Positions 1 to 64,000 of a DNA stretch of 64,000 bases are shown here, piece by piece. Under the pieces are notes generated by a model, which saw nothing but the letters and a program-made list of their open reading frames with translations, searched no databases and was not told the DNA's origin. The first letter of the stretch is position 1. The number at the start of each line of letters is the position of its first letter. The DNA comes from Temnopleurus reevesii (Eukaryota > Echinodermata > Echinoidea > Temnopleuroida > Temnopleuridae), in contig BQKZ01000114.1 in the NCBI GenBank assembly GCA_036244855.1, forward strand, positions 62,001 to 126,000. Direction: 5' to 3'. A program made the position numbers and the translations under genes.

Positions 1-358
1 GAGAGAAAGAGAGAAATAGAAATAGTCATATACAAACATGCAGAGAGAGGGATAGACTGCAGCTAACATGCAGAGAGAGGGATAGACTGCAGCTAACAAA
101 TGTTAAAACCTTTTTAGGTTAAAAGAGTTTTTCTCAGATGTCGAATTTCACAATAGCCAATATAGAAAGTTCACTGACTCTGCAAAGGATATCTCAAAGA
201 AATGAATCACCGCTTTCAAAGAATCGTTGAAATAAGAGCAAGAATCGTTGAAATTAGATTGAGAATCTTTGAAATATGAGCATTCTCTGGTTGATTTCTT
301 AGTGAGAAGGTGGTGATGAACCCTCAGTTGAGGGTGGCGAGATATCAGGAGCAGATCA
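1..358. repeat. Short tandem repeats at the window start
   Basis: The 30-nt block AACATGCAGAGAGAGGGATA.. occurs twice in a row (about 36-98), and a 21-nt unit beginning AGAATCGTTGAAAT occurs about three times (about 219-280). No gene was seen. Confidence 0.7.
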
Positions 359-1643
359 GTGCAAAAACATGGTGTCGTGTCTCATCCTTATCTGTCTGTC
401 TCCCTCTCTGTTTCAAATGAGTCATCCTTTTTTTCATCATGGTTGTCATTCGTCACTGTTCATGCCCCTCTGAGTTCCCCTCTCTGGTACTCTATTAAAT
501 TTTTCAACCCTTTGTATATTTTTCTTCATATTCTTGCTCTTTGTATCTCTCTCTCCCCTACTCTCTCCAACAATAATCCTTCCTTGTCTTTTGCCATTCA
601 CTCCCTCTTCCTTTTTTTTGTTGGTTATCTTCATTTCTTTGCTCCTTTCCCTCCCCTGTTTCTCCGTCTCTGCCCCTCCCTATCTTTTCCCCCTCCCTAT
701 CTTTTCCCCCTCCCTATCTTTTCCCCCTACTTCCTCTCTTCTTCTGCTACTCTCTCTCTTTTCCTACCCCTTTTTCATTGCCCCCCTCTCCCAATATTAT
801 TTATGATCTTTATATTCTACTTCTCTGTTCTCTTTTATACGTTGATAAGCGAATATCATTCTATCTATCCGTAATTATGTCCATCTTCCACCCCCATTTC
901 TCTGTTGAATCTTTCACAGATAGTGATCCCCCCCCCTCTCGCTCACTCATTACCTATCACATCCCTGTCTGTCACTCTATCTCTTTTTCCCTCTTAAGCG
1001 CTCTCTCTATCTCTTTATTTTTGTTTGTGAAATGTAGAGATTTGTAGATGATTAAAACTCGCTATGTTCATATCTCACTAAGATAGCTTCACACAATGTA
1101 ACAGCTTACATTAACAGGCTGTAGATTTTTGTTCTCTCCTCTCTCTCGGATTCAATTTTTCATTTCCTTCCATCAATCTTCCCTTTTCACTTTTTTTGTT
1201 CTTCGCTCTGTCTTGTTTTTTTTTTTAAATATAGATTGTAGGAAATCTGGAGATGATTCACAGTTGTAAGTTCACATCTCACCAAGATAGTTTGAAACAG
1301 TGTAATTACATCTACAGGTTTTTCCTCTTTCTTCTCTCTCCTCTTACTCGTGTCTCCCTCCAACTGTCTCTTCTACTTTATCATCTCTCTCTTCTCCCCG
1401 TTTTCCTTCTTTCATAAAACAGAAGAGGGAGGCAGATGGTTCATGATGGTATGTTCAGATTTTGTCAAGATAACTTCACATGATGTAATTCCATCAACAG
1501 GTTGTTCTTTCATCTTCCTTCCTCTTCCAACTCTGCCTTTCCCTGAACCCCCCTCTCTCTCTCTCTTTCATAGAATGTAAAAAATCTGTGATTCACAGAC
1601 AGTATGTTCACATCTTACTGAGATAACTCCACACGTAATCTCC

Positions 1644-1686
<43 letters not shown>

Positions 1687-2640
1687 TAGAATTTAGAAAA
1701 TAAGAAATCTGTAGGTGATTCACAGACAGTATGTTCCCATACTAAGATAATTCCACACAAGATCACACTATCTCCCTCCCCCTCCCTCCCTCTCTAACTC
1801 ACTCCCCTCCTTATTTTATCTTCCCATTTTCTGCCTGTCTCTTTTCTCTCATTTTCTCAGTTTCTTAAAATGCAAGAGATCTATGTATGATTCACAGTCG
1901 GTATAGTTAGATCTTACTGAGCTAGCGTCACACAATGTAATTACATCATCAGGTTGTTCTCTGTAGTGTCTTGATATCATTGACTAATCTTCCATTCCTA
2001 ATTTGATTTGTCTGTAAAGGAGGTAATCCAAGTGTGATTTATTGAATCCTGTTAAAGAAAATTCCCCTTTCAAAAATTCTATTTCCACTTCAATGTGTAG
2101 AACTTTTTGTTGTTGTTGATCAGGTAAGCTTTGAATCTTTTGTGAAGTTGTCATTTTTTCAGCCCATACTTTTATTGATGATGGCTTTAGTGTCATGCCA
2201 GTGTTATCCCGTCTGCTGCAGGCTTCCTCCTCTTTTATTATTTCTCATATCATCTTGTTTTTCTGTCTAATTCTGTTCTTTCTGTCTGTTTGTCTCTCCT
2301 CTCCATTTTCTAACTATTTCCAAATATCTTTCCCTCTTTCTACCAGTCACCATTCTCTACCCATCCCCCTTGTGTGTATGTGTGTGTGTGTCTCTCTCTC
2401 TGTCTTCTTTTCTTTGCTTCCTTTCCTTTCCCTTGTTTTCTCCCATTCTTATTTTCACTCTCTCATACACCATCACATTTCCTCCTCCACATTTTCCCAG
2501 TATTCTCTTAACCGCCATTACTCCTACATCATCCCCCTACTCGTACTCTCTCTCTCTCTCTCTCCCTCTTTCTTTTTCCCTCCCACCCCCCTCAACCCGC
2601 ATTTTCCCAGTATTTTCTTAACCACCATTACTTATATATC
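359..2640. repeat. C/T-rich minisatellite region
   Basis: Long CTCT/CCCT tracts alternate with a unit of about 85-100 nt containing AAATCTGT..GATGATTCACAG, then ATGTTCACATCTCACTAAGATA, CACAATGTAATTACATC and CAGGTTGTTCT. Copies are at about 1030, 1235, 1425, 1571, 1687 and 1868. A second repeated block, CATTTTCCCAGTATTCTCTT followed by AACCGCCATTAC, is found near 2494, 2597 and 3409. The frequent pyrimidine runs create long open frames rich in Ser/Leu/Phe/Pro that I do not regard as coding. Confidence 0.8.
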
Positions 2641-3192
2641 CTTCTATCATATCTCATTTATGAATATTCATGAGCTATCAAGCTATATGATTGGTCGATG
2701 GGGGCAGACATGCTTTCATATATTTCAACTAGTAAACAAGCCACCAAAACCAATTCGGTATATTTTTCAATATACTCAACCGCGGTAGAAATGCACAAAT
2801 GCGCACGCGCAAAACGCGTGAAGCGGTCCGCGAAAACGTAAACAAATATGGCGACGTACACGAAGGATTTTGCTGTCGGCAAACTCATCTGTAATCGTTA
2901 ATCCTGTGAAATCAGTTTGAATGGATAGCATTAGCTTGGTCACAAAAATGTTCTACTCAATATAAGAAAAAGTACTGTAATCCAAGAGAAAAATGTTGTT
3001 TCATAATCAGCTAGAAGACGTAGTGTACTGTGGCAGTGCAGTACTGTGCCGTGACTGAGTGGGTACCGACTGAGTGTGACAGTGAACTACTGTGTCTGTG
3101 TACGGTTGAGCCGAGTATCTGAGTAAGTTTCACGTTTTACCTCTTATTTTTTTAAAGAGATATAAATCAAATATCCCGAACAGTTACTTTGA

Positions 3193-3262
3193 TGGGCTAG
3201 CAAAGAAAACTATTTTTCCTCGGGGGCTTCGCCCCTCAGAAAAATAGTATTGCTAGCCTATC
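3193..3262. repeat. Short palindrome (foldback)
   Basis: GGGCTAGCAAAGAAAACTAT and its near-complement on the other side of CCTCGGGGGCTTCGCCCCTCAG form a hairpin of about 30-nt arms. The same core (CTATTTTCTGAGGGG...CCCCGAGGAAAATAG) recurs at 44411-44447, so it is a dispersed foldback family. Confidence 0.75.
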
Positions 3263-3473
3263 CTCAGAAATATAATTCCAATATACTTTCTCAGAGCTTG
3301 GGATATTTGAATAATATCTCCTATTCTCTCTCTCAGTATCTCTATATCCCCCTCTCTCTCTCTCCCATTCCCCACTATCCACACTTCCCATTCCCCACTA
3401 TCCACACTTCCCAGTATTCTCTTAACCGCCATTACTTCCGCATCCTTAATCCTCTCTCACACCCTGCTGGCGT

Positions 3474-3836
3474 TTGATCTCGATGCCGTCAAGGTGTGCA
3501 TCCCAATGCGATGATTCACCGCCTAGCGAGGAGGCCAATAAACGGGGGCAGCTTTACAATCCCTTTCATCCACCATCCCGCACCTCCCGGTCAAGTTGCG
3601 TTAATAAAGTGCACCAGCCAATCCCGCCGTTCCCCCGGGGACCCCCAAATTGTATTTTTCTAACCTGTTCGCACGGCCATGTAACACCTTGGAAGATCCT
3701 CCACTGGTTTCCTTTTGCTGGTTTTTCTCCATGCCTCCACATCATCTACAGCCATAAGTCTGTCCCAGGCAGTTTGGAATTAATTGAGCAACTCCCCCCC
3801 CCCCAAAAAAAAAAGAAGAAAATGTATGCAAACTAG
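3474..3836. other. GC-rich patch without a supported gene
   Basis: Locally GC-rich DNA (about 3474-3680) carries an open frame of 120 codons, but codon use and protein wording give no family signal and there is no matching splice context. It is left as a non-coding GC-rich patch; a 5' exon of an unrelated gene cannot be excluded. Confidence 0.3.
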
Positions 3837-4145
3837 ATTTCAAGTATTGTTGCTCAATTGTATTTAAAGGAGAATCACAAAGACATTGTCAAGCCTGGAA
3901 CGTGCGGGTTTGACGAATGAAATGCGAACGGACTGCGAAAAGTGATTGGTATTGTGAGGACAAAAAAGGGAAAACATTTCGAGCAAGAATGAAAAACAAA
4001 TTGGACGAACCAAACAACTTCCACTGAAGCCTTCGAAAGGGTTATATGCACACAAAAGAAAGTATTTCCCCGATTTATACGGTGTATTCCTGTTCAACAT
4101 TACTCAGCAGAATAAGAGGAAGGAATTTCCTTATGTGTACATAAN

Positions 4146-5216
4146 GCGAGTCAACGCCAGTCTGATGAAGCCTGCAGAAAACAGTAGGCGAAAGCTCACC
4201 AAAGGTAAATTCCATTTGATTGTGAATTAATGAAATTCGCTATTATTATATATTTATAGTAATTCCAAGGTGTGATTCCAAATTTTGTTTAAACAAAATT
4301 TTTTGCAGTGGTTTTAGTCATCCTACCATAACATCAGATTTTATCTTCCTGAATAGGAGAGGTGTTGACATTGTCTCAATTTAATAAAATATTAGGATTG
4401 TATTGTCTAATCATTATTCTTTTTTATTACTTTGAATATTCTATAAACTATATTGGCGTAATTCCCAGATAAGCAAATTTTGTTTGAATGAGACATCGTA
4501 GAGAAAAGGTTACTTTTAGACATCTTGGCAGTGTTTCACAAAATTACAAATTACTTTAAGAACGACTTTAAGAGTAATCTGTTCACTTTCCATAACCCCT
4601 GCTAACTTGGTAAAATAATCTATTGCTTCTCGTTTCATCACATTCATCATACGATAGAGAAAATCACTGCAGGCTTGTTAAAATCGTTACAGTATCATAT
4701 CACCGACTAGACAGCCCTTTCTCTGGTAAAGCCGTCCCCCTTCCCATCCTCCTCCTTCCTCTTCAAAACACTATGATACATCCCATCGCTCCACATCCTG
4801 TAGCGGTTTTAGTCATCCTACCATAGCATCAGATTTTATCTTCCTGAAGAGAAAAGGAGGTGTTGCATTGTCCCAATTTAACCAAATCTCAAGATTCTAT
4901 CGCCCAATTGGCCTTCTTTGTGAATATTTTCGAGATTCCATGAACTATATTTATAGTATCCTTGAAGAGGTTCATCTGATTGGTAAATCTATGATAATAG
5001 CGAATTTCATTAATTCACAATCAAATGGAATTTACCTTTGGTGAGCTATCCATATCCAGCGGGGGCGTGAACACATTATGAATCGTGATGTTGGACAATA
5101 CAAATTATCTTCGGCATACATTCCCATTCTCTCGGACTATAAGACTGCCGATACCCCATCTACGGCGAGTCAACGCCAGTCTGATGAAGCCTGCAGAAAA
5201 CAGTAGGCGAAAGCTC
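4146..5216. repeat. 1.07 kb segment with 52-nt terminal direct repeats, bounded by Ns
   Basis: An identical 52-nt sequence (GCGAGTCAACGCCAG ... GGCGAAAGCTC) lies at 4146-4197 and 5165-5216. The first copy is directly preceded by a single N (4145) and the second directly followed by one (5217). Inside are an inverted pair (about 4193-4247 versus 4992-5046, starting AGCTCACCAAAGGTAAATTC) and a direct pair (about 4315-4460 versus 4808-4960, starting TAGTCATCCTACCATA). The 52-nt repeat contains a hammerhead-like core. It is either a Penelope-like or other retroelement remnant, or a repeat unit placed between gaps by an assembler. Confidence 0.75.
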
Positions 5217-5220
5217 NTAG

Positions 5221-6780
5221 ATATATATTTCATAACGTACTCTCGTTTTTCTTAAGTGGTTTTTAACTTTAAGTATGATATGGTGGACAATTTTTCTTGG
5301 TTCATAATAGCCATGAGCAGAATGAAGCCACACATAAATAATCTGACCTCAAAACCAATGTGCACAATGGAAATTATCAATTTTTAAATGACCTGCCTTT
5401 TGGCAAACGATTACAAACTACTAGTAAAATGATTTGGGAGTGTGAATTGTAAGATTCAGCCAGGGAAATAGCACACAATTTTCATCTGCATGACAGATTA
5501 TCAGAATATTCTTCTGATCAGAATAACTTGAAGGATACAAAGTAGCATGCTAATTTCAAATCTTGGGATAATTCAAATGCATCTACAATGAACAGGACTG
5601 TAAGATTTTGGTAAAAACCCCTCCCCTCTTGTCTGCCACCTGCAGTTTTCAACTCTCATGTTTCGATCTCAGCCAAGATGGTAACTGCCTCCAGCGTTTT
5701 GTTGTTTATCGATTAATATTCTTCTTAACCCTGTTCACTGTGGTATTTTGATTCTCTTTGTGGTTGTCGAGACAAAGAACTGATTTAACTAGAAAGATGC
5801 AGAATGCATTTTTATATATTGTAGTGTTTTGTCATTCTTTACTCTTTGCAACTTACATGTTTTGGTGGGATGTTCTCATAGATAATAATAATAATAATAA
5901 TGATATACATTGATTTATATAGCGCAATTACTATACTAAATATTTTCAGCTGCGCTAATTATGTCTTAATGCCAATTTGTACAAAGAAGTTTTTAAGAGA
6001 AAAGATATGTTTTTAAATTGGACTGGAAGATATTTAGGGATTGAGAATTTCTGATGTTGATTGGCAAGCTGTAACCAATGGAGCTTTCTCAGAAGAGGTG
6101 TACAGGAAGTGAATTTGGGTTGAGGGTAGATGAGACTTGCACATACATTTTGAACTTTTTGTAATCTTGCTATCAGACAGAAAGATAAAGAATATAGAAT
6201 AAAGAGTAAAGAATACAATAATGTAGTTTCCCATATAGCCCTGTTAAAACATTGTCTGGGAGTACAGCTTGTTTCTAATTGTTGCCTTTGTACTTTCTTT
6301 AACATTGAGAAATTCAAGCAAAATCAAAGTAAAATCAGTAAATTATTTTATGCAATATCTTCTGCAATTATGATATACATTCTTTACTCCAATTTTTATA
6401 CTCTTTGTCTCTTGCGAGTAAATACTTATTATCTGGCTTCCACTTTGGGGATATACTTATTTATGAAGTCTAAACTTCATTTTAAGGCATATTCTCAGCA
6501 TAACTTTCTCATATGACACAACACTAAACTTCTGATTTAAACATACCAATCATTAAGGTGCTGGATTGAACATTTTGTTTGACACATTCTATTTCATAAA
6601 CCCGTTCCTCAACTTAAGATAATTAATATTTATTAAGAAAACACCAAATCAATGCGCCTTTCTTCCATAAACAAGTCCTAGCATTTCATTCTATAATTGC
6701 AGAGTAGGGCGCACCATGTCACTACACCTTTTTACTTTAAACAACTCTTAACTTCTTTATGGACGACACTGTGTCATGTC
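5221..6780. other. AT-rich DNA, no gene seen
   Basis: No exon with family similarity was found on either strand. There is an (AAT)n tract at 5881-5901 followed by ATATAGCGCAATTACTA, a remnant of the 3' end of the SINE family seen at 15 and 33 kb. Confidence 0.6.
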
Positions 6781-6782
6781 CC

Positions 6783-6873
6783 ACTGCGCCGCGTGACACC
6801 AACGGGAGTGTTTACGTGAGATCCTCAGCCGCGCTCTGTCCTGCGCCCCGCACTCTTCGCGACGGAGCGGTAA
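6783..6873. other. CpG-dense islet
   Basis: About 90 nt with many CpGs (GCGCCGCGTGAC, GCCGCGC, CTTCGCGACGGAGCG) stand out in AT-rich DNA. No coding signal was seen. It could be a regulatory element or an old GC-rich repeat fragment. Confidence 0.4.
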
Positions 6874-6986
6874 ATGTCAAGCAGGGTGATTCATCATTGG
6901 TGTGAATACCATTTTGATATGGCATACACACACGGAGAAACGAGACGTGTGGATTTTGATGCTGTGCATACATACATGCACTCTTT

Positions 6987-7018
6987 GAGGATGAGAAAGA
7001 GAGAGAGAGAGAGAGAGA
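6987..7018. repeat. (GA)n microsatellite
   Basis: An uninterrupted GAGAGA run, with a nearby repeated TGTGCATACATG word on both sides (6964 and 7039). Confidence 0.85.
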
Positions 7019-7119
7019 TGCCCCATCCATGCAATACTGTGCATACATGTACCTCTGCAAGATAGGATGTGGGGGAGAGAGAAAAAGAGATTGCTTGTGG
7101 CTGAGATACATCGAGGAAG

Positions 7120-10100
7120 AAGAGTGAAAGTAGGTTCAAATCCATGTGAGGGTAAACTAAGCAAGATGTTTAGGAAAGAAATGAAAATATGATTGAGTGA
7201 GTTGAGGAGGCATAAAGATAGAAGCAGTGTTTAGTGTTTAGAGTCTAGAGGAGGGGAAGGGATTAATAGAAAAATAGAGGAGAGTGCTTCCAAAGTAGGG
7301 TAGATAGTTAATCTTCAAGCTACATGTAGCAACCCAACCATCTGTTGAGCTGAAAGATAAGTAAAAGGCTAGAATTTTCCACTGGAAGATGTAGTGGGAT
7401 GTAGTACTTTAGATTCATGCACAGTAATCTAAAGTAGATGTGAACTTAGTCCAGGAGCGTGGAAAGTTGATATTTCCAAATAAATTCCTTCCCCCATTGT
7501 CATTGTCCACAATGATGAGCTTCACAACATACGATATGAAGGCTTCGAACATACCTGCCAACTGTTAATATTTTATATTATTCAGAATGATCTTGGGCTG
7601 GACATCAAAACATATTTTCAGAGTTACTAAAGTGAGTTCCATATTGCCATTATGCTTTCATGTTCTCTGAAAGTTTAAATGAGAATAAAATTTCCCCTTC
7701 ATTTTGCTCAACTGATTTAAGGATATTGCCACTATGATTGAATGTTTTAGAAAGCCTTTAGTTACTATGTTTGTCCTTCTTTTAGATAAAACTTTCTTTT
7801 CAATTGAAAACTGGCAAGTATGTAATACTGGGCACTCTTGTTGCATAGAACTTCTCTGAATAATGAAGAGTTTTTATCATTCTATTTCATACTTTATATA
7901 CTCTAATAACACAGTGTTTATCCTAGATTTATATGTTTGTAAATGCTTTAACTTATAACTCTGATATGAACTATAAAGTATTGTTATTTAAAAAGAATTG
8001 TCTTCTTTTTGCTTGTTTGTTTTTTTCGATTGAAATAATGGAAGTTATAATGGGAGCAATAGTGGGAACACTTGTCGCACGAAACACTTCCTGAATTTCC
8101 ATTCCTGTTCCAGCCCTTGTCTAGCTTTCCCCTCATGAATAATCAATAAGGCTGTACGAGCGTGTACGAATCGTCGCAACAATGGCTTTCACCCACCCAA
8201 CATGGCCCGTATAATGATGAATATTTGATCAAGGTTGGTAGATTTAAGTGGTTTTGAAGATCAGGGAATTATGAGCTGTCGTTACAAGGTTAATACAGGT
8301 GTTTTCATGTCATATAAACTTGTCGTATAGCCTTCTAGTTCATGTAGTATGAAAAGTCGATTTCGATAATTGGAGATGTAATGTATTATATTGTCTTTAT
8401 ATTATCAGACAAGTAGGTATAATTTTGGTTTTGATTTCCACTCTAGAGTTGTAAAACCATTGTTTCATTTTTTACTGTTGGGAAGATGTTGATAGAAGAT
8501 TACTCTTGTTTTATGATACCAGGAGTATGGCATATACTTCTTCAATTTGAAATTTAGACAAATTTGGAGCAGAATGAATGAACCTACAAAATAATTCTCT
8601 TAACACTGGTTTTTCTATCCTATTCTCTTTCTTTCAATCGATATATATCATCTGTTTTACTCTCTGTATGACATTTTTAATTTTGTGCTCTTCTTCTTTT
8701 TCTTATAAACAATTCTTTAATTCTTTGATAGATTTTGAGGTCTTAGTTTTGTAAGTTCATTTTACATTCTATTCTTAGTTCGTCCTTTTGAAAGGTTGAA
8801 TTGACTTGACATTGGTACAACTTGGCACTCATTCTGATCTCTTCGCTGTCTAATAACCTGACAAATGACATTTCATGAACATCATGGACAATGTCATCAC
8901 ATCTCCTACTGCAGTTGAATGCCAGTCGTGTATCTTACTCCAGTGAATGAACATTTCCGGTATGCAAGATGCGAGACATGTAGTTAGTCTTATAGCACAG
9001 ACCCCAAATCAAGAAGTAAATTTAAATCCACCCACTTGTTTAAATAAATGTGTTTGGAGTGGAAGCCTACACACTTATGGGCAGCTCTTGTATGTAAACC
9101 ATCTCTGTGCAGTGCTAATCTGTCTATCCAGACTCTGGCAGTAGCAATATAGTGATCAGCACTAGATAAAATGCTTTGATCAGGTATGTGATCACAGACT
9201 AATGCTCAAAACTTGGCTAGCATACCTCCTCTGCATTCATGTTACATCCAAGAGAGGCCTGTGATGACAGACGCAGTATTCATAACAGTCATGTGACCTT
9301 TTCATGTCCAACACTGAGAATCGCCATCCATCCCACAATGCAATAGCAATGAGGTGCTTGTTTCCTCGCAGTGATTGTGTTATTGCGGAAGTGTTCTACA
9401 ACTTAGAGTGCAACTTGATCTTCCATTATAGATTTTATTTCTACTTGATGAGTTGATTGCAACATACAATTCTCCCACCGATAATAGGCGATATCAAATG
9501 ATAACTTACGATACGGCCGATATCAATCCGCTGATGCAAGGGCAGTGACATCCCGCTTGGGAAAGTATACATGAGTGCTATCTCCCATTTACAAATAATT
9601 TCCTATTTTTCTTCAGACGTACTCTGTACTGCATCAAACAAACACCCCCATGGTGTAATGGTATAGGCCAATATTTCAAACTTGGTTGGCAAATTGTTGT
9701 TATATATTTTGTACTCTTCTATACATCAATGGTTCATTGTAAATATCACCTGCTTCAAATTTTGAAAAGGTTCTTTATTTTAAGAAAGTATGAACAAATC
9801 AAGTAAGCTGTAAATGAATTCGGCCATTTTTGTAATTACCCAATATTTCAGACTAATTAGGTGAAATCCTTGTCAAAAAAGGTAATTTATTTAATGAAAA
9901 TAGATAATGCACATGAAAACAAGCATCTGATCCAAAGAGGGGGAATCAATCTCATTTAGAACAAATTGATGCATTTCCCCATTAGTGCAAAAAACAAAAG
10001 AATCAGAGCATGACAGACAATAGATGCCATTTAACATCTCCTAGTTAAACTGCTTTCCGATTAGCTATTAATGCTTGACAATCACCCATTAAAGATGGCA

Positions 10101-10170
10101 CAGGATTTCAGTTTACATAAATGGTCATTGTTGTGCTTTTATACATTCTATTATTAGAAACATGGTTTTA
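7120..10170. other. No gene seen
   Basis: AT-rich, mostly unique-looking DNA. No PTB, WW or other recognisable exon was found on either strand. Confidence 0.5.
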
Positions 10171-10174
10171 AAAA

Positions 10175-10349
10175 TACTGTATAAGCTGAAATTTTTGCAG
10201 TGGTTTTATTTCTGCAAATTTCGCGGTCCTAGCCTCGCGAAAATTTCCACTCAGTATAATGCACACTCATATGCATACAAACACTGTCAAAAGTGCAGAA
10301 ATAACAACATGCTAAAATGTCAAACTGGTCACAAAACACAAAAAATATT
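10175..10349. repeat. Dispersed element, ACTGTATAAGC family, copy 1
   Basis: Begins ACTGTATAAGCTGAAATTTTTG and contains TTTCGCGG and GAAATAACAACATGCTA. A related copy in opposite orientation lies at 22315-22519, and a third, with an internal 38-nt triplication, at 24495-24730. It is a short, probably non-autonomous DNA element. Confidence 0.6.
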
Positions 10350-10631
10350 GACTTGTACAGTAGATGATTATGATAACTTCATATTTACACTTCATTTCAT
10401 GTTTATGTTTATATTTATTCATAATATAGCTATTAGATTTCAAGAGATAGGTCTTTAATTCATAGCAACATCACGCATCCCATTTCGTGCAATATATATT
10501 TTCAGATGGTTGACCTGATTCCGATTATCATGGGAGGAAAAGAGAGGTAGCCAATTAGTCTCAGTATTACACTCTTTATGAATGAATTTAATCATTTAAT
10601 GTTCCATACACACAGAGATCAGGCATCTGTA

Positions 10632-10764
10632 ATGCCCCGGTCACATAGTACCCCGAAAGCAACACGATTCAACACGACTGTTTGTTAATTCACAGTTAAC
10701 TGCCTCAGAACAAAGAGTCGTGTTGAATTGTATTGCTTCCGGAGCCCTATGTGACCGGGACATA
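10632..10764. mobile_element. Palindromic MITE, family A copy 1
   Basis: About 130 nt with inverted arms of roughly 45 nt, starting GCCCCGGTCACATAG and ending CTATGTGACCGGG, around a core GTTAATTCACAGTTAACTGC. It belongs with 23035-23162 and 30834-30962. Target-site flanks are eroded here. Confidence 0.85.
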
Positions 10765-10799
10765 ACTGGCCCCACTTAAGGGATTAACCTGTGTCTCTC

Positions 10800-12540
10800 A
10801 AAAAACATGCCAAACATACATTAATTAGGCCATGAATATGTGAAAACAGTAGGGGTGCGTGTATGCTATCCTGTGGGACCCCATCACTTAGTGGAGCACT
10901 AATTGCATCTTGGGGAAGTTGGCTTTCTCTTCTGGATAAGGCAAAAGGTGGTTTTGAGGATTGGGGTTGTGAAGGAGGGGATGTTAGTTTAGTGCTAGGG
11001 GCATATTAAAATGTGTAATGTGGAACAAGTTAATCTGCTTCTGCTTCATAAAGCCAAATATTTGTGCTATATCTATATTTTTAGAGATACTATAATTACG
11101 TTTGCTATTCTCCTTATGAGTGTGGCACATGGCTGTGTTTTGATCCCTCAAATAGACATAAACATTTCTCAGCTAACCAGCTGTATAGTGTAACCCTAGA
11201 CTGCTAGGTTTTTATGAAAGTGTGGAGTATTGTTTGCTTAACTTGCTAGCCAGCGTATGTGACCAGTGTCCACAGAAGCAAGTATAGAGTTAAAAGTCTA
11301 ACAAAATTGGATTTTTCTTCTAATTGGCCCATCATTTGTCATACAAGTTTATTTTGTCTTCAAAATATTAGCTAACAATCAACCAAATTATAGTGTTTGT
11401 TCTGAATTGCCTTGTTCTTGTAAATGATCGATCCTGCTGAATATAAAATGATCTGTGGTATAGTTTTAGTATCTCCTACCTGGATTACTCAGGCTATCAA
11501 TTTGCAAATGAAAAAAGAAATTACCATGAAATTGTTGGCTGACGTGTCATATCAAGGTCATAAACACAGGGTTATATCATGAGGATTCATCAATTTACGG
11601 AGTCTACTTTTATCCCAATGCCATTTGTGATGATGATACACTTTGGTGAGTCACCCATTTATTGTTATTATGTTGATCATATCAGAAAGGTGACAAAGTG
11701 CATCGGAGGTGGTGTTCACTCAGACAGTCTATGTGTTAGGATAATGGCAGATGTTTGTTTACTTGGTGTCTGATGCTGTTGCCATGGTAATGTGGATGAT
11801 GGTTCATCCATATATGTTGGATATCTTGATGATTTAATCCTCCTGTTTCTTGCTATTTTGTTACTTTAACCTGTTGATAATAATTGAACCACACTATTTC
11901 AAATCTAGTTTGGAGCAGTATGTTTGGTAATTGTGATACACACCTTTAAGAACAAAATTCAGATTTGTTTGAATAATAGCAGATTATAATTTTTACATTT
12001 TGAGAAGATAAAACAAGTGTGTTTTTTGCTCATATTGTTATCTGGTTATGTTCTATTTCTGGAGTAATTATTCATCTTTCAATGCAAATTATTTTTCAAC
12101 AAATTATTAGGACATTATTTAGGATTTCTATGAAAATTCTTTATTTCTCAACTTTGGACCGTAATTCTAAGCCCATCTTGAAATAGATCTTAACGCTTGT
12201 GGGCTCTTTGATGATATTCAAAATTAGGAATGTTCCAGTCAGCCTATCCCCCTGTTGTAAAAATTCATAACATTGCTATTTTCAGAGGAATGCATAATTC
12301 TGAAGCCTGATACATCTACCATGCTATCCTCTCTTCATGAAATGTTGATTTTAATAATGTCAAGTTTATTCCTCGCCTTGAGTGTATTTTGTCTGGAGAT
12401 TCAGCCTCGGCTTGACCCAAATTCATTTTTGCCCAACGGAAGATTACTCCCTAGCCCCCCTCAACCCCAGGTTAGATCGGAAGGAAGAGGCGGAGTGCGC
12501 CGTGTGTAAGCTGATACGTTCCCGATGGGCGGAGTGTAAA
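10800..12540. other. No gene seen
   Basis: AT-rich DNA without recognisable exons. There is a GC-rich patch near 12405-12545 without coding support. Confidence 0.45.
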
Positions 12541-12550
12541 TCTTCCCCTC

Positions 12551-12890
12551 TGGTCCTCACGAACTTGATACCAGCATTTTGATTTCAATTAAAAACTCTG
12601 GCGGTAGACGATCATCCAAGTTGAAAGAGCAGAAAAGGTTTTGATAAATTCCCACTGCCACTCCATTCAACCTTTCTTCCACTAGGTTTATTATTTTGTT
12701 CTCATAAATTGCGTTACAAAATACCAATGGCTGTATGCATTAAATTTATCTAGATAAATTATAGCACAAATCTCCCCATCTGACCGTCACGAACCCTCCC
12801 TTAAAAACTCTGATGGTAAATATTCATCCAAGTTTAAAGAGCAGAATTTTTTTATGAATTGCCACTTCCACAGCCACTTACTCTAGATGT
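12551..12890. repeat. Two-copy tandem repeat (~230 nt)
   Basis: A unit containing CTC(A/C)CGAAC, AAAAACTCTGG(C/T)GGTA and CATCCAAGTTGAAAGAGCAGA occurs at about 12555 and 12786. Confidence 0.65.
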
Positions 12891-13439
12891 TAACCTCCAT
12901 TCAAATGTATGAAATCAGTAAGTCAATATTCTTCTTTCTGCTGTCAATGGTAACATGTCCAGCATGATGATATTGCGGATTCTATAAGATTTTGGGATGT
13001 AAATTTCATAATAATATATCTAGGGAGGTACATGCATGAATTTGCTCTAAATAATGAAGCTACTTTTGTCAATTAAGGGTTGTGTGATTGTATGCTAATT
13101 GATTATATGTTTACCACAATTTCTTGTCATTATGTAAATTTTCCCATATATGTGGAAATCTATAACCTGAAATACACTGGTAGTGGTAATAGCAAACTCA
13201 AGCTGAAGATTAGAACATTGATAAGTATTTTTGTTGAAAATAAACAGAAATCTTTGAATTCAAGATAGAAAATGAAATATTATTTAATGAGTCTTGATGG
13301 GAATGCATAGCTGAAAGTAGTATGCAACAGTAAAATTGTAAATGTAAAGATGAAAATAGTCTGTCTTTGATAAATGGAGTAGAGAAGAACTTTTTGCAGG
13401 TAATAAAAATATGTAATATTGGAATTTGAAATCTCAGTG

Positions 13440-13890
13440 AGGAAGAAACATTAGGGTTAGAAGAAAATTTCACAGGCTGTGCTTTGAAACGAAAAAAATT
13501 ATATTAGACAGTGCAGTAATAGCAATTACCTTGTATCTGTTTCGATGCACATAATTATGTGAAAATGTAGTGGAAGATTTAGCCCCTAAAGGATTCATAC
13601 AGCAATTGGTAGTAAATCAGTAACAGCTTTTAATAAATAGCAGACAGAATGTGTAAAAGTGAATGTAAAAATAACAGGTAGGGAAGAAAGTTTCACAGGC
13701 GTGTGCTTTGAAAAAACCCCTGATCATATAGAATTAAGCAATGCAGCAAAAGCAATTGCCTTGTACAGTTGTATCTGTTCAGATGCTCATAACGTATGTG
13801 AAAATGTTACACAGTCATGCAGCAGAAAGTAGTAAATCAGTAACAGCTTTCAAGTTTCTGCAGACAGAATAAATAATGGAGAAATCCCGT
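13440..13890. repeat. Two-copy tandem repeat (~235 nt)
   Basis: TTTCACAGGC..GTGCTTTGAAA, AGCAATTACCTTGTA and GTGAAAATGT recur in order at about 13465 and 13688. Confidence 0.65.
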
Positions 13891-14432
13891 CGTGAAGTGA
13901 TAATTTTTGCAGGCTTGGGCTGCTTGGGAAAAAGTGATTGCAAATCCCATTTGAAGGTAGCATTGGATACAATCAGTTTGAAGAGATTCAGTTGATAAAG
14001 TTGACTGCTGCCCTCTTGTGGTATACCTTGTATAGTTGTCTGGGCTGATAGATTTTTGAGAAATGAGTTGTGTTGTTGTCTACATCTGTGACTTTTTTAG
14101 CTTGTCTTCAACTGATACATTGTCTGGCTTATGTATTCCTAGACTCATGGAGGATTATTGCATCTAATTTGAAAGTTTTCAAATTTTGAATATGCAGAAT
14201 GATTGAATGGTGTGCATTATTTTGACTTATTATACTTTACACCTGTGACTGTCTTTATTTGTTCACAGACAGTTTTGGAATAGCATTGATGCCACATTGC
14301 TATGAGCAGACATTCCAACAGAAAATTGTATTCTAAATGTCAATTGCGCTTGGATGAGGGGTAGCAAACTCAATAGGTGTTGGTGTTAAAACATTCAGAT
14401 GAAAACAAGCTAAAAATGCCATGCAATTTGAT

Positions 14433-14832
14433 AAGTGGGCAATTCCACGGTAACGGTAACGGAATTACAAATCAAGAGGTTTTGGGCTCTTATTTTATTT
14501 CTTTGTGCTATACTTGTATGATCTTAGTCAGTTTGAATACTTTTATATGGCGCAGAGGTACTATTGCTATCATCTGAAACACAAAATCTGTCAGATTTCT
14601 TTTTTGTTTGGAGACCAGCGAGGTATTGTGATTCGGTAACGGAATTTCCAGAGAGTAATTCCGTTACCGACTCACAATACCTCGCTGGTCTCCAAACAAA
14701 AAAGAAATCTGATAGACTTTGTTTCAGCTGATAGCAATAGTATCTCTGCGCCATGTAAGAGGATATTTCAAGTTTACTTTTTCCGTTTGGAATTAAATTT
14801 TTCCCCATTTTCCCATGTGGAAATGCCCAAGT
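14433..14832. mobile_element. 400-nt foldback element with long internal hairpin
   Basis: Termini AAGTGGGCAATTCCACGG and CCATGTGGAAATGCCCAAGT are inverted. Inside, two arms of about 120 nt (14529-14651 and 14660-14783) are almost perfect reverse complements and would form a very long hairpin. A related element with the same ends and size lies at 21903-22310. It is a non-autonomous DNA transposon or foldback element. Confidence 0.8.
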
Positions 14833-14980
14833 GCATTACCATTGTTCAATATATTTTGTTCTAGTATCTGAGGGTCATGAGTAGACAATACCACAGGGTA
14901 ATTGAATATTTTCCATGGAGAAAGCTTCATTATGTATTATGGTATGATGATGTTCGGCATTCATAGACGTCTATAGATCT

Positions 14981-15258
14981 TTAATAATAATAATAATAAT
15001 AATACACGGCTTTTATATAGCGCTTATCAAGTCTTCATTAGAATTATCTAAGCGCGCTACAATTGCAGCATCATTACCCTGGCTTTAGCCTGGCAGCCAC
15101 TTTATTAGCGCACCTGGAATTTCAAGGAAAATATTCCTACCAGGTACCCATTCACCTCACCTGGGTTGAGTGCAGCACAATGTGGATGAATTTCTTGCTG
15201 AAGGAAATTGACGCAATAAGTGGGATTCGAACCTACGACCCTTTAATACTCCCATACG
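14981..15258 (-). mobile_element. tRNA-derived SINE, truncated
   Basis: Reading on the minus strand: a B-box-like GGTTCGAATCCC near 15225-15238, a body with CAACCCAGGTGAGGTGAATG and GGGTAATGATGCTGCAATTG, an AAGCGCTATATAAAAGCC end and an (ATT)n tail (14981-15003 on the plus strand). It matches 33316-33634 over its length but lacks the tRNA A-box part. Confidence 0.8.
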
Positions 15259-15446
15259 AAGCGAAGGAGGGGAGAAAAATAAGGAATATCATTATTTGTC
15301 GGCGTCTCACCATGTATGAATTTCCTTATTCTTTCCACAAACTGATCTGTTGATCATATGTTAAAAGACCATTACTGAAATATTGAATTTTGCATCTTTT
15401 TTATTATTATAGGTTTTTTTTCTTTTCTTATTTTCTATTTTCGCAG

Positions 15447-15608
15447 GAACAGAAAAACAGCCACTCCTCATCAAGTGGGACCAAGGAGCAGGAACAGGAT
15501 CCAAATCTCAAAGAGTTCCAGAAGTCTACACTGCGTTATGCAAACCTCAAACTAGGACCAAGCACATCCAAGCAGGACCAGGAACCAAAGCTTATCTCGG
15601 AACAGAAT
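15447..15608 (+). CDS. APBB2: APBB exon a: linker before PTB1
   Basis: This 54-codon exon (phase 0 to 0) starts after TTTCGCAG and ends at AAT|GTAAGA. The translation is low-complexity and hydrophilic, rich in Ser, Gln, Glu and Lys (begins EQKNSHSSSSGTKEQEQ). That suits the disordered linker between the WW and PTB1 domains of Fe65 proteins. Support comes from the splice sites, the open frame and the phase match to the next exon, not from homology, because this linker is poorly conserved. It has no ATG usable as a family start, so at least one upstream exon must exist. No local copy of this exon was seen, unlike the next seven exons. Confidence 0.72.
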
Positions 15609-15839
15609 GTAAGATATAAAGAAAAAACTTAAACACTTGGCTTATTATAAAACTGTACTTTATATTCATATAATACAGAGTTGTGTCTCATAAAGCTGTT
15701 CATAGATGTACGTATAAACGACTGATGACCCTTATTTTTTTTTTTTACACACAATGATAACCCCTGCGGCTGAATCGCACCTGAGAAAGGGTTAGCAGTC
15801 TTATTTTTTTAGACTTGTGTGGATCTACGAGCAGCTTTA

Positions 15840-16406
15840 TGGAACACAACCCTTGTCATTAAAAAAAATCATCTTTATCATTAACATTCTCCTACAAATT
15901 TGGTCACATTTATTGATTAACTCTTTATCTTTCCCTCTCCCGCTCAATGAAACGGGTTTTTGGATAATTAGTATCATTATTATTAAGCCGTTTTCTCTTT
16001 CTCTCCCACTCATTGTACCAGAATGATCGAAGAGGTCTTGAGTATTATTATTTTTTTTTGGGGGGGGGGGCTTAATCTTTTAAGAGCCCCCCCCCCCCCA
16101 CACACACACACAATTGACATGTATTAGGATAAAATCCTTTCATTAAGCCTCTCATCAAAATTTGCTACAGTTTGTTGATTTAATCACACTCTCTTTCTCT
16201 GTTTCCTTCCCCGTTCACCAACCTACCTGACAGGTTTTAATTAAAAAAAAAATAATATTTACAGGACCTCCCCCCCCCCACACACACACACCATTTACTT
16301 TTTTAGGGTAATGTACTTATTAGTAAGCCTCTCCTACAAATTTGTTACCATTTATTGATTCACTCTCTCTCTCTCTCTCTCTCCCTCTCACCAACCTACC
16401 TGGCAG
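15840..16406. repeat. Intronic tandem units that include the exon b 3' splice site
   Basis: A unit of about 180 nt (TTAAGCCTCTC..CAAATTTG, TTATTGATT, CTCTCTC, CACCAACCTACCTGRCAGGTT) occurs at about 16141 and 16317, with a more decayed copy near 15870. Poly-G and poly-C runs at 16062-16098 and 16268-16277 followed by (CA)n belong to it. The last unit ends in the genuine acceptor at 16406, and the previous one gives a decoy acceptor near 16235. Confidence 0.75.
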
Positions 16407-16565
16407 GTTCGAGGTATCCGGTTCCATGTCCGCTCCCTAGGGTGGGTCGAGATGGAAGATGCTGATCTGTCGCCGGGCAAGAGCAGTCTTGCTGTCAATA
16501 ACTGCATACGGCAGCTATCGTACCGCAAGAATGACATCCGCGACACTGCTGGAATCTGGGGAGAG
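16407..16565 (+). CDS. APBB2: APBB exon b: first half of PTB1
   Basis: This 53-codon exon is phase 0 to 0, with acceptor CTACCTGGCAG and donor GAG|GTAAGA. It carries the hallmark start of Fe65 PTB1: FHVRSLGWVEM, then SSLAVNNCIRQLSYRKNDI and GIWGE. These are the first beta-strand, the helix alpha-1 that contains the family's conserved VNNCIRQL segment, and the following strand. The acceptor lies at the end of a tandem intronic repeat (15840-16406), so a decoy acceptor of nearly the same sequence occurs near 16235. A damaged copy of the 3' two thirds of the exon lies at 16654-16747. Confidence 0.96.
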
Positions 16566-16653
16566 GTAAGAAATTTCTTGACGTGTTCAAGACAGGTAAT
16601 AATGATAATAATAGTGGTTATCTATATAATTCCTAGGTCCAATTTTATCTATC

Positions 16654-16747
16654 ACTGGCAAAGAACAGTCTTGCCGTCAATAACTGCATACGGCAGCTAA
16701 CGTACCGCAAGAATGACATCCGAGACACCGCCGGAATCTGGTGAGAG
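16654..16747 (+). pseudogene. Partial copy of PTB1 exon b
   Basis: The copy aligns to the last 29 codons of the exon at 16407-16565. I count four synonymous changes, two missense changes (Ser to Asn, Ser to Thr) and one nonsense change (GGA to TGA just before the donor). The donor itself has decayed from GTAAG to GTTAAT. The 5' part of the exon and its acceptor are absent. It lies in the same orientation about 90 bp downstream of the parent exon. The excess of silent changes suggests that one of the two copies diverged while still under coding constraint, or that an allelic haplotype was assembled in tandem. Confidence 0.85.
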
Positions 16748-17029
16748 GTTAATGAAAGATTTTATTTTCCTTTTCCATTCAACTTGCTATCAATCTTAAC
16801 TTTCAGACAACACCCCTAATTTCTGATTTTGTGGTTTAACCATTCAAAAAATTCTAAAATCAAACTGTCTTGCATATCCAATTGTCTTTTTTTTTTAAAT
16901 CATACCTCCACTATCAAGATATCAATGAAATAATTAAATAAATTCAATAAAAGTTTTTTTAAATAAACAAAAAAAAAACGTAAAATTATATTTGTGAAAA
17001 TTTTCTTTCGTAATATGTATAAAGGTCTT

Positions 17030-17203
17030 TTTGCTCGGGAGCTGAAATTCATTGCAAATCAATTTGCAAGTCAGTTGTAAATTAAAACATGTGTGCTCTT
17101 TCATTTGTGCACAACCTACACTCGTAACAAGACATGCATTTAACAATGATTTTAATTGGCACTTTCCAATCACCTTGCAATCAATTGCAACTTTCCAGAA
17201 AGA
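17030..17203. mobile_element. TTGCAA-rich MITE, degenerate copy
   Basis: Resembles the better copies at 21069-21238 and 57165-57337 (TIR GGTGTTGCTCA), with CATTTAACAATGATTTTAATTG and TTGCAATCAATTGCAACTTT inside. The ends are eroded. Confidence 0.5.
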
Positions 17204-17292
17204 TCCCTTAGTTTTCTTGGAGCATGAGATGGTGACTTCAAAACCTAATATTTGCATTTTATCTTCCTCTCTCTCATTATACCTACCTCCAG

Positions 17293-17420
17293 GGAAAAGA
17301 CATGTACATGGTGTTAGAGGATGAGTACCTGAAGCTAACAGACCCTACCGACTCCACAGTACTCAACTCACAACACGTCTGTAGCATTAGAGTCTGGGGT
17401 GTGGGACGAGACAATGGCAG
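17293..17420 (+). CDS. APBB2: APBB exon c: middle of PTB1
   Basis: This 128-nt exon (phase 0 to 2) has acceptor TACCTCCAG and donor GGCAG|GTGAG. It encodes GKDMYMVLEDEYLKL, then a loop with DPTDS and the strongly conserved strand VCSIRVWGVGRDNG plus two bases of Arg. It ends at the exact position where vertebrate Fe65 genes place a neural 6-nt microexon. The next constitutive exon is 33.7 kb away. Several degenerate copies of its 3' half follow in the first 700 bp of the intron, separated by TG-rich microsatellite. Confidence 0.96.
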
Positions 17421-17517
17421 GTGAGAATCCTTTCTTTTTGTTGTAGAATTTGAAGAATATATTATATTGCTATGTATATGATGTGTGTGGGTATGTGTAT
17501 GCATTATCCCAATATCT

Positions 17518-18115
17518 GTGCTGTCAACTTACAACTCTCTAAAGCATTTGAGTCAATTTTTTTTTTTAATTTGTGTATGTGTGCATATGTGTGCATATGG
17601 TTTTGTATAGTCCCAATACTTATACATATACCTGTGATTGATGTGTGTGTGTGTGTGTTTGTGTGTGTGTTTGTGAGTAGTCTCAAAACCTATACCTAAA
17701 TTCCTTCGTCCTCAACTCACAACACAACTGTACCATTTGAGTGTGGGATGAGGGATAAGATAATACCAGATGAGAAATCAAAGATGATTTGACATATGTA
17801 TGTGAGTGTGCATGTGTGTGTGTGGTTGTGTGTAGTCCCAAAACCTATACCTAAATACCTGTGTCTCCAACTTACAACATGACCATACCATTCAAGTGTG
17901 TGATGTGGGACGAGATAATGGCAGATGAGAAATGAGATTATTTGATGTGGGTATGTGATTGTGCATGTGTGTGTATGTGATTGTGCATGTGTGTGTGTAT
18001 GTGATTGTGCAAGTGTGTGGGTTTGCGTTTGTGTATTTGCATGCATGAAAATATTGTTAATAACTATTAGCATGTTCTCAACTTACAACACTGCAGAGGG
18101 TTTTGAATGTGAGTT
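17518..18115 (+). pseudogene. Array of decayed copies of exon c 3' half
   Basis: Four segments resemble the 3' half of the exon at 17293-17420, including its motif CTCAACTCACAACAC: 17518-17554, 17710-17774, 17865-17930 and 18075-18115. The third still reads GGGACGAGATAATGGCAGATGAG against parental GGGACGAGACAATGGCAG|GTGAG. Copies are spaced 150-215 bp apart and separated by (TG)n-type repeats, so a unit of exon end plus following intron has been tandemly duplicated. None keeps a usable acceptor or full reading frame. Confidence 0.75.
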
Positions 18116-18289
18116 GTCATAACTGCGTGACAAGGAGAAGAAAAATGAATGTTTCTGATGGAAAATTACAAAACATCTGTTGAATATGTTTGGGATTTAC
18201 AATTTGGACAACACAAATGCTTTATAGTTTGCACCTTCAATTGGTCCCCAAAGAAATCAATCTTGGTAGAACAACCACTCATATAGGAA

Positions 18290-18995
18290 ATTAATCAAAT
18301 TGATTTTACAAAACTTTCTAAAAAAAAGAAACTTCATAATGTCTCATGAAAGCTCAAATAAAGAGAAAGAGAAGGGGAAGAAGACGCAAACGTATTTGAC
18401 AAAATTCATATTAAATTAATTATATAAAGTTTAATTTAGTTAAAGTAATTTTCTCAGACTTAATGCATGACACCTCAAAAGACAATTATGTAACCACAAA
18501 TTGCTTGATAACAAGAAATCATGACACAGAGACAGATAAAGAGATAAAGGGAAGATGCTCGGACATGTTTTCAAAACCTTGGAATAGATCATTTTACAAA
18601 ACCATAAGAATAAAGCTGAATTATGGCATCTGATGAAAGCTCCAAAACGAGTAATTTAACCACAAGCATCTCGAGAATAAGAAAGAGAGAGAGAGGGGAG
18701 AGAGAGAGTTGAGTGAAGTGGATATGTTTTGAAAACATGGAAATGAATTCAATTCATTCGACAGAACTTTCTCAATTACAAACTTAACATATGGTGCACA
18801 GTTAAAGCTAGGAACGATTCATATAACCACAAAACGACATTGAGAACAAAAGAAAGCAAGATAGATAGAGATAAGTGAAGGGGCATCATGTTTTGAAAGT
18901 ATTGAAATTATGAAACGATTTTACTCAATCTGGTAATAGTGTCTTATGACCATGAAAGCTTGAAAAAGAATCATGCAACCACAACATTCTGGGAA
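18290..18995. repeat. Tandem array, unit ~170-190 nt, about four copies
   Basis: Units share ATGAAAGCTC.AAAA, AACCACAA, AGAAAGAGA.A and TGTTTTGAAA.. words in the same order, with purine-rich stretches. Confidence 0.7.
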
Positions 18996-19892
18996 GAAAG
19001 ACAGGGCTGCCAACAATCACTCTTTGAGAATGAGATTCACTTACCTCAGATGTTTCTCACTATCAAACTTTGTGTTTCATTTGCATCAATTTCTATTGAT
19101 TTCACTCATTTTTACAATTGAATTATAAACATTGGTCTATGGGAGTCTCCCCCACAGTTAGTTTCCAATGTTGGCAGTCCTGGGAAGAGATACATAGACA
19201 TATAGAGAGACAGACATAGGAGAAAGAAAGAGGACAGGCATGCTCTTGGAAATGTCACAATGTATGGGCAATAGCCCCTCAGGTAGAAATATCCAGGGAA
19301 AAGTGGGTTATGCATTATAAGAAGGATTAACCGACATCTGATGAGAGGTAAATGTAGTGGGACTACAGACAGGTAAACGGGTAAAGGCAGGCTGCATTCT
19401 ACCCATTGTCTGAGGGGAGGGTCTCTCTTTTTTTAATCCATTGGCTAATGGAATTGGGAAGTTCCTGTAAAAAGTCAGTGGAAATTTCATAATTCTGTAT
19501 TCAATGTGTTAACTCTAGACATTGTGTTTAATAACCAGGTGCTTTTCTGTACCTGCGTCTGCATGTATGTTTTTTTATAATTTTTTAAAGACCGTCATAC
19601 CAGGGTTGTGTTTCATAAAGCTGTTAGTAGATATACAGAAGACTGTAAGATTGTTGATCCTTTACTGTACTCAATAATAACCAATGCCGCTGAATCGCAT
19701 GTGAGAATGGATCACCCGAGTCATTTGGAGAGTCATGCGTAGATCTATGAACAGCTCTATAAAATTCAACCCTGGAAATTAGAAAAATCAGCCACATTTC
19801 CATCTTCTTCAAACTTCAAACTTTTGGGGGAAATAATAAGGCTATTGTCTCTCTTTAGGTCTGAACTTTATACCTTCATGTTCTGTCTTGAC

Positions 19893-21560
19893 AGGTAGTC
19901 AGACTATATGCAGGTAAATGTAGGACAAAGCCCCCCTTCATATGAGGCTGAACTGTCCCTGAAGCTTGAGACGTTGCAATCAGGTACTTGTCTCCACTTT
20001 ACTTCAGCATTATTTTTGCATACCTTGGACAGGTAACATGAGTGAAACTGAAATGTAGGCCACATTGTCGGGGCCGCTCCTAACTCAATTTTCAGACATT
20101 GTGGGCAATAATGGGTTTCTTGTCGCGATTAACGTCTACATTTTATACAGCAGTGACCTATATTTCAAAGAGGTAGTCAAACAAATTACACCTAAACAGC
20201 TTAACTTAAAGGTTAGATCAAAGAAAAGAGTTAGACAGATATCTCCTTCCCTTGTAATTTCATTCCTCGATGTTCCATTTTTAAAAGGTTGTCAGACTAC
20301 ATACAGGTAAACAAATAAATTTAAAGGTAGGACACATTTCCCCCCTCCACTTGAAACTAAAGCGCTCCTTCAAAGCCTAGATATGATGAAAATGATACAG
20401 CTTTTGCCTTGACCTGTGTCTACACAAATACAGGTTACGTCTGGTAAACTGAAATGTAAACCACATTGTAGGGGCAGGCCACCTTCTTAAAACTTGAGAC
20501 TTTGTGGGAAATTATGTAGCTCTTGTCTAGAATTGTGTCTGAACTTCATTCCTCGATGTTCTATATTTGAAGGTTGTCAAACTACATACAGGTAAACAGG
20601 TAAACGGGTAAACTTAAAGGTAGGACACATATTCCCCGGCCACTTGATTGCAAAGCGCTCCTTCTAAAGCCCTAGATACATGTATGATGGCAATGATACA
20701 ACTTTTGCATTGACCCGTGTCTACTTGGATACAGGTAGCGTCTGGTAAACTGAAATGTAAACCACATTGCAGGGGCCCACCTTCTTCAAACTTGGGACTT
20801 TGTGGACAATAACAAGGCTCTCTTATGTTCTCATATAAAAGCAAATATTTTAACATACTTAAATGTTAGCGAATTGACTTAATTTCAGACCTTTTCACAC
20901 ATTGACAAGTTATTTTTACAAGCTTGGGAAAACAACTGTGCACAAGTCAATGGGCATTATAATGAGTGAAGAATTTAGCAAATTCATGATGGTGAAAATC
21001 AGGAAAATAAACTCCTAGCAAAAATTTCAGCCTATACAGTAACTTTCAACAAGTAGACTGACTAGTGAGGTGTTGCTCATAATCAACTGCAAATCAAATG
21101 CAACTTTGCAAGTTGTAACGCGCATTTTCATTAGAGCACGGTATGCGCATTTAACAATAAGCGCGTGAAACAATGATTTTGATTGGCACGTTCCGATCAA
21201 CTGCAACTTGCGATCAATTGCAACTTTTGAGCAACACCCCCTATGACAGGTAAACTAAGGTAAACTTAAAAGTAGGACACATTCCCTCACATGACGGCTA
21301 GGGCCTCCTCCATATCCTTGATATTTAGGAAATAATGAGGTGTTTGTCTTTACTTTATGTCTGATGGGTTTTTTTTTGCATACAGGTGATATCAGGTAAA
21401 GCGAAATCTAGGCCACATTGTAGGGGCCCCTCCTATTTCAATCTTAAGACATTATGGGCAATGGAGAGGCTTTTGTCTCAACTTACGTCTGAATTTTCTA
21501 CCTTTTCTCTTGGGTACTAGTAATTGGCAGTCTTACGTACATGCAGGTAGATGGAAATGA
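19893..21560. repeat. Tandem array, unit ~285-395 nt, about five copies, with element insertions
   Basis: Units begin GTCAGACTACATACAGGTAA and contain AAGGTAGGACACAT, GGTAAACTGAAATGTA and CCACATTGTAGGGGC. Starts are near 19895, 20290, 20574, 21243 and 21527. The large gap between the third and fourth units contains a GGTGTTGCTCA element (21069-21238). Confidence 0.8.
21069..21238. mobile_element. 170-nt MITE, GGTGTTGCTCA family
   Basis: Terminal inverted repeats of about 24 nt, GGTGTTGCTCATAATCAACT and the complement ending TTTTGAGCAACACC. The interior has GTATGCGCATTTAACAATA. The sister copy is 57165-57337. Confidence 0.8.
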
Positions 21561-21902
21561 GGATAAAGTAGGACATGGCTATTATCGAGCCAGGTGTATT
21601 GCTTTGCTATATTTAGTGGATGCCGACTTCTTTTTTTGTTTCTTTGTCCTAATTCTAGATTGTTTTGTTCCACTTCTTTGCTGAGAAGGGTTTTTCCCCC
21701 TCTTGAAAATTCCTAAAAGTATAGAGGCTGATTAGAAGAGCTTGTGGTTGTTATTTTGGCACAATTTTGTACCCAGCCTACTTTCATGAGAATTTTAATC
21801 TTGCGGAATATAAAAAGTTTGGATACTTCTAGTCCTTTTTTGGCAACTTTTATTACTTGAAACCACAGAACCACAATATTTCCTAATCTGGTTCTAAAAT
21901 AC

Positions 21903-22310
21903 TCAAGGCAATTCCATATGGGAAAAAATATGGAAATTTTTTTTTAAAGTGCCTCTAATTTTGCTCAGAGACAGTAGGTTGTTGATAATTTGCTTGGAAT
22001 CTGTCAAGTTTACAACATATTTTGAAAATATCTCTTCAGAAATATGCTAGGTATAATTTTTCTCAGCTTTGGGGACTGGTCCATGACTGAAATGGGAAAA
22101 TTCACTGATGTAATTTCGTTACTGACATTCTTCATACTTTAGAGCCATCCATGTGGACTATGCAAATGTTTGTTTCCTTTCCATATGCTAGCACTTACTC
22201 TATTCTACATTTTAAGAGTTTGACCATTATCTGCGACTGAGTTATAACAGACAAAAATGTAGCTCAAAATGGCATATTATTCTGTGACTGCCATGTGGAA
22301 TTGCCCTAAA
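21903..22310. mobile_element. ~408-nt element related to 14433-14832
   Basis: Left end CAAGGCAATTCCATATGG and right end CCATGTGGAATTGCCCTAAA are inverted. Size and termini match the foldback element at 14.4 kb, but the interior lacks the long hairpin. Confidence 0.65.
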
Positions 22311-22314
22311 GTAA

Positions 22315-22519
22315 ATACTGTATAAGCCAATATTTTGGCATACAGATATTTTCACAATATCTGACCAGTTTGACACATTGGCGTATTGTTATTTTCACGT
22401 TTTTGAAAGTGTTTGTACACAAATGAATGTGCATCATATAGAGTGGAAATTTTTGTAAGGTCATAACCGCGAAATTAGTAAAAATAAAGCCACCGCGAAA
22501 ATTTCAGCTTATAGAGAAC
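22315..22519. repeat. Dispersed element, ACTGTATAAGC family, copy 2
   Basis: ACTGTATAAGCCAATATTTT at the left, AAAATTTCAGCTTATAGAG at the right, and a GACCAGTTTGACA interior. It is inverted relative to 10175-10349. Confidence 0.65.
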
Positions 22520-23034
22520 ATTTCAATATAAGTGCTTTTTGCTTGCTTGTTTTAAGGTTTGCTACCCACAATGGGTGTGGGGTATTTTCAGTATTTTACA
22601 CATTTGGAGATAATGACATTCTATGTGGGGAAAACCCCGGGGAACATGTAGATTATGTATTTTAGGATTATCAAATAAAGGGATTTCCGATCTTTTTTTT
22701 AATTCAGTAAACTGAATGTGTCGCAAGAATATGGGTTGTCTACTGACTACTTTCACACACAAAAAAAGTCAAGAGCTAGATACTGCCTTTATCCTTCCAG
22801 GGGTGGGGGGGGCGGGCTGTCTTCTTATCCATACAGTAGGCGTATGTGTGCTCATCAAGCCAGTGACACATTGGAAAGAAAGTCTCTCTTAATGTTGTTT
22901 TTTCAAAAATCAACCCTTTGCCTTGCAGTCAGGTAATTGTGACACATAAAAGTAAGTTTATGGACAATTATCTTTGTTTGCTGTGAGGCTACCTTGTCTT
23001 AATATGTTGGTTAAGTATGTGACTCTGATATTAA

Positions 23035-23162
23035 GACCCGGTCACAAAGGACCCCGAAAGCAACACGATTCACCCTGACTCTTTGTTAATTCACAGTCAA
23101 CTGCCTCAGAACAACAAGTCAGGGTGAATCGTGTTGCTTCCGGGGTCCTATGTGACAGGGGC
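23035..23162. mobile_element. Palindromic MITE, family A copy 2
   Basis: Preceded by TTAA (23031-23034) and followed by TTTA. The arms are nearly perfect inverted repeats (GACCCGGTCACAAAGGACCC / GGGGTCCTATGTGACAGGGG). Confidence 0.88.
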
Positions 23163-23370
23163 TTTAGGCCAAGTATTATTAGATGTAAAGGGAATATTTA
23201 AATCACTCACAAAGCTAAGCTGTCCTGTGAAATAGGGCACTTTGAATATATTTTTGTGGGTTCTTCTGGCATACAAATGTTGAACTTCTATTTTTTCACA
23301 TGTACATATATCAAAGATGGTTCTGGAATATCCATGACGATAGAAACTAGACTGGGAATCACCAAACGGC

Positions 23371-23740
23371 TTAAAGACACTGTTTAACATTGCGGTTGAA
23401 CAATTTAAAAAATTCTCAAACCAAGCTGTCTGTCCTATCTAGATATATTCAGATAGATGAAAAATCAACAGCAGATGCAAAAATAAAGAAAGTTATACAT
23501 GTACTATCAAGATATCTATGAACATTGAATTAAAGCGTAGGACCCACGCATATATTCCAGTACAAAGCCTATATGGAGGCAACGTTTTACATTTTCGTTT
23601 GTTTATAGCACTAAACGTCGATTTTATAGCCTGATATTTTCCCATTTTAGTTTATATGCACCATTAATCTTTCAGATAACCTCTATCATCTGGCAGTTGA
23701 GAATTTTTTAAATGAAAACAATGTTAAACAATGGCTTTAA
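23371..23740. mobile_element. 370-nt element with ~45-nt inverted ends
   Basis: Left TTAAAGACACTGTTTAACAT, right ATGTTAAACAATGGCTTTAA, each continued inward by AAAAAATTCTCAA and its complement. Partial relatives are at 26480-26760 and 58530-58680. Confidence 0.7.
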
Positions 23741-24494
23741 CCAACTGAAATGAACCATACATGACAACAATGACCATATGCGTTCTTTCAGAAAATATTT
23801 GGCTCAGGTGTTGGGTGATTCACATTTAATTTCTATCCTTGTATATAGTCCAGAAAACTTGCATCCATTTTACACCTCGACATTGATGTATGAATTTTAG
23901 TCTGATCAATATCATTTCCAATTATGGAATCAAGATCATTTCACCCTCTCTTCCATCAAGATTTCAGTGAAGATATATTCATGACTGATTACAGAAGATT
24001 ATTTCTTGCCAAAAGTTTTTCTTCTGATACATTACAAGCTGTAAAATAGCTGATGTAAGTGGTGATTCATGACATTCCTTTGGTGTGATAAGAATTTTCA
24101 ATAATATCTTCTGATTCTCTAATTTCCCTTATGTTTGTGTATCCTTTCTTGTGTGAGACATTGATGCATACATTTGAGTATGACTGAAGATGTTTTTTGT
24201 TGATGGAATCAACGTGATTTAACCCTCTCCACCATCGCATTTTCAGTGAAGGTGTTATCATGACTGATTACCCATGTTCTTGCCAAAATTTTCATATGTT
24301 TCTTATGATTCATGACGAGCCATAAAAACCTTGCATGAATGGCGATTGTACAAATATCTGTTATGATATATGGTATTCCATCAATTTGATAAAACTTTTT
24401 GATATTGATCTTCCCATTTCTAGTTTTCCACATGTATGTGGATTCCTTTGGGGGAAAGTCATTGATGCCAACATTTGAGTCGGGTAAGGTTTAT

Positions 24495-24730
24495 ATTGTA
24501 TAAACTCATATTTTTGGTGGGGTTTTATTTTTGCTAATTTAGGAACCATGAATTTTCAAAATTTATTTTTGCTAATTTAGGAACCATGAATTTTCAAAAT
24601 TTATTTTTGCTTATTTAGGAACCATGAATTTTCAAAATTTGTTACTCATTATCCGACCCACAAATATGTGTTCAATGAGCCTTCAACACGTGAAAATAAC
24701 AACATGCTACTACATGTAAACATATCTGAA
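24495..24730. repeat. ACTGTATAAGC family copy with a 38-nt triplication
   Basis: AGGAACCATGAATTTTCAAA recurs at 24541, 24579 and 24617 with exactly 38-nt spacing. Downstream words match the element at 10.2 kb. Confidence 0.8.
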
Positions 24731-25664
24731 ATTATGAATGCTCTAACATAAGCTTTAACAGTAATTGGTTATATGTGAACAAGGTGCTTTGTAATTGAAT
24801 ATCTGGTGGATATAAAACAAAATTCAAATCCTGTAGCTTTTAGTGTGTTGTGAAATGCAATCAAAAGAGATTCGTTTTTTAATAGAATACCTAGTGGATC
24901 TCAAACTTACAAATCCTTTAGCTTTACATTAATGTGGTGAGAAAGATTATCAGAAGGGAGTTGTTTGCGTTTAAACACCTGCAGTGGTGACGGAAGGTGA
25001 ATGACATGAAGAACATTACCTTGGAGGGGCGCAAGAGGGTGCGAAAAAGGGGTAAGCGAGAGGGGTACACAAGAGAGTATGCAAAGTATAGTAGTTGCCT
25101 CTTAAAGAAATAGAAGGAACATGGGATAATGTTCGGTAAGGGATCATCCTCAGCTATCAGTCACGGTATTACAACATGACAGTAACACATACCTCGACGG
25201 TAACACTGAGGAAAGACGAGGATAAATGATCTTGATACCATTCACAAAAACATCTTCGATCAGACTCAAATGAATTCATCAAAGTTACACTGAAGAACAG
25301 GGAGATGTATGTATGTGTGTAAAGCAAGAAACCAAGAAGATGCAAAAATACTAATGAACATTGATGGAGTTAGATTCATTAAAAAATGTCTCTAATCTGT
25401 TTCAGCAAACCCAAAACGTCCAAATATAGATTGTTTTGTTGTACAATGGATCTCCAAACTTCCACACAAAATTTTGAAAATAAAAATATTATTGGGTAAT
25501 TTACGAAATAATATGACTATCTAACACATTTTATTAAGCTTGTCAAATTGGCAATCAGCGCCGAGTTATCGAGTCTGTTATAGTCTGTCTGTATTCACCA
25601 AACGAACAACAATGCACTTTCTTGTTTCATAGTTATACTTTGGTTGTATTGTTGCTTTTTGAAA

Positions 25665-26140
25665 TCATGGAGACTGACTATTGGTAACATGAATTTGATA
25701 AAATAATCTCTTGAAATTAACTACAAGGCAACAAGGTCATTACATTCCGTTAATCTGCTTTCTACTAACATTTTCTAACTTAAAGATGTTACACTCAAAA
25801 CCATAATCCTATAAGCCTTTTACAAATCCATCTTACTTTGGGCTATTCTCAGAATAAATGTCTCTTGTCAAGTATTGTTGTTTATATTGTTGCTTTTTAA
25901 AGTCATTGGTTTAAATAAAGATCTGTAAAAACCGGAGACTGGTTATTGGTGACATGAATTTGATAGCATAATCTCTTGAAATTAACTCCCATGCAACAAG
26001 TTCATTACATTCCGTTAATCTGCTTTCTCCTAACATTTTCTGCTTTGAACATTCTACACTCAAAACCATCATCCTATAAGCCTTCTACGAATCCATCTTC
26101 CTTTGGGCTATTCTCAGAATAAATGTCTCTTGTCAAGAAC
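25665..26140. repeat. Two ~200-nt direct repeats
   Basis: GGAGACTGACTATTGGTAAC through CAGAATAAATGTCTCTTGTC at 25670-25870 recurs at 25936-26136 with few changes. Confidence 0.88.
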
Positions 26141-26808
26141 AAAATCCCATCCTTGATAGGCTAATGATAAGATGGATCTCGATTTGTCAGGAGAGGATGA
26201 GGTGAATCACCTGAGCGGTCAAATAAGAGAGAAGAAAACGGGGAATTTTTCAAGTTTTTAAAAAGCCGTTGAAGTGTTCACTTGTGGACTTCTCGTGTGG
26301 AGATTTAGATTACAAGATATTTCCCTCTTCAAACTTCAAATTTGATTGGTAATATAAAGGCCCACCAAGGTTATGTTAGTATTTTTTGCACGAATGTCAG
26401 AGATTTGTTTGATAATCCATGGAGAAAACACATTTCTGAAAAATACCCAAAACAGAATAACTTGATTCTAGATATAAAAAAAGGAAAATGAAATTTATTA
26501 TTTACATGCTGGAAGACATTGTCACACAGGCGCTATCAAGATATCTACGGAAATTTAACGAATCGTGCCCTGTCGCTTCAGTGTGCCTACGTAGGTGATA
26601 TTTTTAATTTTATTGTTTTTAATCACTAAATGTTGATTTTGAAGCCTTCATTACAGCTTAGTTTATGTACTTCATCAACTATTTAGGTAGCATTAAGAAT
26701 CTGGCACTTTGAGAATCTTTAAACGAAAAACAATGTTGAACAAGGTCTTTAACTATATTCAGGCAATCAACTTTGGTCATTACACCATTCAAGAAATTTC
26801 TTCCTCCC

Positions 26809-26889
26809 TTGGGTTGAGTGCAGCATAATGTTTTTTTTTTCTCTGTTTAAATTGAAAGAATAAGGCATTCCAGGTGGGATTTGAAGCAA
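26809..26889 (-). mobile_element. SINE fragment
   Basis: GGGTTGAGTGCAGCATAATG and GGTGGGATTTGAAGC match the middle and tRNA-related part of the SINE at 33.3-33.6 kb. Confidence 0.5.
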
Positions 26890-27343
26890 TTACTATTTGA
26901 TTGATGGATGAAACTTGGAAATAAACCACTGTGCTTTGGGGACGAAACTTTCCAGACATATTGTAATCCGGCTTTTTTTTTGGGGGGGGGGGGGGTTACC
27001 GTAGAGTTTACATCTTTTCCAAGCCCGATAATAGCCAATCCATGTGGTTTTCAGAATTTTTCATCGACTTCTGTGGTATTCCTGCTACCCAATGAAAATC
27101 TCTGAAGAATGCTAGAATACAAATTCAATGGTTTTTTACTTAAGTGTTTCTATATTTTTCAGAACATCACTGATACCAATGTTAACAGAATATTTATTTC
27201 TATAAAATCATCTTGAGTGATATTTTAATGTAATGCATTGCCATCAAAATCAAAGCCGATAAACAAAAAAAATGAGATTTGCAAGATGCGAAGTGTTGTT
27301 CCATAGCACAGTTCTTGAATGAGTTTCTCATTGGGGTTGTTCA

Positions 27344-27971
27344 ATTACCTGGAAGAGCGCCCTCTCTTGACGGCAGCACCTGATGACTCAATCCCACCTG
27401 TAGAGAGAAACGCCAGCCGTTCATCTACCTTTACCTCTCCTTCCGAACAGCATTTAGCCCTGGTTGATTGTCATCTCATTATTATCCATGATTGTCGGCC
27501 TCTCTAAATATACATCACATTAAATACCAGAGTATCATTTTAACATCAAATCTGTATTCATATAGACCTTAAATATGTTAGAAATAACACGTTTGATGAA
27601 TCAAACCGATTCAATGAGGTTTGAAAGGGGAATCTTTGTGATGAAAAAGGAAAAATACTGATGATGCGTTTTTCAGTATATATTGGTGTTTAAGTGGATC
27701 ACTTAAACACCATTTTGTTAGATTGCAATCAATATCTAATTAATTACTGGTATGCTACTAATTGCTCTTTTCTGGTGTCACTCAGAATAACATCAAGTCA
27801 TTGTTTATATCTATACCCTACACTTTGTTAGGTGGCGTTGTATTACCTGGAAGAGCGCCCTCTCTCGACGGCAGCACCTGATGACTCAATCCCACCTGTA
27901 GAGAGAAACGCCAGCCATTCATCTACCTTTACCTCTCTTCCGAACAGCCATTAGCCCTGGTTGATTGTCAT
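27344..27971. repeat. Duplicated ~130-nt GC-rich block
   Basis: ATTACCTGGAAGAGCGCCCT through CCTGGTTGATTGTCAT is present at 27344-27474 and 27842-27971 with only a few changes. AT-rich sequence without similarity separates the copies. There is no open frame of note. Confidence 0.85.
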
Positions 27972-28752
27972 TTCCCATCTCCCTAATTAGATAGGATATT
28001 GAAAGTTCTTATCCATGGGTGTCGAAACCTTACCCCACCATCCCAAAGAGATACATGGATGGGACATGGATTGGGTGAAATGTTTGGAGGTAGTTGGGAG
28101 GATGAGGGGAAAATAAACAGCTGTAAAAAGTAAGAGGGAAAGACGCGAGGCATAGTCTCGCCATCTCGCGGGGGTTTCTTGTGAATCCATTCAGGGGCCC
28201 AGAAGAGGACGCTTTTTCCTCTAGTCTACCCTGGAGCAACGTGAGAGTTGTTTCGTGAGGAGCGACCGGTGAATGGGGGAAGGAGATGAGTCTGCACAAG
28301 GAGTTGGAGGGAAAATGAAAAGAGAAAGGAACATTAATAAGTTGGCAATGTCAGAGAAGGAGAGATGTAAAGAGGGATAAGAAAAGAGAGGGAGAAGGGA
28401 GGAAAGGAGGCGTGGGAGAGAGGAAAAAAGAAAGGAACATTGACCAGGTCATAGGATACATTAGTTTGTACTCAGTTATTTAATTGTTTGATCCTAATTA
28501 GATTCATATTTCTATCTACATGTTTATTTTACCCTGTCTTTTTATACTTAATAGTTATATTTGTTTTTAAAATCAATCTTTAATCCTGAATCTTGAATCT
28601 TAAAATAGAGATTTGTTACTTGAGAGGAGGAAATGAATAGGTATTAAAGATAGAACAGAGATTGAAGAAGTCGATTGGAGAGAGATAAAAAGAGGAAAGA
28701 GAGGAGAAAAGAAACGGACATTGACAGACATATAAGTTGACAGTAAGAGACA

Positions 28753-29765
28753 TTAGTTGAAGGTAAAACAAGACGAGCTAAAAGTAAAAGCCATTTCACC
28801 ATCGTCATGAATAAACATGAGGAAGCGAGATGAGGTGTTTGGTGCACCATGAGACGGATGCGCTGGTCTGGAGACAGATGAGAAAAGGTGTTAATGAGGC
28901 ACAGTTGGAAGAAAAAAGGGTAGACTAACATTAATGATAGAAACAGTCTTGGGAATATTGTCAGGCTTGGAGCTTATTTGTTGTCATTGTTGGGGCAATT
29001 TTTGATAATTTTTTTCAATCTTCATTTATATAAGTAATGCCAATTTCATGTGCATATAAATCTTCGCTGGTCTGGAGACAGATGAGAAAAAGTGTACGTG
29101 AGGCACAGGCAGAAAGAAAAGGGGTAGAATAACATTAATGACAGAAACACTCTATGGGAATATTGTCAGTCTTAGAGCTTATTTGTTGTCATGGTTGAGG
29201 CCATTTTTTATTGTAATCCACAATCAGATAATTAACGGCAATAACATTTGCATAGAAATCTTTATGAACATTGTTAACACAGACGCAGAGTTAGATATTT
29301 CATAATAACCTCATACATGCAATAGCATCTTATCAATATATTTTAAATTAAGTACTTGTTTCCCAATTTTATATGAACTTCTTTTTATGCATACAGTTAT
29401 TCTCACCAATACATACTAGAATTAATGGCAATGACATTTGCATAGAAATCTTTTAATACATGGTTAGGTTCAACCTTTCACTGCATTACCCCATTTATAT
29501 TGATATGCAATTGGCATCTTACTAATTCCTTTTAATAATAGATATTAGTTGAAGGTAAAACAAGACACACTAAAAGCCATTTCACCATCGTCATGAATAA
29601 TCATGAGGAAGCGAGATGAGGTGTTTGACGCACCTTGAGACGGACTCGCTGGTCTGGAGACAGATGAGAAAAGGTGTTCGTGAGGCACAGGCAGAAGGAA
29701 AAGGGGTAGACTTTAACATTAATGACACAAAACACTATTTGGGAATATTGTCAGGTTTCACTGTG
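28753..29765. repeat. Three-copy repeat
   Basis: TTAGTTGAAGGTAAAACAAG, CATTTCACCATCGTCATGAA, CGCTGGTCTGGAGACAGATG and GGGAATATTGTCAGG occur in order at about 28755-28975 and 29545-29760. A shorter copy lies at 29065-29175. Confidence 0.8.
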
Positions 29766-30382
29766 AGCAGAGGGACAAAGACCTGGGCACAAGAAAAAAA
29801 ACCTCCATTCAAGCTTTAACAGTAGCTCAATGGACAAAAAGGAAATTTCCATCCTAAAAAGTTGCATTCTGTGAGATTTGTTGAATAAGAGTCAAATCTG
29901 GGATTTTCAGTAGTTATAATGAAACTTTAAGTGTTGATGATTGAATGAAGCTATTTACAATGTTCTGCCCATCACTATTGGAAGTTATTTGTTGTCATGG
30001 ATGAGGCCATTTTAATATTTTTAATCACCATTTCGAAAATTAATGCCAATTTTCATGTGCATTTATGTCACATTGATCATGGTTAGGTTTTGCTTCAGCC
30101 TAGTCTGTCTTTCTTTCCTTTTCTTTCCTTTTTTTTTAATTCAAAACTTTGCTTCTTGTATGAAATGTGTCTCTTCCCATTACTATCCTTCTTTTTCTCC
30201 TATCTATCTTTTTTTTATCCACATTCCTTGTCCCCCGCTCTCTGTCTCTCTCCTTTCTCAAATATTATATTTGATTTCCCTCACATTATTATTTCATTAT
30301 TTTAGCCACTTAATACCCCACTATGTGCCTCCATTCTTGCTGTCTTCCATTAATAAATTGAGGATCACCTAATCTGTATTAG

Positions 30383-31330
30383 TTGGGGGACTCTTGGGGC
30401 TGTACCGTATCTGCAAAAGGAAATATGTATGTATGATATTGCTATTTCAAAGCACCATGATGCATTAAACTTTGGAATCTGCCCATCAATCTAATGGAGG
30501 TCCAAAGAAGGAAAATTTTCATGCTTAAACTCTAGTGTTGATGAATTGTTTTTCCTCGGAAGTGTGATTCAAAATATTCTTTTGGCTACTAAGGATATAC
30601 TGTTCAAGACATCCTGATGTCTTAAAAATAACTTTAATTATTCACCTACCGATAATCCTAAAGCCCAAGATCATCCCATCTCACTAGCATTCTTAGTCCA
30701 GTTGGGTCCTCTGTGATCTGAGTTATGTTTCCTGCTATTATAAGTTGGGTCACCAGGGAATAATTTTCTTGGTATCGCATCGCAAATTGCTATGCATTTT
30801 AGCATGATTGCTACGCAAAAGTTATTTTGTTAAAGCCCCGGTCACATAGGACCCCGAAAGCGACACGATTCACCCAGACTCTTTGTTAATTCACAGTTAA
30901 CTGCCTCAGAACAACGAGTCGGGGTGAATCGTGTTGCTTCTGGGATCCTATGTGACCGGGGCTTAAGCAACTTTCTCACATAGAATTGTACAGAAAAGTG
31001 TTGAAAGTGTTTTCTAGATGTCTAAAATTTCTAATCAAATGTGAGAAGTAAAATTATTCCCTTGGTCACAGGGAATTAACTGGACTAATAATTTAGTTGA
31101 ATTGCGGCGCTGGGTTGTGACTGTGGGCCTTTAATGTTGACGGACTCTAGGGCTGTATAGTATCTCCAACAAGAAATAGATATGTAGAAATGATATTGCT
31201 TCATCTGATATCCATGCTTTATGGATACACCATGATGTATTAAACTCTAGAAGCTGCCCATCAATCCTATAGGGTCCAAAGAGGCGAAATTATCAAGCTC
31301 CAACTAAAGTGTTGATGAATTGTTTTTCTT
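30383..31330. repeat. Two diverged ~200-nt repeats flanking a MITE
   Basis: GGACTCTTGGGGCTGTA, CACCATGATGCATTAAACT and GTGTTGATGAATTGTTTTTC are found near 30390-30555 and again near 31141-31328. The family A MITE copy 3 lies between them. Confidence 0.7.
30834..30962. mobile_element. Palindromic MITE, family A copy 3, TTAA-flanked
   Basis: 129 nt between TTAA (30830-30833) and TTAA (30963-30966). Termini AGCCCCGGTCACATAGGA and TCCTATGTGACCGGGGC. The TTAA flanks suggest piggyBac-type target duplication. Confidence 0.9.
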
Positions 31331-32200
31331 GTTGTGTGATACTGATCCGTCTTCCAATGTATCCAGTTTTATATGTAAAAAAATTGGACTTGAAGATACT
31401 CCCCCCCCCCCAAAAAAAAAACCCCACACCTATATTAGAGAGTGTCCGATCGATGTCATTTTTTTAAGATAGAGAGAAATTAGTAAAAGTTATTTTCGTA
31501 CATCCTCTTTCTTGGAAACACTTCATATGAAAAAGAATACTTTGGAGGCAGAAAAAAAGGCAAGTAACTTTAAAAAATTATGTATCTGGTTAGATTTGAC
31601 ATTCCTATTAATGAATTTAGGATGATAATTTAACGTTAATGAAAAGTGGAAAAGATATGTTGGGCAATATTTTGCCTTCTAGTTAAGTTTGATATCTCAT
31701 TTCAGAAAATTGACGAAAATCCCACTAGAAGTTGGAGTTTAAGTAACTCAGTAGACGTCTGATCTTTTAAGATTTCTCACATTGTCCCACTTGAATACAT
31801 TAACCTTTTCCTGTCTGCACACCTTGACGTTGTCGCGCACACCTTAGGTAGGCGTTGTTTGAGACGTGATTGCTGAAAAACAGTTCTTATTACCGGTACC
31901 TGGATGTGAGGGGGCGTTTTGAAGGGTTTTCATAGGAAATGTAACTTCGCCAGAGGATATATGGGGTGTATCTATATATGCACCCTAAAGCTACCACTGC
32001 TGTCAGAGTTTTGATGTTAATGAAATAAATGTGTGAGTTGAACTACAGAGAAAATCTAGGAGAAAAAATACTGTGATATGCTCATAGACATTATTTTCGT
32101 AGGATGTTCAAGTGTTTATTGTAAAGCTTGTGCTCAATTCAGCTTTTGAACACTTGCATGAAAACCATTTATAGCAGTTTATAAGCACATTAACTCATTT

Positions 32201-32411
32201 CCTTCAGCAAGAAATTCATCCACAGTGTGCTGCACTCAACCCAGGTGAGGTGAATGGGTACCTGGTAGGAATGATTATTCCTTGAAACGGCAAGTGCGCT
32301 GCGCTGGTGGCTGCCGGATAAAGCCAAGGTAATAATGCTGCAATTGAAAGGCGCTTAGGGAACTCTCAGAGTTGGCAAGCGCTTTATGAAAGATGTTCAT
32401 TATTATTATTA
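32201..32411 (+). mobile_element. SINE 3' part
   Basis: CCTTCAGCAAGAAATTCATC, CAACCCAGGTGAGGTGAATG and an (ATT)n tail at 32399-32411. The tRNA-like head is missing. Confidence 0.82.
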
Positions 32412-32733
32412 GATCACTGCCTTTTATGATCTACTCAATATCCAATTTAGCCAAGTTAAGCATTTTTATTACCGATCGATGGATGAATGGGGGTGTTTTT
32501 AACTGAAGGGTTTTCAAAGGAGATGTAACTAGACAGAAGACATATGGGGGTATCTTCATGCACCCTACAGCTATCACTGCTGTCAAAGCTTTGATAAGTG
32601 AGAATATATGTCAGAGATGAACTCAAAGAAAAATTAGGATGAAGAATATATTACTCAAAGAAATGAGGTACTACAATTTTTATTTTACTAAACACTACCC
32701 CCCTCCACTTATGGTAGAGTCTATTATCAGTAC

Positions 32734-32896
32734 CTGGGGGGTGTTTCATCAAGATTTGTCGCAGGGACAATAAGTCAGCGCTGACAAATTGCTTGATTGT
32801 GATTGGATGAAAAGCACCATCGCTGACAGTTGCTATGGGAACTGTCGTAAAATGACTCCTTGTCGCTGCGACAAATCTTGCTGAAACACCCCCCTG
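32734..32896. mobile_element. ~160-nt palindromic MITE, family B
   Basis: CTGGGGGGTGTTTCATCAAG / CTTGCTGAAACACCCCCCTG inverted ends, extended by GATTTGTCGCAG and CTGCGACAAATC. The arms are about 45 nt. Confidence 0.85.
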
Positions 32897-33189
32897 GACA
32901 AACGGTTCGGTTTTTATGGGGGTTTCAAAGGATACATGATATACCCAAACAAGGAAACGGAGTCATATTGAGAATATTAATGTTTAAATTTAACAAGGAA
33001 TAATATTATTAACGGGCCCTACAATACTAAACTCATAGACAATAGCTTTGGATGGAGAAGCTTTCAAAATCCCTTTATTATTTGGTACGTTCTGTCTTTT
33101 TCGGACAAAGATTCAACTCTTTTGCATTATCTCATGGTGATGAGCCCTAGTTGTCCTCTGTTTATTTTGCTAGAGCTCTCTGTGGTAGC

Positions 33190-33214
33190 AAACCTTGTCC
33201 CCCCCCCCCCCCCC
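33190..33214. repeat. Poly-C run
   Basis: An uninterrupted run of about 15 or more C residues follows CCTTGT. Confidence 0.8.
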
Positions 33215-33315
33215 GAAATGCAATATAGATCTGAACACATGCCTAGAGTTTTAATGCTCACTCAGGGGCATAATCAGATCTAGGATATGTGTCTGGAAGG
33301 GACACTGCTTGATTA

Positions 33316-33634
33316 AGAAAAAAAAAATAATAATGATAATGATGAACGGCTTTTATATAGCGCTTATCAACTCTTCACGAGAATTCCCTAAGCGCTCTAC
33401 AATTGCAGCATTATTACCCTGGCTTTAGCCCGGCAGCCACTATGCAGCGCACTTGGCGTTTCAAGGAATAATTATTCCTACCAGGTACCCATTCACGTCA
33501 CCTGGGTTGAGTGCAGCACAATGTGGATGAATTTCTTGCTGAAGGAAATTAATGCCCTGGGTGGGACTCGAACATACATGTACGACCCTCTAGTTGAAAG
33601 GCGAGAGTCATGACCACTACACCACGGCGCCTCC
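33316..33634 (-). mobile_element. Near-complete tRNA-derived SINE
   Basis: On the minus strand the head reads GGCGCCGTGGTGTAGTGGTC (A-box-like TGGTGTAGTGG). About 45 nt later come TGTTCGAGTCCCACCC (B-box), the body shared with 15 and 32 kb, and an AAGCGCTATATAAAAGCCG end with an A/T-rich tail. The head resembles a Glu/Asp-type tRNA. A short TACATGTATG insertion disturbs the T-arm. Confidence 0.85.
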
Positions 33635-33769
33635 ACATTGGTTGCAAAAAAAAGTTGCAACCTTCTGCTCGGTAAAAAAATGGAGAGCTGCTGCAAAATT
33701 GCTGCACCAATATTGCTGCCCCCCTCAACCCCATTCAAATTGATCTTTGTCTACTTGTAGATGTTTTGC

Positions 33770-35860
33770 AGGCTGGCTGTCATAACACAATCCCAGACAA
33801 TAAGTATAATTAATCCCACCTCTACCTCACCATGAAAATTGATTTTCATTTCACCCTAGAGTTGATTCGAAAGATAATCAGCAGTAAAGCTTTCATCATA
33901 ATATTAGATGCTGTATTTAACCTTTGGTATTACTATTTATTTGTAAAATAAATAGAAAATGTTGTCTCTTTTTGCAACAGCCTGTAAGATTATTATTTAG
34001 TTATAGTATATATGACCAATTTATTGGTGAGTTTGATATAAGTTTCAAATTCTCACTGATTATCACACGTACAGAACATAGGTTGAAAAGGGCTGGAACC
34101 TTTTTTTGCCCTCCCAATCCCAACTGGACTTGCCTTTGCTTACCTGCCAAATGTCATAGAACAACTCCAGACAATAACTTAATTTTTTTTGCTTCCACCT
34201 TATCAAGGAAATTGATTTTTCATTTTGCCCTGCGGCTTTATATTTGAATGAGATGCAGCAGTAGAAATCTCATATTAGATGCCAGTTGCACAAACCTTTG
34301 GTATTATCCAGAAACTATTGCTCCTTTTTGCAATGGCATGCAAGATTATATACATGTAGTGAGAGCATATGTATAGCATACTTGACCATATTATTGGCAA
34401 GTCTCATTTCATTTTCAAATTCTTGCAGATTGAACCTTATAATATCACACCGTGTGAGCGTAAGTCGGAAAGGGCTGCAACCTCCTTGACAATCCCCATG
34501 CTAACTGGATGTGCCTTTCCTTATTTATATACCTGTCACTTGTCATAGAACAACTCCAGACAATAACTATAATTAAACCTGCTTCTACCTTATTGAGGAA
34601 ATTGATTTTCATTTTGCCCTAAAGCAGAATCGAATGAGGTACAGCAGTAGAAATCCCATCATAATATTGGATTCCTATGCATGAAGCTTTTGTATTAGTA
34701 TTCATTTGTATCCAGAAAATGTTGCTCCTTTTAACAATGGCCTGTAAGATTATGTTGTGAGAGTATATTTGACCAAATTATTGGTAAATTAGATTTAAGT
34801 CTCAAATTCTTACTGATTGAAACTTATAGTATCACACCTACAGAGCGTAGGTTGGAAAGGGCTGCAACCTCTTTGACAATCCCCATGCTAACTGGATCTG
34901 CCTTTGCTTATTTATATACCTGCCAAAGATTTTAATTTCGCCCTACAGCCTATTAGAATGAGATGAAACAGAAGAAATTAGATGTTATTATTCACATGGA
35001 TCTTTTCTACAATGGCCAACATGATTGAGAGCCTATTAAGATGGATGCCTATCCAAATCATTTGCAAATTCAATATCAATTCTAATGCTTGCTGATTGAA
35101 ACTTTAAATATCGTTTATAGAGCATAGGTCAGAAAGGGCTGCAACCTTTTTTTGCCCTCCCAATCCCAACTGGACTTGCCTTTGCTTACCTTCCATATGT
35201 CATAGAACAACTCCAGACAATAAGTATAATTATTTTTGCTTCCACCTTATCAAGGAAATTGATTTTCATTTTGCCCTAAAGCAGATTTGAATGGGATTCA
35301 GCAGAAGAAATCTCATAATATTAGATTCCTATGCATAAAGCTTTTCTATTTCTATTCATTTGTATCCAAAGAATTTTACAATCGCCTGCAAGATTACCTC
35401 AATACCTTTTTTGTGTCCAGGATATTTTTTAGCCTCTATTAGTATTGTCTTCATTTACTTTTCTATTTCAATTAAAGCGCCATGAGCACCGAAAGGTGGA
35501 CCTGTGCACTATACAAGTAGCTACTATTATTATTATTATTATTATTATGTAGTGAGAGCGTATTAAGATTTTACTTGACCATATTATTGGCAAGTTTGAT
35601 TTCAGTTTCAAATTCTTGCTGATTTTAACTTAAAATACCATATTTATAGAGCATATGTTGGAAAGGGCTGCAACCTCCCTGACCCCCCATGTTAACGAGA
35701 CCCTCATTTGTTTTCCTCCCAAATGTCATTGAACAACTCCAAACAATAACTTTAATTATTTTGCTTCCACCTTATCAAGGTTATTTATTTTTCATTTTGC
35801 CCTATAGCTCGTTTGAATGAGATGCAGGAATAGAAATCTCACTGTAATAAAAGATAAAAC
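33770..35860. repeat. ~2.1 kb tandem array, unit ~375 nt, about six copies
   Basis: Each unit holds GTCATAGAACAACTCCAGAC, TTATCAAGGAAATTGATTTT, CATTTTGCCCTA, CAATGGCCTG.AAGATTA and GGAAAGGGCTGCAACCT. Unit starts are near 33780, 34150, 34538, 35200 and 35728, with a truncated copy near 34921. A SINE-type tail with (ATT)n at 35482-35548 interrupts the array. Confidence 0.88.
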
Positions 35861-35929
35861 AGACACAACACTTTCGTAATATCATTTATCTTGTGATACT
35901 GACCATGCATCCACAAGCCCATCTATATT

Positions 35930-37000
35930 CATAACCAGAGAGTAAATATTCAATCCTTTCCTTGTAATGAACCTTTCCATCGTGCTTCCTCCATTTTTAA
36001 GTAGACAATGCATTAAGCATTCATTTGTAATGATGTCCTGCCTCACTAATGAATATTCATTAAACGTTGTCCCTTACACGGTATGGGTCAACGTCAAAGA
36101 GTTGTTTCATAGGGATGAAAATGAATTCGGATCAACCCTGTAGCGCGGTTCATTTCTGAAGATGCTGTCATCTGTAGTGGTGTAGCCCCACGTTTATGAA
36201 TATTCATGACGTCAAAAAGTTGTTTCATTGGGATTTAAATGACTTTTATGAACTCGGATCAACCCCATATTCCGCTTTATTTCAGGTGATGCTTTCATCT
36301 GTAATGGTTATAAGCTTATGAATATATTCAGAATGATTATTCCCTAAATCGGTCAACATCGAGAGTTGTTTTATGTTGAGTGAATTTTGATTAACCTAAT
36401 TTCCCGGTTTATTTCTGATGACGCTTTCACCTGTAATGGTGTCTCGCCAAGCATATGAATATTCTGTTTTATTATTCCCTAAATGAGCTACCATGAAGGA
36501 GTTCTTTCACCGAGATGTTAATTACTTGTTTGAACTGGAATCAACCCTGCATCCCAGTTCAGTTTTTATAAGAATGCATTTGAGTTGGAGTAAAGAAAAT
36601 GTAACAGAATAGTGTAACATATGGATGATATTTACTAATCTTCCTGAATTTTGCCCCTAATTACAATAAAACACAGTCACAAACAATTTGGAAGTGACTG
36701 ACCAGTTATTTGTAAAAAAAAAATCCCTCTAAAATTCATAACTAGCGGGCAAATTATATACACTCTTATGATGAACCCCTCCATCGTATTCCATTTTTTA
36801 TTAGACTATGTATTAAGCATTCATTTGTAATGATGCCCTTTCGAGTTAATGAATATTCATGAAGTGATTATACCTTTACAGATTAACAGCAAAGAGTTCT
36901 TTCATTGAGATGCTAATAACTTTTATGAACTGGGGTTAACCCCAAATCCCAATGTTTTACTAATGATGCCTTTGAGTAGGGGTGAAGAAAAGGTCATATT
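35930..37000. repeat. Tandem array with ~130-150-nt units in a larger repeat
   Basis: Repeated order of TGAATATTCAT, GTCAA..AGAGTTGTTTCAT, GATCAACCC and CATCTGTAATGGT at about 36045, 36195, 36310, 36450 and 36840. The preceding block ATTAAGCATTCATTTGTAAT recurs at 36011 and 36811, so part of the array is itself duplicated. Confidence 0.78.
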
Positions 37001-37799
37001 GATATAATCGGTGATGTTTCTGAATTATTTAGCTCAAATATTGAATAAATGATTAGGTCATAAAATAAGGGTCCAATAAGCATGTCGAGGTAAGGCAATT
37101 TCTAATGATCTATTAGTGGCAAGATGCATAATTTCACATTTTGGATTTGCAACCATTTGAGCGTATCCCATTTCTGAAATCCAAGTCATCAAATTCCGTT
37201 TAATTTTAGCAAGAATTTTATTGGAAAAAATAATTGATTGACGATCTGCAAGCATTCTTCGAGCTTCAAGTCTGGAATTTGACATGTTTCATTCTTCTAT
37301 TCACACAAAGAAAAGCAATATTGATCTTTCTAAAAAAAAATCTTCAAAAAGCATTATTTTCGAGCCTTATCTTTCCTGTTAAAAATCTTTAAATTGGCAA
37401 AATGTAGAGAGAACACATAAAAATCAGCCATGATAATCAATGAATTGGGTAAGTTACAAACAGTATCTCGATGGCTCAATGGTGGTGAGAGGAGAAATTG
37501 ATAGAAAAGAAAGATTTGTTTAATGCATTAATTACTAGAAGAAGCAAAGGATGAGAAATTGAGATGAATATTACCAGCAATGCTGATCTGTGAAGAGTAA
37601 ATTTTGCAACCATCATGGAAATGAAGTAGGGGAAGAGTGAGCGAACAAGGGAAGAAGAGAGAGGGAGTGGGAATGGGGAAAGACAGGAAGATATGCAGTA
37701 ATTGATTCCAGGTTTCAGTTTGCTAGTTTATAGAATGAATATTGCAACCATGACATAGATGAAGAGAAGAGATAGAGGAAGAAAGAAAAGGGATTGAAA

Positions 37800-37877
37800 G
37801 AGAAAATCTGTTTTGAACGCAGGTACATTCTAGTTGCTACTGTGTTTGTACGAGTGTTGCCAAAGAGTGGGATAGAA

Positions 37878-37910
<33 letters not shown>

Positions 37911-38935
37911 TAGGAGGATGTGCATCAATTCTAGGCATGGGTATTTCATTCCCTCATGAATAAATATCACAGCCATTACAGAAATGAAGAAAGGAGAGAA
38001 ATAACAACCACCATAGAAATGAAGAAGAGAAAGACAATTTGAGAAAGAGAGGGGAAAAAAAGAAAATGAGAGAGAGAAGATCTGCATTGATGCTGGCTGA
38101 TAAAATGATAATCATAAACCGAACCACCATAGAAATGAAGAAGATAAAGACAAATTTGTGAAAAGGAGAAAGAAAGAAAAGAGAGTGAGAGAGAGAAAAG
38201 ATGTGGATTGGTAACTTGTACACTTTGATAAAAATCACAGCCGGAACATTTATAGAAATAAATAAGAGAAAGTCAAAGTGAGAAAGAGAAAGAAAGAAAA
38301 GAGAGAGAGAAAGAGAAAGATATGTATTGATCACAGCTACACTTTGATAAACATCACAACCGCCACAGAAAATAGAGAGAAAGAGAAAGAAAGAAAAGGG
38401 ATTGAGAGAGAGAGAGAGAGAAAGAGAAAGATATGTATTGATTGCATGTACACTTTGATAAACATCACAGCCACCACGGAAAAAGAGAGAGAAAGACAAA
38501 TTGAGAAAGAGAGAGAAAGAAAGAGAAATTGAGAGAGAGAGAGAGAGAGAAAGAGAAATTGAGAGAGAGAAGATGTGCATTGGTAGCAGATACATTTTTA
38601 TTAACATCACAACCCAAACCACCATAGAAATGAGAAAGAACAGAAAGAAAAAGGTTTGAGAGTGAGAAAAAGAGGTGCGATTATATCATGTACACTTTGA
38701 TAAATATCACAACCACCGCAAAATAAGAGAGAGAAAGAGAAATTGAGAAAGCGAAAGAAAGAAAAGGGATTCAGAGAGAGAGAGAGAGAGAAAGATGGGT
38801 ATTGATAACATATACACTTTGAAAAAAAAACATCACAGCGACCACAAAAGAAGAGAGGGAAAGAGAAAATGAGAAAGAGAGAGAAAAAAAAGTAGAGATT
38901 GAGAGGGAGATGAAGATGTGTATTGATCACAGGTA
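37800..38935. repeat. G/A-rich minisatellite, ~110-120-nt unit, about nine copies
   Basis: Units of GAGAGAGAAAGATRTGTATTGA, then ACACTTTGATAAACATCACA, CCACCACAGAAA and further GAGAAAGA runs. Open frames on the minus strand (Ser-Leu repeats) follow from the repeat and are not genes. Confidence 0.88.
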
Positions 38936-39340
38936 TAGGTATTTCATCTTATAATATAGTTGCCACGGTATTCGTATGAACTTTGCCACCTTGCATTGAC
39001 GTAGCTCCCCAGCCATTATTAGTCCTGACGACTGGGGCCCAGCGAAAGGAAACGGCAACCACGACGCAGACTGAAAATAACCCAGGCTCCCACTGTAATT
39101 TTCCGCCAAGATATACCCGAACAGTAGTCAATAAATTTTGCCGTGCTGTCCATTTTCAATGTATGCATTCCCTTTGCTGTGTGGTCGACTAGAGATGTTT
39201 TGGTGCGGTGGGGACATTTGGAATGGCGTATGAAAGATAATGGGACGATGTTATTGAGCAGGGGTTGCTGGTTGAATTTTTAATATGTCGCCAGATTGAG
39301 ACAGAGGCCATTCGCACACATCAAGGAGAGGTAACTAGTG
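38936..39340. other. GC-richer single-copy stretch, no gene assigned
   Basis: A locally GC-rich interval (38960-39130) has short overlapping open frames on both strands but no family similarity or splice logic that I recognise. Confidence 0.35.
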
Positions 39341-39659
39341 TTTAATCTAGAATCCATCTCGTAATGTTTGCCGTCTGCGTCTGAATGTTGTCTTTTGAGA
39401 GGGAGTGCGTGTGGTGGTGGCGTGGTGATGCAATGGCGTAAAGTGTGGGTGTTGTGGTTTTGTGTAGAAGTGGATTGCTTGGTGAATAGTCAGTATTTCA
39501 GATATACATGTGCATGTAGGTTTGTTGTCTTGATCAATGTTCATGTGATGCAATGTATTATATGATGTCGAAAAATGAGGTGAAAGATATAGTAAAGAAT
39601 GAGAAAGAGAGACAGACAGAGAAGGTGTATGTACTTGTTTGTGTGGGGGTAAGAGGTAG

Positions 39660-39895
39660 AAATACATTGTGACAGGGTTGTGTGTGTTAATTGTGTGTGT
39701 GTGTGTGTATCAAGTGTGTGTGTATTGTGTGTGTGTTTGTGAGCGGATAAGAACTAGGAATACATTGTGAAAGGAGAGGTAATGTGTATGCAGTGAATGA
39801 CAAGTGATTATAGGAATGTGTGTTGGGTTTTTGTGTGTATGTATGTGAAAGTTAAAGATATAGGAGAGGGAGAGAGAGAGAGAGAGAGAGAGAGA
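39660..39895. repeat. (TG)n and (GA)n microsatellites
   Basis: GTGTGTGT runs at about 39678-39745 and an uninterrupted (GA)n at about 39868-39893. Confidence 0.85.
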
Positions 39896-41639
39896 TGAAG
39901 AGATAAGTGAGATTTGTTATGACAGATAAACAACAGAAAAAGAGGAGGTCTGGGAAAAATGAAACATGAAGAGGAGGAACGCTCCAACTACAAATGTCAT
40001 GTACGCCAATCAAAAAGGGCATAAACTTCTTCCTATCGACAACTCTACAAATTTTAAATAAAGTACGGGAGAGAAAGATCAAGAGACAAAAGAAAACGGG
40101 AGAAAGGAGAAGGGGAGAGAGTAGAATCAAAAATGAAAAGCCATAGAGAGAGAGTTAGAAAAAAATAATGCCTCAAAATGTCAAGTAATCCTCCAATAAA
40201 CTAAATTTCCATCAAAATATTTATGACCATAAACCATAAAACTATATATAACCGAGTAAAAAAATGAATCTTTTCTGGGTCCAATTCTTCCTCCTCTTCA
40301 ATCTCACTGCATGCATTAATAATTCCCTACTCGCAGAAGAATGATGATGATTATGGCCTTGGTTAGAGAAATAGTCCATTAATATATCACCGTAACTCAC
40401 AGTAACCCCCGCCATCTCTCCACCAGAGACATATTAAGGGAGCCATTGTGTATAGTTATTAGCATAATGCCCAGTGCAGTCTACCCACATTATATATAGC
40501 AAGAGCGAGCTGAGGCCAATGTTGGGTTCTTCTGTATACATACAGTCGAAAAACATAACCACATTCTTGCGCAACCAATGCGAGAATTCCAGACTTTTTT
40601 TGCAAGGTCGCCATTTTGTTTTGATGTCTGGGATTTTTTCCAAGTCGAGATTTTGGTAAGACTTTTCCTTCTCTCTCATAAGCCAAGGAATATATTGATT
40701 TGTATGAGAATGCAGACATTGTTTGTGTGTGAGTGGGGAGTGGATTGCGTGGGTATGTACCTGTTGAGTGTATGGAATACACATATGCTTTAGGGTTTTT
40801 GCTTGAATGTAAGAGTAGTTAATTAATTATTATATATCAAATGTAGAAGATAAAAGTTGATATTGTATGCATTTTCTGTGGTATATGATTTGTTATAAAT
40901 CTATATGATAAAAATCTATATTGTTCATATTTTTCTGTGATGTGATAATTCAATGTTTATTGTCACTTGAATTTGTTTTTTTGTTATTATTGGAGAGAAG
41001 GCATTCCCAGCTGTATAATTAGCGTGTTAATTTAATTAATGGGTTTGTATTGGATTTAATTGGAATTGAAAGCTGATTGATACATTCTTAATTAATCTTA
41101 TTAACTATACTTTAAATGAATATTCAAGACAATGTAGTTTCTTGAATATTTGTTAATGAATTATCGAAATGGAAAAAAAGACAAAATTGTGATAATGCTA
41201 TATCAGTATCTGCAAAATATGAATATCATTAAGAGTTTGACCAAATATGTAAATTTAGTAATAATGTACATCAATGAGGAGATTTTCATTTTAGATTCCA
41301 TATTTTGTAGCATGTTCTTTCCAATTGCTTTGATGTCAACTTTCACGTCTAAATTTAATATCAAAAGTAGCTGAGAGATACTGATCTATATATTCTGTAG
41401 AGATCATTGATGCAATTTTCACTCAAAGGTGAGTGAATCTTTATAGAAGAGTTAGATTTGAGAGAGTTTGAATACATTTAAATCTATTTATTGTGATCTC
41501 CTCGATCACTGGTAATATTTAAGTGATCACGAAGGTCACAAAATAAGAGTGAAAATATTCCAACTCACTCAAATTTCACTCGCTTTAAAAATCTCACTTT
41601 CGGGTGAACATTTTCAATATTTTTTACAGAGTCCCTAAA

Positions 41640-41725
41640 GCTCAAACTAATGCAATCTTATTTTACTTTAACTAACGCTTTTCTCACTCATTCTCATTTG
41701 CAATTCCAATTGTCATCACGATCAG
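41640..41725 (+). promoter_or_regulatory. Putative 3' splice region of the microexon
   Basis: AACTAAC (41670-41676), a C/T-rich stretch 41678-41698, a TGC at 41699-41701 and the terminal ATCAG. In vertebrates, SRRM4/nSR100-dependent microexons have UGC motifs close upstream of the acceptor; the match here is suggestive only. Confidence 0.4.
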
Positions 41726-41731
41726 AGAGAG
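41726..41731 (+). CDS. APBB2: Candidate 6-nt neural-type microexon (Arg-Glu) in PTB1
   Basis: Seen: ATCAG|AGAGAG|GTAAAA inside the 33.7 kb intron, with AACTAAC (a near-consensus branch point) about 50 nt upstream and a C/T-rich stretch CTTTTCTCACTCATTCTC between them. A TGC triplet lies 25 nt upstream. The intron splits Arg in phase 2, and insertion turns [11 protein letters not shown] into [13 protein letters not shown], keeping the frame. Known: vertebrate APBB1 and APBB2 have an alternatively spliced 6-nt exon adding Arg-Glu at this site, neuron-enriched and linked to SRRM4/nSR100 and to KAT5 binding. Inferred: this is the sea urchin counterpart. A 6-nt exon can arise by chance, but I found no other AG|(A/G)GA(A/G)AG|GT in this intron. 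Confidence 0.55.
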
Positions 41732-42489
41732 GTAAAATACCATAACATAGATGTTGTCAATTTAGTGAAAATCTGTGACCGTTGTTTACTAGTATCATCC
41801 TATTAGTTGTTGGTTAATTGGTGCTTATATAAATTATTGCTGGAGTATTTGTGCCACTTTTATTTTTTTTTTATTTGTCATTCATTTTAGTTTAGATATT
41901 TATTTGTCATCTCCTTGTAAAATGTTGTTGTGGAATTATTCATAATTATAATATTATAATATTTCTTTGATTATTCATTGTTTAAATTTTTGCTTTTGTT
42001 TTCTCTTTGTATCTTTTAGTGTGTGTTGTAGATACTTTCAGTGAATCAATGTGTTGTGATTTGTATGGTGCATTCTCAAATAGTTTGTTCTATCTTGTTC
42101 GTATTTCATCAAAAGTGTGTTAGGCACCCCTTTCTATAAATAGTTGCATGACTATATTATTGTTCATCAAAATGCACATAAAAGTTTATGAAACCTGAAT
42201 ATTGACCTTAGTGATATAAAAAGGGATATATAGTAAAATTCATTCATATGCTTGAAGCATACTTGACTATGCACTTTTTGCAAGTTTAATTTAATTACAT
42301 TTTTTAATTGATAATTAATAGATATAATGTATTTAAATGGACATGGTTGAATATCTATACAATTCAAACCTTTATTGAATCACAATTCATAATTTGCTAT
42401 TATTGTGGAAATAAATGAAATGAAATGAAAATAATATAGATGAAAGGCTGTATGTATAGTACAATTTTCTATTTTGCTACTTCATTACT

Positions 42490-43515
42490 TCATGCGGTTT
42501 GTGCAGCAGTACATGTTACATTGGAATGAGCAAAATTGAAATGAGCTACAAGCAACCGGACTGGTATTTAATATCTTGGAATTCACTCTCATAATTGAGG
42601 CGCCTGAAAGGGCTTGAGATATTGTAGCTAATCTTATGAAGCGGCTCTTGGATGCACAATCTAGAACATAAACCTGATAAATTTGCATTTTATTAGCAAA
42701 TCATACATATATGATAGTAGGAAACGGAAGTGGTTTTTTATTCCATGTTTCACTTACTTTCTGTAACCAACAAGGTATTAATCTTTATTTTTTCTCTATT
42801 TCATAAAATGTTGCTACTTTTATTTAATCTACCAACTTTCTGCCTTGTGGTTGTGTATAGATACATGTTACACTGGGATAATTTAAATGAGCTAAAGCAC
42901 CTGGACTGGTGTCACATCTTAATATTCACTCTCATAATCAAGGCACCTGCAAGTGTTTGAGAAATTGTAACCATTCTCCTGATGCGGGCGCATAATCTAG
43001 AAGACTTGCGTGAACCTTGAGAATATTGTTATATTCCTTACATTTTGTATGCAAAATTACTTTTTTAAATGTAGGAAATAGAAATCATCTGTTCTTTGAT
43101 TCCATGGTTCTCTCAGCAACAAATATTTTCAGATAAATTGATGTCAAAATTTTGATTAAGCCATTTGGCAAATAGCTATTCTGTAGATGTGAAAATGTTA
43201 AGTTCAGTGCAATTGTACATCTCAATAGATACAGGCTTTGATTGAAAATTGATTTCTATTCCCTTTCAGAAACAAGAAATAATTTAAGATAAATTTATGC
43301 CAAAATGTTGATTCAGCCATTTGCCAAATAGCTATCTTCTATAGATATGAACATGTTTAGTTCACTGCATTTTTACATATTATTAAACACAACCTTTTCT
43401 GGAATTAATTTCTATTCTTAAAAAAAAAACAAGTTTTAATTTAAGATGAATTAATGTCAAAACATTGATTTAGCCATTTACTAAATAGCTATCTTTAGTA
43501 GATGTGAAGTAACAC
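42490..43515. repeat. Two adjacent tandem arrays downstream of the microexon
   Basis: A two-copy repeat (ACATGTTACA.TGG, ATTCACTCTCATAATYRAGG, GAGATATTGTA) lies at about 42510-42720 and 42860-43080. A three-copy unit of about 160 nt (TTTAAGATAAATT.ATG, GATTYAGCCATTT and AAATAGCTATCT) lies at about 43120, 43275 and 43438. Confidence 0.72.
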
Positions 43516-43589
43516 AGTGCAGACACAACTTGGAATAAACCATTCATACTTATGCCTGATATGATTCAATCCTCTGAGTTACAAGAAAA

Positions 43590-43995
43590 TCATTCTTTTT
43601 TCCTCTTCTTCTTCCTTTCTTTCTTATGCTTCCTGTTATCGATATTTCTATTGTATTTCCTTTTTTTCTTCTCATTTTTCTACTTTTTCTGGGATTTTTC
43701 TTCCTTGTTCTCCTTCTCTTCCTTCTCGTCCTTTTAATATTTTTTAATCCTCAACATCCTCTTCTTTATGTTTTCATTTTTTCTTCTCATGTCCTTCCCC
43801 CTGTGCCTTATGATTTTTTATTTCTTTTTCTTATTCTTCTTTTTCTTTTTATTCTTCTTTTTCTTCTTCTTCTTCCTCTTCTTCTTATTCTGCTTCTTTT
43901 TCTTTTCTTATGTTTCTTCTTCTGCTTCTTTGATTTATTATTTTGCTTCTTGCTCTTCTCCTTCTTCTTATTTCTCTCCCATTTGCTCTTCTCTA

Positions 43996-44028
<33 letters not shown>

Positions 44029-44045
44029 TTTGTCTTCTCTATGTT
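43590..44045. repeat. C/T-rich tract with (CTT)n
   Basis: About 450 nt of TTCTTCTT, TTTTCTTTTT and CTCTCTCT on the plus strand. Open frames are pure Phe/Leu/Ser low complexity. Confidence 0.88.
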
Positions 44046-44119
44046 CCCCCCATTCTCACCTTTCTTAATTATCAGAAGTCAGAATGTGCCATTGACTAAT
44101 CAAACTTCAATTACATTCA

Positions 44120-45500
44120 TTACTTTTTCAACACTCCTGCAACGATATCAGCCGACCTGCACAAGGTTATTAATCAAATTCTAATTAACCCTGTATTCCA
44201 ATGCATGTACACACAGCAGACATGTAAATGTATATTTCACATTGAATCTACAAGGCTTTAGACATTGCAGGAATCGGGAGCCAAATTGACTGAAGAATTA
44301 TCTTGCATTACAATGATATATAAAGCAGATATGCATGCATTAATCAAATATATGGCATGCACTGAGGAGTTCTTGTTGAAATTATGGATTGTGAGGTGAC
44401 TGGCATAGCACTATTTTCTGAGGGGCACATCCCCGAGGAAAATAGTCACTACGCCGGTCACCGAAGAATGCATAATTTCATACAGTACTTCAAAAAATGT
44501 GCATGGTTTATTTTATTTATATCCTACTTGTAATCTGTCGATGAAATGAATTCCTCCAAATCATCATCTACGAGATTAAATCTCGGTTTATCGTTGTTGA
44601 TGTCTCCACTGGGTGCCGCCATTTTTGTTTATATTTCAACGACCTTTGATCTTGATCGCGGTATCGATAGCTGAATACCAAGTTATCGAAAGATGACGTC
44701 AGAATATTTTTCATAACGAAAACTATTCCGAGGATGACATTACGCCATATCCAATTTATTTCATGGTGAAAATATTTTTAATCACATGACTACTCATTAA
44801 CCAATGACAATAGATACAATCTTATGAGTAGGATATAACAGAAAATATTTTTCAACACTCCTTTCACTACATGTATATCAGCTAACCTGCACAAGGTTAT
44901 TGATCAAATTCTAATTAACCCTCTACTGCTGTTTTCCAATGCATGTGCACATAGCAGACATGTATATTACACAGAAATACAAGAACTATCTTGCATTAAA
45001 AGGATATATATGCAAAGCAAAAGCAGATTTGCATATATCTAAAATATTTGTCAACACTCCTGCCACGATATAAGCCCACCTGCACAAGGTTATTAATGAA
45101 ACTCTAATTAACCTTATACTGCTATATTCCAATGCATGTACGCATAGCAGACATGTATATTACACAGACAATTTACCAGGCTTTAGACATTGCAGGCTTA
45201 AACTTAGGGAGACAAATTGACTGAAGAATTATCTCGCATTACAGTGATCTACAGAGCAGATATGCATATATAGGACAATATTTGTCAACACTCCTGCTAC
45301 AATAACAGCCAACCTGCACAAGGTTATTAATCAAAATCTAATTAACTTGATACTGTTGTATTCCAATACATGTGCACATAGCAAATGTGTATATTATTAC
45401 ACAGAAAATTTACAAGGCTTTAGACATTGCAGGGTTACGGAGCTAAATTGACTGAAGAATTATCTCGCATTACAGTGAGTTACAAAGCAGATATTCATAT
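44120..45500. repeat. Tandem array, ~200-230-nt units, split by an inserted element
   Basis: Units start CAACACTCCTG and contain CCTGCACAAGGTTATTAAT, TTCCAATGCATGT.CACA, AGGCTTTAGACATTGCAGG and GACTGAAGAATTATCT. Copies start near 44129, 44856, 45052 and 45287. About 450 nt between the first and second are foreign (44376-44838). Confidence 0.85.
44376..44838. mobile_element. Composite foldback insertion in the array
   Basis: A palindrome of about 100 nt (44376-44483; GAAATTATGGATTGTGAGGT against ATGCATAATTTC with core TGAGGGGC..CCCCGAGG) is followed by a segment with inverted ends TATATCCTACTTGTAAT (44518) and ATGAGTAGGATATAA (44838). It contains TTGATCTTGATCGCGGTATC and TGACGTCA. Confidence 0.6.
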
Positions 45501-45699
45501 TGGAAACTGTGAGAGGCTTATCATATCATGCATGGTTATGGAAATTAATTGACAGAATGAAAAGAATTTGTATAAAACCTGTAAGACTGTTAGATACATT
45601 TTTAAACAATAATATGTCAGTGCATCAATATTCCAATGACACATCCTTTACCCTTCTTTGTATTAGATTGTCAAAATTGTCTTTATGCTAACATGTTGA

Positions 45700-48600
45700 A
45701 GCAATAGGATTAAATCAACTACTAGTATTAATATTTAATTTTGCTTATTTTCTTATTTCGTAAGTCCAAATCAAATTATAGTATATTGAGCTGTAGGTTT
45801 ATCATTTTTACAAATATTCTAATCCCCTGTATGTCAATTCTGTACTCAATTCTGTAATTGGCTTGGGCTTTTTGACAAGAACCACTTGATTTTAGCAGGA
45901 ACCAGTTTACACAAATTCAGGAAATTACCAGCTATGTTTTGTTTCTTATTCTATGTTTTGTCTCTTATCGAATATTCTTTATCTAGGTATCATTGCAGCG
46001 TAGCATGACACTTCATTCATTCAAATATAGATACTGGTTCTTGTAATCAACATATGAATATTCACAAATTTTAGGATTTTTCTTTTAATGTTGAACACTA
46101 TAAGTGATTAAAGAGGAAATCATATATTGCCAGAATGATGATAAATTTTTGATCGCAACATGTTTTTAAAGTTTTTTCTTAGTGGGTTAAGATTTCCTTA
46201 TTTTGAACATTCTGCAAGTCCATTTTAGGCAACGTGAATTACTCCACATATCTTAATTGAAGTTCTGAACAAATTTTTTTGTTCAGTCTTAAAGATATGA
46301 AAATTTGACTTGGTGGCATAAAGTGTTAATATATTCCATGAAACATGTAGTGAGCAAATGAATATTTCTCAGTTATCATATCACACCTGGGAATATGTAG
46401 ATTGACCTAAACTTTCCAATCTGTGCCCTTTTGCTAAAGTCACAGCACGCTTACTATGAGTAATACAAAATTGTCCAAAAAAGACGATGTTAGAATCTCT
46501 GAGGAATATATCGGATAAAAACTTAAAAACAAAAACTTCAAGTTAACCGCTGAGTAAGAACTGTAATAGTACACCACTTGTTTGAGAGTGCATTGCATTA
46601 TTTGAAAAGTGTTGCCAATTTACATGCAGATATTTAATGCATGATGACACGTCATGTCTACGGCGGCGCCAGACTGTCTGGGCTCTTGTTTACGTACCTT
46701 TTTTTCCCTCTCGGTGCTACGATATATCCCGCACGGAGTCTTCTCACGTGGATTAGAGGAATACTCCAAAGTTTCCGTGCTCAGTCAATCATCAAGGGGA
46801 TATAAGTTGGCAGGCTGTTTGCAGATGACATTTGTATCTTTTAGTCCTTATTGAAGATGAGATGAAAGAAATGCAGACCTTTTTCTAGTTAAGGAATAAC
46901 CAAAGCTCTTGCACTTGTCTCCAGCTTCCTGAAGACATTATGGTGCCACTGGCAGAAGAAATCAGTCACTTGCAGCCCCCCTTTCATTTTAAGACCCATT
47001 TAGCTAAATTTTTAGGGCGGGATTAGTTGGCATGAAGACTGAAACAAATGATGGCTCTTGATAGGCCTTTGGGGTATGTTATCAATCAGGGCATTTATTT
47101 AAAGATGACTATGGCATTGAATTTGTATTGGTTGTAAACGAGGTGGGGAGACTGCCGACGCCAGATTGAATGAGTGGGGCTGAGGTATATAAGGACAGAT
47201 CGTAAATGATAGGTAAATTATGGCCCATATAATCCAGTGATATATTTGAATTGAGTCTGCACTTTTAGAAGTATTCCTAACAGTATTTATTTTCTGTTGA
47301 GACCAATTGAGCACTCAATAACTCCTCCTTTTTTGCTCCAGCAAAATACATTCTTTCTTTAATAATGACAGTAGAATATACGGTCGTTCCAAGAACCCCT
47401 TTTTATCAAATGTTTTTGAAAACAGCTATCACATGTTTACAAAATGTTTACCTAAAAGTGTGGAAACATCCATTTGAATTATTCATTTCCACTATTTACA
47501 TGTCTTGGTTTCCAATATATCCCTTTATTAATTCATACATGACATGTCCATCAATTTTATCTGAACATTAACCATGTCCAATAGAAAACAAACAATTTAG
47601 CACACCTTCTGTATAATTTTTTTGAAACATCAAGTATTAAAATGGGTGAGCAATTTTATTGTATTTGTAAGCCAAGATTCATGAGTACCCATGTTCAATC
47701 CAGTCAAGCTGTAAAGGAATGTCATGTCATTTGAAATGTAAGAAACTGTTGAACTTGAGTATGCCATCACTTTTGACCACTTGTCAGCTTTCACTATCTA
47801 ATCTTAATTTTTTGTTTCCTGAAGTTTTTTTCCATTTTCTTTCATTTTCCTTTATGATTCTTCTTCTTAATCTCAAAATAATGTTTTAAACAACAATCTT
47901 CTCTTACAGTCTTGTTTTTCCCTCATAGAATATCTCTCATATTTCTTTCTCAAAGAAGAAGAATGGACAATTTTCCATGTACTCATCTCAGTTGGCCTTA
48001 GAGTCTCTTAGTCCTATTCCCTTTCTGTTTATTTCTACTCCAGTCATTTTGCTTCATTTGCTCTTTCTTTCTTTCTCCATTCTCCTTTTTCTTTGACTTT
48101 TAATAAAATTTGAGAACCTGTCAAAATGTACTACAGATAGAAGCAATCATTTTTTCAGAGATGGGCAATTCAAGAGATCTTCACCAATATCCAGTCGAGG
48201 CACGGATACATTTCAGCGCTCCACTCCAAATCCCATCAGATCGTGTGTCACGGGTAGAGGGCTCCCCCAACCCCAGATGGTTGCGATGCAGCGCATGGAC
48301 GGAACCCAACCTTCAAAGAGGGTTAGCGATGGCATGAAAACATGGAAATATCAAAATACGCTTGTTGTGGGCCAGCCTGTTACTCATTAGATAATGAGCA
48401 CTTAACCGCGATCGGCCTCTACGTGCTGCCGACCTCATGAATACAGCCCCAGACATGGCGGCGCCGGAATACGATTAGCGGTCGTGGGAAATACCACATT
48501 TTGCTCATTTCTCTGGGAATTCCTGCCCACTTGAAACTAGTGATACTCAACACTCCCGCTTATTCCCTGTACGCTCCGTCTTTTATGTTTTTAAACAAAA

Positions 48601-49110
48601 AAGCACTTCAGTGCAACGCTCTTGCAATCTTTGTAGAGACCAATGTACAGTCACATGACCCACTTGAAAAGCCAATGACTTTTAAACACCTTCAATATAT
48701 TCTTCACTACCTTATATTACCCTTGTTTCATCTTATAACACCTTTTTTCCTTTCATTTAGACTTTTCTCCGACTTGCATCTCAAAGTTGAACCACTCTTG
48801 GGAGATTATATAGTGCATTCTATTTACAGATTTGACCCCCCCCCCCCACTTCCCCCAGGGGAGATGCTGAAATATCAAATGCACTCTTCCTTTGCAAATG
48901 CAAAAATGGGGAAAGTGGCATGCAATGAATAAAGTTGCCAATTTGATGAGTCACATCTAGGAATAGTCTATCGGAATGCAGAAAATGTCACTGGTTGTCA
49001 CTAAAGGAGAACTTTGCGGTTTCCCCTGAAAAATATCCACCAGATTTGCATATTGGAAAGCTGCCATGAGCACAGTATTGCTGCGTAGCCTTTTAGACAG
49101 TCATTTTTCT
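45700..49110. other. Long intron segment, no exon seen
   Basis: AT-rich with two GC-richer islets (46651-46750 and about 48190-48500). Short open frames there show no family signal. A poly-C run lies at 48836-48848. Confidence 0.5.
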
Positions 49111-49125
49111 CATACCCGACGTAAG

Positions 49126-49400
49126 GAAAGGCAGAAGGGCATTTAGTGACAACCAGTAAATCCTGTTCAGCAAGACTACAATCGTCATATTTGATAATGA
49201 TATTCATATAATTTCAAATTTGCATAATTTTCTGGATACTTGTATCTTTTGCGAGTGTGAACCACCAAAAGCAGAAGAGTATTTGATACCAACTAGTCAA
49301 TCCTGTTCAGTAAGATTACAAACCTCATATTTGATGATGATATTAATATATTCAGTGTTTGAATTTGCATAAATTTTGTGGATACTTGTTTCCTTTGTGA
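49126..49400. repeat. Two-copy tandem repeat (~140 nt)
   Basis: GGCAGAAG.GCATTTAGTGACAA..AGTAAATCCTGTTCAG followed by CATATTTGAT.ATGATATT and TTTGCATAA recurs at about 49267 in diverged form. CACTGGTTGTCACTAAA at 48990 is inverted relative to TTTAGTGACAACCAGT at 49141. Confidence 0.7.
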
Positions 49401-49419
49401 GTGGAAATCACCAAGGTAA

Positions 49420-51060
49420 TATCGAGGCAATGTTATGTGATTATCGTGCACCCATCTTCATCATGATATTTCCTTTGATTCTTTGTGAATATTCTTTTAT
49501 TATGCTCTATTATGCATGCAGTAAATCTTTTTGCTGATGTATATTTTTCATGTCAATGTATACCATTTGAGCCACTTCATTTAGTTTAAGCTTTTGCCCC
49601 ATTGTATCTTTAAATTTCCTTTGATTTTCATTTGATTTTATTTTCATTAAATCTTTATTTCTTTATTTCTGTGTATTCTATATTACTTTTTATACATGTT
49701 TTTTTTTTATATATTGTATGAGCATATTTGTTAAATTTGTTGTTAAAAAAAATATTTGTTAAATTTTTTGTTCCTCAAATTTTTATTTCTATTTCATGTT
49801 TTTAAGAAACATATATATTCATTATGTTATTTTCTTTCATATTCACACTTTTTTTGACAATAAATATGTTAGTTTTCCATGATTTCATATGACACCTTTT
49901 ATTTATTCCTTCATCATTTCATGTGCTAAATATACCATTTCAATGTACCTATTCAGTATGCAACATGCCATTTTCCCCTGCAGCGATAATTTCCTTGCGA
50001 TTTAGATTTAATTATGTTGTGTATCTCCAATCATATGAATATGTTTCAATGCCTTTGAAGATGGTTCATTTTGTTATAAAATCCTCTTAAAGTTCTTTCT
50101 TCATTTCATAACAAAGTAATACCTCCCTAGGCATAATATTTGAGAAGAAGTTATAAGAAGATTATCTGAATTATACTATAGAAGCCATTTTATTTTGGCT
50201 TTAGTCTCGAGATAATCTATTTTGAAATTATTCATAATTGCATTTTGGTTGCCATTTCATAACAAAAGAACCTTGAGCAGCTCATCAAAATGGATAATCC
50301 AGGCTCTTGTAAAGATCTAATATTTTATGGCGATTGGGAAATCAAACAGAATATACCATTGTTATTTCATTTATTAATGATTGCTGAATGTTAAAAGCAA
50401 TGTCCAAATATCCAGACTTTCAAAATTCAGACAAAATGCACAATTTATGTTGCTCATAGATGCAAAAAGAGAAAAAGAGACAAGCAATGTAATTAAAAAA
50501 GTTGCCAATTTTATTAGTGGCACTGCAGACAATATGTTTGTGAAAGCTAAGGAAAAGTCAGTGTTGAAATACAGTGGATTTTAAAGGGTATGAGGTCAAA
50601 AAATATATCACTTAAGTACAAAAAATCAACCAAAAATAACTTCATCTGAAATGATTAGGATTACTAGTGATGGATTTAGAAGCAAAATAATAAACGTCTT
50701 GTTCACAATCGATGCACAGGACATTAGAGTGAGTTAGGCCCCTTGTGTTCTTTTCGTAATACGTGTGTGTTCTTTGTGTGCACATCCCTATTATACATGT
50801 ACATGTGAGCTACTCTTTGTACTAGTATAAAATATAATGAGAACCTTTTTATTTTTTTTAGATTCAATGTTTCAAAAACCCTTTTTAATTTCATGTGATG
50901 TTTAGGGGAACTGGTTTCACTACGGACTAGCAGATTATCATTTTCGGCCTTAAATACGTGCGCTATATAAATTGCATCTATTATTATTATTATTGGAGAA
51001 AAGGACAATATCTTCTTTAATTAATAGTTCATTACATACATTTATGCATGTACAGAGCAA
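49420..51060. other. AT-rich intron end, no exon seen
   Basis: T-rich DNA. A GCGCTATATAAATTGCATC end with (ATT)n at 50950-50996 is a SINE-tail remnant. Confidence 0.5.
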
Positions 51061-51099
51061 TTCTTTATTGCAATAATTTTAACTTTTCTATATTTTCAG

Positions 51100-51353
51100 G
51101 GACTTTGCTTATGTGGCACGGGACAAGGTGACCAAGCGATACAAGTGCCACGTTTTCCGATGCGACATCCCGGCTAAGGCCATCGCCAACGCGCTGCATG
51201 AGATCTGCGCCAAGGTGATGAGCGAGCGTCAAAAGGGCAACACAATCTCCATGGTAACCCAAGGTCAGATGATCAGACAGCAGCAGCAACAACAATTAAT
51301 GCAAATGAAGAGTATTTCATTGGACAGCAGCAAGGATGCCACACATACGCCAT
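51100..51353 (+). CDS. APBB2: APBB exon d: end of PTB1 and polyQ linker
   Basis: This 254-nt exon (phase 2 to 1) has acceptor TATATTTTCAG and donor CCAT|GTAAGT. It opens with [20 protein letters not shown], the last strands of PTB1, followed by the C-terminal helix [20 protein letters not shown] that closes the peptide-binding groove in this family. The second part is a linker with [14 protein letters not shown] and a Ser/Asp/Thr-rich end. The polyQ run is coded CAGx3 CAAx3. GC content is clearly higher than in the surrounding intron. Two partial copies of its 3' end follow within 340 bp. Confidence 0.96.
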
Positions 51354-51465
51354 GTAAGTGCATTTATCTGTCTTTGCCTCTCCCCACCCTGGATACGAAT
51401 TCTGCAAAACTTTTGTTTCCATGCTATTAAACTCAGAAAAAATGGGTCTATGGCAGTAACTATTA

Positions 51466-51520
51466 CTGCAAATGAAGAGTATTTCGTTGGACAGCAGCAA
51501 GGATGCCACACATACGCCAT
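51466..51520 (+). pseudogene. Copy 1 of exon d 3' end
   Basis: It matches the last 55 nt of the exon at 51100-51353 almost perfectly, differing in the compared codons by one silent change (TCA to TCG) and encoding the same residues up to THTP. The donor has changed from GTAAGT to GTATTT. No acceptor or 5' exon part is present. The spacing from parent to copy is about 165 bp, the same as between copy 1 and copy 2, so this is a tandem duplication of exon end plus intron start. Confidence 0.85.
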
Positions 51521-51631
51521 GTATTTGCCTTCCCTCACCCAGGTTGCATCACAGTGTATGATTACAATATGCCTGTTTGAATTTAAAGCTCAATTTTGAC
51601 CATCAATATGTTTGGAAAATTGAACAATGAA

Positions 51632-51686
51632 GTGCAAATTAAGAGTATTTCGTTGGACAGTAGTAAGGATGCCAAACATACACCAT
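51632..51686 (+). pseudogene. Copy 2 of exon d 3' end, donor intact
   Basis: Third tandem unit of the exon d end. Compared with the parent it has several silent changes (TCA to TCG, AGC to AGT twice, ACG to ACA), Met to Ile and Thr to Lys, and it keeps the donor GTAAGT at 51687. The downstream intron sequence (TTTGCCTCTCC then a GG-TT-rich stretch) also matches that after the parent donor, showing that the duplicated unit crosses the exon-intron boundary. Confidence 0.82.
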
Positions 51687-51784
51687 GTAAGTGAATTAAT
51701 TTTTGTTTGCCTCTCCGTACCCTGGTTATAAATCTTGCAATATGGTTGTTTAACATTAAACATTAAGCTCACAACAACAAAAAA

Positions 51785-53205
51785 GAATTGCTTTGTGAAA
51801 CAACACCCAGGTAGGCCCATTGTGATCTTATTGAACCTAAACCAGGTAGCTCTACTGGGAGTCATTAAGCACCAAGCTATGAGTGGTTTGGAATCTACAT
51901 TTACTACATGTACTTCACAATGTCCTTGGCATTAAGTCACACTTGTGTGAAACCTAGCCCATGTAGGATAAAGGGTAGTTTACACTTTGTCTCGAATTCA
52001 GAGTTCATACAGCAAATGAAAGCATGTTCCAGTCATTTATAAAATCACTCTTAACCTGAAGAACAACTTTGTAGAATTCCTTTGTGAAACACCACCCAGG
52101 TAGGCCCATTGTGATCTTATTGAACCTAAACCAGATAGCTCTACTGGGAGTCATCAAGCAGCAAGATATGAGTGGTTTGGAATCTATAGTTACTACTTCA
52201 ACTTCACGATGTTCTTGGCATTAAGTCCCATTTACTGTGAAGCCTAGCCCATGTAGGACAAAGGGCACAAAAAGTAGTTCACACTTTGTCTTGGTTTTAG
52301 TATTCATACAGCAAAAAAAAACATGATCCAGTCATTCACAAAATCATCTGTAACTTGAAGAACAACTTGGTAAAACTGCTTTGTGAAACACCACCCAGAT
52401 AGATCCATTGTGATCTTATTGCACCTAAACCAGGTAGCTCCACTGGAAGTCCCAAAGCGCCAAGTTATGAGTGATTTTGAATATATATGGTTACTACTTC
52501 ACTTCACGATGTCCTTGGCATTAAAGCCTACTTGTGTGAAACCTTGCCTATGTAGGGTAGTTCACACTTTTTCTGGGTTTATGTGTTCATACAGCGAATA
52601 AAAACAGTTTCTAGTCATTTGTAAAATCACTCTCATCTTTAAAAACAACTTTGTAAAATTGCTTTGTGAAACACCATCCAGGTAGGCCCATTGTGATTTC
52701 AATGAACCTAAACCAGGTAGCTCTACTGAGAGTCCCAAAGCACCAAGTTATGAGTGGTTTTGAATCTATAGTTACTACTTCAACCATGCTGTCCTTGGCA
52801 TTGAGACCCACTTGTGAGAAACATAGCTCCAGAACGATAAAGGGTACAAAATATCATTCACTCTCCATACAGCAAATAAAAACATGCTTCAGTCATTCCT
52901 AAAAAAAATCACTCTTAGTTTGAAGAACAACTTGGTAAAATTACTTTGTGAATCAGCACCCAGTGAGGCTTATTGTGTTATTGAACCTAAACCAGGTAGC
53001 TATACTGGGAGTCACAAAGCGCCAAGTTATGAGTTGTTTTGAATCTACAGTTACCACTTCATGTTTTGTGAAACACCATCCAGGTAGGCCCATTGTGATC
53101 TTATTGAACCTAAACCAGGTAGCTCCTTTGGGTGGCACGAAGCACCAAGTTATGAGTGGCTTTGAATCTACAGTTACTACTTCAACTTCACGATGTCCTT
53201 GGGTT
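51785..53205. repeat. 1.4 kb tandem array, ~290-nt unit, about five copies
   Basis: TTTGTGAAACACCACCCAGG, TAGGCCCATTGTGATCTTAT, TGAACCTAAACCAGGTAGCT, AAGTTATGAGTGGTTTTGAA, ATGTCCTTGGCATTAA and CATACAGC recur in order, starting near 51793, 52083, 52383, 52666 and 52945. A truncated copy starts at 53062. Copies remain very similar, which points to recent or homogenised duplication. The units yield short in-frame ORFs on both strands, but no protein family is recognisable. Confidence 0.92.
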
Positions 53206-53939
53206 TAAATCCCACACCTATAAAGGGTTGTTCACACCGTAAATTCATATTATAGGACTTAAAACACACAGTGTTACAGGTTAATCCAAGTTAAAGGTAC
53301 TGCATCAGATAAATGATTTCTTCTTATTGTAGAAAACGAAATAAGTTACAAACAACTTTAAGAACAGCTGGTATTAGTTCTTGTGCTGGAATTTAGAATC
53401 TGATGAGTTTAACATTCAATGACATTCTACAATCTTTCCTTTTTCTCTAACCTTTGAGATTAACTTGTGTAATGCTATCCAAACACTGAAAACTGGTGAA
53501 ATTTTGAGGCATCCTGTTGTGCAAAATGGGAGACATCATTACTGCTTTATATCTATAGATATGACTTCTCAGTAACTTAGAATGTGAATGACTGCCTCTT
53601 GACTAGGGAAACATTCTAGACTCTGACTGAAAGAGAAAAACATCGAGAGCATTGATGAATCGTCATGTGATTAATACTCTGAACCAGATGCATATTTACC
53701 CCGATACTTAATCCATTACGATATTTCCCGTGCAGAGTCATTCCTAGTGGGTCGGGTTTCTTTGAAAACTCTCTCCAAATGTCATAAACAGTTCAATCAA
53801 ATTTTGCTCATGATTTCTTTCAATGTGATGATTGGGTTTCAAAGCCTGCAATTTTTTTCCTGTTGGTTATGTGTCTGGCTGGCGGTGATTTATATCTGTC
53901 TGGCTATTCTGTGTATTCATCTGTTCTCCTCTCACTCAT

Positions 53940-54430
53940 ATTTTTTGCATCTTATCTTCTTCTTCTTCTTCTTCTTCTTCTTCTTCTTCTTCTTCTTCTT
54001 TGTCTTTGTCTTCATCATCATTTCCTTCTTCTTCTTCTTCTTCTTTGTCTTCTTGTTCTTCTCTTTCTTCTGCTACTTCTATGTGTTCTTCTCCTTCTCT
54101 ATATTCCTTTTGTTTTTAATTTCCATCTCTCCTTTATATCTCCCCCTCAATCTGTAATTTCCTCTCTCTTTCACTCTTTTCACTTGCATTTATTTTTCTC
54201 TCATATTTTAAGAATTATATTTTTCTTATCTCACAATCCCACCGGTTCTATCTTACCTTTCCCCTCTCCCTTCCTCTCTTTCTCTCCCCTCTTCCTCTGC
54301 CCTCTCCCTTCCTCTCTTTCTCTCCCCTCTTCCTCTCCCCTCTCCCTTCCTCTCTTTCTCTCCCCTCTTCCTCTGCCCTCTCCCTTCCTCTCTTTCTCTC
54401 CCCTCTTCCTCTGCCCTCTCCTATTTCTCT
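53940..54430. repeat. (CTT)n tract and 38-nt C/T minisatellite upstream of exon e
   Basis: (TTC)n at 53956-54000 and 54027-54065, then four copies of a 38-nt unit (CCCTCTCCCTTCCTCTCTTT..) at about 54259-54421. Confidence 0.9.
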
Positions 54431-54548
54431 CTCTATATGTGTCATTTTTAAAAAATCTTATATATCTCTTTTAGTAAATTTTTCTCAATGCAAGATGGTA
54501 TTCAATGACTATATTTATTCTCTTTCTTTTCTCTCTTTTCTTGAGCAG

Positions 54549-54638
54549 CAGGTGTGGACTTTCCTACCCCGAAGATGGAGCCCATCACTGTCTTCCGTGC
54601 GAACTATGTGGGAAGCACGTCAGCGCTCAAACAAGCAG
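54549..54638 (+). CDS. APBB2: APBB exon e: start of PTB2
   Basis: This 90-nt exon (phase 1 to 1) encodes GVDFPTPKMEPITVFRANYV followed by GSTSALKQA. The motif V-x-FPTPK, a hydrophobic strand and the Y-V/L-G signature mark the first strand of Fe65 PTB2. The acceptor is a tandem GAGCAGCAG|GTG, so splicing at 54549 gives Ser-Gly and at 54552 gives Cys. The exon sits between a 500-nt C/T-rich tract upstream and an almost 1 kb G/A-rich tract downstream. Six decayed copies of the exon follow in that purine tract. Confidence 0.94.
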
Positions 54639-54654
54639 GTAAATAGAATTGTAA

Positions 54655-55620
54655 TGATTGAGGGAGGAGGGGAGTAAAGGATAACAGAGATAGAGAGAAG
54701 CAAAGGGAGGGAAAGTAAGGAGTGAGGGAGAAGGAACATAGAGTCCATCACTGTATTCCGTGCCAACTACGTTAGAAGCATGTCGGCCTTCAAATAGTCA
54801 AGCAGATAAAAAGAGGGGATTGGATGGAAAGGGGAGGGGGAGAGAGGAGAGGGGGAGGGAGAGAGGAGAGAAGTAGGGAGAGAGGAGAGAGGTAGGGAGA
54901 GAGGAGAGAGGAGAGAGGTAGGGAGAGAGGAGAGAGGGAGGAAGAAATGAGAGAGGTAGGGAGAGAAGAGAGATGTAGGGAGAGAGGAGAGAGGGATGGA
55001 GAGAGAGTGACAAGGGGAGGGATGGTGAAGATGGAGCCCATCACTGTCTTCCGTGCAAAGTATGTTGGAAGCACATCACCACTCAAGCAAGAAGGTACGC
55101 TATAATGCAATGATTGAGGGATAGAAGGAAGGAGGGAGAAGAGGACAGAGGGAGGAAGGGACAAGTTGGAGCAAATGAATGTCTTCCATGCAAACTATGT
55201 TGGTAGAATGTCGGTGCTCAAACAAGAAACGAGGGATTAGATTGAAAGGAGAAGGAGGGAGAGATGAAAGAAAGAAAAAGGGAGGGAATGTGATGGTCAA
55301 TCACTCTCTTCCGTGCAAACTATGTTGGAAGAGCATCAGTGCTCAAACAAGCAAATAAATTATCACAAACATAGAGGGAGGGAAGGAGAGGGGATGAAGG
55401 GTGATAGAGAGGGAAGGATGAAGGGGGAAGGAAGGAGCAGGGAGAGGAAGGGTGCCCATCACTTAAACAAGCAAGTGTTTTAACTTTAGTGAAGGAGAGA
55501 AGTCGAGAGAGAGCGAATGGGTAAGTTAGGAGAAACAAATGAAGGATGAATTAATGGAGGGAGTGAGCGGAGGGAGTGAGATGGCGGAGGAAGGGAGGGA
55601 GGGCATGGCGAAAATGGAGC
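54655..55620. repeat. G/A-rich tract downstream of exon e
   Basis: GGAGGGAGAGAGGAGAG-type repeats, densest at 54820-55015, enclose the decayed exon e copies. It is broadly complementary to the C/T minisatellite upstream of the exon. Confidence 0.88.
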
Positions 55621-55627
55621 CCATTGT
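54741..55627 (+). pseudogene. Six decayed copies of PTB2 exon e in GA-rich DNA
   Basis: Segments resembling the exon at 54549-54638 lie at 54741-54806, 55027-55094, 55164-55228, 55297-55356, 55451-55474 and 55611-55627, each followed by GGAGGGA/GAGAGG-type purine repeats like those after the real donor. The second (55027-55094) keeps an open frame, KMEPITVFRAKYVGSTSPLK, and a GT donor (G|GTACGC), with four silent and three missense changes. All lack a pyrimidine tract and a clear acceptor upstream, so none looks like a working exon in present form. Confidence 0.85.
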
Positions 55628-55754
55628 TATATTTTTCCCATTGTTTGTATGTTATATTGCTGTCATATTTTAAATACTTGCATTGACAGACTCAAATTAT
55701 GGAAAAGAATGCAAACATGTTTAGTATACTTTCCTATCTTATTTTAACTTGCAG

Positions 55755-55870
55755 GCATGGACGTGCTCAACGATGCTATAGACAAGGTGGTTGGAAACGT
55801 AGGTGAAGAGCAGTGGACTCCGGTCAGGATCGAAGTAGCAGTTTCAACGGTCACTGTCACCAGTGTCAAG
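55755..55870 (+). CDS. APBB2: APBB exon f: PTB2 helix 1 and strands
   Basis: This 116-nt exon (phase 1 to 0) has acceptor AACTTGCAG and donor GTCAAG|GTATG. It encodes GMDVLNDAIDKVVGNVGEEQ, then WTPVRIEVAVSTVTVTSVK. It corresponds to the family segment that follows the conserved Gly-(Val/Met)-Asp, with a helix and then two beta strands (E-x-W-x-P-V-x-I/V motif). Two downstream copies lie at 55980-56048 and 56165-56204. Confidence 0.95.
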
Positions 55871-55979
55871 GTATGTTTATATTAGGGGCATATTGTGTGA
55901 TTCTGACATAGCAACAAGTTCAGGGTCATTGTTTTGAGAGAGTAAGATGCATGTATGTGTTGAATTATGCTTTAAACAT

Positions 55980-56204
55980 AGGCAAGAGCAATGGACTCCG
56001 GTCAGAATCGAGGTAGCAGTTTCAACAGTCACTGTCACCAGTGTCAAGGTATGCTAATTGGGTGGGCACCTGTTGCATGAATCTGACATTGCAACAAGTT
56101 CAGTAACATATTGCATTTAGAGCAAAAAAAGAGAGATACAGAATGATGATTGGAAGCTTGAGTGAACGATCAAGGTAGCGGTATCACTGGCAACTGTCAC
56201 CAAT
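55980..56204 (+). pseudogene. Two partial copies of PTB2 exon f
   Basis: Copy 1 (55980-56048) matches the last 22 codons of the exon at 55755-55870. After one 1-nt deletion and one Glu to Gln change at its start, the remaining four substitutions are all synonymous (CAG/CAA, AGG/AGA, GAA/GAG, ACG/ACA), and the GTATG donor is intact. Copy 2 (56165-56204) is much more decayed. The intron sequence after each copy also matches (C-TGTTGCA-GA-TCTGACATTGCAACA), so the duplicated unit is exon end plus intron start. Confidence 0.85.
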
Positions 56205-56923
56205 TGAAAAACTAAGTTTGATAGCTTAGGGACCTGTTGCAGGAGTCTAGCATTGCATGAAATTTAATTAATGAAATTGTAGAGAGGGTGATTTAAAATA
56301 TGAAAAACAGGAAACTCCAGGGAGCTATATTAATGATCAATTCACAAGTGTCACGGTATAGTTGATACATCAAGACACTGTTGCATGAGTCTGACACAGC
56401 AACACGTTCATTGACATCGCATCGATATTCATGAAAGTGCATTAGAAATGTCACTTAGCTTCATTTGGCCATCAATTATTTACATACATGTAGCCATGTA
56501 CCTTTTCTACGCTTGTAAGCGGGAAGTTTGCAATTTTGATGCGCATTCAGTAATGGATATGAATTCATAATAAGCATTGCATGTAGTTGAACTCACTCTA
56601 CTGAAATCCAAAAACCAATTAAATTTTTCCTGTAAGCAGTACATTTTATTTTCTCTTCAATCCTAAAATCTTCACCATATCCAAGACCTCTTGTATGTGA
56701 TAAGAAAGTAAACCTGGCAGGATTATCTATTCTCTGTAATTCTTGCAAAACGGGGGCAACAACTGGGCTAAATCCAGGGTAATAATGATACCCAAACACC
56801 TTGAGTACTGTTTAAAATGGCTACTTGTTCTACATCAATTGCATGTATTTAAATATTTCACACAAGAAAGTTGAAGTACAAGAATACTCTATCAATTTTC
56901 TTTGTTTCTTTCCCCCCTTTCAG

Positions 56924-57150
56924 AGTAAAGAAACTGTTGCAGAATACAGGTTGCGCCGGTTTCATGTCATTCCTAAGCATAAAAGAATAATATTACTCTT
57001 TACCATTTCTTTTCATTCATTTGCAATTGCTCTTTGTCATCAATGTTTTCTTATACAATGTATAAATTGATCCTCATTCCTGCTTTCCATCCCCTTAAAA
57101 AGCAAGATGGAAACTGCTGCAGAAAATTGGATGCATTTCATGGGTTGTTT
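56924..57150 (+). pseudogene. Two upstream copies of PTB2 exon g
   Basis: The copy at 56924 is preceded by a strong acceptor (TTTCTTTCCCCCCTTTCAG) and reads SKETVAEYRLR before the frame is lost relative to the parent. In its own frame it stays open to a stop at 57068-57070. The second copy (57101-57150) has AGCAAGATGGAAACTGCTGC and a changed frame. Both lie upstream of the real exon (57448), in contrast to exons b-f, whose copies lie downstream. Neither has a recognisable donor. Used as an alternative last exon, the first would truncate PTB2. Confidence 0.75.
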
Positions 57151-57164
57151 TTGTAGGCTTAGGA

Positions 57165-57337
57165 GGTGTTGTTCAAAATTAATTACTGCAAATCAACTGC
57201 AACTTTGCAAATTGTAAAGCGTATTTTCATTTGCACACGGTATGCGCATTTAAAAAGATGCGCATGAAACAATGATTTTGTTTGGTGCGTTTCGATCAAC
57301 TGCAACTTGCGATCAATTGCAACTTTTGAGCAACACC
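57165..57337. mobile_element. 173-nt MITE, GGTGTTGCTCA family
   Basis: GGTGTTGTTCAAAATTAATT start and TTGCAACTTTTGAGCAACACC-type end. It is closely similar to 21069-21238. It lies between the decayed and the real copy of exon g. Confidence 0.82.
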
Positions 57338-57447
57338 CTCTTTGAGGAACAAAATTATTCCTCATCCCCCTCATCCCCCTAAAATTGTGTTTTACTTAAT
57401 GTTTTTTCATCTCTCCAATCTCAATTACTTTTTTCATTCCGTTTCAG

Positions 57448-57515
57448 AGTAAAGAAACTGTAGCAGAGAACAGGATACGTTTCATGTCTTTCTTAGGCAT
57501 TGGAAGAGACAGCAG
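57448..57515 (+). CDS. APBB2: APBB exon g: PTB2 central strand
   Basis: This 68-nt exon (phase 0 to 2) has acceptor CATTCCGTTTCAG and donor AGCAG|GTAAGC. It encodes SKETVAENRIRFMSFLGIGR plus Asp-Ser and two bases of Arg. The R-(I/V)-RF-(M/L)-SF-(L/M)-(G/A)-(I/V)-G-(R/K)-D signature is diagnostic for the second PTB domain of the Fe65 family. The phase-2 split Arg mirrors the intron at the equivalent point of PTB1, as expected for two PTB domains derived from one ancestor. Confidence 0.96.
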
Positions 57516-58479
57516 GTAAGCAAAGTGCGAGGGTGAAATATCCCTTCTTATTTGTGAAAAAATTGTGATGTTAATTCACCTTCATTAGGTTTTTCAAAAA
57601 ATTTTATGTATGTTTATTGGGATCTATTTTACAAGCGATCACATTATGTACAATATGAACAATAATTAAAAAGGAATAACATAGAAATAACAATAACAAA
57701 AAAGAGTGATGACAAGAATCAACAACTATTGAAAGCATCCCAGATCAGAGTTGCCAACCATTCCATTTTCTATTTGATAAATGGAATTTGTTCTTCTGTA
57801 AATTCAATGTATATTTCCTGATTGAATGACTTAGCAGATTATTTTTCAGCATTTTGTCTCATAGAAAGTGCTTAGTTCAGCCATTATATTTTCTTGGGCA
57901 TTAATTTATGTATATTTCCACTTCTTTATCCGCCGCACAAGGTATGATCTTTGCTACAAATACATTTTACAGCTATTTTTACCCCTGCTTAAATGAGTTT
58001 GGGGGTTAAATTTCAGATAATCAAAAAAGCCATCTTTTTTGCATCACAAATCATTATCCACTTTTCTTTGATATTCCCTTTTTACCAATGTTAATATATA
58101 CTTCTTACTTATGCTTATTAATATATTTCAAGGATTCTTGCAAAGGGATTCTGTTTTAATTGATATCATCTTTAAACTCACTAGAAAGAAACAAAAATAT
58201 AGAATCACTTCCCAGACTTGTGTTACATGAATGTATTCGCCACATGCCAGGTGGCTGTGATGAATGAACCAAGCTTTATTCCTCTCTCTCTGACTTTGAA
58301 ATCAAATAGCCCCACCGAGCTATAAAGTTGCATCATGGGTAAAATAAGACGTTGCTTGAGTGTAGCGAGGGAGTTATGTCGGAGAAGAATGGGATTTGAC
58401 AGAATGAGGGCATCTTATTTTGCCGAGATGATGCTCGTAATCTGATAGATTGCCGTGTAGCCTAAATCCAGCACTATCA

Positions 58480-59540
58480 ATTGTCTGGGAACTGCATTAC
58501 ATTAATGGTAGTGGGGAATTATTTATTAAGAGTAAAGTTAAAGACATTGTTCAACATTGTTTTCGTTTGAAAAATTCTCAACTGTCAGATTCTATGCTAC
58601 TTAATTGGTTGATGGTGTACATAAACTAGGTTTATATCAGGCATCGAAATTAACGTTTAGTATTTTTTTTTAAGAAAGAAAAAAAGAGTAGAATTAAAAA
58701 TATAACCTTCATAGACACTCTGTGCAGTTATAAAGTGACAATGAACACTTTATTCAATTTTCATGCTAGTGCCTGTGTAATTTTGTTCTGTTTTTGGCAT
58801 TCTTTTTTGCTTTTTCATCAAACTGAATATCATAACATAGGTCAGGCTGGTTGATTTGATGACTTTTTTAACCGACAAAATCTTAATGCATGACAGTTTC
58901 TTTAATCATGCTGTGTGTGAGAGTCTTGCAACATTCATGTTTTGCTGTCGGAGATCAAATCCAGTTATATTAATGGTCTGGAAACCGCATTACATTTTAG
59001 TGGGGCATTATTTATTTATAATGATTTGAGTTGAATGATTCTATGTGTGAGAATGGATTCTTGCAACGTTCATTGTTGGCTGTCAAAGATAAAATCCAGT
59101 GTCTGGAAACTGCATTTCATGTTAGTGGGGCATTATTTATCAAGATGAGACTTAAGAAAGAGTTTGTTTGTCAAATTGCAGTCTGGCAACATTCAATTAG
59201 AGCCCTCGGAGACAGAATGAATAAATTGCTTGATCAAATAGCATTTCATTTTTATATTCAATGACGTTCAGACGGTCTACCCACCATATTAGATTAAATT
59301 GATTTTGTTTGCAACATGCAATTGATCGCAACTTTCAGCAACACTATATGAAATGTAACATTGTATTTATGTTAATAATCTTGAGACCACATTAGATTGA
59401 TCGTAGTGGGGCATCATTTATAGATTAGACTTGAATGAGTCTCTTTGTCAAAATGCAGTCTGGCAGCATTTGCTTGGGGTACTCAGAGACAACATGAATT
59501 GATATCTCAATCAAATAGCATTTTTATATTTAATGACATT
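58480..59540. repeat. Diverged tandem repeats upstream of exon h copies
   Basis: GTCTGG(A)AACYGCATTACATT followed by AGTGGGGCATTATTTAT recurs near 58484, 58976 and 59099, and partly near 59388. AAATAGCATTTYATTTTTATAT followed by TTGCAACTTGCAAT.G.TCGCAACTTT occurs near 59236-59335 and 59514-59605. Confidence 0.65.
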
Positions 59541-59652
59541 TAGTCTTCCTGCCATTTTACGTTAAATTGATTTTTATTGCAACTTGCAATGGGTCGCAAC
59601 TTTTAAGCAACAATTTATATGAAACCTATTATTGTATGTATATTAATGATCT

Positions 59653-59889
59653 TGGAACACTTTGAGTACATCATGTGTATCGGAAAGAACAAGTTGCAAT
59701 GTAATATGTTTGTTTTAAGCACTCCTTAATATTAGTAATATTATTATTACTACTTCAGTTATATTCTTATCAATCCTTTTTGTATGTTCCAGGCACTTTG
59801 CATACATCATGTGTATTGGAAAGAAGAAGTTCCAGTGGCATGTGTTTGCCCTTGAATACATGTGCTTGGCAGGAGGCAGAATTTCTTGA
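59653..59889 (+). pseudogene. Two upstream copies of PTB2 exon h
   Basis: The copy at 59653-59702 is short and decayed. The copy at 59793-59878 keeps the acceptor (TTTTTGTATGTTCCAG) and reads HFAYIMCIGKKKFQWHVFA before diverging. In the phase set by the previous exon it runs to a TGA at 59887-59889. Differences from the real exon at 60012 are a mix of silent (GCC/GCA, TGC/TGT, ATC/ATT, CAC/CAT) and replacement (Ser to Lys, Cys to Trp) changes. It could act as a decoy or an alternative terminal exon, but has no obvious poly(A) signal nearby. Confidence 0.82.
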
Positions 59890-60011
59890 TTTTGAAGGAA
59901 ATCTGGTTCAATTTTATAACTCCACAAGGGTTTTAAAAAAATCCAAAATGGTCCTTTTCTTGAATTTTAGTATTATTCTCCTCCAAAATTTTATATTGTT
60001 GTATTTTCCAG

Positions 60012-60120
60012 GCACTTTGCCTACATCATGTGCATCGGAAAGAGCAAGTTCCAGTGTCACGTGTTTGCGTGTGAGCACTCCGCTGGGGGTCTAGCCAAGG
60101 CAGTCGAGGCAGCATGCAAG
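60012..60120 (+). CDS. APBB2: APBB exon h: PTB2 last strands and helix start
   Basis: This 109-nt exon (phase 2 to 0) has acceptor TGTATTTTCCAG and donor TGCAAG|GTATG. It encodes (R)HFAYIMCIGKSKFQCHVFAC, then EHSAGGLAKAVEAACK. This gives the HxFAxIM strand, the F-x-CHVF strand and the start of the C-terminal amphipathic helix, as in all Fe65 PTB2 domains. Two partial copies of its 5' end lie upstream. Confidence 0.96.
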
Positions 60121-61656
60121 GTATGTCTAGAAATCTCATTCCTATATCAGGCCATTCCGCGACGTGCGTGACTAAAATAATTACAAATCTTCAATTAAAT
60201 CAGGACATCATGTCATAAAGGTTTGCGATTGATTGCTGATTTGATAGAGTGATTCTGATTTGTCACTGGTGAGGCTATTGAAAGATCTTGATTGGCCAGT
60301 TTCATTAGCAACCAATTGCAACATTTTTGTTATAAGCCCCTGATCCCTAGAAATACTAAGATTAATACTAATTTATTTTTGTAATCTCTCATCAGAAAAT
60401 CTTTCTTGGAGTCCACAATAGCCAAGTTTAGTGTGAGTGGTCAAAAGGGATAATAGATTTGAGTGACTTCATACAAAAACTTTAGATTTTGAACTAAAAT
60501 ATCATCTCAAAGTTCCTGTGAATTTTATAATATGGGTATGGATCTGTCGATATGACAAAATTTTATGACTATATTTGATTGAAGATTTGTCACTTTTTCA
60601 GTCATACACATGACCAAGAATTGCCAAGTAAATAATGTATGGGGTATTTGTATATAGAATACCTACATTCAAGCCCCTCTTTTAGGAAAAAAAAATCAAA
60701 ATTTTCAAAGGCCAGATCATATTTCTTCCTATCAGTGAAAGGGCAAATTAATCATTTTCATACAGTTCATGAAACATCCCCACAGATATTTTGTTTTACA
60801 CCTTTACCATTTTCTATGCACAAATAATTTTGTTCATTTGCATACCATGAATGGCATATAACAGAAAAAATCATTTGCTGCATGTATGTACTGTAGCACA
60901 TAAATCATTTTAATCTGTGAAATTTAAGTGAAAACAATAAGTCAAGTTAGACTTCGTTTATGAACTATTATAAAATGTTCTTTTATAACTTTTGATATTA
61001 TTTATGTACCTAAAAATCTTAACATTCATCTTGAAATTGTAAACTCACAATCATCATATTATGGGATTAATATTTATTTCTATAAGGAATTCAAAGTTAA
61101 GATGTATTGAATTTTCATTCTGACAATTGGTAAGTCAAAAACATTGTCATTTTTGTTTTTAAGCATTGAAGTACTCATGTAGAAGAATGAGTTTTAATCC
61201 GTTACCAATAAAATAAAATTTCAATATTATATTTTTTTATGTAATATAAGTCCTCTTTATTAATTGCTATAAAATCTCATATCTGAAGGAGGGTCCCACA
61301 CATTGCAAGCGGTATCTTTCTTTAAATATGAAGTGACCTGTTTTTTTATATTTTATTATTGTATTTCTTTTGTACAGGGCCCCCAGCTAGAACAGTACTT
61401 TGAGTACTGACGGGGCTACCCGGTTGAATTAAGATTTAATAAATAAATAAATAACAAAAATAATGATAATACAAATTAATCATTTAATGTTAGATTGCCA
61501 CATCAAAATGTTAAGGCTAACATTGTGAATATTGCATTCTACTGGCAGGTGTTTCATTTTTTCAATATTTGTTGTGCAAATTTTCCACTGCAAATAAAGC
61601 CCTTGTAATGTTCCATAATTTTGAAAGCTATTATTTATGTGCCATATATCCCGCAG
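60121..61656. other. Intron, no exon seen
   Basis: AT-rich. A repeat tail at 61378-61455 (GGCCCCCAGCTAGAACAGTA, GACGGGGCTACCCGGTTGAA, (AAAT)n) looks like the 3' end of another retroposon family. Confidence 0.5.
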
Positions 61657-61755
61657 TCCTACCACCGCTCTATCGGAAGCCCAAGAACAGAAACAATTGC
61701 CCTTGAGGTAATACACATTATGAAGAGTGCTGCTAACAAAACCACCAAACATGAC
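61657..61755 (+). CDS. Candidate 99-nt in-frame cassette exon in PTB2
   Basis: An open stretch of 33 codons flanked by ATATATCCCGCAG and CATGAC|GTGAGA starts and ends in phase 0, exactly fitting the phase 0/0 intron between 60120 and 63297. It is more GC-rich than its surroundings. The peptide begins SYHRSIGSPRTETIALEVIH and ends in a Lys/Thr-rich stretch. Inclusion would insert 33 residues inside the PTB2 C-terminal helix, between AACK and LRYQK, which would be unusual for the family. The pyrimidine tract is weak. An internal GAG|GTAATA at 61708 is an alternative donor. I do not recognise the peptide. Confidence 0.25.
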
Positions 61756-63296
61756 GTGAGAAACCCTAAAATTCATCTCCGTGTCATCCGTTTCGAGTCT
61801 CGTCCTTTTTATTTTTCATCTTCTCTCTCCCCCCACCAGAAGGGGCTTTCACATAGCCGATGGGCCTGTACAGCGTGTGTTTGATGAAAAATGATATCAA
61901 ATAAAAAGGGGCTTGAAATTGGGTAAATAGCGATACTAAATCTAAAAAAATGTTGAATTAGAGAAAATTGTAAGAGTAATGGGCAGAATGACATATTTTT
62001 GGTAATTTTGGCACTGTTTTTCTTAATTTGATATCTCGTTTACATCATTTTAAGACATTTTTAAAGTAAATTGATGTTGATACTGACACAATTGCTTTCA
62101 CTGAGCCAGTGAGACAGAAAATTTGTGAAAAAGGACAAAGTTTTTTTTACTAAACTAAAAGAGTTTGTTGATAATATTTACCAGCTATACAGGTTTTCGG
62201 TTTAGTTTGTGAAAAAGCCATGAGAGAGTTTTGGTGCATGCCTGCATAATAATTTGTTGAAAAAAAATATTTTGAGTCGTGGTTGTCGTCCATTTTTGTT
62301 CGGCTGGTGTAATATTAAATTGGGATGGTTCTTCTTTTTAATTTTAATTTGTTCAGTTTTTTTACCAATACAGCACTCCTATTACCTCAATGACAATTAT
62401 ATTGCTAATGCTATGGAAAATATCTGTTCATTAAGTTGCATTTATAAATTTCATTTCGTCCGCTACTCATCCATTAATTTTCAGATATAATTTAGCTTGC
62501 ATTATATCTATATTTCAGTGTATTCTGGTATACATTTTAAAAAGTCCAGTTTCACCTATTGCTTTATAAAGCATGAATTGCCCTAAATATTTCCCATAAA
62601 GCGAGTGGTAAACACTGTATCACCAATCCATCCTCTACTACTTTTTGTTACCTCAGTGACAAAATTTTGTATTTATTTACCAATTACATTTTAATAATGT
62701 TCGTCAAAGTACAAAAAAATTGGTTCTAATATCTTTTTGTAACCATTAATCCATCTCATTGTGACAACATTCAGAATAGTTTTTTTTCAAAGTTTTTTCT
62801 AGCTGGCTGCAAAGAATTGACCCATAATATGAAGGAGGAAAATAATATTGTATTAAGGATATTGTCTGACAATACATGAAGTCCTCACAGATTCAAAACA
62901 ATTTCCCTCTTAAAACCCTTGTTCACTTCGTTTCTCACTGAGCAAACATGTTCGGGAATAGGCTGTATATAACACGATATAAACTATTTTAGAAGAATTA
63001 ACCCGCTTGCGATTGTTGTTTCGGCACAGTTGAATACACGGCATACTGTTCTATTGTCTGTGACCCACTTAACTTTTCGGAAATAGTTTATACCTATGTG
63101 TTGTCTCATAAAAGGTCAGCCAATATATCAGGATTATTATGTAACATTAATAAGCCTGTCATCTTTATTTCTCTTTCTCTCTTTTCTATCACTCTTACTC
63201 TTGCTTCCCCTCTCCGTTCTCTTTTCATCTATTATAATCATTATTGTTCTGTCTGGTTAGCACCCTCATGTGATTATCATTTTCTTTATATTGTAG
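61756..63296. other. Intron, no exon seen
   Basis: AT-rich DNA between the candidate cassette exon and the last exon seen here. Confidence 0.5.
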
Positions 63297-63362
63297 CTGC
63301 GGTATCAGAAGTGTCTGGATGCCAACCCCAAGGGATCCCAAATCAGCTCAGAAAATGGCAAG
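63297..63362 (+). CDS. APBB2: APBB exon i: end of PTB2 helix
   Basis: This 22-codon exon (phase 0 to 0) has acceptor TTATATTGTAG and donor GGCAAG|GTATG. It reads LRYQKCLDANPKGSQISSEN before the final Gly-Lys. LRYQKCLDA is the fixed end of the Fe65 PTB2 helix. The basic C-terminal tail typical of the family (V..R...RGV..L...LK.K) is missing and should be coded 3' of the window. Confidence 0.93.
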
Positions 63363-64000
63363 GTATGATCAATGGTCATGAAATTTTAAGAATAATACAT
63401 GTAGTATAATAATGATAACAGTAATAATAATAATAATAACACTATCTGCGGAAAAAGGGGAATTGGTAAATTGTGTTCTAAAAGGCGAAAAAAGGCGAAA
63501 ATATGAATTTGCTCATAACAGTCACAAAAAAATGAATATTTAAAGAAAAATCATCACAGGGACTTCCTTTTGATGTCTTTAAGTCGTTTATGTATAAAAA
63601 TACAAGTTTGGAATAAATGTGCATTTTTAAAGATTTTTTGAAAATTTGCATCTTTCAAAATTTTATTATTGGGGTGCCCCCATTCCGCAGTTATGCTAAC
63701 AGTAAATATAACTCCCCCAATTTCGCCATTTTTTTCACCCCTATTCCTTGGACTACATGGTATGTTCCGTTTTCTCACCACGTAACAGGACCGCCTCTCC
63801 CACTACATACCGTAGATGGCGCTATTACGTTACTATTTTCCGAGATGTAGCTTGTGAAAACGCTACGACGAAACGATATTTTCGCTGTATTGTGGTTTTC
63901 CCCTTAAGTGCCCATTTTATAGCACAGAAATGTGCCTTATTCCGCAGATAAGCTAATAATAATAATAATGATTATGATAATGATAGTAGTAGTAGTAGTA
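63363..64000. other. Start of the next intron
   Basis: No exon seen. Microsatellites are (AAT)n at 63420-63440 and 63953-63970 and (AGT)n at the window end. The final coding exon must lie beyond 64000. Confidence 0.6.

Follow-up and report, generated by a model that had tools for sequence, protein, structure and literature searches.

Does the large PTB1 intron of the Fe65/APBB gene of the sea urchin Temnopleurus reevesii hold the 6-nt microexon known from vertebrates, and how old would such an exon be? Li et al. (PMC4317164) describe a 6-nt microexon in APBB1, APBB2 and APBB3 that is alternatively spliced in mammals, chicken and fishes. Its inclusion is reported to boost the interaction of Fe65 with Kat5/Tip60 and, less, with APP (PMC8911335). 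In zebrafish, microexons chosen for srrm3/4 regulation and conservation were deleted, and that study lists the apbb1 microexon as one for which a molecular function has been reported (PMC12626424). Here we follow up a sequence-only reading that had proposed AGAGAG at 41726-41731 as the urchin counterpart.

The intron and its flanking PTB1 exons

The window, that is the whole stretch of 64,000 nt analysed here, is part of contig C114 of a 558-Mb assembly. Exons of a Fe65/APBB gene are spread over ~15.4 to 63.4 kb of it. Three features define the locus:

17293..17420, + strand: upstream constitutive exon, PTB1 (GKDMYMV...IRVWGVGRDNG plus AG of Arg), with the strong donor GTGAGA
17421..51099, + strand: phase-2 intron of 33,679 nt that contains the candidate microexon
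51100..51353, + strand: downstream constitutive exon, continuation of PTB1 (G of Arg plus DFAYVARDK...)

The junctions read GACAATGGCAG/GTGAGA at 17420 and TTTTCAG/GGACTTT at 51100. These exon ends and their translation bear out the intron as originally read, in phase 2 and between the PTB1 codons for Gly-Arg and Asp-Phe. Translated in frame, the skipped form gives ..GRDNGRDFAYV.. and the included form ..GRDNGRERDFAYV... Inclusion of AGAGAG thus turns GRDF into GRERDF with the frame kept (GR-ER-DF), which is the in-phase Arg-Glu addition that had been predicted. Over the exon at 51100 the encoded protein matches Lytechinus variegatus P0122 without a difference; for the remaining exon pieces, identity to P0122 is 82-93% (tblastn; some counts take in intron letters). 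Several residues differ between the Fe65 protein of the window and those of L. variegatus, L. pictus and Strongylocentrotus purpuratus.

By tblastn, six Fe65 exons of the window are matched in the adjoining intron by copies that are partial or decayed, some of the matches being weak (E up to 0.01):

16649-16747: partial or decayed Fe65 exon copy
17699-17800 and 17887-17925: partial or decayed Fe65 exon copy
51463-51546 and 51632-51685: partial or decayed Fe65 exon copy
55028-55114 and 55163-55237: partial or decayed Fe65 exon copy
55983-56048: partial or decayed Fe65 exon copy
59658-59711 and 59788-59877: partial or decayed Fe65 exon copy

The copies that were read have a stop or a lost donor, and many local tandem repeats lie alongside. 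Downstream of the PTB1 exon there is also a tandem array (51786-53061) with a 299-nt unit, 4.4 copies and 79% matches.

The candidate microexon and its splicing signals

The following features surround the candidate:

41641..41723, + strand: AG exclusion zone of 83 nt upstream of the acceptor
41647..41651, + strand: second branch-point-like sequence, CTAAT
41672..41676, + strand: branch-point-like CTAAC, 52 nt before the acceptor
41677..41698, + strand: pyrimidine-rich tract with TCTC motifs (TTTTCTCACTCATTCTC)
41699..41701, + strand: UGC motif (TGC), 25 nt before the acceptor AG
41724..41725, + strand: 3' splice site AG
41726..41731, + strand: putative 6-nt microexon AGAGAG, adding Arg-Glu (from the letters, the frame and RE at the junction of relatives' proteins)
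41732..41737, + strand: weak 5' splice site GTAAAA

The letters ATCAG/AGAGAG/GTAAAA are exactly where they had been placed, and the CTAAC, the pyrimidine-rich sequence and the UGC near the acceptor were all found again. Fly exons that depend on the eMIC domain are described as having long AG exclusion zones, UGC near the 3' splice site, UCUC-rich tracts and CUAAY branch sites, together with weak donors of their own and strong upstream donors (PMC8797185). The acceptor of the candidate has this eMIC-type layout, as AG-free zone, UGC, UCUC and CUAAY are all present, and its own donor GTAAAA is weak whereas that of the upstream exon, GTGAGA, is strong. In these respects it resembles exons dependent on eMIC proteins (Srrm3/4, Srrm234). 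However, CTAAY, TGC and an AG-free zone of 62 nt also occur at the acceptor of the constitutive exon at 17293. Such a layout is thus not confined to microexons, and we regard it as a fit, not as proof.

The RBFOX-like motif GCATG is absent from the + strand of 41501-42100. No good second match to 41600-41850, as local duplication would produce, turned up in the window (blastn; the best other match was 21 nt, E 0.013). Searching with the Pfam model SRRM_C (eMIC, PF15230) gave 0 matches in this genome and likewise 0/14 in the control genomes, which makes this search uninformative on an eMIC protein.

Chance occurrence of the hexamer

AGAGAG could be an unspliced chance hexamer in a GA-rich intron, with the real RE microexon lost or lying outside the assembled intron. 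The + strand of the intron holds 90 AG-N6-GT sites, one of which codes for RE; the other strand has no RE-coding site. Markov models of order 1, 2 and 3 predict 0.12, 0.37 and 0.73 RE-coding sites per intron, respectively, and GA-rich arrays are indeed present at 37.9-39.9 kb, both in favour of chance. For AGAGAGAGGT itself the expected counts in the intron are 0.025, 0.11 and 0.37 for the same orders. An expectation of 0.03 had been given for this sequence, which agrees with the simplest model (0.025) but not with the higher orders. We therefore rejected rarity of the hexamer as proof, the Markov expectation reaching 0.73. The hexamer alone is weak evidence and not clearly beyond chance.

The absence of any other AG-(A/G)GA(A/G)AG-GT in the intron was confirmed, also when CG ends, GC donors and AC acceptors were allowed. 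Two other routes to RE were examined as well. Other splice types (CG end, GC donor, AC acceptor) yielded 0 sites on either strand of the intron, and the flanking exons cannot supply RE by a shift of their donor or acceptor, because AGAGAG does not stand at the junction in either flank.

Adding the upstream architecture to the hexamer makes the site rare. On both strands of the window there are 340 AG-N6-GT sites. Four of them follow an AG-free zone of 80 nt or more, and for three the zone spans 60 nt or more and includes CTAAY. All three of the latter also have TGC within 40 nt. Against the 9-position donor consensus, the candidate scores 6 matches and the other two score 2 and 3. In the intron, 24 of the 1,998 AG-to-AG gaps are 81 nt or longer. 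In the whole 558-Mb assembly (both strands, by a pattern search that passes over simple repeats) CTAAYN{35,60}CAGAGAGAGGTAA matched twice, at the candidate and on contig C4189, where several AGs fall within the intervening stretch; the reversed control matched once. The thresholds and the pattern were set after the site had been seen, and these figures describe rather than test its rarity.

The candidate lies outside the GA-rich arrays, and no other site in the window codes for RE and also has an AG-free zone of 83 nt, CTAAC and a donor matching at 6 of 9 positions. In addition, ER stands at this junction in two further urchins, and an RE exon is therefore expected in this intron. Against this evidence, a chance hexamer appears very improbable.

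Arg-Glu at the junction in other deuterostomes

The protein searches covered annotated eukaryotes and list the best 120 matches each, with cluster members hidden behind representatives. Two of the lists, one of them the protostome-like one described below, came from queries that carried RE, and another from a query that did not. With RE in the query, ER was found at the junction in 115/120 among the matches listed, and those named were vertebrates. The RE-less query added 118 new entries among the matches listed: 114 without ER, one different and three with ER. These three are P0122 (L. variegatus isoform X2), P0123 (S. purpuratus isoform X1) and P0127, and each has the insertion predicted for the microexon, Arg-Glu at the exact junction. 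The L. variegatus and S. purpuratus proteins (NCBI) are predicted and known from protein records alone, and read GRERDF. P0123 also has ~35 extra residues within the end of PTB2 (..EAACK / LRYQK..) that are absent from P0122.

Both urchin records have "isoform X" names and look like automated predictions. Protein homology could have placed the exon, in which case the echinoderm ER would be an artefact copied from vertebrate protein alignments, with the sea-cucumber-like contig behind P0127 chimeric or contaminated. However, P0127, an "lgn" record, shares 90.8% identity with Apostichopus P0126 across 882 columns, and its 3,488-nt contig coding 898 aa looks like an assembled transcript, being far too short for a genomic gene. 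The same insertion also recurs in many insect records. We consider an artefact of this kind extremely unlikely.

Representative sequences without ER at the junction are those of Lytechinus pictus (P0002) and Apostichopus (P0126), of starfish (P0124/P0125), a brittle star (P0128) and crinoids (P0129/P0130), of hemichordates (P0003/P0131/P0132) and of amphioxus (P0094, P0133-P0136); for the starfish, brittle star, crinoids and hemichordates, representatives are weak evidence of absence. Among the representatives listed, the echinoderm proteins with and without ER come from different species. As a vertebrate control, both forms were seen within Sciurus carolinensis and within Marmota marmota (with ER, P0026 and P0012; without, P0175 and P0234, respectively), and the protein lists do separate isoforms.

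One amphioxus record, P0139 (Branchiostoma lanceolatum), reads GRDNGR-DALSICLFVAPYLC-RERDFAYV. From the protein letters we infer that an upstream AG was taken as the start of the small exon in this model, so that a pyrimidine tract with TGC-AG at its end is translated ahead of the RE codons. The stretch around GRDNGRDALSICLFVAPYLCRERDF is likely a mis-annotated amphioxus Fe65 microexon, and an amphioxus gene model thus seems to carry the insertion.

The human Fe65 PTB1 structure 3d8d has the same insertion too. Like the vertebrate APBB1/APBB2/APBB3 microexon, the one proposed here has 6 nt, encodes Arg-Glu/Glu-Arg and falls at the PTB1 junction between GR and DF; unlike the exon described from mammals, birds and fishes (PMC4317164), it is found in an echinoderm and in a 33.7-kb intron. 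With identical residues at an identical junction in P0122, P0123, P0127 and 3d8d, the proposed correspondence to the vertebrate Fe65 microexon is well supported. As judged from sequence comparison, AGAGAG is very probably a genuine Fe65/APBB exon, orthologous to the vertebrate APBB1/2/3 microexon and presumably included alternatively. The exon is known in vertebrates; what is new here is its phylogenetic reach, into echinoderms. In the literature searched we found no report of an APBB microexon outside vertebrates, nor any discussion of the two predicted urchin proteins, although the tables of Torres-Mendez et al. (2019) may list it.

The insertion in insects and nematodes

For protostomes we used a made-up, protostome-like junction with RE as the query. 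Among its 119 new entries in the matches listed, 68 had ER, 49 had none and 2 were variants; the ranking favours ER, so this share is uninformative. The named carriers are insects, namely bees, ants, wasps, sawflies, beetles, mosquitoes and other flies, as well as bugs, thrips, a damselfly and butterflies. The named entries without ER are nematodes. Two nematodes vary at the junction, Onchocerca flexuosa with GRDRDF (P0242) and Romanomermis with GSRDF (P0277), and the other named nematodes listed read GRDF. P0289 lacks ER, yet other parts of it look insect-like: RKHMCHVFRC...KKIMIERS is shared with P0266 and P0287, which do carry ER. This hints at an ER-less form in arthropods too.

The Arg-Glu insertion thus probably predates deuterostomes. 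That insects, echinoderms and vertebrates all have it at this junction suggests, unless it was gained twice, that the insertion was present in the bilaterian ancestor, the exon-level encoding in insects aside. The sequence-only reading would, if the exon were real, put the switch at the base of deuterostomes; this date was probably too cautious, as insect Fe65 proteins share the insertion. Tentatively, and with somewhat less than even confidence, we propose that the ancestor of bilaterians already had the switch as an alternatively spliced microexon, which vertebrates, amphioxus, echinoderms and insects have retained and which the nematodes seen lack. The fly study names only spg, EndoB, unc-13 and unc-104, not Fe65, for neuronal eMIC exons in equivalent positions in fly and mouse (PMC8797185).

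Structure and proposed mechanism

In the AlphaFold2 model of P0122 the insertion falls within residues 602-604, between strands 591-597 and 605-611. Mean pLDDT is 55.5 overall (mostly disordered stretches), and the blocks 591-600 and 601-610 reach 77 and 80, respectively. The best PDB match of the model is human Fe65 PTB1 3d8d with a TM of 0.90 over the target (Foldseek). As the insertion lies between two strands, the two charged residues would extend the turn, and such an extension of the PTB1 turn can, on this model, alter binding with the fold unbroken.

By default the urchin microexon is most likely skipped, with inclusion in neurons. Acting at the UGC/UCUC region, an activator with an eMIC domain (Srrm234-type) would assist SF1/U2AF and U2 in using the distal branch site CTAAC. 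In this way splicing would include an exon that has the weak donor GTAAAA and is too short to be defined in the ordinary manner. Inclusion would put Arg-Glu into the PTB1 turn between the strands IRVWGVG and DFAYVARD, where the fold would stay intact, the surface charge would change and partner binding might be tuned (in mammals, KAT5/Tip60 and, less, APP). The letters, the frame, the single occurrence in the intron, the conservation among proteins and the place in a turn of the model are observed; use of the exon in this species, its confinement to neurons, the need for eMIC and the effect on binding are inferred.

The exon could also be real but non-neural, that is broad or constitutive in echinoderms, with neural restriction added in vertebrates; this would affect the regulation and not the exon itself. 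All named insect proteins listed carry RE, and the insertion could be constitutive there, though the query favoured RE. On the other hand, echinoderm proteins with and without ER both occur, albeit in different species, and the layout of the candidate fits that of the fly eMIC exons, whose programme is described as neuronal (PMC8797185). Broad or constitutive inclusion is in our view unlikely, and neural inclusion of the urchin microexon is likely by analogy.

Significance

Taken together, the candidate would extend a functionally studied two-residue neural switch of vertebrates to echinoderms, and its cis-signals are open to test in an embryo suited to perturbation. A bilaterian origin, if true, would place the Fe65 Arg-Glu switch among the oldest neural microexons, contrary to the published picture of few shared outside vertebrates. 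With such an unusually old exon one could test directly if the earliest eMIC-regulated exons survived across phyla.
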